NCBI GenBank assembly: GCA_951230915.1
Contig: OX579641.1
Coordinates: 15,788,254-15,852,253 of the forward strand
DNA length: 64,000 nucleotides
Direction of reading: 5' to 3'
Origin: Antitrichia curtipendula
Lineage: Eukaryota; Streptophyta; Bryopsida; Hypnales; Leucodontaceae
Shown here: in pieces, positions 1 to 64,000 of the stretch
Layout: the number at the start of each line of letters is the position of its first letter
Numbering within the stretch: position 1 is the stretch's first letter
Notes under the pieces: model-generated
Seen by the model: only the letters and a program-made list of their open reading frames with translations
Told to the model about the DNA's origin: nothing
The model's database searches: none
Program-made: the position numbers and the translations under genes

Positions 1-52
1 TCTGAAGTATGTGAAATGTTAAAGAAATTAGAATGAAGCAAAGCCAAGGATA

Positions 53-601
53 TTAACCCCTAAAACCCCAAGGGGTTTGGACAAAACACAAATGTGTTAT
101 AAAATATAAGTTCTACAACTTTTCTGAAGTTTGCATTAAAATAAATAATGTGAAGCACAAAAAGAAGAAAATATCCGTATGGTCAAAATTATAAAATTAT
201 TCTTAGATTCTCTTCAAATGAATTTTGAAGATATAACTTCAAAAATTCACCAAAAATACAATTTCTATCTTTAGCAATTGAATTTTTTTTTGATTGGTCA
301 AAATTGTGGTTTCTATTGATTTGTGAAAAAATGCATAAGATCCAGTAATGAAAACACCAACACTTTCCCCAAATAGTAAATTTTTCAACACTAGGCAATA
401 CTAGACTCTTTGTGCTATTTCTCTTATAGTTTTTGTTTGACCGTAGTGATCTTAGTTTTGAATGTAAATATTGAAAGACAATCCAATCTCTTAAAAAAAA
501 AAAAAAAAAAAAAAAAATGAAAAAAGTTTTTTTCTGCCCGAAAAATCTGCCCGAAGTCGGGCAGCGACCATAAAATGGTCGTTTGAGCGCTTAGGGGTTA
601 A
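53..601. mobile_element. TTAA-ended non-autonomous inverted-repeat element, copy 1
   Basis: The segment begins TTAACCCCTAA and ends with the exact inverse, TTAGGGGTTAA. It is 549 bp, has no credible reading frame and contains an adenine run at about 492-517. The TTAA at each end could be the target-site duplication, as in piggyBac-type elements, or part of the terminal repeat; flanks beyond TTAA do not match. Related copies lie at 10527-11452, 32413-32950, 44815-45394, 53869-54831 and from 63170 to the window end. Near the right end is a short GC-rich patch with repeated 'TGCCCGA' words. Confidence 0.7.
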
Positions 602-2930
602 GGTAGCTAGACCATTTCCAACCGCTTAAGCAATTGCGCATACTTGGAGTGCAGGTTTTTTGAATGTGGAAATTTTTCCATGTACTAAAATAGAGTTTGG
701 AAGGATTGCATATTTTTTCCGGAATTTTATTACACAAAGCACAATTACTATAAATTTTTTAGTGGAAGATTCACTTTTACCTATAATGGTGATATAATGA
801 AACTTTTCTATTTCTGACCATAGGTTGATTGCAAAATCAACCAAAGGTTGGTTGCAATATTGACAGCCTTGCAATCAATGATAATGCGTCACAACTACTC
901 TCAAATTGCACTACAACTTCATGGAAAGAGAACATCCTATAGATTGGAAATAGGATGGTAGTTGGAAATAGATAGGCTATTATAAGGGAAAAACAATTCT
1001 ATATGTAAATGCTATGAACTTCTCACCTATTTGGAGGTATATTGATTCGAGTGATGAATTTACACTAAGTAATAATTATACATAAATTGTACATATATAA
1101 AAAAAATCTCCACGCTACATATCTACATGTATTTAATGTCATAATCTAATGCACTTGATTAAGGTAGGAACTCTCACATGTGTCCCAATTTAAAAGTCAT
1201 TTTTATTTGTCACTATTTATTAGTAAAGTACATTTGAAATTTTAAATATACTCTATAGGTACATAATAAATGGGTATAAAGTGGCACAAGTAGCCACATG
1301 ACACAAATTGGGTCTCTTACCTTCTTTGAAGTTTATGAAAATGATTGTTTGAATTTGTTGAAGACTACAATAATTTGAATGACATTCAAGCATTGGTACA
1401 ACAAATAATTCTACTTTAATATGATGTAGACAAATAGCTCAAATTTTACTACAATCTCAAATCAAATGTAAAACAAGCAAAACATATATATTCAAAGCTA
1501 ACACACAAAGCAACCATCTAATGAGCAATGACGGTAGCATGTGAATTTAGAAATGCGAACTTATGAGCCTTGAACCTAGGTGTAAGTAGGTACTTTACAA
1601 CTATTGAAGGTGTCTATAACATACATACTTGTAACATAAGTACTCTATAACCATGGAAGGTGCCTATAACATAGGTATCTATAATATAGGAGCCTAGGCT
1701 TTTAGACTCATGGGCTCAAGATCCTAGACTCACATGCTAGCAACCTTGATCTAATGAGGTAGAATAAGTTAATATTTTAAGACAAAGAAGCCTAAATTTG
1801 GCCTTATATTCTTTGAACACAATAGTATGGATGAGGATTACAAATTGTCCAAATAATTTTTTTTGAATTAATGTATACAAAATTATTTACTCAATATAAC
1901 AATTTAAAGATTTTCTGCAACCAAATTATAAATCTTGCAATATAATCAATCAAAATGATCATTTTGAAATCATAAATACTTCGTCCTTAAAGAATTAATT
2001 TCAAGCATGCTCTAAGATTGTAAATAGGTAATCATTGCAAAATGTTCAATATTAGGACATTGAAATTATGACACAAGCTTGGAGAAGCAATCAATTGAGG
2101 TTTGACATCTATAACTCTAACAGAATGTACTATACAATATTCAACTTCCATTCTAGAACTTCACCTGCCAAAGCTTAGCTCCAATTCAAGTATGTGTCAT
2201 TGAAAATTAAATTCACGAACATACAATCATGGTTGTGAAACAAATTGGCTCACCTTAAAAAGCTCAACCAGTCATGACAACCAAGCAAGAATCAACAATT
2301 GCATATATCAATGATACTAGCCACAACAACAACATGATTGCAGTCACTTTGCATGCAATTGAAGTTGATAGCACTGGAGTTTGAGCCTAGCATTTTGAAC
2401 ACTGTCATTTGATTAGAAGACTCTTGTTGTGCTCTAGGAATACTTGTTGCACTCTAGCTAGGTTTTCATCGTGAACGTTAGATGAAATAATTGACTGATA
2501 TTCTTCCGGGATGAAAATGTGATGGATTTTGTAACAAAAATTGTGATATTGCATACTTAATGTAATAGATTTTGCACTACTCTACATCAAAAGGACTGAA
2601 AATCTAATCTTAGGACAAGTGTGCAAAAAGCATAGGTTGAGGGTAGTTGCAAAATGCTTGCTAAGCCACAAGGACCTAAAATTTTATTTTTTTCCATTAT
2701 GAAGAAGGAGCCAATTGTTTCTTCAATACTCATACAGTACTTGGATGATACTCGGTGATATCTGTATGAAAACTAGGTGATACCTAGTTAAAATTTGGCT
2801 ACTAGTTATAAAATACATCAACAATTTGCCTATTTTGACCCCCCAAAATGAAAATTTCCTTCACAAAAAATAGCCAACATTGTTTGGGTGTAGCCAAGTG
2901 GTGAAAAATTGTGCATAAGAAAACACTGTG
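602..2930. other. AT-rich spacer, no gene seen
   Basis: About 2.3 kb of AT-rich sequence with no long open frame and no protein similarity I recognise. Around 1620-1735 are short local repeats built on 'cctataacataggta'. Nothing here supports a gene or RNA. Confidence 0.6.
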
Positions 2931-3313
2931 GACTCAATTAGATAGCAAGTGCTACCATTGATATGTCTCATTACCGCAAAATATGCATCCCTATCCACAG
3001 ACAAGTCTAAGTCTTGACAGATTCAATGAGATCAAAGCCTTCAAGCCTTCAAGAAATTTGAGAAAAGCCAGCAATTTCCAGAATACGCTTCCAGTCTGCA
3101 GTTGTTCTTTCTTATCCTCGACCTTGATAGAGAGCCAGCATTAAGATGTCTGAATTCAACGCTGCACCAGTTTTCGCAGCTGAGTTTCGTGAAAGCTCAA
3201 TCACATGCTCTCGTATGAGTACTTTGCCATTCTCTGGATCCGAAGAGCTTTGTGACAGTTCTTCAGGATTTGGATACACACTGACCTCATCCCCTCAGTC
3301 GTGCAGCACTGTG
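2931..3313 (-). pseudogene. duplicated last exon of the O-methyltransferase gene (fragment)
   Basis: On the minus strand this is a diverged tandem copy of the last exon and 3' flank of the neighbouring O-methyltransferase gene (matching about 3483-3860). Long blocks are nearly identical, for instance around the 'aagtctaagtcttgacag' word and the stretch encoding the C-terminal SDILMLTLFQG region. Frameshifts and substitutions break the frame, and no upstream exons accompany it. It stops abruptly at about 3313, where sequence related to the ctpA 3' end begins. A gene remnant, not expected to make protein. Confidence 0.75.
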
Positions 3314-3475
3314 CACTTTACACATTGCTCAAACTTCGCCATGAATGCAAACGTATCGTAAATAGACTAGGGCACACCTTGCTGAACGTGTAAAGACTGG
3401 GTGCGAGCTTGATCCAGCAGACTGCAAGCATGATGTCAATACAAAACTTTTCACTAAACCAAGAGGTGAGTGAAA
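3314..3475 (-). pseudogene. stray fragment of the ctpA 3' end
   Basis: This piece resembles the last coding bases and 3' flank of the ctpA gene at about 34037-34220, in the same orientation. Shared blocks include a 24-nt identity around 'cgccatgaatgcaaac', the word 'ctgggtgcgagctt' and the end block 'cactaaaccaagaggtga' (one difference). It is fused to the duplicated O-methyltransferase exon, so two unrelated genes 31 kb apart contribute to a 540-bp chimeric segment. No coding capacity. Confidence 0.65.
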
Positions 3476-3574
3476 TCCACCAAACCATGTGGACCTAGAT
3501 AGCGAACTCTTGCTACCATTGGTATAGATCTCTCATCACCGGGTAAATGCATCCATGTCCAACATACGGCAAGT

Positions 3575-6174
3575 CTAAGTCTTGACAGATTCAATGAGAT
3601 CTAAACCTTCAAGACTAAGAAACGAAATTTGAGAAAAGCCAGCAGCTTCCAGGAGACGCCTCCACTCTGCGGTTGTTCTTTCTCTTCCTTTTCCTTGAAA
3701 GAGAGTCAGCATTAAGATGTCTGAATTCAACGCTGCACCCGTTTTCGCAGCTGAGTTTCGGGAAGGCTGAATCACGTGATCACGGATGAGTACTTTGCCG
3801 TTCTGTGGAAGAGCTTTGTGACAGTTCTTCAGGATTTGGATGGACTCCTCGTCCCCCCAGTTGTGCAGCACTTGCTGTTGTTCAAGCCCAATTCAGATGA
3901 ATCTCAGAATGACACACAAGGTACGTACATCTAAAATCATCCGAATATTAAGCGTCTGAGTATGTGACTGTACATACTAAAAAATTTGTTGACCCTTTTC
4001 GGGCAATCCATTAGAAGAAGATGACAATGTAACATTAAACTGAGTTTTATGGACATTGTATTATAAAGAGACTCTGAACTTTCACAGTGCGTCGAGAATC
4101 TTCCCTATGTTGAAATTCTAATCTCGTGTGCAGACTGTGTACATCTTATGCAAGAATCTACAGTGACAAATCCTGACAAAAAGTTGCAATTAGCTGTGAT
4201 TACCTCGTACACATGTTGACCTGATACCACAGTGCCGGTAACAATTCAGTTCAGAATAAGTATATGGTACTCTGTGTGAGGAAGAAGTAAAGAGTACGCA
4301 TCAGAAATTGTTCTCTTAGTCCAGAAGTTGGAATGGAGTTAGGAATTGCACACCTGCAGAAGAATGACGTCTCCTGATGGAACAAACTCTAAGAAACTCC
4401 CAGGGACATGCTCAACACCTACAAATCCATTTCTGTTACTCATCGTCAAGTTACAAAACAAAACTGGTGTTCAAAAATTTGTGAGTGCCAGGATGCAATC
4501 AAGATAGACAAAGCTTGGACTGAAAAGGAATTTTTGTTTGACCTAAAAGAACGCTAGTTTTCTACAATCTTCTGGGTCCATCGACTGAAAACCTGTTCAA
4601 AAATTGAATGTGGAAAATGTGAATATGCAGCCAGAGTCTAAACAAAATGTGTTGGAGACTTGGTTGTAAATCTCCAAAAACCGTACTGCAGCTACCGAAA
4701 TAACAGAAACGAACATGCGATATACGTAGCTTCAACCAAATGGAAAATTTCGTTAAAATGGCGGTATTCCATATGCCATTTTTTCATTCGTTTCTAGCTC
4801 TAAAGTCTAGGACAGTTATAGATTTCAGACCGCACAGTCTAATCATGAAAGTGCCAAGTTTGTGGAATACCGCCATTCTAACGAAATGTTGGTTCCGAAT
4901 GCTAAGGGCCATCCCAACGATAATTGAAAACAGGTTAAGAACTTTAGTTCAAGTTCTTTGAACTTCAGTTCAAGTTCTTCAGTGCGATGCTTGCAGACTA
5001 TTCAGCGAGACCCACGTTTGAAATCAGATCACAAATCCAGGACACCCTACTTGGGAAGTCCACTCAAAACTGTTTACAATAGTATGAACTGTTTACATCC
5101 TGCTCAGTTGCCAAACTGCAGATTCAAGTCACACATTCAAACTACGCTGCAGTGGAAAAGTTCACAGTGAGTCGAGCGAGTCAACTGTGGCGGGGACAAG
5201 ATAAAAGTTGTAAGTGTGAAAGTAAAACTCACTCACCAGGAATTGAGGGAGCAGTAGCGATAGCTTGAGGCAAGTCGAAGTTTCGTCCTCGGATGTGAGG
5301 ATGCTCGGCCACGATCAAGGCCAACGCGCCACCCACACCGCCACCAACGTCTACCACGCAATGCACATTCTTGAACCCCTCGTAACATCTTGCAATCACA
5401 CTATTCATCAACTTGGAGGCACACCGCATGGCCGCGTTGAACGCTTCGTTGAAATCCGGTTTCAAGCTTCCGTAGCTCCATATGTCACTGCCGTTCGCAA
5501 GCTCGAACCCATTCGCATCCTCCTCGACAACTTCCCGGAGATGGTCGAATGGCCGGCACATTTCCGACCGTTGCACGAACACGGCGAACGGGCTTAAGTC
5601 GAATTCAGAGTTTGTGACGAGGAGCTTGGAGACTTCTGTGAGACCGTAACTGCAGTTCTTGCTTGTCACATGTCAAAAAATCTCCAATCAAAGAATCTGA
5701 ACATGTCAAGAAACTGGTACCCTCAAACCTCTTTATAGCCACCATCTCTACGATGTCCTTCCAGACTTTCCTGCACACTTGCTAACCCTGAATGTAACCT
5801 TGAATATCATATAGCTAGCCAAATCAGTAGATTCTTGAAATGAACGCATGATCACAAGATATGCAAAGTATTAGAGTTCAGCAGACGATTGTGAAGACTC
5901 ACTACCTGATGGGCTCGGAGTCTGATGCAGAGAAGATCCCCTTGTGGGCCAGAAGGCGAAGAATGCGTCCCAGTTTCTGAGCAGCGTCGTGAGACTTGCG
6001 AGGCAGCTGGTCTGCGATCTGCTGCGGTGTGAGAGACTCCCCCGGACCTGCTGCCGCCAGAATGTCAGGAATCTTGAGGTCCAGAGCCGCTTTGAACGAA
6101 TTGGGGTAAGCGTAAATGTAGTTGAGCTCCTGAAAGACGTAGAACGCCTCCACATCCTTGGGTCGCACCTCCAT
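3575..6174 (-). CDS. SAM-dependent O-methyltransferase, caffeate/flavonoid (COMT) type
   Basis: Four exons fit GT-AG junctions with matching phases: 6174-5906, 5649-5237, 4418-4354 and 3874-3575, giving 348 residues, normal for class II plant O-methyltransferases. Exon 1 holds the dimerisation domain (LPRKSHDAAQKLGRILRLLA). Exon 2 has the SAM-binding glycine motif VVDVGGGVGG, and exon 4 carries VLHNWGDEE, whose His is in the place of the catalytic base of the family. The ATG at 6174 (MEVRPKDVEAFY) gives a standard-length N-terminus. The enzyme should transfer methyl from S-adenosylmethionine to a phenolic hydroxyl in the cytosol; the substrate (caffeate, flavonoid or other) cannot be told from sequence. 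The last exon is duplicated just downstream. All motifs look intact. Confidence 0.88.
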
Positions 6175-6411
6175 TGTCACGATTTCGGGACTCGAGAGCT
6201 CTGCAGGCGATTTGAGCAACCTGATTTGCAGTTTCTACAAGGAATGCACCAGTTTGAGAATAGATAATTCTAGCTTGAATGGGGTTCAGAATCGTGCCGG
6301 GCTTGCAGTTTGGATTTGACAGCAAACAACTAGAGTCTGGAGGCTGAGCAAGATTCTGAAGTAACTTATTACTGTGACATCCCTATTCTCAATTCCCACT
6401 GAATGGTTGCA

Positions 6412-6604
6412 CTCCAGTGACTACACCACTGTACAGATCTGTAATGCAACAATATAGTTACAATAGAAGTACTGCATTTTTATTAAAAATATATTGCTTG
6501 TAGTACTGCAACAATATACTTTCAATACTATATTGTTAACCCATTGAATTGAAACGGTACTGCAACAATATTGAAGCAATTGTGAGGGGTACTTTCCCGA
6601 TGGG
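6412..6604. repeat. GCAATACTG-rich repeat ending in TTTCCCGATG
   Basis: A short repeat made of variants of 'gtactgcaacaatat', many of them self-complementary. The right end is GAGGGGTACTTTCCCGATG. The left end, with 'ctgtacagatctgtaatgcaac', is the inverse of the right part of the copy at 62549-62946 ('gcatctgtacgagtggagtc'). Similar material occurs at 11590-12130, 14004-14128 and 33000-33555. Confidence 0.55.
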
Positions 6605-9600
6605 ACAAGATTCCCTGCCAAAAAAAAATCATCGCTTATCAGCGAAGAATCGCTCCAATAAAAAACCTCAAGTGTTTGGGAAGCAACTCTGTGAGCGTCG
6701 TCACGTGGGCGGCTTTGTTTGACTCTCACTTTGAACAGCCATTTCCTCAATTCTGCAGATCCCAGCCGGTTGGATGCAAACTACATTGCGGTGTTGCAAA
6801 CAAACAAGTGTTTTTTGTGTGACTTGCACGGTTCTTTTCAAGGTAGGAAAGGTTGTTTTGAACACAGGCGCTGTCCATTTTCTGTAAATTACTTGACAGT
6901 TGTGTGATTCTGTTTGGTGGATAAAGGGGTAGGTAAAGGTAGAAACACCCAATAGCGTGTCTATACCTAATCTTTGTTCCTAGATGGACATTAAATTGTC
7001 CCTAGAATGGTCTAAAGTTTTCCCCCTCTCTTCACTGTGATTGGATAAGTGCTGAATTTGTCAGAATTCAGATTTAGGTCCACCTACATCAGGACGTTTC
7101 CAATGGTCTAGGGGATCTGCAACTTTGCAAATTCATAGAAAATACATGCCAAGTCCGAAAAATCTAATTTTGTTTTTTGCAAATTCATGATTTTCTCTCA
7201 CTGACACCACAAACATATTAATTTTTTTGAAATGGTGCCTCCAAGTATGCTGAAATCCTTATTTTCACGGGTTTGGGTGCTTCTAACTTAATTGCAAAGC
7301 AGGGCCACGTTTGTCAAGAATAGTCTCAGGTTAGGACCTACCGAGCCTTAGGAAGTGATGTTGGTACTAACTGTCTGCATAATGTCAATGTAGGAGAGTT
7401 GAGCCGTTTGACTTCTTTGATTGCTTAACCGATCAAAACATGGCACAACCACAAAAAGTCTCATGCATGTAGATTATGTTGCATGGATTTGCAGTTCCGC
7501 ACTCACTTGGAGTAGTGTACTGATAAATTGTCACTTTAAGAGCTGGTCGGCCTTTCTGATGGATTTTAGATGCCTTGAAGTATTTTCCCTTATTTTTCAC
7601 TTGAAGATAAATTGATGCAAAATCTAACACAAGTGGTTTTATATTTTTCGGAGCATTTATGATTTACTTATGAATTTCCAAAGAATTTTGTCATAGGCAC
7701 CTATTTCTAATCCTAGGCCTTGCAAAACCCACACATGTGCAATCTGAAAAAAGATATGGCTTGACCAAAACAAACACTGCAGCATGCAGAAAGTAGTACA
7801 CAAGGTTCCAAAATGCCACTCTTACTAAACTTAAATGGACTCTAAATTCTTTAGCATTTGTAAGAAGGCAATTGTACAACCAATTTTTTATTTAGAAAAA
7901 TTAAGTGGACACACTTTGACTTTGAAATGGCCCCATCATGGCTCTTATTCCATCTATTAAAGAAGTATGAACAAATCTTATTATGCTCTGCCATTATGAG
8001 CAATCCATCTCACAAGTCACAACCGCTTATTGCTCATTTTGAAGTCACTTGTAGAGGCAGTTTGAAAAAGAGGGTGGAATTCCAAACCCCTCCTATAGTT
8101 AATACGGATTGGTAGTAGTAGAGATTTATCTCAGATTTCTCTCATTTCCAAACCAATCAAATTTCTACTTCAATCCTACCTTGTTGAAATTTACACAAGG
8201 CAAGTAGTGAACATTATCAATCTTCATCTACCTCTCTTTAATCAATCGAAACATGCCACAACAACAAAATTCTCTTACATTGACATTATGTGACTAGTTT
8301 AGTATCTTTTGTAGGTACTTTATACTTTGAACTTTGAAAATTTATAGAATATTGCACAAAGTGTCCCAAAATTAAGAAATCAATTGGGTTCATTTTCTCT
8401 TGAAGTTGCTAATCGACATACATGTAGGAAAAAAATGAGTTTGGGTCACTAAGCTTTCAAGACCATCAAAAGTATTCATTTTGCAGAAGCTTCTACTTTG
8501 GTCCACTGCAATTCCTTTGCGTGTTGTACATATTTAGAGTTATCAAATTTACAAACTTTTTATTGCAAAAGAAATTGTATGGCAAACCAAATAACTTTTC
8601 ACATGTACTTTGGTCAACTAGAAAGAAAAATATACAAGATAGGTGCTAAAAGTGAAAAGTTCTTTTATACCTTGTAGCAAAGGTCAACAATTTTTTTATA
8701 AATAAATATTGATTTGAAGGGAATTTTTTTTCAAATTTAATTTTTGTATGGAAATAAATAATACTTGCAAAACATTTTTATTTCTAGCATCTATTGAACT
8801 TCATTTTCTAGAATATATACATTTGAAAAGAAATGTTACCTTAACCACTGAATACAATAGCTTTCTATAAAGGGGACTATTCTTGTCCATTTAGAAGCTA
8901 ATGTGGCTCCTTCAATTCCCTACACTATTGCAATGACTATCCAAAAGCATCCTTCAAGATTATGGGAAAATTAGTGAATCTTTTGCCATATATATAAATC
9001 TCATAGCTCCAATCATTGAATTCATTAAATAAGATCATATTCATTATATTGAGACTTTTTGCAAGCTCATTTTTATCCTTGACTTGAGGATAAACCGTTT
9101 TATTTCTTTACTAGTATTTTTTTATAAATAGATAACAACATCAAATTTTTGAATTTCATTATAGAATCACTATTTTTTAGCATTATTTATTTTTGGTTTC
9201 AATTATTTTAAAAGAAAATGAATTTTCCAAAAACTAGCATTCATTCTCAATATCTGCAAAAAGTCTCAATATAACAAATATGACCTTAAATTGTCATTTT
9301 GTATCCTAATTTCCACCTTTTAATCGTTGTTCTATAATCAACCTATCTCTAGGCAAATTTGTCTACAATTTTGAAGACAATAGGATGGAACAAAGTAAAC
9401 TTGCATTTAGTTAAGGCAACAAAACCTTAAATTGCTAAATACCGAAAACAAACTCCTATTTTTTACTTAATAAAAAATCAAATATGCATGTGAAATTGTC
9501 AGTCTCCTATTTAGATCTTAAGTAGATGACTAATTAAAGTGGCTACATAAAGGTGTCACTATTCATATATCACTCTCTATAGCTTAAAGGTTCCAAAACT

Positions 9601-10526
9601 ATTGTTTCTACTAAGTATATTTATGACCTAATGTAAGAGCTTACAATATATAATTTTGAAAATTTATAACATATTCTCCAAGTAGCAAAAAATTCAAATT
9701 CTATTAGCAACATTTTATACTAAGGTAAAGATATCAAAATGCACCACTAATTTAAAACTATCGTCTTTATTAGATGTACATTGACTTAATCAATATCTAC
9801 CTCCATTGAAGAAATAATTTCACAATATCTATCTAAAAAATATTGACCCCCTATAACTTTGTACAAAAAATCCAAATGAAACATTTTCTATTGCATTGAA
9901 ATCCTCTTTCAACTGCCAACAAGAAAGTATAAAAATTTGATGAGTCTAATAATAATAACAATGATCTAATTTTAAAAAGTGACACTTTTAGATGTCCCTA
10001 CTTTACAATTTGTTGATTTGGTTAAACAAAAATTTCATAATGTAGCCACATAGAAGACACTAAAACACCTCTAACTTGTCTATACTTTAAACTTATAGGA
10101 CTCAATTTTTGGCCATTTTATCTCAACCAAAGCAATTTTGAGCAAATCCAATTGTATAAGATGCTTATTTTTAGCAACAAACATGACGTTTAACTTAATC
10201 CTTGAAAGACCCTTGGGGTCCCTCAATACAACCCGTGTTTAGCCTTCTAACTCTTCAATTGTGGTTTAATATAAGAATTGTGATACATTTTTATTAACGT
10301 TTTAGCATGATCACTGATTTTACTTTGCACAAAAAAATATTTGGTCAATGTTTTTCTAATCAAATATCACATAATTCATAATATATTATACGGCTAGAAA
10401 GGGCTTGCAAGCCCTTCACGGATTAATGTGTGAGAATAAATGGCTCTACAAGCAAATCAAAGATGGGATGAGGGAAGATTCTATTTGTCCAAGATCTTCA
10501 AATTCAATTAAAAAAGATGGTTTCCT
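6605..10526. other. AT-rich spacer, no gene seen
   Basis: About 3.9 kb of AT-rich sequence with many stops in all frames. No recognisable coding domain, RNA gene or clear element boundaries were found. Possible old transposon debris cannot be excluded. Confidence 0.6.
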
Positions 10527-11452
10527 ATAACCCCTAAAGTCCAAGGCCTTTTTCAATCAAAAACCATTCAAAACTACCATTTCTATTGCACAAAGCAAAA
10601 AACTTCAAAAATTATTTAAAAAAAATAACAAACCATAAGATCTTATACTACAATAGTATAAAAATGTGTGAATTTTTTTTTCAAAAACTTTGACTGTGTA
10701 AATTGCAAGATACTTGCATTTAAAGTGAAGAAAACAAACTTTTTTATATCTTGCTTGACTAGATTTTTTATTTTAAACCTTTTTAGCTTAAAATTTTTTG
10801 CACTACTGATTTTGATTTTCAAATTTTCCATGTTGAATAATTGAGTTTAGAATCTAAGAAAAAAAATTCCAACACAAAAACATTTAATTTTCACTCATTA
10901 AAAACTTGTTAAGTAGAAGTAGGTTCAAGATTGAAGGGATAACTACCATTAATAGCTTTAAGATGGAGTTGAAACACAATAATTACAATGGTGAGATTGT
11001 ATTAGAAAGAAAACTTAAATCTACTTAATTTCTCTTTGAAAAATTATAAAAATTACATTAAAAAATGAATTATTTAATTTATTTTTTCAAGAAGGTGCTT
11101 AAATTGCCCCCAAAATAAGATTGTCCCATAACTTTCTCATTACGAGTCCAAATAGAATGAATCAAAGCTTTAGATGTAGAAAAAAATACTGATCTTTGAG
11201 AAATAAATTATAAATTATAAAAAATTATAAAAAAAAAATTGTAATTTTTTTTGGGTTGCCCCTCAAGTTGCTTTTGAGACTCATGGTGGCATAACTTTTC
11301 TCTCAATTAAAATAAAAATTATATTCCTATAAAGTTAAATAATTTACCATCTTCCAAAAAAAGTTTCAAAAATCATATCAAAATTGAGTTCACACAAGCC
11401 TACTTTAAATTCCAAAAGTCCTCCATAGGGACTTTGAGACTTTAGGGATTAA
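10527..11452. mobile_element. TTAA-ended non-autonomous inverted-repeat element, copy 2
   Basis: Left end ATAACCCCTAAAG (one change from TTAA) and right end CTTTAGGGATTAA. It is 926 bp. Internal blocks are shared with the copy at 32413-32950: 'ttgttaagtagaagtag' followed by 'aagattga', and 'aatggtgagattgt' (written 'aacggtgagattgt' there). No coding frame. Confidence 0.7.
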
Positions 11453-11589
11453 ATTTAGGAGCTTTTTTTTTTTTTTTTTTTTTTCTAATTTTTTATGAAG
11501 TATCAAAGTAATGATATTAAATGTTATAGTGGTGCTCCAAATTTCAACATTCACCCACATATTGGATAGAAAACATCACATTAACATAT

Positions 11590-12130
11590 ACATCGGGAAA
11601 AAATCTGCAATTGAAACAATACTGTTGCAATACCGTTGCAATACTAACCGGATTACTTAACAGTCTAATATTGTTTCAAATTGCAAAAGTAATGCTTTCA
11701 ATTGCAAAATGCAGTATTGATGCAATACTGATGACAGATGAATTGCATTTAGTTTTGCATTTAGTTTGAAACAATTATATTTCAATTTTGACAATTCTAT
11801 TATTTTCAAAACACAAATTGTTTCATTGTTTGGTTGCAATTCATATTTCAATATTGCTTTTGTGTTGCCAAAGATATGTTTCAGTATTGCAATACATTTG
11901 CAACAATACTGTTTCAATTCTACATGTGCCAATGCAACAATTTTGAATGTCTCATGCGTGTAGATTGCAAATACCTTCATGTACAGAAGGACTAGATTGG
12001 TCTGTACTGAAATGCATAACTATAGTAGATTGCAAATACTACTAAATGTACAAAAGTACATAATCCAAAAACAATTACGATAGATTCACATGTACAAAAG
12101 CAATACATTTAAGTATTTCAAAATGTACCA
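11590..12130. repeat. CATCGGGAAAA / GCAATACTG repeat
   Basis: Starts with CATCGGGAAAAAATCTGCAA and continues as a run of variants of 'tgcaatactgtttcaattg'. Many words are palindromic or near-palindromic (CAATATTG, CAATTG, GCAGTATTG), so the two strands look alike. It has the same composition as the repeats near 6.4, 33.2 and 62.7 kb. No reading frame is credible. The right boundary is approximate. Confidence 0.5.
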
Positions 12131-12160
12131 TAAGAGTACATAGCATTGCTCAGTAATAAC

Positions 12161-12735
12161 CTACACCGCACCAAAAAAATTAGCGGCATTTGTTCTATCT
12201 AAAGAATCTGCACAATCGAATCGAAACACACCCTCTTGCCTTGAGAGAAATCGGAAACCACCACCATAATTCCCTTTGTTAATGATCTGCACGCCTAGAG
12301 CATTTGTTTCCAGCTCATACTTGCCAAGCCCAAAACCAACTGCTATTGTAGGCCCCTGGAGAAGTTTCCACAACCTCTCTACAGTGCGAGGCTCCCCAAG
12401 ATCTTTCGTATTCGCATGCCAATCGTAATTGAGGATGACTCTGAGTTCAGTAGCGACGAACAGTAAACCAGCAGCTCCTAATGCCGCATATCCAATAATA
12501 GCGCTGGCATATATAGAGTTCCTGACCAAACTATTCGGTGCTGACAGATACTGAATTGCATCTCGCTCGGTCGGATGAATCAAGCCAGGTCGACCTTAGT
12601 ACTGCAGAATCCCTGGAGTGGGATCAATGCTAATAATCTATGTATCAGTCCTCGTCGACAAGCTTGCAACAATGACATAGTCACCAGATTCAAGTTGAAT
12701 TACTTGCACCCTGGTTTCTTTACTTGCTGCAGCTG
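12161..12735 (-). pseudogene. SAC9-like phosphoinositide phosphatase fragment with internal deletion
   Basis: Read on the minus strand, this encodes the start of a SAC9-type protein (ETRVQVIQLESGDYVIVAS, then ERDAIQYLSA and SAIIGYAALGAAGLLFVATEL), then jumps to the middle of the SAC phosphatase domain (NYDWHANTKDLGE). It ends with the catalytic CX5R motif in RFDCADSLDRTNAANFFGA. The section expected between the N-terminus and NYDWHA is missing. Two in-frame stops interrupt the first part (TAG after STRTDT, TAA after PGILQY). Active SAC enzymes remove phosphates from phosphoinositides; this copy lacks most of the protein. A partial gene duplicate or rearranged copy fits best. Similarity is judged from remembered family features. 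Confidence 0.75.
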
Positions 12736-15700
12736 AAGGACAAAACAATGGCCCACCATGTCAAGTGTAAGAAGTCTCACATAGGTCAAAAAATTATATA
12801 ACTGCAATTTGAATAACCAGTAATAAAGATTATGGGACAGTTAAACCTTGAAAGGTATTCTAACCATTTTGAAAGTAGGCATCTGCCACTAATCAAAACA
12901 CGATTCCTAGCATAAAGACTATGTTTTTCTCTCAAGCTGAAACATTACTTACTTGATCCCTCCATTGTCTCTTAACAAAACAGGTCCATATCACATGGTC
13001 ATGAGGATTTAAATATGATTTGAACGCAAATGCGATTGGCTGCACATCAATTCGTGAACATTAAGTACTCAAGGCTACAGTACAATGGTTTCATAACAAT
13101 CCAATCACATTACCAGAGAAATGTAGAACTTCAATATCAGGGGCCTAAAAGTAGAAGATTGTTTGTGATCTATACAAATTTCAAAAAAGGAATTCCGTTC
13201 TGATCCTTAGTATAATCACAAAACTAACCATGCGACACTTCCATTCAAGAGCAAAACTTCCAAAATGTGGCCAACCCTAACCTACAGTTGTTGTATTCCG
13301 AGGTTCAAAAACAAGTCAACACTAGAAACTCCAAGAGCCTCAGAAAGCATCAGTATCGTCCACCACTGATGAACCTCAAAATTCACCAGATAACATAAAT
13401 GATATGACGTCAAGTGAATCAGAAAGCATCTCAAATTGCGAGAGTCACAAACCAGAAATCCAAATAATGCATTCTAGCAAACCAGATTCAGAGCAAAATG
13501 ATAACACCTTAAGATTAGATCATAATTACCAGCCAATTGAATCAACTAGTTCAACTATTCCTAACCCGTTCTCGATGCGACAAAAGATTCAAAAACACTA
13601 ATAAGCAGTGAAAAATCTCACACAAAAAAGAACTTCCAATACTTAAAGTGACAAAAACTCATTCAACAGCACGGAACCAATGGTTACTGAGAATTCCAAT
13701 GGCAACCGTCCACAAATTCTTGTACTCATTTGCAAGTCGAATAACAAAGCATTTGCTTCCACATTCCTTCACACCGATTCCTACCTCTACCTAAACACAA
13801 ATTCTTCAGTACACAAACACTCTCCAAAGTCAGACTTGTTCTGCAATTGGGTACCTCTTTTAGATCAATGAAAATATTGTAACGACACTATCGGTCCAGT
13901 CTCCAAGTCACATACATGAGCGTGCAAGGCAAGAACAAAAAAATTCAACAAGGCTGTGAACAAGATAAATAGTGCAGGTGAAAAGTTTACCTGAAACAGT
14001 GATGCTCTTCATCGGAAAAAATACTCTTCATTGGAAAAAATACTCTTCATCGGGAAAATTTGCGATTGAAAAATACTCTTCATCGAGTAAAAATTTGCGA
14101 TACTACAGCAGTATTGCTGCAATACCCGAACAATGCCTGCAGAATCACAACGGAGAGGAAAGACTGATCACGACATTACCATGAAATGCGGCAAAACGAC
14201 GTACTGTGTCATTCAAACCCCTGTGGAATATCCAACATGGAGGCTTATATTGCACGATTAATCATAAAAGAGTATACAATTAGCTTCAGAACAATTAGCA
14301 CTGCTAATTTCGACAATGAAAGCCACATCCATAATAAGCACTGCACCCTATTCAAAATATGAAAGTGGAGAGTGACCACAATTACCTAGAGTATGAGCAG
14401 AGTATCACATGGGCTGCTCACCAAACAACCTTGTCTCGCCATCTCTTAGAGCAATGTCAATGCCATGGATACGTTCTTGGTCCGCCCTTGGTCCTGCTTG
14501 AAATGACGATGAGAGTGATCAAAATTGTTCACAGCAATAGCTAGTTTAAGCTCAATTGCATCAAAGTTTTCTACTATTTGGTGCCTCGACCTTCAATTTC
14601 TGTGAAATTGTTGGTTGCAAGCCTGATCAACTACCACGTAAGCTTCTCAATCTCTTCTTGCAATCTTTGTAGTAGAACAATGCACATGAAAATCACAGGA
14701 AACTGAGGGAAATTGTATCCAGGCACTCAAACATGCACTTTACAGAAATTCTCAAAAGGACCGGATATGGGAGAAAGAGGAGAAAATTGATAACCTTTTT
14801 CTGAAGCTTGGGATTTAGGGGACTACAAATCATCTCATCTGCGAAAGAAATTATCTCCTTCGACGTGTTTGGGTTCGTCAATACTGCCTGCGCTTCTTGT
14901 GATAGCTGAAGATAGGTTTCGCATAGATTGAGCTTCCCCAAAGATGCCTTCCTTCTAGACCACTTTGACAACCTTGAAATCGTCCCTACATACAACAGGC
15001 TAAAAACAATTGTCAAATGAACTGCACAATTTTAGAGGACCAGTCGTGCACACCTGCCATTCTGTAGGGTATGAACTGTGAGGAAGGTCTGTCTGAATTA
15101 TGAAAGACTCTAGTGTATTTATAACAAAGAATCAATAATGAGATCAACCCTCACATGACCCGTTCAGTAAATTTTGATTAGACTGTAGAGAGGATGGCCC
15201 AGTGTTTGGGCTTATCACAAATCCTCACAAACCCTAGGGTTTGTAATTTATGAGGCTCTTCAAAGAGTACCCTGAATCCGGGATTGTATTCTTCATCTGT
15301 AAGGATCTTCAAAGCATCAGTGCTAGAGGAAAGAAACCCTAGTACGCTAAAATTACTTCACCAGATCCTCTGTTATATAAACTATCACCATTTCAGACGG
15401 TAACCGCGAATTTGTTAGGAAATAAAATCACCCCTTCAAATCCTAAAAGAAGGATTCGAATGGGAGAGAATCAATTCCAGTGCAGACATTAAAGGAGCCA
15501 GTTGACCAAAAAAAAGAAAGAGAAAACAATCATGTTGCCATTATACTGAGATTAACATGTGCTTCCGCCATAAAAAGCATACAAACCACCATCATCACCA
15601 CCAACAGGCTCCGGTTCCCCATAATGCTGAATTCATCCAGAAATTTGAACTCCAGACGCCTCGAATGAACGTGGAATCAAAAAAACTCCAGCAGCAGCTA

Positions 15701-15970
15701 TACTGTACAGTGGCACGCACACACAACTTCAATTCAGAACCCTAAATGGGAGATTCCATCACAGCACGATCTCAAATCCAACAACATAACATATATATAC
15801 CAACCGGGACAATCGGCACTAAAGAAGAAAAAAAACAAGCACACAAATGGGCGTCAAACCCTAAGAAAATTACAGAGGAAGAAATGGAGACTTTGCAATT
15901 AAAACGAGGACCAGACAAACCTTGCGAAGAGAACCGTTCTTGACGGGAGTGAAGTTTGTAACATGAGAAC
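12736..15970. other. spacer with unassigned possible exons
   Basis: No identifiable gene. A minus-strand frame at 14693-15016 (about 107 codons, with ASLGKLNLCETYLQLSQEAQ) and a start-like ATG near 15962 followed by a GT donor could be exons of an unknown gene. The joining phases did not work out, and I recognise no domain. The SAC9-like fragment lies downstream on the same strand, so these could be flanking pieces of the same duplicated block. Confidence 0.3.
14004..14128. repeat. tandem CTCTTCATCGGAAAAAATA repeats
   Basis: Four imperfect units starting 'ctcttcatcgg' or variants begin near 14005, 14024, 14043 and 14076. The first three are 19 bp apart. The block ends in a 'gcagtattgctgcaatacccg' type palindrome, linking it to the CATCGGGAAA/GCAATACTG family. 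Confidence 0.6.
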
Positions 15971-16183
15971 AAGTGATGGAAACTTAGGTGTCGTGCCACT
16001 ATATTCAAACAATACCTGTAAAGATTACATATGAAGTTTGTGTTTTTTTATTTTGAATCTTTAGTTTATTAAATTGATCATTTTAAGAAATACTAATGTA
16101 CAAGTACTATACATTTTGCTTGAAGAAGAATACAACAAACATTAAATTTAACACTAAGGCTAACATAGTTTTGGTGAATTTGT

Positions 16184-16400
16184 TTGGAGCAATATGAAAT
16201 TGATAAGTTTTGGATCCATGAACAGGTGACTTGCACTTATACATCAAATAGATGTAAATTTCCATGTAGTACATGCATGTGTCCCGTAGAAGAATTAATT
16301 AATGTGCGAAGAACATTTGAGTACCGTACGGAGCCTACAATGAAACTAATATACAACCGAATGATGGCAGCACCTCCAACTAGGCGCACACTCATTTTGA
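16184..16400 (+). other. possible transposase fragment (Cys-rich)
   Basis: A plus-strand frame encodes a short segment with CKFPCSTCMCPVEELINV followed by RRTFEYRT. The pattern 'PCxxC(L/M)VPxEEL' recalls the Cys-rich region of CACTA/Tnp2-like or Plavaka-type transposases, where a Cys pair is followed by an RT motif. Only about 60 residues are visible and no other domain follows. A low-confidence relic call. Confidence 0.25.
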
Positions 16401-16412
16401 AGCAAAATTTTT

Positions 16413-16463
16413 TGCATACAAACCACCATCGTCACCACCAACAGGATCCGGTTTCCCATATTT
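16413..16463. repeat. second copy of a 50-bp segment also at 15577-15626
   Basis: 'gcatacaaaccaccatc' followed by 'tcaccaccaacagg' and 'ccggttt/ccccata' occurs here and at 15577-15626 with only a few differences. The flanks diverge, so this is a short local duplication. Confidence 0.6.
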
Positions 16464-17029
16464 CTAGTACTCTATATTTTATGAGAATTCATTCATTTCA
16501 GTTTTTAAATGGAGCTATCTTATATATAAATTTAGTGTCCAAATTTTTGTAAAACCCACATTTATTTAAAAAAAAATTCCTTCACAATATATATATATGG
16601 AGTGTATACAGTAGAACCAAGAACAATCAATTGAATTCAAGTGACACTGACCAACTGGCAATTTGAAAACCCTAAAGGCCAATAATTCATTGAATGGACA
16701 ATTGAAAATTTAAATACATTCTTATGAAGTCAATATTGGTTGGATGTTCATGAAATTTTGATAGAAGGTGTAAACATGTATTCCCTTAGTAGTTTGAATA
16801 TACTTTTATTTTTCTAATTGGATCCCCAAATGAAAAGTGAAGCTTCCAAAACTATTTTGGCAAACTAGGCAATTTGGGCATCTTTTGGATCATCTTTTGT
16901 GAAACTGTTCATAAGGTTTTGAGATTTGGCATTTATGTATCTATAAAATATGGCATACAATTGTTTAATAAAATTTGGTTCCCAAGTCACATTCTAAGAG
17001 GAGTCAAAATTTATTAGCTAGATGAGTGC

Positions 17030-17290
17030 GACTTCAAGAAAAAACATTGTCTTTGAACGTCGTCCATACTCTTATCTTGCAATTAATAATGTCGAAGTTT
17101 CTTAAGAAATTTGTACATATTCCATATGTTTTTTTCTATTTTTTTACCATTCGGATTTCAAATAAAAAATGTCCTCATCGCACAAGAAATTATAGAAAAA
17201 ATGACTTGTATATGGCACATGCACAATTCCTCCTCTCATTGCAAAATGATTTGAAGTACATCAGACTCCATATTTGCATTTGAATTTTTT
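17030..17290. repeat. fragment related to the inside of the TTAA-ended element at 53869-54831
   Basis: Reverse-complemented, this stretch matches about 54170-54370. The shared words are 'atttcttgtgc(a/g)atga' and 'attttttatttgaaa', then 'atccgaa(c/t)ggt'. It may be part of an old copy whose left end is near 16671, where 'ccctaaaggcc' resembles the family terminus. Ends are not clear. Confidence 0.45.
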
Positions 17291-17977
17291 GGTGAGTAAA
17301 CCTAATAACGTATTTTTATAAATGATCAAAGTCAACTTTTAGTGTAGAGAATTAAATTTTAGTCAAAAATGATTCAAAGTTTGCTTACCTTACTTTCCAT
17401 ATTTTAAAGAAAATCACACTTCAGAATTTATGATCTTATAACCCATATGATGAAATGGCCTAAGAAATTTCTATGCATTGCCTTAATTTAATGGTTCACT
17501 GTTATCCCATTGAGTTATTTTTTTAAATTAATTTTTTCTTTGAGACTGTGCATGAAAAAATGACAGTTTCAGATTTTCACTCTTCCAATACAATTTCTTC
17601 TGTTTATGGGTTAATAACAAATTAACCATTAAACACTTTAGAATCCCTATTGAAGCTATTATATGAACATTCCATCTAATAGTAGTTATTGAATAGATAT
17701 GGCTTTGAATATTGAATGTAAATAGACTATAAATTGTATCTTCATGTTGTATAATTTTTAGTTTTATGAACACGCTAAGGTATACCTCCCTACATGTATA
17801 ATGTGATAATTTGTGTCAATTGTGGTCAATGTCGAACAATTATAATTGCTTCTTTTGATAGAAACACTATTAATATTGTAGCACAATCTACATCAACTAT
17901 CATTGATTGTAGAGTCTACTGATTGTGTTCATTAATTTTAATGTCCACATGAAAGTATTTTTCTACATTTATCTTCA

Positions 17978-18007
17978 GGGTGAATGCAAGAAACACTTGT
18001 ACTATTT
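17978..18007 (+). repeat. left terminal inverted repeat of the large transposon
   Basis: Thirty bases identical to the reverse complement of 31856-31885. The match extends one more base outward (A at 17977, T at 31886), but the TTCA duplication is only consistent with the 30-bp boundary. Confidence 0.85.
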
Positions 18008-18845
18008 TGTGTCACATCTTCAAATCAAAAGTCGTTGTGTGGTATAAGTTTTAGGGAAATGATGCAAACAACTTGAAACTCATATCAAAATTGGGCGTAT
18101 ATGTGCCCAATGCGCTGCAATTTTTTGGATTTTTCCAAAATTCATTGTGGAGGAGAAAGTGAATTTCAAAAAAATGTCACAAATTCACTTTTGGAGGTTT
18201 CTAGTACTATGGAGTACCTTTTTTTGAAGTCATTGAAGTTGTAACTTGGCATGCTTGTTTATATGAGTAAATTCCAACTTCTCAGGGAAGGGATTTTGAA
18301 AATATTGCTTCTAGTGCCGCATGGAAGGCCCTAAAGTGTCATGACTTCCACTGTAATTTCGGAGAAACTGAGAAATCAAATTCAGTTTATCATTGTGCGG
18401 ATGCCCTCTTCAATGACTTAGGAGAAATGGCCATTTTTTTCCTTAATTTTTTAAAGTCATTCAGTATTTATGAAAAATCAAAATCTAAACTGGCATTTTC
18501 TACGAATTATGGCAGCCTGTGGCAGAACATAGTACTGGAGCGTAGTGAGTAGTAGTGCATAATAGTGGTGGGGGCCCACTTCAGATGGAAATCACCGACG
18601 TGTACAGTACACTGATAGTCGCTAATTTAATGAGAACCACTGTCATCGCCAATTCAATGCCGTCATTCACAGATCCATGCATAATCGCCGCCACTGCCTG
18701 ATCGGATTGTCTCTTAGGGTTCCTGGAATTTTGAACGGAATTGTTGCGTTTTGCTCGCGAGGAGGCCTCCGGGATTGTCACCGCTCTCATGGCCGGATTT
18801 GAAGTCGTCTTTCTTGAATTCTAATCGAGAATTCGTGCGCCGATC

Positions 18846-19631
18846 ATGGATGCTGGTCAATCTGTAGGCCGGGCAGGTCCACGGAAGAGAGCAGAAGCTG
18901 CTGCGATCAAAGACCAACGTCGAGAATGCAGGGAACGACAAAGTCGTCGCCGTGCTGCACACAGAGCGGCCACTGAGGCAGCGCCAACTCAGGCAGTGCG
19001 GGTAGTAGACGAGAACGTGCAAGATGGAAATGCCAGACTTCAGTGGGGTAGTATGAGGCACCGAAGTACTGTTTGGCGATCTTCTCAACGCATTGCAAAT
19101 TCCCTCTACCGATTGTTAGTAAGAATTGGAGATCTTACTTTGCGGGCTGATGTTTTGGACAAGGTCTTCACGAATCCACGTGTGCGCCCGTTGCTGCCGG
19201 AGTACTACCTGAGTCCAGAAGAAGCCAGAGCACAACGACAGATCCTGCAAAACATTGGAGCCGACTTGCGAGCATTGAAGGTGCCACACTCGTCTGGTAT
19301 GTTGGCACGCAAGCGTGCAATCCTCGAAGCAGTAGTCTCCGAACTGGACACAGACATATCGAACTTCCACAACATATTAGGTACGAGGAAGGAGAATTTG
19401 CTGGCCGCCGTGGAGCGGCTCCGATCTATCAATACTGAGGCCTCCTATTGCTATCCAGTTCCAACGCGCAAGAAAAGGGAAGGCGGGATTTGTGAAAAAA
19501 TGTAGGCCGCTGTTCTGCTGAGGTGGACTGAACAAACTAGAGTGAGCCCGCAGCGAAGGGACGTCAAACGAAAGCGCTTGGGACGTAATCTCTACGATAC
19601 CCATGCTGCGCATTTGCTTCTTGAAGGGCAG
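18846..19631 (+). CDS. first exon of the transposon's plus-strand gene, Arg-rich, with an in-frame TAG
   Basis: An open frame starts at ATG 18846 with a very basic segment (RECRERQSRRRAAHRAA) and a helical middle part (ILQNIGADLRALKVPHSSG). It meets TAG at 19503-19505. The same frame is open again for 42 codons (RWTEQTRVSPQRR, then LYDTHAAHLLLEGQ) up to a good donor site CAG|GTGTGT at 19631/19632. The stop therefore interrupts an otherwise continuous exon. The basic N-terminus may bind DNA, but I recognise no family. It probably belongs to the same gene as the exons from 21.2 to 23.4 kb, though the connecting splice was not resolved. Confidence 0.55.
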
Positions 19632-21199
19632 GTGTGTTCCAATCTTCTTTTCTAGCTTCGTTGTTTCCGTTTGGGTTTTGGGTTCTTCCTTTATGGGCAT
19701 GTTCTCTGTGGGTTCTTTTCTCCAATCATTCCGCTCCTATTGTCGAAAAAAAGTCTGAACGACAATACAGACTCAGAAATGTACTTTTTGCCCATTTCGA
19801 AGGGATAACTTCCTTGTTCGTCCACATTCACACCTTCCTCTCTTGGAGGATACAAGTCCAATAGTAAGATAGTTTCTGGCAGCTTCCATTGAGGGATTGT
19901 CGTTCCCGTCTACTTGTGATCCAGTTTGTCACTTCCACTTCGTTGCATTCCGTTCCATTTAGATATAATTTTGCAGCTTTTGAAAGTTCCATTGACATCT
20001 GATTCTCACATACCCTGCAGACGAGTACCGTTATTGTCGTGTACAATGCCTTGTACAATTTCATAGTCCTCATTGTCAGCTCTTCGTAGACGTCTGTATT
20101 GTTCACCTTCTTAGTGCATACAACTAATTCCTTACTGCAATTTGCTTACCACTCTCATTATATTGTGGGAGCTACAAGGTCATGCTCCTTTTGCATTGAT
20201 CTCATGGGTACACATTGGTCCCAAATAGTGCTGTTCAGAAAATCGGTGCAATGTACTATTCAAGTACTGTGCCGGGCTTCGCTCGGCACGTCAGTGCATC
20301 TGACTACAAAATGCATACATTCTAGTGTGCAGTTGTGTACTTCCAGTATTATAAAATACTTCATCCCTGCAGTCCATGAATGCGGCATGCCATGCATGAT
20401 ACTCCAAGAGTACTATGCCTTCCTGGCTGTTGTCTATAGTACCTCGTGTTTCCTGTTCTCAGGTCCTACGTATGTGTCTGTAGGTAGTGCACAGTTCATC
20501 AGTGCCCTCTGCATTGGGCTGTAGCTTCATAGTACTATTCGTTTGCTTCACGCATTGAGGCAACAACTATGACATATTGTTCCTGCATTGGGCTTCACTA
20601 TAGAGTACTACGTCCGCGTCCTCTATATTTCATTGAATGCTCAGGGCACTCGCTCTATACTATGCACAAGTCGAAGTGCGTGGTCTAGACTTCCAAACTC
20701 CTCAGAGTCCTAAGAAGGACTGAACTGTACTTTAGATATCCTGAAGACACAGGCCAATATCTTCGTGCCTACAGTAGCAACAGAAGAGTATTGTGGCCAC
20801 TGTTAGCTACGTCCAGTCCTCTCCGCGCTTGCTTCTCGTGCAAATAGGTTGGTACACTGTAATTCTCTTGAGTACTATGAAGTACTTCATGAGTCCCATT
20901 CAGTACTATGAGCTTCTACAAAGTATTATGAGTCAGGAGCAGTACTACTATTCACCCTCAACTGTCCTATACTGTGTACTAGTGGTCCTATACTGTTCTT
21001 CAGTAGTACTATGTACATCGAGTGCAAAGCTCCATCTTCAAGCTACGCAAATTGTTGTTCACTATGGTTGACATTATTCTACATGATGCAGATGCAGCTG
21101 TATGTTCGTTTTGTTGATGCACATCCACATTGCTCCATCTAGTGCCGATCTTTCTTCAAGCTCCGCCCTTTTTTCGTCATCAGATGCAGGGAGAGAAAT
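19632..21199 (+). other. long intron or intergenic stretch rich in AGTACT words
   Basis: No coding domain recognised. The sequence contains many AGTACT/GTACTG words, particularly at 20240-20500 and 20860-21010. Its position between the basic first exon and the transposase exons suggests an intron of about 1.5 kb, possibly with an unrecognised small exon. Confidence 0.45.
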
Positions 21200-23399
21200 G
21201 TGTGCTGCTGCTGCAGATACCATGTTCAAGTTATTTTCCTCCTTGAGGCCTTGAATGCATTCCGTGACCCTCATGGAGGTGCTCATGTTCTTTTCCTCTG
21301 TGATTGTCAGTGCATTGTCTGCAACGTTGACAATGGGGGAGTCTACAACGTTGGTAGCAACCGTTATGCAGGGGTGACAGCCTTGTGTGAAGACTTGCTA
21401 TGTCCCAAATCTGAGGGTGAAGAATTTCACCATCCAAAGTGCTTGCTGGGAACTTGTAGTAAGTGTGGTGTGCGTTTCTTCAAGGTATGCCCTCGTGAAC
21501 GGGTGACTGATGTTGCTCGAATGATTAAGTGGAAGCAGTTCCAGTACGAAGTTGTTGGAGTGTCAGCTGATGGTCGGCCAAAGAAGCGTATCAAAGAGGT
21601 TGAAATGATGACATCCTTTGACGAGTTCCTTGACTTCTTCTCGCCAACGGTGCAGCACTTCATTCGACATAATTTTATTGCTAAGTGGCAAAGTGACCAG
21701 GCAAAGCTTCTGCAGTCTTGCTTGCAAAGAGGGACCATTCTAACACACATTTATTTCTCTGAGAATTACACGTTTGAGGTTCAAAATGAAATACAGTCAA
21801 TGTATTACCACTCTGACCAGATTTCGATTTTGGTTCAAGTTACTTACTCTCCTCATGCTGGGGATGATGGGGAAGAGGATGCTTTGGAGTTGAGGAGAGA
21901 GACGCATTTCTTCATCTCCGACGACAAGACTCATGATAGCTCCTTCGCCCAGCATTGCCTCATGCTGCATTGGCGGTGGATGGTATCTAGGGGCCATTCT
22001 CCAAAAACTCATTATGTATACAGCGATGGAGGTGCTGCGCAGTTTAAAGGTTCCAAAGCTATGTACTTCGTTGCCAGGTAATGCTTCTTTTACTGCGCTC
22101 GTCACCACTCTTTGTACTGTCCTTTGCATCTAAGTACTCCTTAGTGGTGGCTAGTACATATGCGGACTCTCACGTACTGAGCTGCCTTATATTACATGAG
22201 ACCAATGGGTGTGGCCTTGCATGGACAAGGCCAGAGTCAGGTCTGCCCACCCCTTTTTCCACAGTCACATATGATGAACATGTCTACTGACTTTGTGATA
22301 ATTGCTTCTCTACAGGTACCTGTCACTTACCACAGGTTGCAAGATGCTATGGAGTTATTACGGTACAGGGCATGGGAAAGGTGAATGGGATGGGGCAAGA
22401 GCAGTCATCAAAAGGGCACTGCGGACGGAGCAGTTGTCCAACCCACACCGACGGCTTCAAAATGCAGCTGATTGTGTCTTATTTCTGGATGCAACCATGG
22501 CTGGACAAGTTCCTAGTCGCAATGGTGGAATGCGGTCTGCTCCTCTAAAATCCCCCATACTTCTCTTGGCTGCACAGAGCTTTTCTGTGATCCACGTGTG
22601 CAATTGGTGATGCGCTCCTGCTTGTGTTTGCAAATTCTATTAAAATATATCACTGTTGTCTTAATTGAATTGCCAAATATGCAGGTCCTATCGATATTTC
22701 CATCACATAGGACCTACTAATGTTGACCATGCTACTACGGATGCATGTGACGCGATTCCTAGCTCCTCAAAGTTCCACTCCATTTTCGCACCTGATCAGC
22801 ATGACCCGACGAAGTTGCTGGTTAGGCACTTCGCTTGTTTCTGTGGTCCCTGCTTGGAGGAAGACTTTGTGCGTTGCAAGAAGAAGGCCTACGTGAAGGC
22901 TTGGACTGCCATAAAAATTCAGCCACAAAATGCAAGACTTGCAGCCTTGCACATGATCGATGAGGAGGAGGATGACAGTTGGGAGTATGAGTACGATGGT
23001 GACTCCATGGCAGACTTAGTCCAACCGGGCGACAATTTTGCAGTTGCTGCGACGGACAATAATGATGAGGGTGTCCCCTTCTATATTCTGCAGTGCCAAG
23101 CTACAAAACATGTGGTAGAAGAAGATTTTGACTGTGTCTGGGGAGGGCACTTTCAAGCTGGGGACCATGTTATTTCTAGCACGTACTATCAAAAATGGGG
23201 ACGCAATGACTCCAACAACTATGTATACTTGCGACGCTCCAGGCTAGCATACATAGATTGCAATGCTGTTTTGGCGTGCAAATTCCAAATGGTTCCACGC
23301 CAGCATAGGATGAAAGGTGAAGACGCAGTATACAACCTTTCAGAGGAGGCTGTTGACGTTATTAACACAGCTCTAGAGAAACTAGGAACAGACATTTAG
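21200..23399 (+). CDS. transposase-like protein of the large transposon (probable DDE type)
   Basis: Three exons join in phase: about 21200-22077, 22316-22606 and 22685-23399. Intron ends are CCAG|GTAATG...TACAG|G and AATTG|GTGATG...GCAG|G. The product has an N-terminal Cys cluster (CDCQCIVC, CLLGTCSKCG), then FSENYTFEVQNEIQS, then YSDGGAAQFKG and TGHGKGEWDGARAVIKRA. This order resembles a DDE-type catalytic core seen in plant and animal transposon proteins. In relatives as I remember them the residue before FSENY is Asp; here it is Tyr (HIYFSENY), which would remove a catalytic acid. The C-terminal part (YILQCQATKHVV, then WGGHFQAGDHV) is a separate domain of unknown role. The true first base of exon 1 is uncertain. 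Assignment rests on motifs, without a database search. Confidence 0.65.
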
Positions 23400-24242
23400 A
23401 CATTCGGATGGCAAATTGTCACTTCCTTGTACTTCTACATGTACATAGCTCTTCATTTTGGTATATATTAAACATGCCTTTCAAAGTTGAACATGCATCA
23501 CTGTATGCCATCATCACTAAAGTGGGCCACCTGTTTTGTGCACACCCTTGCACTACTGTCATATGCAGTGTCGCTGTCACCATACGTTTGAACTTCATTC
23601 AGCGGGCTTGCACTGGAACAGTAGTAAAGTAATGTGTAAATTGTTTGAAGTACCCCAGCTCAAACACTTACAAAGAAAGGAACATCTGAAAAAACTCTTC
23701 ATTTTCAATGGCAAAATCCTTTCATTCCAACAAAAATATGTTGAACAAACCAATTCTAATTATTTCCTTCCACACACTACAAGAAATGCATGCACTGTAC
23801 CAGCTATAGGTAAAGCAAATTTAAATTCACAAATGCGTTGAACTTTACATTAATTATCATTGTCTTCAGCAATACATGGCATACGGATGCACATATTACA
23901 ATATGTACTACATACAAATAAAAAGTCGTGTACTTCTAATTGTTTATCTGAATAAGGAATACCAATTAAATGGATAGTCTCTCTCGAAGAACTGAACAAT
24001 GTACATAATGATATCTCTAGAGGGTATGTACCATACAGACTATAGATTTGCCACATACTCAATATACAGAGTCTGCCCTACTTACCAACTCCTGTTCATA
24101 GTACAAGAGAACAATGGACAGTACATGAGGCTGCTGCTCTGTAACCAACTAGTACTGGAGCTTGCAGTGAAGTACTGGGAGAGTACAGTGAGCTCCCTGT
24201 GTACATCCAAGATACAGTAGGGGTCCGGCTTCCATTAGACCA
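23400..24242. other. convergent intergenic region inside the transposon
   Basis: About 840 bp between the stop of the plus-strand gene and the end of the minus-strand SET gene, presumably holding both 3' ends. No further frame or element is supported. Confidence 0.5.
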
Positions 24243-27200
24243 TCACTGTCCTCTGCACAAAGTGCTGCCACAATTGCATTGAAATGGCAGACGATCATTT
24301 TTTGTAGTAGAGAACGTGCATCCATAATCCCATGTGTCATGTGAGCTCCTCACCCGCCACCACTTCTCTGGTTGTGAAGAACGCTACTTGGAGAAGAAGT
24401 ACTTAGTCAGCCCAAAGAAGTCATCCAGAAAAATTAATTATTGTCCTTGGATTCCCAATTCACTAGCGACATGACAGAAGTGCACAGAGGGTACTTACAT
24501 GGTACAAAGTTGGAATTCATTGCTCAATCCACACGGGAATATCCATCAAATTTGCATCCCCACATCTGCCGCATGATTGCACACATTGCATCAAAGAGTG
24601 AGTTGAAATCTCTAGGGATTCATTGAGAAGGTAGACTTCCAAAAGAAAATTCTGGAAAGAAGAAGTGTGCGCGATACTTGTTTCTAACCTATGATTCAGC
24701 CACCGAGAAACATTTGTGATGGCTGATGCATCTATAGAAAGCAGCACGTCATCCTCAAGAACCATTTCGGACTGCCAGTGTGCATCAAGAGCTAGACAGT
24801 ACTTGAGAGGCGTCTTACGTCGTACCAACTCAGCATTAGTAAGAATTTCTCCTCCATATTCAAAGACAAAGCACCCTTGTTCAAGCCTCTCTAACGTCCG
24901 AATGCCCCATCCCTTGAGCCCATTCACGTGAAAAACCTGAGGAAAACAGTTGAAGGCATGAGTCTTAAAATTAATTGAAAATCAAGAACCACTTCTAGGG
25001 ACACAGTAGTACTGCTGAGCAGTGCTGACCAGTACTTTTAGATGATTGTGCCAGTACTTGGTGGATTGCAAACAGTTCAGATGGCTCCGAGTTACAGTAC
25101 CTGTAACTGTTTTTGTAAACCACCCTGCACCACTCTATTTGTACAAAATGGAGCACATTGGCAACGCTCATAGCACTCCCGAATGTACTGTCGCTGAACA
25201 TGGCCTGTACAATTGCCATTCTTGAACTCAAAGCAGGAGCTTTTTCCGAGGCAGCGAATAAGCCCTCCGTTGTTCAAAGACAAAGACCTCCGATACTGTG
25301 AAGGCGGGGACAACGTCATCAGAAATATGCAAGGCTTGAAAGTTGACATTTTACCCAAACAACCTTGTGCTATACGGAAAAAAAGAAAGACATTGTTAAA
25401 ATAGTAAATAATGGATTAAGAAAGGAAGACCTCACGTAGTCTGATGTACAAGTTTACCTGCGTTATAAATTGGGGAAGTAGGCAACCAGCCACTGTATAG
25501 GCTGTGCCTCCACTGTTGTAGACGGAAGAGGAGTCTCCAACACTGTCAGAGAGAGTCACATCTGTTGTGCACAAGCAAAACATGTCCATATCACGTGCAG
25601 AAGCCAATGCTTCTGCAGTTGTGGACTCATGCAAGAGAGGAGTGCATACATAACTGTAGCACATATCCAATGACGACAAGGCTTCTGGTGAAGCATCCTC
25701 GTCCAATAGAATAGGAACATTTTCCATACCCCTTGCCATGTCATATGAAGACCACAGCTGCTCACCCTGTTCATAACAACAATTCACACATCTGACAAAA
25801 CATCCAACTGAATTGCGGTTTAACAAGTGGATAGTACCAATATATAATGGAGCTCCTTGTACCGGAGCAACTGTACAAGACTGTGGGAAGTCCCCTGGAC
25901 TGCCACCCTCTTTCCGTGACTTAGGGCCTGAGATCTTTCAAAGAGGGGCCCAATTTTTTGGACCACACAGCCCCTCTCAGGCCCACCATCTTTCTCATGT
26001 GTATGAGGCAACCCTCGACGTGGACCAGACGCCCAATGCTTCGTGGCCGACTCGCAGGTCCTGCCTAGTACTACTTTCTACCCACCTCCTTCTCAGGTAA
26101 AGCTCCTGCATCATTCGGGACTGTGGGAATGTCTGGAGTTTGAGCTCCGGCGCCAGCTCCAAACGGCCGTGGTCGCAACTGCCTTGTATTGCCTTCAGGT
26201 GGGCTCACTGACTTTGCTGCAAGTCGCGGGGGAACTTTCATTGCAAACCAATTGACAAGGCATAGTCCAGCAGGTGCAAGTTAGTCTTACGGCACATGTC
26301 CGTAAGAGTTGGACATGGAAAACTACAAATTACGTAGTGGGTGTGACAACTGCCTTGTACAACAATCTGAAATGCAAGTGTAGGATGTTCAAAGTGGCAG
26401 CCTAACACAACTGAGGGTGGCACTAGCACAACACCTTTCACAACACTCGAATCATGACGTCCCACACCTCGTGCATCGCGAATGATTGTGGGAGTCGTGA
26501 TGTCCCACGGATCTTCCAAAGTCTCCTGCCCGTCCTGGAAACTCAGAGTAGCTCCATTAGCAATTAATTCAAAGGACACCAAAAGTATATAGCAGTTGCA
26601 AAACATTGGACAACTTCAGTAACTGAGATGCAAGATGTGTATGCCAAGTGCATAGAAATGACGACAAATACATAGAGGGATGGATAGTAAAGCACAGTAC
26701 TCTTCGAAAAGTAGATTCAGTGGAGGAGGCAATTCAAGTGATTCAAACCTGAACTTGAAGAGAGGGCTCCATGTCTTCAACAGCAGTTTTGTCAGGGCTA
26801 TCCACGAAATCTAGTGAGCGGGCGTCCAACTCCCTTAGAATTTCATCTGTGTCATGTAGAGTTGTTTCATTGTCATCAGCCTTTGCTGAAGAGAAGTCCA
26901 ATGTGTTAGTCTCTAGAGTATTCGCAGGTGCCAACGAATCCACCACAGCTGTTGACTTCTGAGTGGATGAGGGACACTGGAGAGGTACTGGAGATGTTGA
27001 TGATGGAGTGGCACTCGTACAAGAGTGGTGCATGCTTGCAGCCATCGTGGATTCGTGGAGCACCTTGACGCAAAAGGGTTGGACGTCTCCTCACTACCAA
27101 TACTATTTTGCAACGGGACGACATCATGGAGGCCTTCGGTCTGTACCACTACATGGACTAGTGGATGCGCTTGTCCTTGACTGATGCACTTAGAGAGGGT

Positions 27201-27250
27201 GCTGTCCGAGGCGGATACACTAGGTGCCCCAGTCCCAACGGAGGCCAGAC
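24243..27250 (-). pseudogene. SUVR4-like histone H3K9 methyltransferase (pre-SET, SET, post-SET), damaged
   Basis: Exon-like blocks run down the minus strand. An acidic Ser/Thr-rich linker (27250-26743) is followed by an SUVR-type middle region (about 26570-26238). Pre-SET pieces (about 25779-25459, 25293-25103) carry CTGHVQRQYIRECYERCQC and CTNRVVQGG. The SET core (24936-24689) has KGWGIRTLERLEQG, FEYGGEILTNAEL and the SAM-pocket motif WLNHR. Next comes CGDANLMDIPVWIE (24565-24499), and a last block near 24387-24243 has FFTTREVVAGEELT, a broken WDYG and the post-SET CNCGSTLCRG. Splices at LQ|VFHVNG and NHR|CGDAN fit GT-AG rules. Lesions: an in-frame TGA at 24517-24519 and a 7-bp insertion (ACACATG) within GAGCTCACATGGGATTATGG at about 24331-24345. 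Intact SUVR4 proteins methylate H3K9 and silence transposons. Confidence 0.75.
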
Positions 27251-27492
27251 CTGTTGATTTCCAGAGAAATACCAAAATGTCAGCATAATACACCAATATA
27301 GTAAGAAATTCTTGTTGATGTCATAGCACAGGCAAACAGTTATTGAACTACTACGTATCAGTCATCAAAATGGCTGCCTATAGCATGAAGAGTACATGAT
27401 AGTAAAACTGTTCTGACATGCTATACTGGAAGTAGTTCTTGCAGTACGCTGACAGTATTGCGGGTGAATAGCTGAGTACTACTACAGGAGTA

Positions 27493-29623
27493 CTACAGTA
27501 CTATATTACTACTAACCAGTGACATGAAGTCCTGTCGGAGCCTGAGCAGCTGGAGTTCGTGTATGCAAATGTCATGGAGCTGCCATTGCAAGATCATCCA
27601 CACTTTGCCCATGGTTTCCTGCGCCGTCTTTAAAGTCCCAACTGCTGGACCACTCGGGATGCATCGGGCCACAATCTCCCATGGCGCATTGGCTGTGACT
27701 CTTAAACCAATGTGCGGCACACCATGGGTGGTAAACATGCTCACAACTGCAGAATAAAATATCCCGATGAGGAAAACCATAAAAACACAGAGAGCAACGG
27801 AGGGTGTGAAGCACAATGACCAAGGTCGCATCTATACAGTTGCCCTCCAACTCATTCAACTGTGGATGAGGGTGCAGCACTAGCCCTTCACCTCCCTGCA
27901 TCAAGTCATTCATATGCTCTTGAAGAGCTGCTTCCCGGGAGAGAAGTCTTTCCACCTTTGCAGTAACGTCATCCACACTTTTCTGGAGTTCTTCCTTTAC
28001 ATTGCTGAATGCCTTCACCTTCTTCACGTGCCCATCCATTACCTTCTGTAGCACTGCTGATCCACTGTCGTCGTCCATTTCCGTCATAGTTTCCTGCAGC
28101 TGCTGAATTCCCAGAAGTCTCGCTCTATGCTGGTCAGCCACTGCATCTGCTTTCTCTTTCAGCATCACAGAATTGGCCTGCATCCTCTCCAGTTCTTCAT
28201 GTACAGCATCTAGGAGACCTTTAACAGCATCCTTCCTGGAAACAATGGCACCCAAAGTGTTATGGACTGACCAAAGAGCATGCCAAAGAAGTAAACAAAT
28301 TCCGCGTTAGTGTTCCTCAAAACACAAAAGCTATGTAACCCCCTAGTGCAAAGCCTGAATAAAAAAATCTCCAATATATAAACTGAAAATAAATTTGAAG
28401 AGAAAGCCAATGACGTGGATAACGTATTTGTCATCATTCTCAGTGATTGTGATTAGTTTCAATTGCTGAAGAGACTGAATTTAAACATAAATAAAGGAAA
28501 GAAGACAAGAGGAGCAGAGGATATATGTGCCCAACGTTGATGTGCTGAGGTTTCCAGTACGTGTCAGTAGCCCAAAAGGCTTCCCATCACGTGCGCCGCT
28601 ACTATAGTCATTCACACTCTGGAACAGCTGCACTGTGGATTGCTTGGGGTCTTCAACCTCCAAGTACTTCATGAAGCCCTCCTTGGCTGCCAGCTCTGCA
28701 AATGGTACGTCCAACACATCTGCGAGGCGACTGAGCCACGTCCTCACTCGCCTAGCATATGATTTTCGCTGCCCCAAGTTAGTCTCAGCAGCGAAACCAA
28801 CCTAATTGATTTTCACCCCTTTTTTTGACAAAGTCCATCCCATAGCCAATTCCTTACCAATGTGAGTGCTGCTGTGGGGCTTTTGGTAGCATTGGCAGTA
28901 GAGTTTCTCCATCTCCTTCCGCAAAGTGGCAGTAAGCTTCTCACCAAGGAGGAAGCCATTTTGTCCTTTCTCCAACCCAAATAGCGCTTCAACATCTGCT
29001 AGCGGTACATCCTTTTCCATGTGAAGCCTATGCGGATTTAGACCATCCCGATCCAATTCACAGGAGGTGGCAAAAATGTCCTCTGACATTGGTGTAGGAG
29101 GTCGCTTGGATTCTTGGTTCAGCAAACACAGTTGCTTGCGGCAGTCCTCCTCACTGAATTGCCGTGCTTCTGCAGCAATCTTTTTCCCCTTTGTCAGGGT
29201 GGTAACACAGATGTCTTCAATGCTGTCATTGTCTGAGTCATCACCGCTTCTGGACTGTCCTTGAACATCTTCATCATCCGATGATTCTTGTGCCTTCTTC
29301 TTCTGTGTCCTCTTTACGGTAGATACTGCCTTCTTCTTGTTCGGGTTGTTGGAGACGCGCAACGATGAGGCTGCTGGTTTAGTTGGTCTCCTTTTCTTCT
29401 TGCTGCCACCTTCCCCAACAGTTCCTCCTGAGTCTAAACCACCTCTGTCTGCAGTGGACTGCACTTGCTGCTGGGCTGCACGTTTCTTCCCCTTCCTTCC
29501 GTAAGTTCGTTCTTGCAACTCCATGTCTTCGTCATCTCCAGCGGCAGCCTCATCAGCAGAAGCACTGACCACAGGAGCAGGAGGTCGTCTTTTTTCTGGG
29601 ATTGTACTCTTCATCTTTGCCAT
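27493..29623 (-). CDS. transposon accessory protein: basic N-terminus, coiled coil, Cys/His zinc finger
   Basis: Starts at ATG 29623 (MAKMKSTIPEKRRP) with a Lys-rich, nuclear-signal-like segment and a Ser/Asp-rich stretch. It continues to KKGVKIN, meets TAG at 28802-28804, and stays open in the same frame (VGFAAETNLGQRKSYARRV, then RLADVLDVPFAEL). A later exon from 28235 (acceptor TTTCCAG) encodes a long coiled coil (about residues LLDAVHEEL to LQEHMNDL) and a zinc finger: CSLCF, then CEHVYHPWCAAHWF, then CAMGDCGPMHPEW. Just after it the frame giving QLHDICIHELQLLRLRQ up to a donor at about 27520 is shifted, so a small intron or frameshift lies there. The splice from that donor to the acceptor at 27250 would join this protein to the SUVR-like part, making one long gene. 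Function unknown. Confidence 0.5.
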
Positions 29624-29679
29624 GTGGAACAGGAAGATAACCTACAGACATGGAGATTATATTATACAATGAGGACGAG

Positions 29680-29960
29680 GTAATGTAGTACAACTTTAGT
29701 ACAACTCATAGTACTACACAGTAGTAAATAGTACTTCCGAGGACTGTAATAGTACATGAGCCTAAGTAAACAGTACTTCTAATGACAACAGTAGTACTGC
29801 TACTGCAGTACTACTGCTAATAGAATCATTAGTACAACTCAGAAAAGCAAACGAACTCCTAAAGAAACGAACAAGTACTCATAGAGGAGGCTCGAGTACC
29901 GCGAGTAATACCTTTTAGCAAATGGGACTGCTAAGGTAAACAGTAGTACTGCTATAAAGA
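29680..29960. repeat. dense AGTAC/AGTACT cluster
   Basis: Twelve AGTAC words occur in about 260 bp (for example near 29710, 29730, 29773, 29794, 29807, 29874 and 29945), seven of them the palindrome AGTACT. Similar density is seen at 20860-21010, 27400-27510 and close to the right terminus (31795-31850). The cluster lies just upstream of the minus-strand start codon, so promoter or protein-binding roles are possible. Confidence 0.6.
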
Positions 29961-31855
29961 AGAAATACAACTCCTAAACAAGGGAACAATACTATAACTA
30001 ATTGTATGTGCAAATGGTATTGCTGAGTGCATGAATAGTACTGCGCAGTAAAGAACAGAACTGCTAGGTATAGGAATAGTGCATACGAATTAGCATGTGG
30101 AAAACAAACCCAATCCGGAAGCCTAGCAGAGCAAAATGGAAACAACACAGTACACAGCAGACATGTAGCCAGTACAAGTTGTGAGAATAAGTACCGCAAA
30201 TGTAGTATGTTTTAGGAAAACGTAGTGTACAGCAGTGCTCTGGCGTTTCTTGAGGACTCCAAGTACTATCCCTGTGTCTCTTCAAATCTGAACACACGAA
30301 ATGCCAATGGGTGAGGAGGCAGCATTACTAGTTGTATGCGGCAAGGAAAGCAGATAGTGCAACCAACAGAAGCATCATGCTGAGAAGAAGTTGGCAAGTA
30401 TTGCTGACTAACTATGTAGGCCAGAGGTAGTACTAATCTGTAAACATCCCTGACAAACGGCTTGTATAGGACATTGCCGTGTATTTCTGACCCAAAACCG
30501 ACTGAAAGTTTGCAATACATTTACCCTAAACCATGTACAATTCGGCCACGACAATGAAATTGGATAATGACGTCTTGTACACAAATGAAAACCTAACTAA
30601 ACTGCATTGACATGTAAGTTCTTTCAAGTGCACCGGTATCATAAGCAGCACATCCACATAGAACAGGGACTATGTTTCTATGACTCCAAATGTCCTGAGA
30701 ATTTCTTGTTACAGAGATCACGTACCTGCTAGACGATTTTAAAGAAAGGAACAGTTGTCACACTTCTAATCAGGGATGACGCCCTGTAGAAGTCAAAAGT
30801 TGGAAGGGTGTGGCCTGCGCTCACCTCTTCAAGGTCTGGAAGTAGTTTCCACTAAGAGAAATGGCCGCCACTGCCTGAACGACGCTCCACTGCTTTGATG
30901 CATGCATCCGTCGCCCTATACAGCCCTGTCAAACCCGACGATTTTACACCCGAAGCTCAGTTTTCAGACCTAGACAACAGGACGGTCATTGAGTAGCGTA
31001 CAGAACATGGCAAACTGTCACGACGTGAAAGCAAGTACGTGAAATGCTGAAAGTACCACTGTTTTGCCCTCCTACAACAAGAAAGAGAGCAGTCCCTTTC
31101 ACAAAAGAGGCAATGTTCTAGTTCACTTCATTCAGAAATCAGTCGCCGAACTTGAATCCGTTGCTCCTGCACACTACCGCCTTCGGATTCCTCGATTCTA
31201 ATCCTTTAAGCCACCCTTGCAAACATTTCCGCAAATACTGGTCCTAAACCCTAGAAATTAAAACAAAGGCGCAGTTCCACAGCTTACCGCAAGCCCGGTG
31301 ACGCAAGTGCAATCGCCTCGCAAGAACTGAATTCTCCTAACGCTTCAAGCTCCGCCCTTGCCGCACCTCCACAGGTCGCTACTCCGTCGGTCGCTCAACT
31401 CCTCCGAAATCGTCTGGCAGTACCCGAAATTGCCCGTCACATTTCTAACACCCAAATCGCAGGAGTGCGCCTTCCTTCCCGCGCCGCCCTCAACAGCCTT
31501 TTAGACTACAGTTTTCTTCAACGTACACTTGCCGCGCAACAAAAAAAAAAGCAAAGTGTTTGAAAAAATTGGCGCAATGGGCGCCATGAATCCACGCCAA
31601 CCAAACGAGAGAGACAACGGGTGGATGGATGATGAAAACTTCATCCATAAACCATCACCGCCATTATGAACGCCGATGACGAGGCAGTCAAATTGTCAGT
31701 TCAGTTTTTGAACGAATGAAAAGCAAACACGTGCCGTCTAGGCATTGCATCCCACATTAGATCAACGGTTCAGATTTCCTCTGCTGTGACATTCCTAGTA
31801 CTCACAGTACTCGTAGTACACGTAGTACTGGTCATGAAAAACACCAAAACGCAAC
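29961..31855. other. right subterminal region of the large transposon
   Basis: About 1.9 kb upstream of the minus-strand unit. It contains scattered AGTACT words, a GC-richer stretch at 31140-31500, and a final AGTACT/AGTAC cluster at 31797-31850 just inside the terminal repeat. It is likely to hold the promoter and 5' leader of the minus-strand gene. No reading frame is supported. Confidence 0.45.
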
Positions 31856-31885
31856 AAATAGTACAAGTGTTTCTTGCATTCACCC
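31856..31885 (-). repeat. right terminal inverted repeat of the large transposon
   Basis: Exact reverse complement of 17978-18007 and followed directly by TTCA, the same four bases that precede the left repeat. Confidence 0.85.
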
Positions 31886-32412
31886 TTCATTGTATTATTA
31901 AAAATTTGCACAACCCATAGTTGTTATGGTTGAATTATTAATAAAAATTTCAGTTACATGATGTTTTTACATAGCATAATTTGTATATAATAGACAGGAT
32001 AGCATTTCATCAACCCTATAGTAGCCCTACATATTATATGAAATTATTTCTTTTTGAATTGAATGAACTCTACTTTTTAACTCATGTAGTTTTCTAAAAA
32101 TAGATAATGATCTCCTCAATAACATTTTTGGTGAAAATTTAGACATAATTTTCTAGAGAATCATACAAAGATACTGAAATAGTACAATTTATATATTGCG
32201 TATTAGATGAGTTATGAATGTCATTGATATAATGAGTGAGATATGACAAATAGGTAATTGAAGCCGTGTGAAAACATTAGACTCTCTTTCAACCATAATA
32301 AATAGAAGGTGTTGATTTTGAAGCTAGAACATAATTGAAATTAGTTTTTGGGGTGCAACTTTAAATAATGGTGTCATAAAGAGGTTTAAGGTACACAGGG
32401 ATTCAATGTAAA
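31886..32412. other. AT-rich spacer
   Basis: About 530 bp with no gene or repeat recognised, between the right end of the large transposon and a TTAA-type element. Confidence 0.6.
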
Positions 32413-32950
32413 TTAACCTCTAAAGGCCCAAGGCCATTTTTTTGACAAAAAACAAAGAAAACTGTCATTTCTTCAATGTTTGCAAAAATAAAATAAAATT
32501 TTAGATCTTAACCACAAGATCTTGTACTTTCCTTATTTGAGATCATGTGATGAAAATGTCATGAAGTTTGACCATACAAATTGAGAGACATGTGCATTCA
32601 AAGTTGAAAAAACAAGTTTTTTTAACACTAGACTGCAATTTCAGATGACTTTGATCGTCACTTGTAGGAAAAATTTGCACTACAGAATTTGAATTAAAAA
32701 TTTATTGTATTGGAGAATAGAGTTGGAAGTCTAGGAAATTAATTTCAAAAAACAAAAACTTCGTCTTCATACTTAAAAAAATTGTTAAGTAGAAGTAGTT
32801 CCAAGATTGAAAAAAAATAGATTGTTAATAGCTCTTAGATGGAATTGAAGTACAATAATCCCAACGGTGAGATTGTTCTATTAAGCAAACTTAATTTTTT
32901 CAAACAATTTTTACTGAAAAATTGTGAAAATTGCATTCAGAAATGAATCC
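32413..32950. mobile_element. TTAA-ended element, copy 3, right end lost
   Basis: Begins TTAACCTCTAAAGGCCC and matches the copy at 10527-11452 in order over its left half. It breaks off near 32950 and is followed by GCAATACTG-type repeats, with no matching right terminus. Probably truncated by that repeat. Confidence 0.6.
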
Positions 32951-32999
32951 TATGAGGGGAAAATGGGCCTATGTGAAGATTAATTTTATTGAAAAAATT

Positions 33000-33555
33000 A
33001 TTGCAATACTGAAAGTCTGAAACTGTACAATAATAACATAGTAATCATTTAGAAACTTATATTACAACAGTACCCACCTGTGTCAGATTCAAAGTTAATA
33101 CATACAAAAAACAAGCACTGCTTGCAATTCAGCTTGTACACAAATAATTTAATAAATATATAAATATATTTATTAACAAACTGATATGCAACAGTATTGC
33201 AACAATCATGAATCATTAAAATTTGTTGCAGTACTGCAACAAAAACAATTCAATATTGTTTCAATTGCAATGCAAAACTGAAAAACAACCCTTAGCAATA
33301 CAATTTCAACAATGTTTCAATACGGAAAAATCTAGTCCCAATTTCAGTACTGCGACATGTTTGCTAATATAAAAGGGTACGTTCTATTCAATTGCAATAT
33401 ATCTGCAATAACTCCTTAAAAGCAATACTGCAACAGTATGTATTGTTTCAGTACTGTTTCAGTATTGAAATAGTTCACACTTTGTATCGCAAACAAAAGT
33501 GATTGTAACAGTACTGAAACAATATTGTTTCAATTGTTTTCATTTTCCTGATGTA
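33000..33555. repeat. GCAGTACTGCAACA-type repeat block
   Basis: A run of variants of 'tgcaacagtattgcaaca' and 'gtactgtttcagtattgaaa', ending in TTTTCCTGATG near 33553 like the other members of the family. Highly self-complementary and without a reading frame. Confidence 0.55.
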
Positions 33556-34196
33556 TCACATATCCATAATTCTATTTTCATCCACAATCTAGCGATTTCA
33601 TTGAAGATCTCTTTGTAATTTGAAGTTTTCTGGTGATTTGCCACCCTTTCAGTACTATTTGTGTTCCAAGGCCGTGTTGCAGGGCCTATTATTTTGGTGC
33701 AAATGGCCGCCAAATCACAGAAAAGAAAACGCTGCTTAGGAAATAGTAGAAGAGACAGGTTAGAGTAACCAGATGGACTGTTACGTAAATGGGAGACACA
33801 TATTAGGGCGTCAGGATTTCTTTCTTACATTCAATGAGTGAGACGAGATCAATCCATTTCGGAGCTCAAAGTGATGCTTCAGAGCTGTATCCATGAAAAC
33901 ACAAAACGATTGAAATGCAGCGCTATATCAGTGTGAAACGAGCAGCCCGTACATAAGAGGGAACTTTGGGGAATCAATTGCTAGATATCCATTAGGACAT
34001 CACCTTCAACAAATCAAGAATAAGATTACAACTGAGCACTTTGCTCATCGCTTAAACCTTCGCCATGAATGCAAACGTATCATGAACAGATGAGGGGCAC
34101 GACACAATCCCGCACGCTTGGCTGCGCATGTCAATACTGGGTGCGAGCTTCAGCAAGAAAGATGATAAGGAACTGGGAGCATTCTGCCAACACAAA

Positions 34197-37100
34197 CTAT
34201 CCACTAAACAAAGAGGTGAAAGAGAAATTGCAGTCTGAGGAAGGATCTTCAAGGCAACGGCAGAACGCCTCCTCGTCCATGGGCAATGCGGCAGGAAGGG
34301 GGCGATCAGGGGTGATACCCACCTACGTTCACACAAGAAACCAACATCAAGATACTACTCCATAGAACGTAGGCATCCCTGCAAATTGTCACCTACCGAG
34401 CTCATGAATAGTGAAGAACCTTGATGCAGTCATAAAGACATCCATCTTCATTTACAACTGACTCATGAACAGTAGAGGCAGTTTAGACATCCAGTGTTAT
34501 GAACGAAACTCAAATGGTAGAGTAAATGGTGAGTGGAGAGCTAGTGTACCTTGTCGATGTTGATATGACCTGGAGTTTCGTAGCGAGCAATAGTGACTGC
34601 CATGCCTGAACCATCAGATAATTGGAACACAGACTGTATTCTCCTGCTCACGAGAGATCATGAATTAGACCAAAAAAAATGACATGCAAACTGAAGACTT
34701 GCACAACTGACACTATGGTGAAACGCAAGCGATTCGAAACACGAGACAGACACGCTTCATCTTCTATGGCAAACTCGATTAGATGGCGACAGTCGTTTTC
34801 TTACCCCTTGCCAAACGTCGGTTCCCCTAGAATTACAGCCCGCTTGTTGTCCTTGAGAGCTCCTGCTAGAATTTCACTTGCACTCGCTGTACCCTTGTTC
34901 ACCTATTCAAATATCCACAAACAGCTTCAAAAAAGCATGACAGAAGACTTAACAGAACCTGCTTCTGACAGGTCTGGCATTCAACAGAGGGCAGAGTCCT
35001 AACGTATATGAGGTCAACCATGTTGTTTGACTTTGAAAACTCCTATCTTCAATGGCGATTGCAGTGAAGAGAGATTCTCCAACCAGCTTACCAATACAGC
35101 TAGAGGTTCTTTGGTAGAGATGGCCGAGTCTCCGTCAGTGTCATAGATATCTCGGACGCCCATGCTGTCGGCAATGTATACAATGACGCCTTTGTCCAGC
35201 CTGGTGAAAATACGAATACAAGCTTAGCATCATCCTGCTAAAACCTTGATAATGTTCGGAAGAAAAATATCCACAGAAACTATTGAGCAAATACTATTTC
35301 TCAGCAATAATTGCAAGAGATTGTATTTACAACCGAAAACAATCTAATTCATGGAAAAGATCAAAAGATCAATTTTTGTAACTTACCACATCTTTGCTAT
35401 CTCCACTCCAGAAGGAAATAAGCCACCGCTGCAACAGAACATGACTTTTGCGTCAAAAGAGAAGTCAAAGAAATAATAATGTTCAGTAAACTTTGAGGGA
35501 CACAAAAGAAGCGTACGTGGTCTACCATAAATAGAGTCACTGCAGCATCACTTTGCTTATAACGAATTTAACATGTTCCAAACACTTGCAAACATAAAAC
35601 GATGCAGTCAAGTTGTGGAGTAAAAACCTGTTATTACGGATGTCGAGTATGAAAGCCGCTGCACCACTTTCTTGCAAAGTTTCAATAGCTTTCTTCACAG
35701 CATCTGCGTCGTACACAACGAATATTAGGTAGAACAAAACACTGCAGAAATGTAAGGAAAACTGCATTCATATCTCAGTCTAAAAGCGAAAAAAGCTACT
35801 TTCTCAGCAACCGGAACATGAACTTAATTGTCAGAGAAGATGGATACCAAAACTATGTTCTAGATGCCACCCAGTACGAGCTCGAAGAAAGGGTTCCAAT
35901 GCGAAGAAACATCATGCCTGAACCATATGAGTAATCAACATTCCAAAGGTATAAGAAGCTTCATAGACGACATACTGGAGGAATTCTGATTGAAAGTAGA
36001 GAGTCGAATATAGCCCAGCTTAAGTGGGGCTGATCCATCTATTTTTGGAACCTCACACAATCGCCATGTGACTGGATTCAGCGTGATTTTCTCTCTCCTG
36101 CCAAAACAAGGTAGGGAAATTGATTGTCAAACCTTTTAGATCCTGATTAAAAGTCACCACTCGAAAGTAAAATCGTTTATGTTGAAAAAGGTAGAGAGCT
36201 TACGTGACAGTGATTGTTTTCGGAATTGTAGATTCCTTCTTCAGTAACGTTAGTTGCACTTCAGATTGTACTGGACCCCTGTTGCAGAAGACAAAAAGCT
36301 GATTATTATATTGCCAACGAGAATAAGCAACGATAAGGGTACATTATAAAAAATATTCTTCACTGCGTTATTAAAAGTAAGTACTGTGTTGCTTCCTGGA
36401 GAAATCATTCTCTCTTTGCCAAATGTAATTATCTGCGCATTGGTGGAAAGGTTCCGGAAATGAAAAACTTACTGCAGACGCCTTGCTGCGTCATAGAGAC
36501 CCATGCCGTGTGTCGGGATACCATCGATGGCCATAATTAAATCTCCTGGAACCACTCCTGCACGCGCCGCAGGGCCGCCTGAAACAGGAGATACTACCAC
36601 CAAATCTTCGTTTGAGGTACTCGAGTCACTTGTGTTGAAACCAACTTCCAATCCAACCCCAGTCACAGCACCATTTGTACCTGACTGCATGACCAGGAAA
36701 GAATAAATAACACCCTTCAGCTCAAAAAGAAAATCTAACATAAGAATTGCAAAGATTGCTGTGAAGGTGCTCCTTTATGCGGGAGCGAAAATCAACTATT
36801 TCGAACAAACCCTTAGAAACCCAAACTCACCTGCAAGCTTTTGAATTTCTCGGGTTCCAGAAATCGAGTAAAAGGGTCGTCCAGAGTTGCCAGCATTTTT
36901 CGAATGGCTGCGTCTGAGCAACCACGGTATGCACAGAGCCAATCCTGATTAAAGCTGAGTCAGCTGACATCCCTGCTTGAACATGGAAGATGAAACAGGC
37001 AAGACGCAGAGCACAGCAGCAATAAACATCCGTGGTGACAATGGAGTCCCTACACAAATTTAGGTCTAGTGCAGCAGAGATGGCATTATCCAAACACGGC

Positions 37101-38608
37101 TCGGGTTCAAGATCACTTCTGCATGCTACTAGAAAAATATGAATGTCTATGTAACTAATAGCTCAACATCTGTCATTAAGGATATGAGAACTTAAAGAAC
37201 AAGCTTTGATTTAGTTGAGGAGGAGAAAGAAGACCGTACAAGTGTCCTCTCGTGTCGTCATCGGCTCTTTTTTTAGAGCATTTTCACGGTATCTAAACCA
37301 GCTCTGACCATTGAATGATTTGTCCACATAAGCGCGATCAACAGTCCGCCATGCCTCAAGAAAGAGAAGATTCTCTTCCGTCAATGAAACTGGAAGCAAG
37401 CATAGAGTCACCTTATCAACCACAGGTTCTTTAAAGCTGGTTCTAGAGGTGAACATGCCATAAGGTTCAGTTCAAAAGAAATGCCCAAAGTGACTCCTTT
37501 GCTTGCGGCTAGTCACAGGATTCCTTGACGTAAAACTGGAAGAAAAAGGCAATATCCATTATCCATTCGAATTTGACGAAATGAAATAATGGAAGAACGT
37601 ACATGAGGGCTGAAGGGCAAAGCTCGCTAGAGCTCCAGTTACAAGCAAAGAACTGAGGATGAAAACTAATCCGCGCCTCTTCATTGCAGCTTGCCAATGA
37701 GACTGAAATGCCTGCGAAAAAAATAGACATCAGATACAGGATACTAACATCGTCACGGACCTCGATGCCATCTTCTATATTAACCCATGTTACCAACAAT
37801 AATTCATCTATTCATATACTTGGCTGACTTAATAGCGAATGACGCAAGCACGACTTAGATAAATATCTACGGCCATTCAAGGATCATATAAATATCTGAT
37901 CCTTGAACGGAGATAGGGTTGTTCACTGTCACTTATAGTTGTCTACAAACTCCCATTTTGAAATCGCATAAACAATTCTTACACAGTGATAAAAATTTGC
38001 TCATAATAGATTTGTCTCTTGAACCCAAAGTGATCTCTCCACGTCTCTCTACCGATCTCCCGATGAAAGCACACTCCTTATGATCAAATGCTCAAAGTGC
38101 TGTAAATAAAACTTAATTCGACAACTGAAGTCAATAACAGCAGAGCAGAACATGGCTTGACATGTGAGTTTTCACATGATTTCACAGAGTTGAATGTACT
38201 CACCGATGGCTCTGCGAATTCCACTGCATCGAAGTTGACAGGCGCCGAAGGCAGACACCACACCTGGCCTCCCCACCTGAGCGCCGTGATTGTCTGCCTC
38301 CGAACCCACCCGCAGAATAGGGAAGCTCCCCTCGACAATTCATTTGGCCCTTCCAAACTTGCAGATGCTACACAGCATTGGCCTGAAGGACCTTTTCTCG
38401 AGAAAATCGTCAAACTTTCTACGCTACCCTTGATGGCTCTACAGGCACCCCTCCTCAGCGATACGACCTGCCGAAAGCAGACATTAATCTCAGGAACACC
38501 ACAATGCCCAATTCCTCGAAGGAGACAAATCAGCAAAGCCCTAAATCCCAGAAAGCAAGCAGTAGAGAAGAACCTGCAGTGTGGCAGTGGATGGCACTGC
38601 AGGGCCAT
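34197..38608 (-). CDS. CTPA: carboxyl-terminal processing peptidase, thylakoid lumen (D1 processing)
   Basis: Thirteen exons were placed with consistent GT-AG phases: 38608-38204, 37711-37603, 37389-37240, 36913-36831, 36684-36473, 36278-36204, 36097-35976, 35703-35628, 35428-35387, 35200-35092, 34902-34805, 34643-34550 and 34322-34197. They give 566 residues. Exon 1 is a chloroplast transit region and exon 2 a hydrophobic lumen-targeting segment ([19 protein letters not shown]). Exon 3 starts the mature enzyme ([19 protein letters not shown]). Exon 5 is the PDZ domain (VTGVGLEVG to LYDAARRLQ). Exon 11 carries the catalytic Ser in GTASASEI (about residue 468) and Lys in TFGKG (about 493), 25 apart as in characterised D1 peptidases. 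The enzyme trims the C-terminal extension of pre-D1 so that the photosystem II manganese cluster can assemble. No lesion seen. Confidence 0.95.
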
Positions 38609-40473
38609 TGCAGCACACAGCGAGAGAAGATGTCATCCCCCGAGGACAGTGGAGGCCTTCCGCCATGCCCCCTTATTTTCTCCAATTCACAAGCCCCTGT
38701 GAATGTGAGACAGACAGTACAGATGACTTGAGAGCATTCTCTGATCAACACTGCCAACCAAAATAAAAAAGACAGATCTTAAGCTTGCGAAAGGCAGCAA
38801 TCGTGAAAATTCCATAAGCCTGTTCAAGAACGCATTGCTTTACCGTAGAATTATGCGGCAATCGATATTGATTATTTCTAATAATGCAAACTCGAAATTG
38901 CTGAAATGTTTAGACGGTCAAAAACAATTCTCCTGAAATTCATCTGCCAACTTGGAGGCTCCAAATGAATGGCCATTTCACACAATAAATAAGATTTGAC
39001 TCACATTTTCTGGACAAGAGCAACTTGAAAAATCCATCCATTAAGATAGGTTGTTTGTTTTGATACTCTCAGATCTAACAAACCATGAGGCGTCCAGTGA
39101 CGTTCTTGGTACTGCTCGAAAGCTCTTTACAAGGAGTGGTGCACGGACTTTGTTTCACAGCATTTGGACCGACGAAATGAAAGCTATTGAATTTCAAAGT
39201 TTTTATGAATTTGAAAATTCATTTAAATTGTCTTTTATTTTGGAAAATTCATAACTTTCATGTTGCATGTCCAAACGCCACAAAACAAAGTCCTTGTTTA
39301 TGCACTCCTTTGCGCATGAAGATTATATTCATACTTTCATACTGCAAACGCAACCTCTAATACTGCGGTGTAAAAGTCATTGAATTTTAAAAGTAAATTA
39401 TTATTTTTTTAAATTACTTTTATTTTAGCTGTGACAACGGCACAGGGCACACTAATTTTTAATTATAATTCAACTTCCTAGGTCAAATTTCAAAGTGACA
39501 AATACGGAGTATTAATTATTTCGGCATGGGAGTGTCAAATACTAGGTCAACCTCCGGTAAGTAAACATCTCCCCGTTTCTTCTTCATGTATAACAATGCC
39601 GCAAAATTCTTCCAAATAAACCAAATCTAACCGGCGCAGCACAGATGCAAACCCTTAAAAACAGACCAAAATTTCTAAAAGCATAACTCGAAGGTTCTTG
39701 AAACTAAAAATTTCAACCAAACTGCGTTACCACGACCGGCGATATGAATTTAAGTAAGCATCCTCACCCTGCTTGTCACGATTGAGACGAAATGCACTCA
39801 CATCGAGAAAAGGGAATTCCCATTCCCAGCAAGACAGACTAAAACCTAAACCCCCAATTCCCAAACTAGCTCAAAAATATTAAAAAACGCAGTTGCTGCT
39901 GTAGCTGCTCCAAAGAAACAAGAACGCACCTATATTCGCCGAAAATTAACAAATCCTCTCCCGCTGCACTTGATCAGCAGTAGCGCACGAATTCCAGAAC
40001 GAATCCACCGTCTCACATTTGCAAATACCTTGAAAACGACCTTGAAAATAAGCGAATTCTCAACTGCAATCGTGTGAGTTCAAATCTAACGGAACAAGAG
40101 GTGGAGAATTCGGGTGTCTCAGTGCGAGGAGATGATCTCCGTGCGAGGAATTGAAACTCGAACTCGGCTTTTTCTGATAAGACTCCAGCTCGGGAGTGAC
40201 GGGTGGTGGATGGCGGAGCCTTTGGAGGAGGAGCCTGCCCGAGAGAAATTCGCGATCAGCTGCCCGGAGCTGCCCGACCAAACCCTCCGAAGAAGTTCCA
40301 AGCAGAGACTGTTCAATCCACAGCACGTCTTCTCACAATCCCGCAATTGCTTCTTCCCCAATTTGCTCCCATTCCCGATTTCCAAATCCCCATAAATACA
40401 CTCACAGTCTGCCTTCACTAAAAATTTCAGGAAAATTCAGCAAAATTTCAATTTCTTTCTTTAGGGTTCGAGT
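38609..40473. other. intergenic region between divergent ctpA and APEM9
   Basis: About 1.9 kb expected to hold both promoters and 5' leaders. The only structure I see is an imperfect inverted repeat at 39129-39312. Frames at 40060-40420 overlap on both strands and look like chance or leader sequence. Confidence 0.5.
39129..39312. repeat. imperfect inverted repeat (hairpin of about 185 bp)
   Basis: The left arm 'caaggagtggtgcacgg' plus 'actttgtttcacagcatttgg' pairs with the right arm 'ccaaacgccacaaaacaaagt' plus 'ccttgtttatgcactcctttg', separated by an AT-rich loop. It resembles a small foldback element; no target duplication was identified. Confidence 0.55.
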
Positions 40474-40506
40474 TATGACGCATTGGAATTCATTTGATGA
40501 GGTTTG
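40474..40506 (+). promoter_or_regulatory. 10-codon upstream reading frame overlapping the APEM9 start
   Basis: ATG at 40474 opens a 10-residue frame (MTHWNSFDEV) ending in TGA at 40504-40506. It overlaps the first in-frame ATG of APEM9 (40497) in another frame. If transcribed, ribosomes starting here would bypass ATG 40497 but could reinitiate at ATG 40548. A regulatory role is inferred only. Confidence 0.4.
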
Positions 40507-43500
40507 AATCGGGCGAGGTGGGATTGGATAGTTCATCAGGTGTAGGCATGGCGGTGGAGATCGTGGAGGAGGTCAGATGCGACGAAAGTCATGAAACGAT
40601 CGAGAGTGATGGCAGGAGAGACGTCGAGGAGGAGAATCCGGAGGACGACAAGGAAGATGACATGTCGTGGAATTCGTCCTTCTCTTCAGCGCTGAAATTA
40701 TCGCCCACGGAAATCGACGTCAACGGCTCCGATGACTTGCTTTGGAACGAAATTGATTTGGCCGAGAGGTAGGAGTTCGTCGAATGTTGTCGAGTTTTTT
40801 TAGCAGAAAAAATTGTTTTTCAGTTTTAGCATAAAACTTTGTGCTGAAAATTTAGCAGAAGTGGCGAATTGTAGTGTTCATGAAATATTCGAGCGGAGAT
40901 TTTTGTTGTGAGTTCGAACGGACAGGGTTAGGGCTTCGATGACTTGCTTTGGAACGATATCGATTTGACCGACAGGTAGGAAGTGTTCGAATATTGTCAT
41001 CATTTCAGCAGAAAGATTTGTTTACTCGTGTTTTGCGTGAAATTTTCTGCTGGGAATGTAACAGAGGTGCTGAATCGTATTACTCGTGGCATATTGGAGC
41101 AGAAATTTTTGTTGTGAGTTCAAAACTGGCAGGGTTAGGGCGTTCAAACCCTAGAATTTAGGAAAGATTTTGATTTTGGGTGAATTTCATGAGCAGGTAC
41201 CTGGTGAGCGCCATGAATGAGGATGCAGCTTCAACAGCCACAACCGTGCTGCAAACTCTGTCTAGTCTCATGCACTCAACCAGCAGTGGAGGTGTAGACG
41301 ACAGAGACGAGAAAGAAGAGGACGTTGAAGGGGTAGTCGAAGTTGGGAAATCAGAGAAGGAAGAGATGTTGGAGTGTGCGGGCATGGTGTTACTTCAGAG
41401 TTATCGTGCAATAGGCAGGTGAGCGCAAGGAGGAATCACTGCGATTGTTCTATGTATTTAGCTCTTTGATTTTTTTGGTTCTAGAGAAATTCTTTGTGAA
41501 ACCCTAATTTTCTGGTCTACTGTTACACTTAATGTGTCTTTGTGCTTTGTCAAATGGTAAACTTAGTGTGCTTGATATTTTTTGAGGATGATCTAACGAT
41601 GTTAACTGTGGCAGAGTTGCCGAGTTCTTTGACACTCTGGGAATGCTCAATGTAGGAGTTGCCGAATGGCCACTAGTTCTACTGGAAACAGGGTACGCCC
41701 CATGTACATTTCTTTGGAATTATGCTACGCATCCTTTGGGTTCCATTTTTTAATTTTTTTTAATTTTGACATAGCCTTCGTTACTCTCAATGCTTTTGTG
41801 CTTCCTATATGTCAACTGAAGCCAAACGTATCCTACATTGCGTGGGATTTTTTTGCAAATTAACTCCCAAGATTGCATGCTCAATTAAAAATAGAGAATA
41901 TTCTTTGGAAACTATTAGTTCATTGTAGGAACCTCCGAGACATGTTTCGAAATAAAAACGGAACAACTAAAGCGCAGGCTACGATTTCTCCTTTCCATTG
42001 TAAATTTTGTTACGTTCGTTAGAGGTTCCTCAATGACATTTTTCAATTCCTGTAGATATGGAAGCGACCACTGTTAACATTTGGGGTCAACGAATGAAAA
42101 GGCAAAGATTCACTAGTGAACTTTTTTTTGGTTGTGTAGGGCCTGTTTGCAAATATCAGATGGCGCATTTCCTGCTGCACGGGCTGCGCTTGAAGAGTTT
42201 CTGGCTGTTCAAAGTACGTGTTTACCGGAAGTGAAGTATGCTGAACTCGTTGAACTCTTCGTAATTAAGGTGCTTGTAAAAGGGCTTCGGGAAATCGAGT
42301 TTGCTATGAATTGGGTGGAACGTGCAAATTTAACGGAGGAGACACGACTGGTAGGTCTACTTGCTTAATTTTTATGTTCATTTAGTTAGTTTTCTCGGTT
42401 TTCAGGTAGTGCTCTTCTATGCCTTTTGAGGTCGAATGTTGAAATGCACATGACTTGGTGCTTCTTCATAATTCAATTCAATGACAGGGAATACGCTGAT
42501 GCCTTCAATATTTATGCTTGGTATGAAGGCTATCTTGAAGAAAATCCAGGTGCAGATGGAGCAAGTCAAGACTGCTGAGCCAGTCTCGAAACGAGATACC
42601 CAGTCCACCACAACTGCTAGTGTCGACAACCCAAGCCTCACGCAAGTGTCTTTTGAGTTTAAAAGTTCAGTGAAGTATAAGGAAACAAGAGAAAGCAAGG
42701 AGCTAGGATGGGAAGCTGATACTTGTCCAGGTGCCGATGAATCATCAATAGGGTCCAAATCATTGGCCCTGTTGAAGAGATTGAAGGTGTCTGAAGGTTT
42801 CTTTTCGTTGAAGACATTGCTGGAACTGGCCTTAGCGCGATTGGGTGCTGCTACCTCAGCATTTCATTCTCTTTCTGCAGTAAATCTGGAAGGAAGGGCA
42901 CTACGTTTGGGTGCTCTTGTAGCATTCTCACTGTTTCTTTTCCTCAGACATCGGCATAGCTTTAGAAGGTACGATGGCTGTCCTCATGTCTTTAGGGGTG
43001 CCTGTATGTGATTTTGCATGATGATGTACGGTTTTGCTGCTGCCCGTGCTGGAATGTTGTTTAAGGTAGGGACACCTTACTGACCCAAAATTGTCAGCCT
43101 AGAATCTTACACAATTTAGACATTTAGACTGTAAAAATCTGTTTTTAAGTGTTGGTTTTAGGTCATGTAGCAATAAAACTTTGAACCTTCATATCTTTTG
43201 CAAACATTATCCAAATAACAGATTCTTCGGTGTGCTAGAATCCTCTTTCATTCTCTAACCAGTGTGTTAAACTTTTTTCTGAATAGTCTAATAATAGGAA
43301 CAATAGTCAGCGTTAAAGTGGCAGCTATGGGTGTCCCTATCTCATATCTCATTTTTTTGGCTACATCTTGATAAACGCACCGTAATTACTTAAACATTAT
43401 CTAGTAATTATAGTGTATGTTCTCATTAGAGTCTCGCATGTGGTCTCTATCGTTTCTTAAATAATATAACATTTGAAGAGGTAGTGCTTCCTGTTGACTA

Positions 43501-43642
43501 TGACTGCAAATCTAATTTGCCTTGTTCTCTTTCTTGCAGGCTCGTAGGCAAATCATTCAGTGCCCTCAGAGTAGGATTTAGTGACCTGTGGCAGTTAGCA
43601 TTTAGTGTACAAATCAATCCGTTGGCTGCTGCAGCATATTGA
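40497..43642 (+). CDS. APEM9: APEM9, peroxisomal membrane anchor for PEX1-PEX6
   Basis: Six exons with matching phases: 40497-40768, 41197-41418, 41615-41692, 42140-42350, 42529-42968 and 43540-43642. They encode 441 residues, or 424 from ATG 40548, which has the better context (GGCATGGC). Diagnostic family blocks are DDLLWNEIDLAERYLVSAM, MLECAGMVLLQSYRAIGR, ACLQISDGAFPAARAALEEF, KYAELVELFVIKVLVKGL, a hydrophobic segment LRLGALVAFSLFLFL and the C-terminus SDLWQLAFSVQINPLAAAAY. APEM9 is the plant counterpart of Pex26/Pex15: it tethers the AAA-ATPase PEX1-PEX6 to peroxisomes so that the import receptor PEX5 is recycled. The end of exon 1 is copied within intron 1 (see the 207-bp repeat). Exon 5 was chosen to start at 42529 because an earlier acceptor at 42487 breaks the frame. 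Confidence 0.9.
40727..41141 (+). repeat. 207-bp tandem duplication covering the exon 1 end and intron 1 of APEM9
   Basis: Two units, about 40727-40934 and 40935-41141, line up at an offset of 207 bp. Each contains 'gatgacttgctttggaacga', a splice donor (AGGTAGGA), a 'tttttgttgtgagttc' word and 'cagggttagggc'. The second unit would encode DDLLWNDIDLTDR, a near copy of the exon 1 end DDLLWNEIDLAER. It sits inside intron 1 as a decoy half-exon with its own donor but no evident acceptor. Confidence 0.85.
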
Positions 43643-44814
43643 CACCTTTTGGAGTTTCTGGAGATTCTATGCATCCTGTGAGATAGCGAGTTCTGTCATT
43701 CGAACGCATCTGAGTGTGCGTTTCCAGTGTGGCACTTGAAGATGCGTGCCCACATTTTCCAAGGCCTTGCGGGGTTTGTGTGGAGTGAACCGCCTCTCTT
43801 TCAAGTTTATTGACCTGGGTTTGGGACAGAGCAGAAAACTGCTCGAAGATAGATGCGTCATCTTAGAGAGGAGTTGTAAATGATGGATTTGTGGTAGAGA
43901 GAGAAATAACTCCAATCTTTTCAGAGATTGGCTTAGCTTAAGAGTCTTCATTCTGGATCCCACATAAAAATATTGGGAGATAGTATGAATGACACCGAGA
44001 CTTTAATTATTGGTACTTCATATCTGGTCAATAATACATTTATGATTGTACTATGTAACTATGTGCATTGTACTATGTACTTATGTATTATGATTGCCTA
44101 ATTGTGACCCCTTTCTAAAACCAACCTGTACTGATTCCTGCCTAAAATGTTCAGCCTCTGTTCATGAAACCCTAGTTAGGGTCACTTTTGGGTAGACCTA
44201 TTTCAGCACTTTGAAATTTTGTACTTTGTCCCGAAAAGAGCCAAAGCACATTTTTGGCAAAAAATTGTCAAAAAATACCACTTTTTAGGTCAATGAGAAA
44301 AAATGAAAAAATAAATAAATTTAATTTAAATTTAAGTTTAACCATACTAATTGTACTTGACTACCATGGGAATGTGTCGAAAACAATTCAGAAACTTTGA
44401 TTGATTGGGTTGAAAGATTATATGGTAGAACCACCCATTACCAACCGGCCATCAATAACCATCATGTAAGGTGCAGCTATCTCCAACAAAGGCTGGTACA
44501 AATTCCAACCATAGTTTGGAATGTGATTTTTTCTCTTTTGCAAGGTTGGCACTATAAAGTCATGACACATGTTCTGATTTAGTGAGCAAGAAAGTAGGAA
44601 GCAGTGAATGGGAAAGTAGTTATGGAATGGTCAGAATTGGAAGACTCTATATCTTGAGTATGAGTTGAGACCAACTTTTGGCTTTCAAAATTCATAGTAA
44701 ATTCAATTTATAGAAAAAAATCATGAAAACTTGGCAATGCCCATCATTTCTATCTTCTTACAGGGTTGTAAATTCACATTGACTTCTACTACTCTAGATT
44801 ATATGCGGAATTGC
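43643..44814. other. APEM9 3' flank and spacer
   Basis: The first few hundred bases are likely APEM9 3' untranslated sequence. Beyond about 44.1 kb it is AT-rich spacer with no gene seen. Confidence 0.5.
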
Positions 44815-45394
44815 TTAATCCCTAAAGCCCCACTTGTCCCCTTGCGGGACAATTTGGGTCTGGGTAGGTTCCTATTGTCTCAATTTGAAGTGAATTTTTT
44901 TGAGATTTTTTGAGGTTGTGTATCTTTGCAAGAGTTTTGTGGATATATATTTTTTGTTCCAATCAAATGATGGATGAAAAAGTTATGGCACAATAAGTAA
45001 GAAATGGAGATTGGCAGGCAACCCAAAAAAATTACAAAAAATCAAAATAATTTTTTTTGAATTTTTTTTCTAAAATATTATGTTTTTATCTACACATGAA
45101 TATTTGATTAATTCTATTAGGACTAGGGATGAGAAAGTTATGGACAATCTTAATTTTTTGGGCAATTTAAGCATCTTCTTAAGAAAAAACTTTTTGTCCA
45201 ACTTTGAATGCTAATATCTTCCAATCCGTATAGTCAAATTTGATGAAATTTTTACTACATGATCTCAGACAAGTTAAGTACAAGATCCCATGATTAAATT
45301 TTATAGAAAAAAAATGGTTTCCTTAAGGGAATGCAGCAGAAGTGGTAGTTTTGAGTGGTTTTTGATAGAAACACCCTCGGGTTTTAGGGGTTAA
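44815..45394. mobile_element. TTAA-ended element, copy 4
   Basis: Starts TTAATCCCTAAAG and ends TTTTAGGGGTTAA, 580 bp. Inside the right half are blocks inverted relative to copies 2 and 3, such as 'agtacaagatcccatgat' against 'atcttgtac', showing insertion in the opposite orientation. No coding frame. Confidence 0.7.
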
Positions 45395-46971
45395 GTGATC
45401 AACTATGGGTGGTTCTACCATAATGTTTGAAGTTAGAAAAAAAAACTTTTCTTTAACCCTATTCAACATAGTCAACAAACTTCAACTCTTCTTAAGGAGA
45501 GATTTTTGCAATACACATGGAATTTTTAAAATTGTTGCATCCTATATTATATGAGCAGTACACTTACTAAATTTCACAAGTAGATGTGCAATTTAGCAAA
45601 AGATTCCTTAATTGTCCAAACTGCTTAGCCATTTTCAAGCAACGTATTTTTTATTTGGACATCCAACAGGAGAAAATTTTATATTCTTGCCTAAGAGGTA
45701 CATGTCCACATCTTGTGTCAATATTCAAAAAGATCTGTAGAAAATTGACATCATTTATAGGAACCTACTAAATTTTCAATTGCTAGTTTAATGACCACTT
45801 GTCCCTTTAGGTGTTAGTCATACATCGTCCAAAAAATACATAAGAAGATAATCTAAAATGCTCTTTGACTTTCTACAAAATCCAACAAAAAATTAGACAA
45901 TTGGATAATAGGAACAATGCTCAATTGTGTATTTGGATTCAATTAGGTGTAGTTAGCTTAGGTCTCGAAGTCTATTTTAATTTTTTTGGCTTACATCCCA
46001 CTAATAATATTTACACTATTTCAATTTTCATCATTAACATTTTTGAACACGAGTAGGACAAAATCAAACTTGTGCAAGTTTTGTATTTTTTTATCTTTGA
46101 AGGGATATAGGTATGATAGAAAAATATAATTTAGCAAAATATACATATGACTATAAGTTTGACCCTAAAAAGATGCAAAGGTCAAAAAGTGACTAATAGA
46201 TGACTTTCAAGATTATTGTAGAAATTAAAATTGCACCAATTGGTCCAAAAATCGAATCATTATTGGCGAAGTACCTTAGTGATAGGTTTTACCCTTTTAG
46301 AGTTAAATATTTTTTATGTTTTTGCATATTAGACTTAATATATTGATACTTGCTAAAAATATATTTGACTATACGTATGCCAATACTCCGTGAGGTGTTT
46401 GTATTTTAATACCAACCAAAAAAATGTTCACGTAGTATTATAAGTGGTGTTAGCAATATGAAACTTGTTTAGAGGTGTATTTATATTTATTTGTAAGGTC
46501 TTCATGAATACTAGTAAATGTGAACATACAATATCTATAGGCACGGTAATGACACATTTGGTAGAACATACAAGGGGCAAACACTATAGTTTTGCTTTAC
46601 AATAACATATACAAGTAACACTTCAAAGGCCTCCAAGATGGATCCAGAGGTAGTTAAGGTTAAATCACATATACATGCGTTGTAAATTGAAATAAGAGAC
46701 AACGGAAGATTTGACGAAGCCATGACATTGCAACTATTTGTATCTTTCTTATTTTGACAAATAGATGCATCTACAATTGATTCATAGTGTCATTTATGTG
46801 CTCAATGTTGAGATTAGAGCTACTGAAAAATGGCACCTTCTTCCTTTGAGTTACATTTGTTCCACCAACCATGCTAGACTTGTTTGGAAATCTAGAGCCT
46901 CTACCACTGCTAGACTTGGATGATTTTAGATGGTCCCTTCCTAACATGTACACCAATGGGGCTAAGAGACT
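45395..46971. other. AT-rich spacer, possibly old hAT debris
   Basis: No intact gene. Minus-strand fragments at 46535-46956 (for example SKSSSGRGSRFPNKSSMVGG) have a vague hAT-like flavour, but no motif is decisive. Confidence 0.4.
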
Positions 46972-47156
46972 CCACTAGAAGAAACCTGTGTTTTTTTTGA
47001 CGTCCAGAATTTGAACGTTCACTTTTTTGGACATCAAACATAACATTAGGATGCTAGTTTTGATGTCAAAACTAGCATCCTAATGTTATGTTTGATGTTC
47101 AAAAAAGTGAATGTCCAAATTTTGAACGTAAAAAAGAACACAGGTTTCTTCTAGTG
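46972..47156. mobile_element. CACTA-type foldback MITE
   Basis: The 185-bp element begins CACTAGAAGAAACCTGTG and ends with its inverse CACAGGTTTCTTCTAGTG. Nearly the whole length folds into one hairpin around 'gttttgatgtcaaaac'. It is flanked on both sides by CTC (46969-46971 and 47157-47159), matching the 3-bp duplication of CACTA elements. The terminus is close to the CACTACAAGAAA end known from plant En/Spm elements. It has no coding capacity and could give a hairpin RNA if transcribed. Confidence 0.88.
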
Positions 47157-49378
47157 CTCTGAAACAGTTATTGAGACCTCCAATGGCGGCTGAGAGACTC
47201 CAAAACAATGGTTGAGACTTCAAAAAAATGACTAAGAGACCAAATAGTAGTTGAAGACTAGAAGTTCATGGACTAAAGACAAACCTTAATATGAGACTCT
47301 ATTTGTATATCACTTGTCTAAGAGTTGCCTCATCCACTTTAGGTAAGTGAGCCCATTGTGTGCAAAAATGAGGACAAACCCATTGTGAGCAAAATTATAA
47401 TAGTGGTGTACATTCAAGCTCTAAAATGCGCTCATTTACCTTAATTGCAAGCCTCTATAAATTATGATGTAGCTTCTCTCACTCATGCTTACAATGTTCT
47501 CTAAAAATTGTTGAATAATAAATATTGACACAAAATTGCATTCAAGTGTACTTGTACACTCTTCCTAAGTGCTAGAGTCTCTCTTAGAGTCTATTCTCAC
47601 AATTCTTGTCTACCATATCTAGCTATCAGGACCAACAAAAATAAAATGTAAAAATAAAAGTTGAATTATTTTAGAAATTATTTGAGGGAGAAAATGAATA
47701 ATGCTACAAATGCCTAAATATAAATAATAAGCTAAAAGATGAAACTCAAATCACCTAATGTCAAAAATTTAGTAGTTTATTTGTTTTTTAAATATGACAT
47801 GCACCATAAAATATCAAGATTTTTTGTTTGGTGATATGAAAGGGCTAACTTTATTGACATTTTGTGAGTAGGAGAAGTGAAGAGGTCCTTTTTTATACGG
47901 AAGTTCATTGTTTTCATCAATTCTTAAAGTTTATGGGATATTTGAAGAAAGGTGAGAATTATAAAGGAAACTAAGTAATTGTGTTCACTAGAGCTTTAGA
48001 TTTCATTTATGCATTGTAAATTTATTTTTTTCAAAATGTTGTTAGCTAAAAAAATGTAGAAAATTAAGTTAACTTTTAGTTCCAATTTTTCTTTTTTAAT
48101 GATTTGGAGTCTCTAAGAGAGAGTTATGGAGGTCTAAAGATTAGTTGTGAAAATAATGAAGCTAAAAATACCCGCAAACCTATCCATGAACCCATTCCTA
48201 ACCTATAACTGCTATTGAAAGTATCCCTAAAAGTGTAGTTAAACAATTTCCATACTTAGTTGCGATTAGTTGACTATTGATTATGTACATTTTATTTTTA
48301 TGATGAGGCTATGTGACAATTTCAATGGCTTAGGAAGCTTCCTCTTTGAATTTTCATAGTAATTGCATGTCTTATCCAAAAGTTAATGATTTCCAATTGC
48401 TAATACTTACAAAAAAATTCTTGAAAAAGTGCCTCAAGTATGTTGAATTGCTTATTTTTTATGTTTTTTGGTGTTTTCACCTTAATTCATTATTTGGACT
48501 TGATTATGAGTGGTTGAGCTCTTTGATTCATGTCTTAATTTGCATATACCATATGGATAGTTGTACCTCCTACTTCTCCATTTTTGTAGAGCACTTGTCT
48601 TCTCTCCTCAAATCAACCATTAAGTGGCTTATAAAGCTATATAGAATATAGATGGACAAAGAAGCCACATACAAAGCATTGGAATTTTGAAAAAAACAAA
48701 TTAATTTATTAATTTATTAATTTATTATGCTTTGAAAAATATGAAACCACTTGTATTAAATTCTACAACTAATTCTCTCTGTCTGAAAAATGAGCTAAAA
48801 ATTATTCCCATTGAAGGAGGTCACTTCCATGAGTTCCATCAAATTGAAAATCATTTTTTATTGAATGATGGTAACTGTCAATTGTATTGTTTTTTGGTAG
48901 AACAGTCCATCCAATCAGCCATTTTTCTATGATTTTTTAAGTGTCGACAGTGTGGCAAAAATTGAATCTCAGCGGTAGGTCATGTGGCGAAAATTTTGGT
49001 GCTTACAATTTTATAAATGTCGAAATTAGCACCCAGCTTTGTAGCTATCTGACACTTGGCCAAATGAGAGTGGTTGCTACTGGTGGCGAATAGGATGGGC
49101 AACTTTTTAAAGTTTTGGCTAAGAATGCATCACTTTTTTTCTAAATATGGCACCTACACTTATAAAATGTTCTGAAAATGGCACCTAACAGTCCAAATTA
49201 GGGATTCGGAAGAATTCCTTGGCGACACAATTTGCAATTGATCTAAATTCTCTCAGTTGGCTGTCCTTGTTCACGGATTTTCGCGACTCCTATTCAAAAA
49301 ACTACAACACAACTTTCTAAGACAATCAAACCAACAAACGCAAGCCATAAGTTTTAAAATTGAAATGCAATAGGAATC
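47157..49378. other. AT-rich spacer, no gene seen
   Basis: About 2.2 kb with only short open frames and no recognisable protein or RNA. A repeated 'aatttattaatttattaattta' run lies near 48700. Confidence 0.55.
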
Positions 49379-49540
49379 ATGACGAACCAGGCAGGCAGCT
49401 AAGACATCATATAAGTTCTAAATTGAAAAGCAACATGAGTCCTCACGAACCAGGCAGGCAACAAACACAAGGCAGAAGTCACGAACCAGGTAGGCAACAA
49501 ACTCAAGGCAGAAGTCACGAACCAGGCAATCAGCAAACAA
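49379..49540. repeat. 36-bp minisatellite (ACGAACCAGGCAGGCAAC...)
   Basis: Units start at 49443, 49479 and 49515, exactly 36 bp apart, each beginning 'tcacgaaccagg' and containing 'aaggcagaag' in the first two. A related start occurs at about 49382. In one plus-strand frame it would read as HEPGRQQTQGRS repeats, but there is no gene context. It lies just beyond the 3' end of the hAT-like gene. Confidence 0.8.
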
Positions 49541-49634
49541 TACAAGAAACACAAACTAACACCTAGACATTGAACTTGCGAATCCGTGAACTCGGCCAAT
49601 GAAGTTCATCATCGAGAATTGCAAGTTCCCGTAC

Positions 49635-52600
49635 TCAAGCCTTGTGCTTGCGCTTTTTATCCTTCCTCCAGGCGTCGTAGGCGTTCTCAAAGGGAAAATC
49701 CCTTACTGTGTAGTATCGCTGAGAATATACACCAACGGCACATTCGAGGTGGTCGTCAAGGCGATTCCGGAGTTTGCCTTTGGAGAAGGCTACAGAGGAG
49801 AAAATCCGCTCGTCTTCGACGGATCCAAGAACTTGCACAGCTGCAATCTCTGCCAACTTGATCCATTCGGAAATGGCAGCCCGCAACCACGCAGATGTTC
49901 TAATATTCCGCCACAACCGTGTCAAAGGGTTGAGGACGACCGGTTTCTCCATGGCGTCAGCTGCATTCGCCTTCATAGTGGCCTTCCAGGTGCTGCACTA
50001 GTGGTTTAACTTATCTTCACTCAGCAGTCCCGGACTAACTGTATCACCTGCACTTCTCTCACGACAGAATTGCTCCTTCAAAACTGTAAAGTGACGCTCG
50101 AAGAGCGTGTCTGCGTTCAACTGCAGCCAGTACTGAGGGTACATAACACCCAACAAATCCATGACATTGGAAGCAGGGAATCTGCTACTCAATTCACTTA
50201 TCAACTTCTCTGCTGCCTCTGCAAACAAAGTTCACGATTTGTGTTAGTTGAGCACAAAGGGAACTCATATCGATTGCTAGTAGAGGTGGTTCGGTGGTTC
50301 AGTGGTTCGGATACCATACATGAGCAGACAATATAGATTCAAAGCTTACATCAGATTTGAATCTTACATCAAAAGACTACGGGTTGGAATCACATTTACT
50401 TGTACATAGTGACTTCACGCATGTGATCACCTCCGCAAAGTTGTCTTTCGTCATAGGCTCTGCTACACCGAACTTGTTATCGGTGACAGCATCGAACTTC
50501 ACAGGACCGCATGTCCAGTGAATATGCTCCACTTCGTTGGAGTTCAAGTCCAAGGTCGACGGTGTCCAGTTCCAGGACATGCTTGGATGACGTCCACATG
50601 AAAATTCCTTGAACTCATGGAAGGCATCAGAAACGAAGCATGTGCTCGGGTTACTGTAAAGTTCATACAACTGTGCTTGACAAACCTTAACTGCAGCAAC
50701 ATAATCACAAACAAAAACATCCCTTTGTTGAGAGAACTTAATGAGGTCATGCACTGTTTCTAAGAGAGGTAGAAAACACGATAATGCACAAGGAATAGAT
50801 ATGTCAGTGAGAAGGTTGAAATTCTTCCTGGCGGCTTCTCTTGCAGAAGCCTTGGAGTCTTTATCAAACCGATCTTCCGCCATCTTCGCCATGAGTATCT
50901 TATATTCTCCCATCACCCTCTTCAGTGGAGACAACATGCTAAGCCATCGTGTCTTAACCTGCAAGAATTAGACGGAGGTGAGAATTCGAGATGGAAGGCA
51001 AAGTCAGTTTCATATAAGCTACGGTCACTGAACTTGCAAAAACGACACGCAAGTCAGTGGCAGCATACAACGCAAGGCCAGCTTCATACAAGCTGCAGTC
51101 ACTAAACCAACCTGACACAGCACCTGCAGACACAAATGGCACCAAAAAAATGCTGACCTGCAGAATGATCTTCAATCCTTTTGTATGCATGAGTTCAGCC
51201 AATTTTGTGAATTCGAGATGCCTTTTTGGACTCACTGCAAAGTACCCATGCAAAGTCTGAAGCAGAGTCTCTATTTTTGCAATTACCGGTAGGTGAGACA
51301 GGGTCTTCACTGCCAAATTCGTCCGGTGGCTAAAGCAGTGCACTCCCTCCATATGGGGAGCAACTCGTTCCTGTAAGATCTTGGTAACGCCCGCTCTTGA
51401 TCCCTGTGCAACAACATGCATAAACCATGAATCCAAAATCATCAGCAACATGCATAAATGAGCAAGCATAAATCATGAACTAGACAGATAGAAAGGGTTA
51501 GCTCGATACAGCACTTAGAAGACGGCTGCACCATCTGCTCTGAAAGAAACCCACTTGGAACGCATGTCCTGCCGTGTGATGCCCGCTTTACCTTCAATGG
51601 CGTCAACTATGCAAATCGCCAATCTTGAAGCAGTTCCCCCCTCCGTCACTTTCTCCAGAACTAGTAGTATGGGGACTCTTGCAAAGTCCTGCACAACGTA
51701 TGCATGGATCGATATCCATTGCACGTTGTCTATCGTAGTGACTTCATCGCATGTTATGGAGAAAAACCCGCAAGCCGCCATGTTTTCTTTAGTCTTGCTC
51801 GTGATCTCTTTGTGGATGTACTCTGCCATTGTCCAGCCAGCAGAATCGCTCCAATGTTTCCGGCTCATGTGCGGCATCTGAAAATACGTGAACAACTCTT
51901 GCAAGCTTTCGTACTCCACCATAGGGCGACCATTGTGAAGGACGTGAAAAATAGTGGCAAATTGTTGAATCTTCTGTGCCTTCTCACCCTTCATCGCAAT
52001 GTTCACTTGCTGCGCTATGGTTGGACGGTTGATCATCTGCGTATTGTAAACACTGACGGCCTTGAAGTGACGACAAGTCTTGTTGATGTATACTTCTCCT
52101 TTCTTCACACCCAATTGCGACAGGTCCTTCTTGGCGACGCGCTTTCCCGCATGCTTCTCGAGGGTGTGTCTTCGGGCCCATGGTCACTGCCCTGCCGTGA
52201 ACTTGGGTGCAAATCTTGCATTGAACTCTGTGCACGGTCGTGTCTCGATCTCCACGCACCATCTCCGCCCAAGGGTGCTGAATTGCCCAAGTATCTTGGC
52301 ACTTCCTACTGACCTCGTAGCTCTTCTGTTTAGCTTTCCGATCATCGGTACCGGAGCTGTCGATGTTGACAACCTCCACGACGTCATCATCTTCTTCTCT
52401 GCCGACCACCTCAGGCAGATCGGGAAGCCCTGCAGGATAGATCAGGTGCACCGCGGGATTGGAGCGTCCAGGGGTGCGTGATGATCCTGAAGCAGAGGTC
52501 TCTCCCAATGGCGACGACGTCGATGCCGATCTCACGCGCTTCAACGGACATTCAGGAAACACAATCTCAGTGAGATCGTCTAAGTTCCGGCTACTAAGAA

Positions 52601-52658
52601 AATATGATTCCAGCACCGTTGTTCGTCGCAGCCTCTGAAGCACCACCGGCTTTGACAT
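49635..52658 (-). pseudogene. hAT-family transposase (zinc finger, RNase H-like core, hAT dimerisation domain), damaged
   Basis: ATG at 52658 (MSKPVVLQRLRRTTV) opens a region with an acidic linker and a BED-type zinc finger (VQCKICTQVHGR). The frame shifts at about 52161-52170 in a GT-rich run; removing 2 bp there would continue into DTLEKHAGKRVAKKDLSQL and GVKKGEVYINKTCRHF. The core follows: ACGFFSITCDEVTT, then WVSFRADGAAVF, an intron-like gap at about 51440-51514, GSRAGVTKILQERVAPH and HCFSHRTNLAV. The C-terminus KLAEIAAVQVLGSVEDERIF and LRNRLDDHLE is the hAT dimerisation domain. The order is typical of hAT proteins with a DUF4371-like core. The frameshift and a questionable donor at AAVF suggest an inactive copy; its terminal repeats were not found. 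Confidence 0.75.
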
Positions 52659-52689
52659 GTTTTCGGACCCCTCTCAATGCTCACTCAAA

Positions 52690-52929
52690 GAATCAGTGAG
52701 AGCGAATTAGAAGCTTCAATTGTTGAACACACAACAAATGGAAAGCAGCAAGAAAGGCTCCGTTCTACGAGGCAATTAGAATTTGGCGAGACTACCGAGC
52801 TCTCAGGAATCAATCAGAGAATGAATGACAGCAAATTAGAAGCTTCAAATATCGTAGACAGAACAGATAAAAAAACAATAAGAAAGGCTCCGTTTTGCAG
52901 AGCAATTTGAATTTGACGAGACTATTGAG
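52690..52929. repeat. two-unit tandem duplication of about 120 bp
   Basis: Units at about 52690-52805 and 52810-52929 share 'aattagaagcttcaa', 'caagaaaggctccgtt' (the second copy reads 'aataagaaaggctccgtt') and 'gacgagactattgag' / 'ggcgagactaccgag'. They lie in the 5' flank of the hAT-like gene. Confidence 0.7.
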
Positions 52930-53868
52930 ACAAATCTTGCTTGTCGACGCACTGCATCACCCACGAGAGCGACTGCCATGCTGCCTCAAAACTGCTGCCA
53001 TCATGGCTTGAACGCCAAGGAACAACCCTAATCCACGGCCCACTCCGCGCAACAAACATTATTTAGCGATTGATGTACAAGCAAATCATGATACTTACTT
53101 CCAAAGATCCACCACTACTCTAACGACTCTCAAGATCTGGCGACAAAGGACAAGGTACGTACCTGCAATGAAAACTGTATGGCGATACACCCTCAACACC
53201 CCGCGCGCAAGCAGGCGACCAGCTCAAAATTCGAACGCGCACTCCTAGCGCCCAAATAAAAGAAAGCACTGTGATTTGGCTCAAGGCACAGATATCATGG
53301 CGCAGTATGGCAACACCCGCCCGACCTCCATCACCATGTCCGGCGACAGGACAGGAGGGAGCCGCCTTTCTGCATCGCACTGCGGCGACAGGACCGGCCA
53401 ACGTCATGGCAACGTGGCGAACCCGTAAAGAAATGTCTTTGTCTTTTCTTTAAGTAATTTCTGAAGGAGAAAGACAGTTTCGCGATTTGGCTATTTTTAG
53501 CCAGCCAAAAAAAGGCTGCATCCAATCACTTCATTTGAATAATTAAGTCGGTGGGATTGATCTCACTGTCCTCTTTTCAGAGGTCCTGTAATTATTTTTC
53601 TAGTTTCAAATTCAATTAAATTGCAATCAAAATCACAACCCCCGCCTGGCTGTTTCAGTTGTCCCAAAAGTTGCATCATACTGCAAAGTTGAAAGAGACT
53701 CAAAACCAAGGCTTTTTTTTTTTTTTTTTCAGGTTTTCCAAATGAAAGAAAAGGCAATATTTATGTTGTGGTCAAGGTTGGTGTGACGACGGGGTCTTCT
53801 GATGCGCAGTTTTAGGGTGGTGATGTTTGGAAAGAAGTGGTGCAAAGTTTGGTGCTAGCTAAATTTCT
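52930..53868. other. spacer 5' of the hAT-like gene
   Basis: No gene. A small hairpin lies at about 53500-53516 ('cagcc...ggctg') and a thymine run at 53710-53729. The left part is GC-richer and may be the leader of the hAT element. Confidence 0.5.
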
Positions 53869-54831
53869 TTAACCCCTAAAAGACTGAGGGGGGTTTTCAG
53901 GGTGACATTGTCAAAAAGTTGGGATTTGGGGTATGTTATTCAAAAATGAAAATTAGAACTTTTTTTTGAAACTTTAACCGTATTAAACTGAAGTTAAATA
54001 TTATACAAGGGTGTGGAAAAAATTTCATCCCATTTGACCACGCGGATTGAAAGATTATAACATTTGAAGTGAGAAAAAAAACAATTTTTCATTGCTGCGA
54101 AACAGGGTCAGCAGACTTCAGGCCCTCTTGGAGTAAAATTTTTGCACTACACAAAAATGAAAATTTTGACCATTGATAAGTATATGATGTTGATTACACT
54201 CATGAAATTTTTTAGAAGCAACGGAGATGTCTAGCTTATAATAAATCACCCTGCAATGCAAAGAGGTCAAGTGAGTTGGCATTACACTAATCATTTTTTG
54301 ATGATTTCTTGTGCAATGAAGAAATTTTTTATTTGAAAATCCGAACGGTGAAAATTTAGAGATGAACATTTGGAGTTTGTGGAAAAAATTTACAGAGTTT
54401 TGACTTCATAGATTGCAAGATAATAGGGCTTGAAGTTAGAAGATAGTGTTTTTTCTTGAAGCTGACCCAATATAGGTAATAAAGTTTACCACTTCTTAGA
54501 ATTTGATTTGAAGACTAAAATTTGTTTTTGTTTTGACAATTGTTTGCCATATTTGATTAGTTTCATACATGTCAAATTTCAAAAGTTGATGAGCTTTTTT
54601 GCAAAAGATTCTCCAAAGATTTTCAAATTGCCCAAGCTACCCTAAAAGTTCAAGGCAACATAACTTTTGATCCGGGCACCAGATCAGAAAAAAATTAGTT
54701 TTTCATTAAGGAGGTGCATGTTTACACATTGTGTCCAAATTTCATGAACATTCAACCAAAGATGACTTTGTAAAAACCTACCCGAGATTTCTTGCGTATG
54801 TTGAACGGACACTTGGTCCTTTAGGGTTTAA
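53869..54831. mobile_element. TTAA-ended element, copy 5 (longest complete)
   Basis: Starts TTAACCCCTAAAAG and ends CTTTAGGGTTTAA, 963 bp. It contains a stretch also present in inverted form at 17030-17290. Only short frames are present, so it is non-autonomous. Confidence 0.7.
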
Positions 54832-56700
54832 GTGTTTGGGAGGGTGCAGTCATTGCCATTTCTCCTTGTTGTGTAGAGTTTTTGTAAAGAGAGCAGAGAG
54901 TGAGATTCATTTTTGTTTTCAATTACATTTTGATGTAATTTTGGTTGTCAATAAAAACTTGCTTGAGTTCCCTTTGGCTTGGGATGTTTTGTTTGTGTTC
55001 TACATTGCACATAAATCCTATATCCCATTCTTGTTCTCCATATGACACAAAAGGGGTGCCACACCTTCATAGAGAAGGGCTCCTATTGGCTCCTCTTTCA
55101 CTCCATACCTTGTTATTCTTTATAGAAGTTTTCATTCTCGGAGAACGTGTGATAACCCCTAATCATTGTCTCCCTATCATCTCACAAGATGGAATAATTT
55201 AGTAGTAGATGAATGCTTACAAATATGCATAGACTTTTGCTAGTGACTTTTTTTGAGATAATGTAAATGAGTTTATTATGGACAAAATTGTAATGGTGGT
55301 GCTGCACCACTAATATAATTTTGCCTACAATGGGCTCACTTTTCCTACATTGCATTGTAGATAATGAAGTTTATAGAGGAAGTATCCATAACCCTTCAAA
55401 CCTAGAGTGGATCCACTATTAGACTCTTCATTGCACTCTCAAATTACCTCAACGTTAAGAAGTTTTTGGAGTTGCCCTTGTAATTTGCCTCCACTTTATA
55501 GAAAGAGGTGGGGTTTTCCAATTTCATTTTCACTTTATCAAAATCTCCTTGTTCATTTCTTCTAGTACCAAATTCTCACCTACTACTTCCTTTCAACTTC
55601 AAATTTGTAAACGCTACATTCCTCTTTTTTTAAAGCCATGCTGGTTTTGAAACCAAGTTACGTAATATTTTCATTACATCTTTGGTAGGATTTGAACGAG
55701 GAATGACCTTCACCAATTGAAGGCTAAGGAGATATCTAAGTTGTCTGAAATTGAATTTAGAGAATGTTGCAAAACATCAAAAGAGTTTAGACTTCAAAAT
55801 TTTCACCTTCTTCATGTACTTTTTCAACTCTCTTTACAAGGTGCTTCTTTGGATTTGTAAACAAGTATCGAAACTTTGTACCATTCTTCTACAACAAAAT
55901 GACATCCACAGGGTCAAATTCTTTCTTTGGCCCTTCCATCTATTCAGGGGACCTTTGTAGTTTGAAAACAAAGAACTCTTGTTTACAAGTTCTATAATCC
56001 ACCAACGAAAGTAAGAATTTTCTTCTTATCCATTTTCTTTATGTACGCTATTGCAAAAAAATATGCAACTGCACAATACCCCCAAAATTCAATCTTATTT
56101 GCTTTTGAGGCATGTAAATAAGGTTAAGAAATTTAAATGCATCAATCATATTGTTGTCATCAAACCTAGTATACAAAGCCTCATGCACAAGCTCAACATA
56201 CTACTTCTAAAATGATAGGGCAACTTCTAAATCAACCTCCAAAAGGGCTCCAGTCATTTGAACACCATGAAATTTGGCCCCCCCTATTTTGCTATGCAAG
56301 CAAAAAAGGTTCCCAGATGGCATTAAAAGATTTTTTAGGCCCTCCAAAGACCACAAGTTTCTATGAGTTCTAGATTGCAAGGAACAATGGGAACTCTACT
56401 AAATCAACCACCTGATGTGGCTATGATCATGCTACATTAGATAATAATAATAAATTAATATTTAAATATTTTTAATTTAATATTTTAACATTTTAATATA
56501 AATTATTAAATTTTAAATTTAAATTATTAAAATATTTTATTGAGTTCAAAAATAGTCCTGAAATGGCCCTCTTTTGCCCTCAAATCTCTTCTAGTGGGGG
56601 CCAAATCCAGGTATAACGTAAAAAAATTGTACTAGAGTTGAATGTGTCCTAATTCAAATCACAATAATTGATAAGAAAACACCACCTAATTGAAGCAATT
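54832..56700. other. AT-rich spacer
   Basis: No intact gene. Minus-strand pieces around 55750-56100 loosely recall copia-type polyprotein, but with too many stops to call. Confidence 0.4.
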
Positions 56701-56849
56701 TCTACCTTCATAATAGAACCTATAGAAAATGTCAATAAGTTTACTTTTAGAAGATTTTAGACAATATGTTCAAAATGTCACTCAAGAAGTACAAAATTAA
56801 TCATTTGAAGTTGCTCAATTTACTAAACAACAATGGATAGATCCATCAT

Positions 56850-57480
56850 CTTGAAAAAAAAAGACTAATATTGGCTCCAAAAAATTTCATAATGTAGTCA
56901 TATACCTTGCCACCCTAGAGAGCCAATCAACTAAAGTATTCAACATGAAATCAACATCAATAGACATGTTTTACAAGGCACACTATGAATCATGAAAAGG
57001 TTGAGCTTTTAGAGTTGAGCAACCATTCCCCCATGCTTCCTTGGCATTGTAGTTGCTCCATTGGACCCAAATCCAAGGCATTTCAACATGTCAAGTCCCC
57101 TATGTCTTCACAACACCCATGAGATAGTCAAAAATGACCTTTGAAATCTTCTTCCCATCTACTATCAACAATAAATCCAACAACCAAGTTATAGGCAAAC
57201 TTACTGCTAACTATGTAACAAAAGACAACATGATATCCTTTAATTGAAATGTCCGTAGACTCATCAATCATCACCCAAAAATACGTGCAATCCCTCATCC
57301 TTTCTAATACTTATCTTTAAATTGCAATATAAATACTTAAGATCATCTCCGCTTATGCTTTCTCATCATGATACAATGTTGAAGCCATTGGTGCATTACA
57401 AGATAAGAGTGTCACAAAATTACGAAGCAACTTAAATTGCATTTTTCTTGACTTTGCTAATAATCTCATCAAACTTCATT
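56850..57480 (-). pseudogene. hAT/DUF4371 transposase relic
   Basis: On the minus strand, decayed but recognisable blocks occur in order: KFDEIISKVKKNAI, then YFWVMIDESTDISIKGYHVV (about 57290-57200), then GFGSNGATTMPRKHGGMVAQL (about 57085-57025). These match the DESTD and SDGAxxMxGxxxGV(A)AxL positions of the RNase H-like core in DUF4371-type hAT transposases. Several stops and frame changes separate them. Not functional. Confidence 0.6.
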
Positions 57481-57549
57481 GTTTGGGTCATTTGACCTTT
57501 GAGATAGTGGGACCCCCCCAAAGTGTTACTTTGAGGTGTTTCTAACTTA

Positions 57550-58068
57550 GGGCCACTTCACACTACGGCCATAGTTTTCCACCAATCAAATTTCAAGAAA
57601 ATAAAAGTTTGGCCTCTTGACCCTTCACACTAGAAGGCATAAGTCCAAAGGCCGTCACCCTCCAACTACCTATGTGGCAATAAATTGCCTACATGGCGAC
57701 AGATTCTCAAAGGAAATTTGGGTCGAGTAAAAATGGAGACCCAAACTATGGCTGAGAGTCCGTCAACTTATGATAAGATCTCAACCATTAGATTGGTAGG
57801 TGGGAGTTCATTGTTAAGAATTTGGACTTTGAGCTTGGCCTTTGGAGGCTTCACACTTTGGTTGTCCAAGTTGAGAGTCCATGGGAGTTTATTGCTAAGG
57901 GTTTGGACTTTGGACTTGGCCTTTGGAGGCTTCACACTACAGCCGGCCGACGCTCCAATTCCTATATTTTATTACCTATTTATTGCTCATTTCTTTGGAC
58001 CCTCAACAAAGTTTGGCCACTCAACCCCATGGCCTCTCAACTTGGTCAACCATAGTGTGAAGCGGCCC
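57550..58068. mobile_element. PIF/Harbinger-like MITE with TTA target duplication
   Basis: The left end GGGCCACTTCACACTA and right end TAGTGTGAAGCGGCCC are inverted repeats with one mismatch. Both sides are flanked by TTA (57547-57549 and 58069-58071), the duplication typical of PIF/Harbinger (Tourist) elements. The 519-bp body holds an internal duplication: 'gggagttcattgttaag' with 'ggcctttggaggcttcacac' at about 57802-57856 recurs at about 57885-57940. The motif 'cttcacact' recurs at least four times. No transposase is encoded. Confidence 0.75.
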
Positions 58069-58443
58069 TTAGTTAAACCCATGGAGGTGATGTTCATTGA
58101 ATTCATAAAGCCAGGACACCTCCACACTGACACGCTCCAGCAAAGCAATGGAGTACATTCCTCTGTCATAGAAGATCAATGATACATAACCTTTAGAGGC
58201 GTGTTCATGTGAGGACTGAGGACACTCACAAGTTTCAAGCTCTTGAAGTCGCAGTCTGTATTGCTTGGGGGTCAGTCCGTCCGTCCGTCGGTCGTCACTG
58301 TGAGTTGTCAGGGCCCATCGTCCTTCCCCATCTGTCGCAGGCAGCCCTAACGTTCCCCAATGATAAAACAACAGCCAAAATCCCACAACTGCAGCGGCAG
58401 CTCCCCGCCAAGTCACCAGCAACCTTGGCAAGCGCGGAAACAC
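58069..58443 (-). CDS. uncharacterised open frame with N-terminal hydrophobic segment, cut by a MITE
   Basis: A 124-codon frame starts MFPRLPRLLVTWRGAAAAVV and continues into a hydrophobic stretch (GFWLLFYHWG) that could be a signal anchor. I recognise no family. Its TAA stop (58071-58069) is exactly the TTA duplication made by the adjacent MITE, so the frame probably ran further before that insertion. It may equally be a chance frame. Confidence 0.25.
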   Translation of the reverse strand: MFPRLPRLLVTWRGAAAAVVGFWLLFYHWGTLGLPATDGEGRWALTTHSDDRRTDGLTPKQYRLRLQELETCECPQSSHEHASKGYVSLIFYDRGMYSIALLERVSVEVSWLYEFNEHHLHGFN

Positions 58444-59727
58444 CCAGCCACCGAGTCCCCACGGGATGCACGGGATCCGTTATCTGCAAGGATAAGTTCA
58501 GTCAATGCTCGCCAATTCAAATTTCGGTGATGGGTAGTGAGTACAGGATCAGTTCTGGAGCTCGCATGGTGGGATTTTGTCACTTTCGAAGGAATTGTTG
58601 TGTGAACATTGGCCGGTGGTAGGAATTGAAGCTTAGTTGCATCCATGATGATGGAGCCCCAGCTGGTTGTGGGTTCTGGAGTGGCCACGGCTGTAAAAAG
58701 AGGTTGCGAGGGCGCACTAGATGAAGAGGTTTGTGTCGCAACTAGCTGAGTAGTTTTTAGAGTTGAGGTTCGGAGAACTCCAAGAACTCGGGTCAGTTTT
58801 AGAGTTGGTTTTGGAAGAACTCCACTGGGGGGCCAATTGTAGGATCGATTTCGAAGAAGCTCATTGAGATAAACCCTAGTTGTGGAGGAACCGAGGACGA
58901 TTTGAGAGAGAAACCCTAGTTGTGGAGGAGTCGAGGACCAGGGTTTTTTTTTGGGGCTTTCTGGTGCCAGATTGCACCAGGAAAAATAATCTGGTTGAAA
59001 AATGCCAAAAATATGTCCAAAAAAAACTTGGATGAAATTGCCAAAAAAGTTTGAATTAAACAAAAATCTCAAATGAAATTGCCAGATTGTAGATGAAAAC
59101 CCAATTATATGCATGTGATATGTGCTAATTTGATATTTTCTATCTAATATGTGGATGAAAGTTGAAATTTGGAACACCACTATAAATTTTTGTATAGTCA
59201 CTTTGGCACTTTTTAAAAAATGAAAAAGAAAGCCTTGACGAGGACGATTTGAGGATTTTTCAGGTTGTAAGGTGGGTACACCCCAAACCGCCACTTTTTG
59301 CTACTGAGCCTAGTTACTACTATTAGACTGGTCAAATTTTCATATATTCTTGTTGGCAAGTGAAAGGAGGTTCCAACGCACCAGAGAACGTGGCATTTGG
59401 ACACTGTATGCAAAAGTTATTAAGGGTCAAAGTTTGTTTCTGAAAGCGCTCCATCTAAATAGGTACATAACTGATTTCGGAAATGTACACAGCCTGTAGG
59501 TGAAACTTTTAAGGTCAGGTGCCATTTTGGGGGTGCCTACCTTAGTTGCTGTTTCTTTGTTTGAATGTTCAAATTCGTGGAAATTTTGGGTTTCAATCTT
59601 ATTGAATAGCCAGTGTCGTGACGCGATCCTTTTTCTTGTGGGGACTTGAGCTATGGAGATTATGCTAGCTTTCTCAATTTGAGAGAATCTGGTTAACTCT
59701 GTTTTGGGGTCTACAATTGTTTGCGCC
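58444..59727. other. upstream region of the kinase gene
   Basis: No supported gene. A long minus-strand frame at 58413-59294 (about 290 codons) shows no domain and has low-complexity composition, so I treat it as chance. The last few hundred bases should contain the promoter and leader of the phytol/farnesol kinase gene. Confidence 0.45.
58866..58938. repeat. two 33-bp repeats with 'aaaccctagttgtggagga'
   Basis: Two near-identical units at 58866-58898 and 58906-58938, 40 bp apart: 'gagataaaccctagttgtgg' and 'gagagaaaccctagttgtgg', each ending in 'cgaggac'. Confidence 0.7.
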
Positions 59728-60855
59728 ATGGCTTCCATGGCTTTTAAGTACTTAAGAGCTCCACAGGCAGCTGCAGCTTGCGCAACACAGTCTCTGCCTC
59801 GAATCAGTCCTCTCGATTCATCTTCGTCGTCATCAGCTTCCTCTTTAGCATTCCGCGGTGGCTGTTTCTTGAAACCCCTGTCCCCCTCGTTGCTGCATCG
59901 TTCGCCACGCCCTCGCCCAGCCCACCGTCGTCTGCGCGCAACTTCTGAGCAACAACCTCAGCTGTTTCGAACTCCTTCGGTGGAATTCGAGTCCCAGAAC
60001 AGACGGATCCAAAGTCTCGCCGACAGCGATTCGAAGAGTGCGCATCATCAACAAGCGCACGTTGCGGTTGACAGCAGCGGCGAAGCTGGACTATCGTGGC
60101 GCACCTTGCCTCCCCTTCAGCAGGACCTCGGTGTCACAGTCCTTGTCCTCGCCGGCGCCTGGGCCTGGGTCCGCCTCTTCGACTTCTTCACAAAGCAGCA
60201 GCTCCTTGGCCAGAAGCTGAGCCGCAAGCTCGTCCACATCACTTCCGGCCTTCTCTTCGTCCTCTGCTGGCCTCTCTACAGCGCTTTCCCATGGGCTCAG
60301 TACATGGCCGCCGTCGTCCCCCTCTGCAACGGCCTCCGCCTTCTCGTCTACGGACTCGGCCTCCTCCGTGACGAAGGTCTGGTGAAGTCAGTCTCCCGAG
60401 AAGGCGACCCCCGGGAGCTTCTTCGCGGGCCTTTGTACTACGTCGTGGTCCTAATCTTCAGCACCATTCTCTTCTGGCGAGACTCCCCCGTGGGAATGAT
60501 GGCTCTGTCCATGATGTGTGGCGGCGACGGGATTGCGGACATTGTGGGAAGGAGGTTTGGAGCCAAGAAGTTGCCATGGAATGAGGGGAAGAGCTGGGCG
60601 GGGAGCGTGGCCATGTTCTTGTTCGGAATGGTGGTGTCGTATGGGTGCTTGTGCTACTTCCAGTGGATGGGGTTCTATCAACTGGACGCGGGCGCGACGC
60701 TGGTGAAGGTGGCGGTGGTGGCGATGGCCGCGACGGTGGTGGAATCGCTGCCGGTGTCGGCCAAGCTGGATGATAATCTCACCGTGCCGCTTACGACGAT
60801 TGTGGTGGGAATGATGTTGTTTCCAACTGGGGTGAGGGCACTGGGGATCCAGTGA
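59728..60855 (+). CDS. phytol/farnesol kinase, chloroplast (VTE5/FOLK family)
   Basis: A single-exon gene of 375 residues. The ATG at 59728 begins MASMAFKYLRAPQAAAACAT, a Ser/Ala/Arg-rich chloroplast transit peptide of about 75-100 residues. The rest is a multi-pass membrane domain: LSRKLVHITSGLLFVLCWPL, PLCNGLRLLVYGLGL, GPLYYVVVLIFSTILF, then the nucleotide-binding motif CGGDGIADIVGRRFG and KLPWNEGKSWAGSVAMFLFG. These are hallmarks of the polyprenol/phytol kinase family, which uses CTP to phosphorylate phytol, geranylgeraniol or farnesol. VTE5-type enzymes salvage chlorophyll-derived phytol for tocopherol synthesis. Whether phytol or farnesol is preferred cannot be read from sequence. The exon has high GC with strong third-position G/C, unlike the surroundings. 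Confidence 0.9.
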   Translation: MASMAFKYLRAPQAAAACATQSLPRISPLDSSSSSSASSLAFRGGCFLKPLSPSLLHRSPRPRPAHRRLRATSEQQPQLFRTPSVEFESQNRRIQSLADSDSKSAHHQQAHVAVDSSGEAGLSWRTLPPLQQDLGVTVLVLAGAWAWVRLFDFFTKQQLLGQKLSRKLVHITSGLLFVLCWPLYSAFPWAQYMAAVVPLCNGLRLLVYGLGLLRDEGLVKSVSREGDPRELLRGPLYYVVVLIFSTILFWRDSPVGMMALSMMCGGDGIADIVGRRFGAKKLPWNEGKSWAGSVAMFLFGMVVSYGCLCYFQWMGFYQLDAGATLVKVAVVAMAATVVESLPVSAKLDDNLTVPLTTIVVGMMLFPTGVRALGIQ

Positions 60856-61289
60856 CGTCCTTTTCTCATTCTGTAGGATTTCTAGGTCGTAGGGAGCGTG
60901 AGAACTTGCTGTTGAGTTCAGGATACGGGTCGATTGGCACCCACACAATTGCAATTACAAACCTTTTCTTTCACATTGGTATTCTCTTGCTCTTCTTCAA
61001 AATAATGAGTTCTTTGACAATGCAATCCGTGTATATTGAAAAATTGACTAGGGCGGAAGCACCTCAACTGAAGTGAACGGTTGTACCGTTCTGATTTGGA
61101 AATTTCCCGTCAAACTACTACCTCGTCTAACTACGATGCAAAATACTCTTGCAAACAAAAGGGGCCAATGTTCGTGGATATCGATCAATACATAACTGGC
61201 TCCTGCAGATGCTAATGATCACGCCACTTCTTCGTCTTCTGCGAATCCACTGTCGAATGAAATGAATTTCCGTGATGCTAAATGCATCT

Positions 61290-62282
61290 TCAAGGAATTA
61301 CTTCCTCTAATGAAGCGCCCTGGTGCTCCGGTTTCAGCTTGACTTCTGCAACATTCAAAACCAAGAGATTGTCAGCCCGGGCAATATTTACAGTAAACAG
61401 ACGAAGGTACCTGATTGTGACACCTACCTGCATGTGACACTAGCTAAATGCGACACCCACCTGAAAGCAACATCCCCAAATCTCATAATATGAGTACATA
61501 TTCAACACTCCTAAATCTTATAAAATGAGTACATATTGATATCCAGAAATTGTTTGGGATTAAATCTACCAATCAAACCTTGAACCCTTACAACTTTTGC
61601 ATATGGTTCCCAAATAATGTATCATCAGGTGCGTCGTAATCTTCTAAAATTTGTTAACAAGAAAATTAAAGTTTCTGACCATAATTACAAAAGTATCTAC
61701 GCTCGGAGCTTTAAGGATGCCTTGTTCATGGTGATCAAAATTGCAGAATTTTAGGAAGCACAGTCGATTCGCGAATTCTGTCGACAAAATTAAGGTCCAC
61801 GATCTAACTTACTAACCATGAGCACTTACCAACAAATCTAAGACGCGACTTCTCAATGTCCAACAAAACCCCGAGGTATGGCACACAAAAATGCAGAATT
61901 TACAGAGTAAAACTGTAGAAATGATCAGCAACGAAAGAATTCACGGCAGACTAGGATTTCCAAGCATCAGATCCGGGAGACTCAACCCATAAACCCTAAC
62001 CCTAAATCCGAATGGGAAGCAAGATAACGCACCATAGTTGCCTCTCTCATTCAGCTTCGCCTGCACGATATTAACTTTCATGAATTCGATCGCTTCCTGG
62101 GCCTTCTTCAACAGACTCTCCAACTCCTCCCCAGCACCCACGGTCCTGTTGGATTCGAATTCGTCCCGGATCTGCTTCGCTGAGGCGTGCAGCATGTTCG
62201 GGTCGCCGGCAAAGCATTGCCTCCGCGTTCGCAGTAGCGCTCTGAATACCGACAAAGCTTCGACGCTCCTTGCACCTGCCAT
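61290..62282 (-). CDS. MZM1: MZM1-like LYR protein, mitochondrial complex III assembly
   Basis: Two exons, 62282-62033 and 61345-61290, joined in phase (TATG|GTGCGT...TTGCAG|AA), give 101 residues. Exon 1 holds ARSVEALSVFRALLRTRRQ, the LYR-type helix, and FESNRTVGAGEELESLLKKA, ending ERGNYE. The 56-bp second exon adds VKLKPEHQGASLEEVIP. Length and both ends fit MZM1/LYRM7, a small matrix chaperone that holds the Rieske iron-sulfur protein before its insertion into complex III. The 687-bp intron makes the second exon easy to miss. The start at 62282 is preferred over an in-frame upstream one (MHLCVHEMAG...), because the family starts near the SVEAL segment. Confidence 0.88.
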
Positions 62283-62548
62283 CTCGTGCACGCACAAATG
62301 CAATTCGCACCCCTGAAAGCAAAGTACTCACATTTCTCAACGCCCTCTTCTCATCTCCACGACAACGTTCATGGACTGTTAGGATCCGTCGAATGTTGGG
62401 GGTAACTTCCGGGTATCCAAGGATCCGGGTATCGAGTGGTAATGCCCGTTTTTCTCTAATATCACATCCTCTATATCACATCCTGGGACGGATGTATTCT
62501 GTTCAAAACTTGCTCTCATCACGAAAATGAGCCTACTTTTTTCAATAA

Positions 62549-62946
62549 TCTTGCAGCATTAGTACCCATGGAGAGGCTTAACATTAGAGTACCTAATTAA
62601 TACTCTTGCATTACTGCAAATTAGCAATATTTTGTGTATACAAATGTTGTATTGCACTTAATTAAAAAATTTAAGCACAATATTACATGCAGTACTGCAA
62701 AAGTATTAAGAAAAGAGTGTTTGTTGACATTTTGTAATTGAAAAATATTTAAATAGTAAGTATTTTATTTTTAAGAAATAAAGTATTAATACAATATAAA
62801 TGCAATATTAGAAATTAAAAAATATATATATTATTGTCTTTGTATAAGCGCAGTATTACATGCAGTACTGCAAGAATATTAGCTAGTATAGCCCCTTCTG
62901 CAATACTGCATCTGTACGAGTGGAGTCAGGGGGCACTTTCCTGATG
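62549..62946. repeat. GCAGTACTGCAA-rich repeat ending in TTTCCTGATG
   Basis: AT-rich block with repeated 'tacatgcagtactgcaa' (near 62680 and 62860). The right end 'GTACGAGTGGAGTC', then 'ACTTTCCTGATG', mirrors both ends of the copy at 6412-6604. Confidence 0.55.
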
Positions 62947-63169
62947 CTGGACTCACTGTCAAGATCACCTACTCTAAAGTTTTAAGAAGTTGCATACAAA
63001 TATGGTAATGAGGACTTATAGCAAAATTAATTAAAATCAACTAAATTATATAGCTAACAATATATTTTAAAAGCTATGAAAGAGAGACAAAAGGTATTAA
63101 ACTTTGAGGTTTATCAAACAAAGAGAAGTAATAGTAAAAGAACTCAGAAATAACAAATTAAAATCACAG

Positions 63170-64000
63170 TTAACCCCTAAAGCAATTCAAGTTTTTTAGG
63201 CCCAAAACTACTTCAAAGTACTCAAATCCAAAACAAAGCTAAAATCTTCATCAGTATTTATCCATGAACAAATTCATTCATTGAATCCTTTAGTTAATTT
63301 TTTAGTGTACTCCCTCCTAAAATTTCAAAATAAGAAACTTGACCAATTGCAAGATTATGATGTTTGGATTTCAAAAAGAAGTATTTTCAACTTTTTTCCA
63401 AATGGTTAGATTTCATCTTTCAAACTTTTAACACAAAAATGTGTAGATCCTAAAATTTTCAACTTTTTGTAACATGCTGAAATAAATAAATTGGGAATAC
63501 ATACAAAAAATTTCAATAAAAAATATTTTATATTTGATCTTGAAAAAAATAGTAAGTAGAAAGAAACTAAATAAAAATTTAAAATTAAAAAATTGTTAAG
63601 AATTTAGTCATGGAATTGAAAAATTCCAATCCCAATGGTTGTAATGTTGCAATAAACAATCTACATCCAATGATTTTTACTTATTTCCAAAAAAAATAAA
63701 AATTGAGTTGAATAAATGACTTCAAAGTTTATTTTAGAATAACTTATATTATTTTAGAATAACTTATATTATTTTAGAATAACTTATATTATTTTAGAAT
63801 AACTTATATTATTTTAGAATAACTTATATAATTGCTTGCAAACTAAAACTTTGCATAACATTCATCTTGTTAATCAAAATAGAATGATTCAAAGTTTTCT
63901 ACATACATATAAACCTAGGAAATAAAGTTTAAGTTTTTTTTGAGTTACCCGAGCAACAACAAACAATATAAGTTACTCCTTCAGTTGACTACATGTTGTA
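63170..64000. mobile_element. TTAA-ended element, copy 6, running off the window
   Basis: Starts TTAACCCCTAAAGC. Internal blocks resemble copies 2 and 3 ('gtaagtagaaagaaact', 'ccaatggttgtaatgttg'). The right end is not in the window. It contains a 20-bp tandem repeat at 63731-63830. Confidence 0.6.
63731..63830. repeat. five tandem copies of a 20-bp unit
   Basis: 'attttagaataacttatatt' is repeated five times head to tail with the last copy ending 'atata'. The near-perfect copies point to recent expansion by replication slippage. Confidence 0.95.

Follow-up and report, generated by a model that had tools for sequence, protein, structure and literature searches.

The window, the stretch of 64,000 nucleotides of Antitrichia curtipendula DNA that we analysed, contains a single element of 13,908 bp (17978-31885) that carries a transposase gene on the + strand and two further genes, one of the SUVR type and one with a RING-like finger, on the - strand. 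The terminal inverted repeats (GGGTGAATGCAAGAAACACTTGTACTATTT) are complementary at 30 of 30 positions, and both arms and both flanking TTCA copies could be read directly, as the original prediction of a perfect 30-bp inverted repeat between matching TTCA flanks had it. The adjoining bases of the two TTCA copies, A on the left and T on the right, also pair and extend the inverted repeat to 31 bp, and its inner end includes GTACTA. It is the only perfect pair; nine other inverted pairs inside the element (17-30 nt) match at 72-89%. A 22-base piece of the element end has no further occurrence anywhere in the window. The prediction had also placed a transposase-like gene and an opposite-strand SET gene between these ends, and relatives, folds and structures agree with that description. 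The features are listed in Table 1.

Table 1. Features of the element and its borders (positions in the window).
Feature	Position	Strand	Basis or remark
Left target-site duplication TTCA	17974..17977	.	Identical to 31886-31889
Left 30-bp terminal inverted repeat	17978..18007	+	100% complementary to right arm
Transposase exon 1, basic N-terminal part	18847..19631	+	ORF; aligned to P0045, P0046
Transposase intron 1	19632..21085	+	TAGTACT-rich; GTACT 17 per kb
Transposase exon 2, first part of RNase H-like core	21086..22077	+	Alignment to relatives
Transposase exon 3, GHGKGEWDGA block	22316..22530	+	Comparison with relatives
Transposase exon 4, C-terminal part	22685..23399	+	ORF; relatives
SUVR last exon, end of SET and post-SET	24244..24387	-	Comparison with relatives
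SUVR exon (CGDANLMDIPVWIEQ)	24499..24566	-	Comparison with relatives
SUVR SET exon, to SRWLNH	24689..24936	-	Pfam SET, E 2e-6
SUVR pre-SET second half	25101..25379	-	5' boundary and phase uncertain
SUVR exon, degenerate pre-SET first half	25458..25766	-	Comparison with relatives
Possible SUVR N-terminal exon (tentative)	26086..26238	-	Open frame only
Possible SUVR N-terminal exon (tentative)	26377..26534	-	Open frame only
Possible SUVR first exon, ATG at 27045 (tentative)	26749..27045	-	Open frame only
RING gene last exon, coiled coil and C-terminal RING-like finger	27570..28232	-	Pfam, PDB
RING gene middle exon	28560..28750	-	Boundaries tentative
RING gene first exon, lysine-rich N-terminus, ATG at 29634	28845..29634	-	ORF
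Region upstream of RING gene	29635..31855	.	TAGTACT matches; GTACT 17 per kb
Right 30-bp terminal inverted repeat	31856..31885	-	Pairs with left arm
Right target-site duplication TTCA	31886..31889	.	Read from sequence

The transposase is of the DDE/D, RNase H-like type, and 77 sequence relatives were found. DDE transposases move DNA by cut and paste. In an alignment of 34 of the 77 relatives (another took 14), the candidate triad D221/D306/D348 is kept in 31, 33 and 31 sequences, the remaining positions being gaps apart from one H at 348. An integrase-type fold was seen in a transposase relative; this call rests on a second structure aligner and not on Foldseek, which by itself found nothing in PDB at E <= 0.001 and one weak viral match. 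Pfam returned no match for the window transposase ORFs or for the relative P0002, and NCBIfam nothing above cut-off for four transposase relatives.

The gene in the window is damaged. An in-frame TAG interrupts exon 1 at 19503-19505, although the alignment to P0045 and P0046 continues across it and ends at LLLEGQ (19631); exon 2 has another at 21140-21142, where P0003 has Q, and the first conserved Asp is replaced by Tyr (21752-21754). The donor of exon 3 was set at about 22530 from relatives. A scan of genome contigs gave one locus, L001, where a piece of transposase with 31% identity lies at the end of the contig and where neither SUVR nor RING was matched; scans of viral contigs gave 28 pattern matches with the transposase alignment and 28 with the SUVR-clade alignment, 0 being confirmed in either case.

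The third gene (29634-27572, - strand) encodes a basic N-terminus, a coiled coil and a RING-like finger. The finger matches zf-RING_2 of Pfam at E 4.2e-5 with 24.2 bits, under the cut-off of 27.3, and its best PDB match is RING finger protein 24 (E 9e-4). When the RING part, joined to the SUVR core, was submitted together with three SUVRs as one query, the search returned 9 proteins; their domains were SET, pre-SET or WIYLD, and no RING relative was among them. This composite query scored the 7994 candidates that shared most words with it, and says little about absence.

The conserved exons of the SET gene run from 25766 to 24244. By its motifs and database matches the gene has a SUVR-type SET core: it contains NHRC, the motif EELT and a post-SET CxC, and a query with residues 205-550 alone, without the three tentative upstream exons, gave 12 matches to the SET core and pre-SET with 36-52% identity, of which 11 have WIYLD and one is named SUVR2. 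The nearest solved structures for the core are SUV39H2, G9a/GLP and SETMAR, and the predicted product of an intact gene is an H3K9 methyltransferase. The gene shares this kind of SET core with plant SUVR4 and SUVR2, but differs from them in its damaged pre-SET and in the lack of a detected WIYLD (PF10440), which appeared in none of the 9 ORFs scanned and is precomputed on 15 of 20 distinct SET database matches. A 7-bp tandem duplication at about 24331-24343 disrupts the frame at EELT/WDYG, and a 1-nt deletion near 24520 is the other frame break. Among the 13 pre-SET cysteine positions common to at least two of three relatives, 8 are kept, one in the first six and all of the last seven. The junction from 25458 to 25379 is out of phase with canonical splice sites, so a third lesion may exist.

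The gene had been described as SUVR4-like with pre-SET, SET and post-SET parts. The SUVR type and the parts stand, while the SUVR4 label is too specific, since neither tree links the gene to a particular SUVR type and the scan of 9 ORFs detected no WIYLD. The trees used 129 columns; the first took 16 of the 20 distinct matches (P0081, P0084, P0092 and P0093 were omitted), and P0097 was removed from the second because of its long branch (2.27). In both, the window sequence groups with P0088, P0094, P0095 and P0096 (support 89/97 with 17 rows and 96/98.9 with 16 rows), opposite 11 SUVRs from angiosperms, the moss Ceratodon and other sources. Orthology to SUVR4 finds no support in either tree, with no named SUVR4 among the rows. 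The proposed comparison of the SET domain with SUVRs thus separates the gene from the 11 SUVRs, but the AU test leaves room for host kinship: a position of the window sequence, whose branch is long (1.3), as sister to the 11 SUVRs is not rejected (p 0.446), nor is one inside the moss-like group (p 0.184). The four companions of the window sequence derive from contigs of 960-8592 bases and have unrelated residues right after NHR, the position of an intron in the window; such run-on is what genomic reading frames would give.

A short motif ties the parts of the element together. AGTACTA/TAGTACT has 32 matches in the element against a Markov expectation of 1.5; six palindromic TAGTACTA sites count twice, which leaves 26 distinct sites, 25 of them outside exons, SUVR introns included, and one in an exon. 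The matches lie upstream of the transposase gene (3), in transposase intron 1 (9), between the gene ends (1), in the SUVR introns (3), upstream of the SUVR gene (3), upstream of the RING gene (12) and in exons (1), with none in the RING introns (421 bp), in transposase introns 2-3 (392 bp) or in a neighbouring transposon-like region that is also present in the window, outside the element. The 50 kb of flanks hold 5. The shorter GTACT occurs 15 times in the 1146 bp of SUVR introns, where the Markov mean is 2.4 and none of 200 simulations reached the observed count. Its density there is 13 per kb. Six other non-coding parts of the element range from 7 to 17 per kb, exons have 2.5, flanks 2.2 and the neighbouring transposon-like region 1.75, and the RING introns have none; the exon and intron borders behind these counts are our own placement. 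GTACT also exceeds its own expectation in the flanks (109 vs 60) and in the exons (15 vs 6), so the background of the motif is not zero. Since the SUVR introns have about the motif density of the element, the SUVR gene has probably long been a part of it. No other observation speaks as strongly for the SUVR gene being part of the element as this common signature, which, together with the position of the gene and the sole perfect inverted-repeat pair, supports the view of the SET gene as cargo. The SUVR5 motif, TACTAGTA, was considered as an identity for the repeated motif and ruled out, with 0 occurrences in the element and 2 in the flanks.

Lesions affect two genes, the transposase gene by two stops and the Asp to Tyr change, and the SUVR gene by two frame breaks and lost cysteines. 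Judged from these reading frames, the present copy is a relic, unable to make a transposase or a complete SUVR protein. With both genes broken it can itself neither modify chromatin nor transpose, and the suggestion that the element alters the chromatin around itself fails for this copy. The transposase being broken too, decay is not special to the SUVR gene.

The SUVR gene, the RING gene and the dispersed motif lead to the hypothesis that the element may once have managed its own chromatin. We consider it likely that the locus represents one cut-and-paste DNA transposon with RING-like and SUVR-type accessory genes, which would once have acted on its own chromatin. Mechanistically, the transposase or the basic RING protein of intact ancestors would bind the motif, whose core is also found in the TIR end, and the proteins of the element would come together on TAGTACT-rich DNA. 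There, the SUVR protein would write or disturb H3K9 methylation on the element's own chromatin, perhaps aided by ubiquitination by the RING protein, and would in this way set the level of silencing of the element. The evidence comes from one element copy, and from one dead copy the direction of the chromatin effect cannot be told. Our tentative preference is for self-directed methylation by an active enzyme; interference with host silencing, a real possibility, ranks second, and the absence of any function, which we think doubtful, ranks third.

VANDAL21 (Hiun) of Arabidopsis, a Mutator-like element, may serve as a working model for an element with several genes and a dispersed non-coding motif. 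According to the available text of PMC5735166, it has three genes, VANA, VANB and VANC, and VANC21 binds YAGTATTAY in the non-coding parts of VANDAL21, introns included, where DNA methylation is lost. Both elements have three genes and a short motif repeated in non-coding regions, introns included. On the other hand, VANC counteracts silencing in a sequence-specific way, and that text (PMC5735166) makes no mention of a SET gene. According to the portion available of PMC7218100, SUVR4 adds further methylation to H3K9me1 and can bind ubiquitin in vitro through its WIYLD. The RING and SUVR proteins of the element perhaps acted jointly. A bolder and rather doubtful version of our reading is a self-contained chromatin module, in which a RING ligase and a ubiquitin-responsive H3K9 methyltransferase, addressed by TAGTACT, would have tuned the element's own silencing. 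By analogy, and no less doubtfully, such a module might be called a miniature heterochromatin system, convergent with VANDAL anti-silencing and built on a histone-mark writer.

Among the alternatives, the one that survives best, though we would not bet on it, is an anti-silencing decoy: a SUVR-like protein that competes with host SUVR proteins and shields the element, comparable to VANC by another route. The lost pre-SET cysteines would fit such a protein, which would also be without WIYLD, and transposon anti-silencing with dispersed motifs has precedent. However, the apparent relative P0088 keeps NHRC, EELTWDYG, the post-SET cysteines and 12 of the 13 pre-SET cysteine positions, so the SUVR lineage need not be inactive, and inactivity may be private to the decayed copy.

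It is unlikely that the gene is a non-functional capture of a host SUVR copy (Pack-type transduplication), never useful and now a pseudogene. Such a history would account for the two frame breaks, the five lost pre-SET cysteine positions, the long end branch and the host kinship that survives the AU test, but the transposase is broken as well, and the SUVR introns are kept and carry the motif of the element, which points to long residence. Moreover, the gene diverged to about 41% identity while its three blocks (278 codons) stayed free of stops. Simulated neutral drift of these blocks to the same identity produced 8.95 stops on average and a minimum of 2 in 200 runs, a comparison biased by the choice of the blocks as open frames. 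The stop-free blocks suggest past selection on the SUVR protein.

Far less probable is a host SUVR gene caught by chance between TIRs that belong to different elements, or within a composite. TIRs alone cannot prove that the interior moved as one, and this is a single copy, but the ends are perfect and identical with TTCA outside both, no further perfect end-like pair lies inside, the element-wide motif is a feature of the SUVR introns and not of the flanks, and the absence of WIYLD from the 9 ORFs stands against PF10440 on 15 of the 20 database matches. That the lesions are sequencing errors in an intact element is hardly credible: single-base and short indels are typical errors, but the two in-frame TAG stops and the Asp to Tyr change are substitutions, and five cysteine positions are lost.

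Returning to the preferred reading of one transposon with SUVR and RING accessory genes, the 4-bp target-site duplication fits the Sola feature given for Sola2, which has TIRs and a 4-bp TSD (PMC3627910), and Sola1 is listed for Physcomitrella (PMC9033089). Membership in Sola is plausible on the length of the TSD and the presence of Sola1 in Physcomitrella, an assignment made from descriptions and not from Sola sequences; the available text of PMC3627910 and PMC9033089 describes no SUVR or RING cargo for Sola.

The original prediction knew of no described element class with such a combination. This has to be amended, since SET-carrying DNA transposons are on record in oomycetes. In the text available to us, HarbingerS and MuDR elements of Phytophthora carry SET genes, as cited in PMC12730594, and the Helentron proto-Helentron-Pi carries a Clr4-like SET gene (PMC4067079). 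These are likewise DNA transposons with a gene for a SET histone methyltransferase, but they have oomycete hosts and other transposase classes, and the SET gene of the Helentron is Clr4-like, not a plant SUVR. Fungal DNA transposons carry TET/JBP, captured host epigenetic enzymes, according to the same source (PMC12730594), and differ by acting on DNA methylation, in fungi and in other superfamilies. SETMAR (Metnase) also has a SET domain beside a transposase; in the accounts available it is a host gene of primates joined to a domesticated Hsmar1 transposase, the reverse direction. No plant transposon with a SUVR gene appeared among the literature titles and abstracts surveyed, subscription papers and Repbase Reports aside, and a 2026 review on genes captured by plant transposons has neither 'histone' nor 'methyltransferase' in its text. 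Nor did the surveyed papers show a SUVR gene on a Sola-like element of plants together with a RING gene and a dispersed motif; SET capture itself is known.

Histone-mark writers normally help the host to control transposons. If selection had preserved a working H3K9 methyltransferase in a family of plant transposons, it would test what a transposon gains from self-silencing, tuning or jamming, and the dispersed motif offers a concrete handle for telling these apart. As the oomycete precedents show SET capture elsewhere, a plant case would make the strategy recurrent.

With respect to its setting, a plant host is likely from the relatives of the SUVR gene and from an O-methyltransferase gene that is also present in the window. 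The element has 45% G+C and the remaining window 38%. The flanks at its borders are low in G+C, with 29% at 16001-18000 and 31% at 32001-34000, and the insertion site is probably an AT-rich plant region.

Apart from the 13.9-kb element, the window holds a second transposon-like region, whose minus-strand frames we take, by eye, to resemble a hAT-type transposase. Three ORFs in this region have no Pfam family at 1e-3, and AGTACTA, the short motif dispersed through the non-coding parts of the 13.9-kb element, has 0 occurrences there.

Other genes and gene-like frames in the window
Feature	Window position	Strand	Basis
O-methyltransferase domain	5229-5672	-	PF00891, E 7.2e-18
Transposase-like reading frames with frame breaks	49500-52930	-	by-eye likeness
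Open frame, 390 codons	59683-60855	+	by-eye likeness
Complex1_LYR protein	61941-62327	-	PF05347, E 3.5e-10

A relative of the element's transposase, 31% identical, lies at 4744-5362 of L001, a locus from the genome contig scan; it sits terminally on a contig of 5.4 kb, next to frames of LINE-like appearance by eye. This contig, assigned to an 'uncultured Trichormus' MAG bin, is probably eukaryotic contamination in a cyanobacterial bin, perhaps from a fern host.

Three of the four database proteins grouping with the element's SUVR gene in the SET-core tree, P0094, P0095 and P0096, are diverged SUVR-like SET exons carried on short contigs, with changed cysteines in P0096, and may represent a multi-copy lineage.

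A direct repeat (2950-3314 / 3511-3875, 83%) lies beside the O-methyltransferase domain of the window, perhaps reflecting a tandem gene duplication. The 390-codon frame, similar to a phytol/farnesol kinase as judged by eye, lacks a Pfam match at 1e-3. A nearly perfect fold-back at 46973-47156 (arms of 91 nt, 92% complementary, 2-nt spacing) is MITE-like, and a 20-bp unit is repeated in tandem at 63729-63833 (~5.2 copies).
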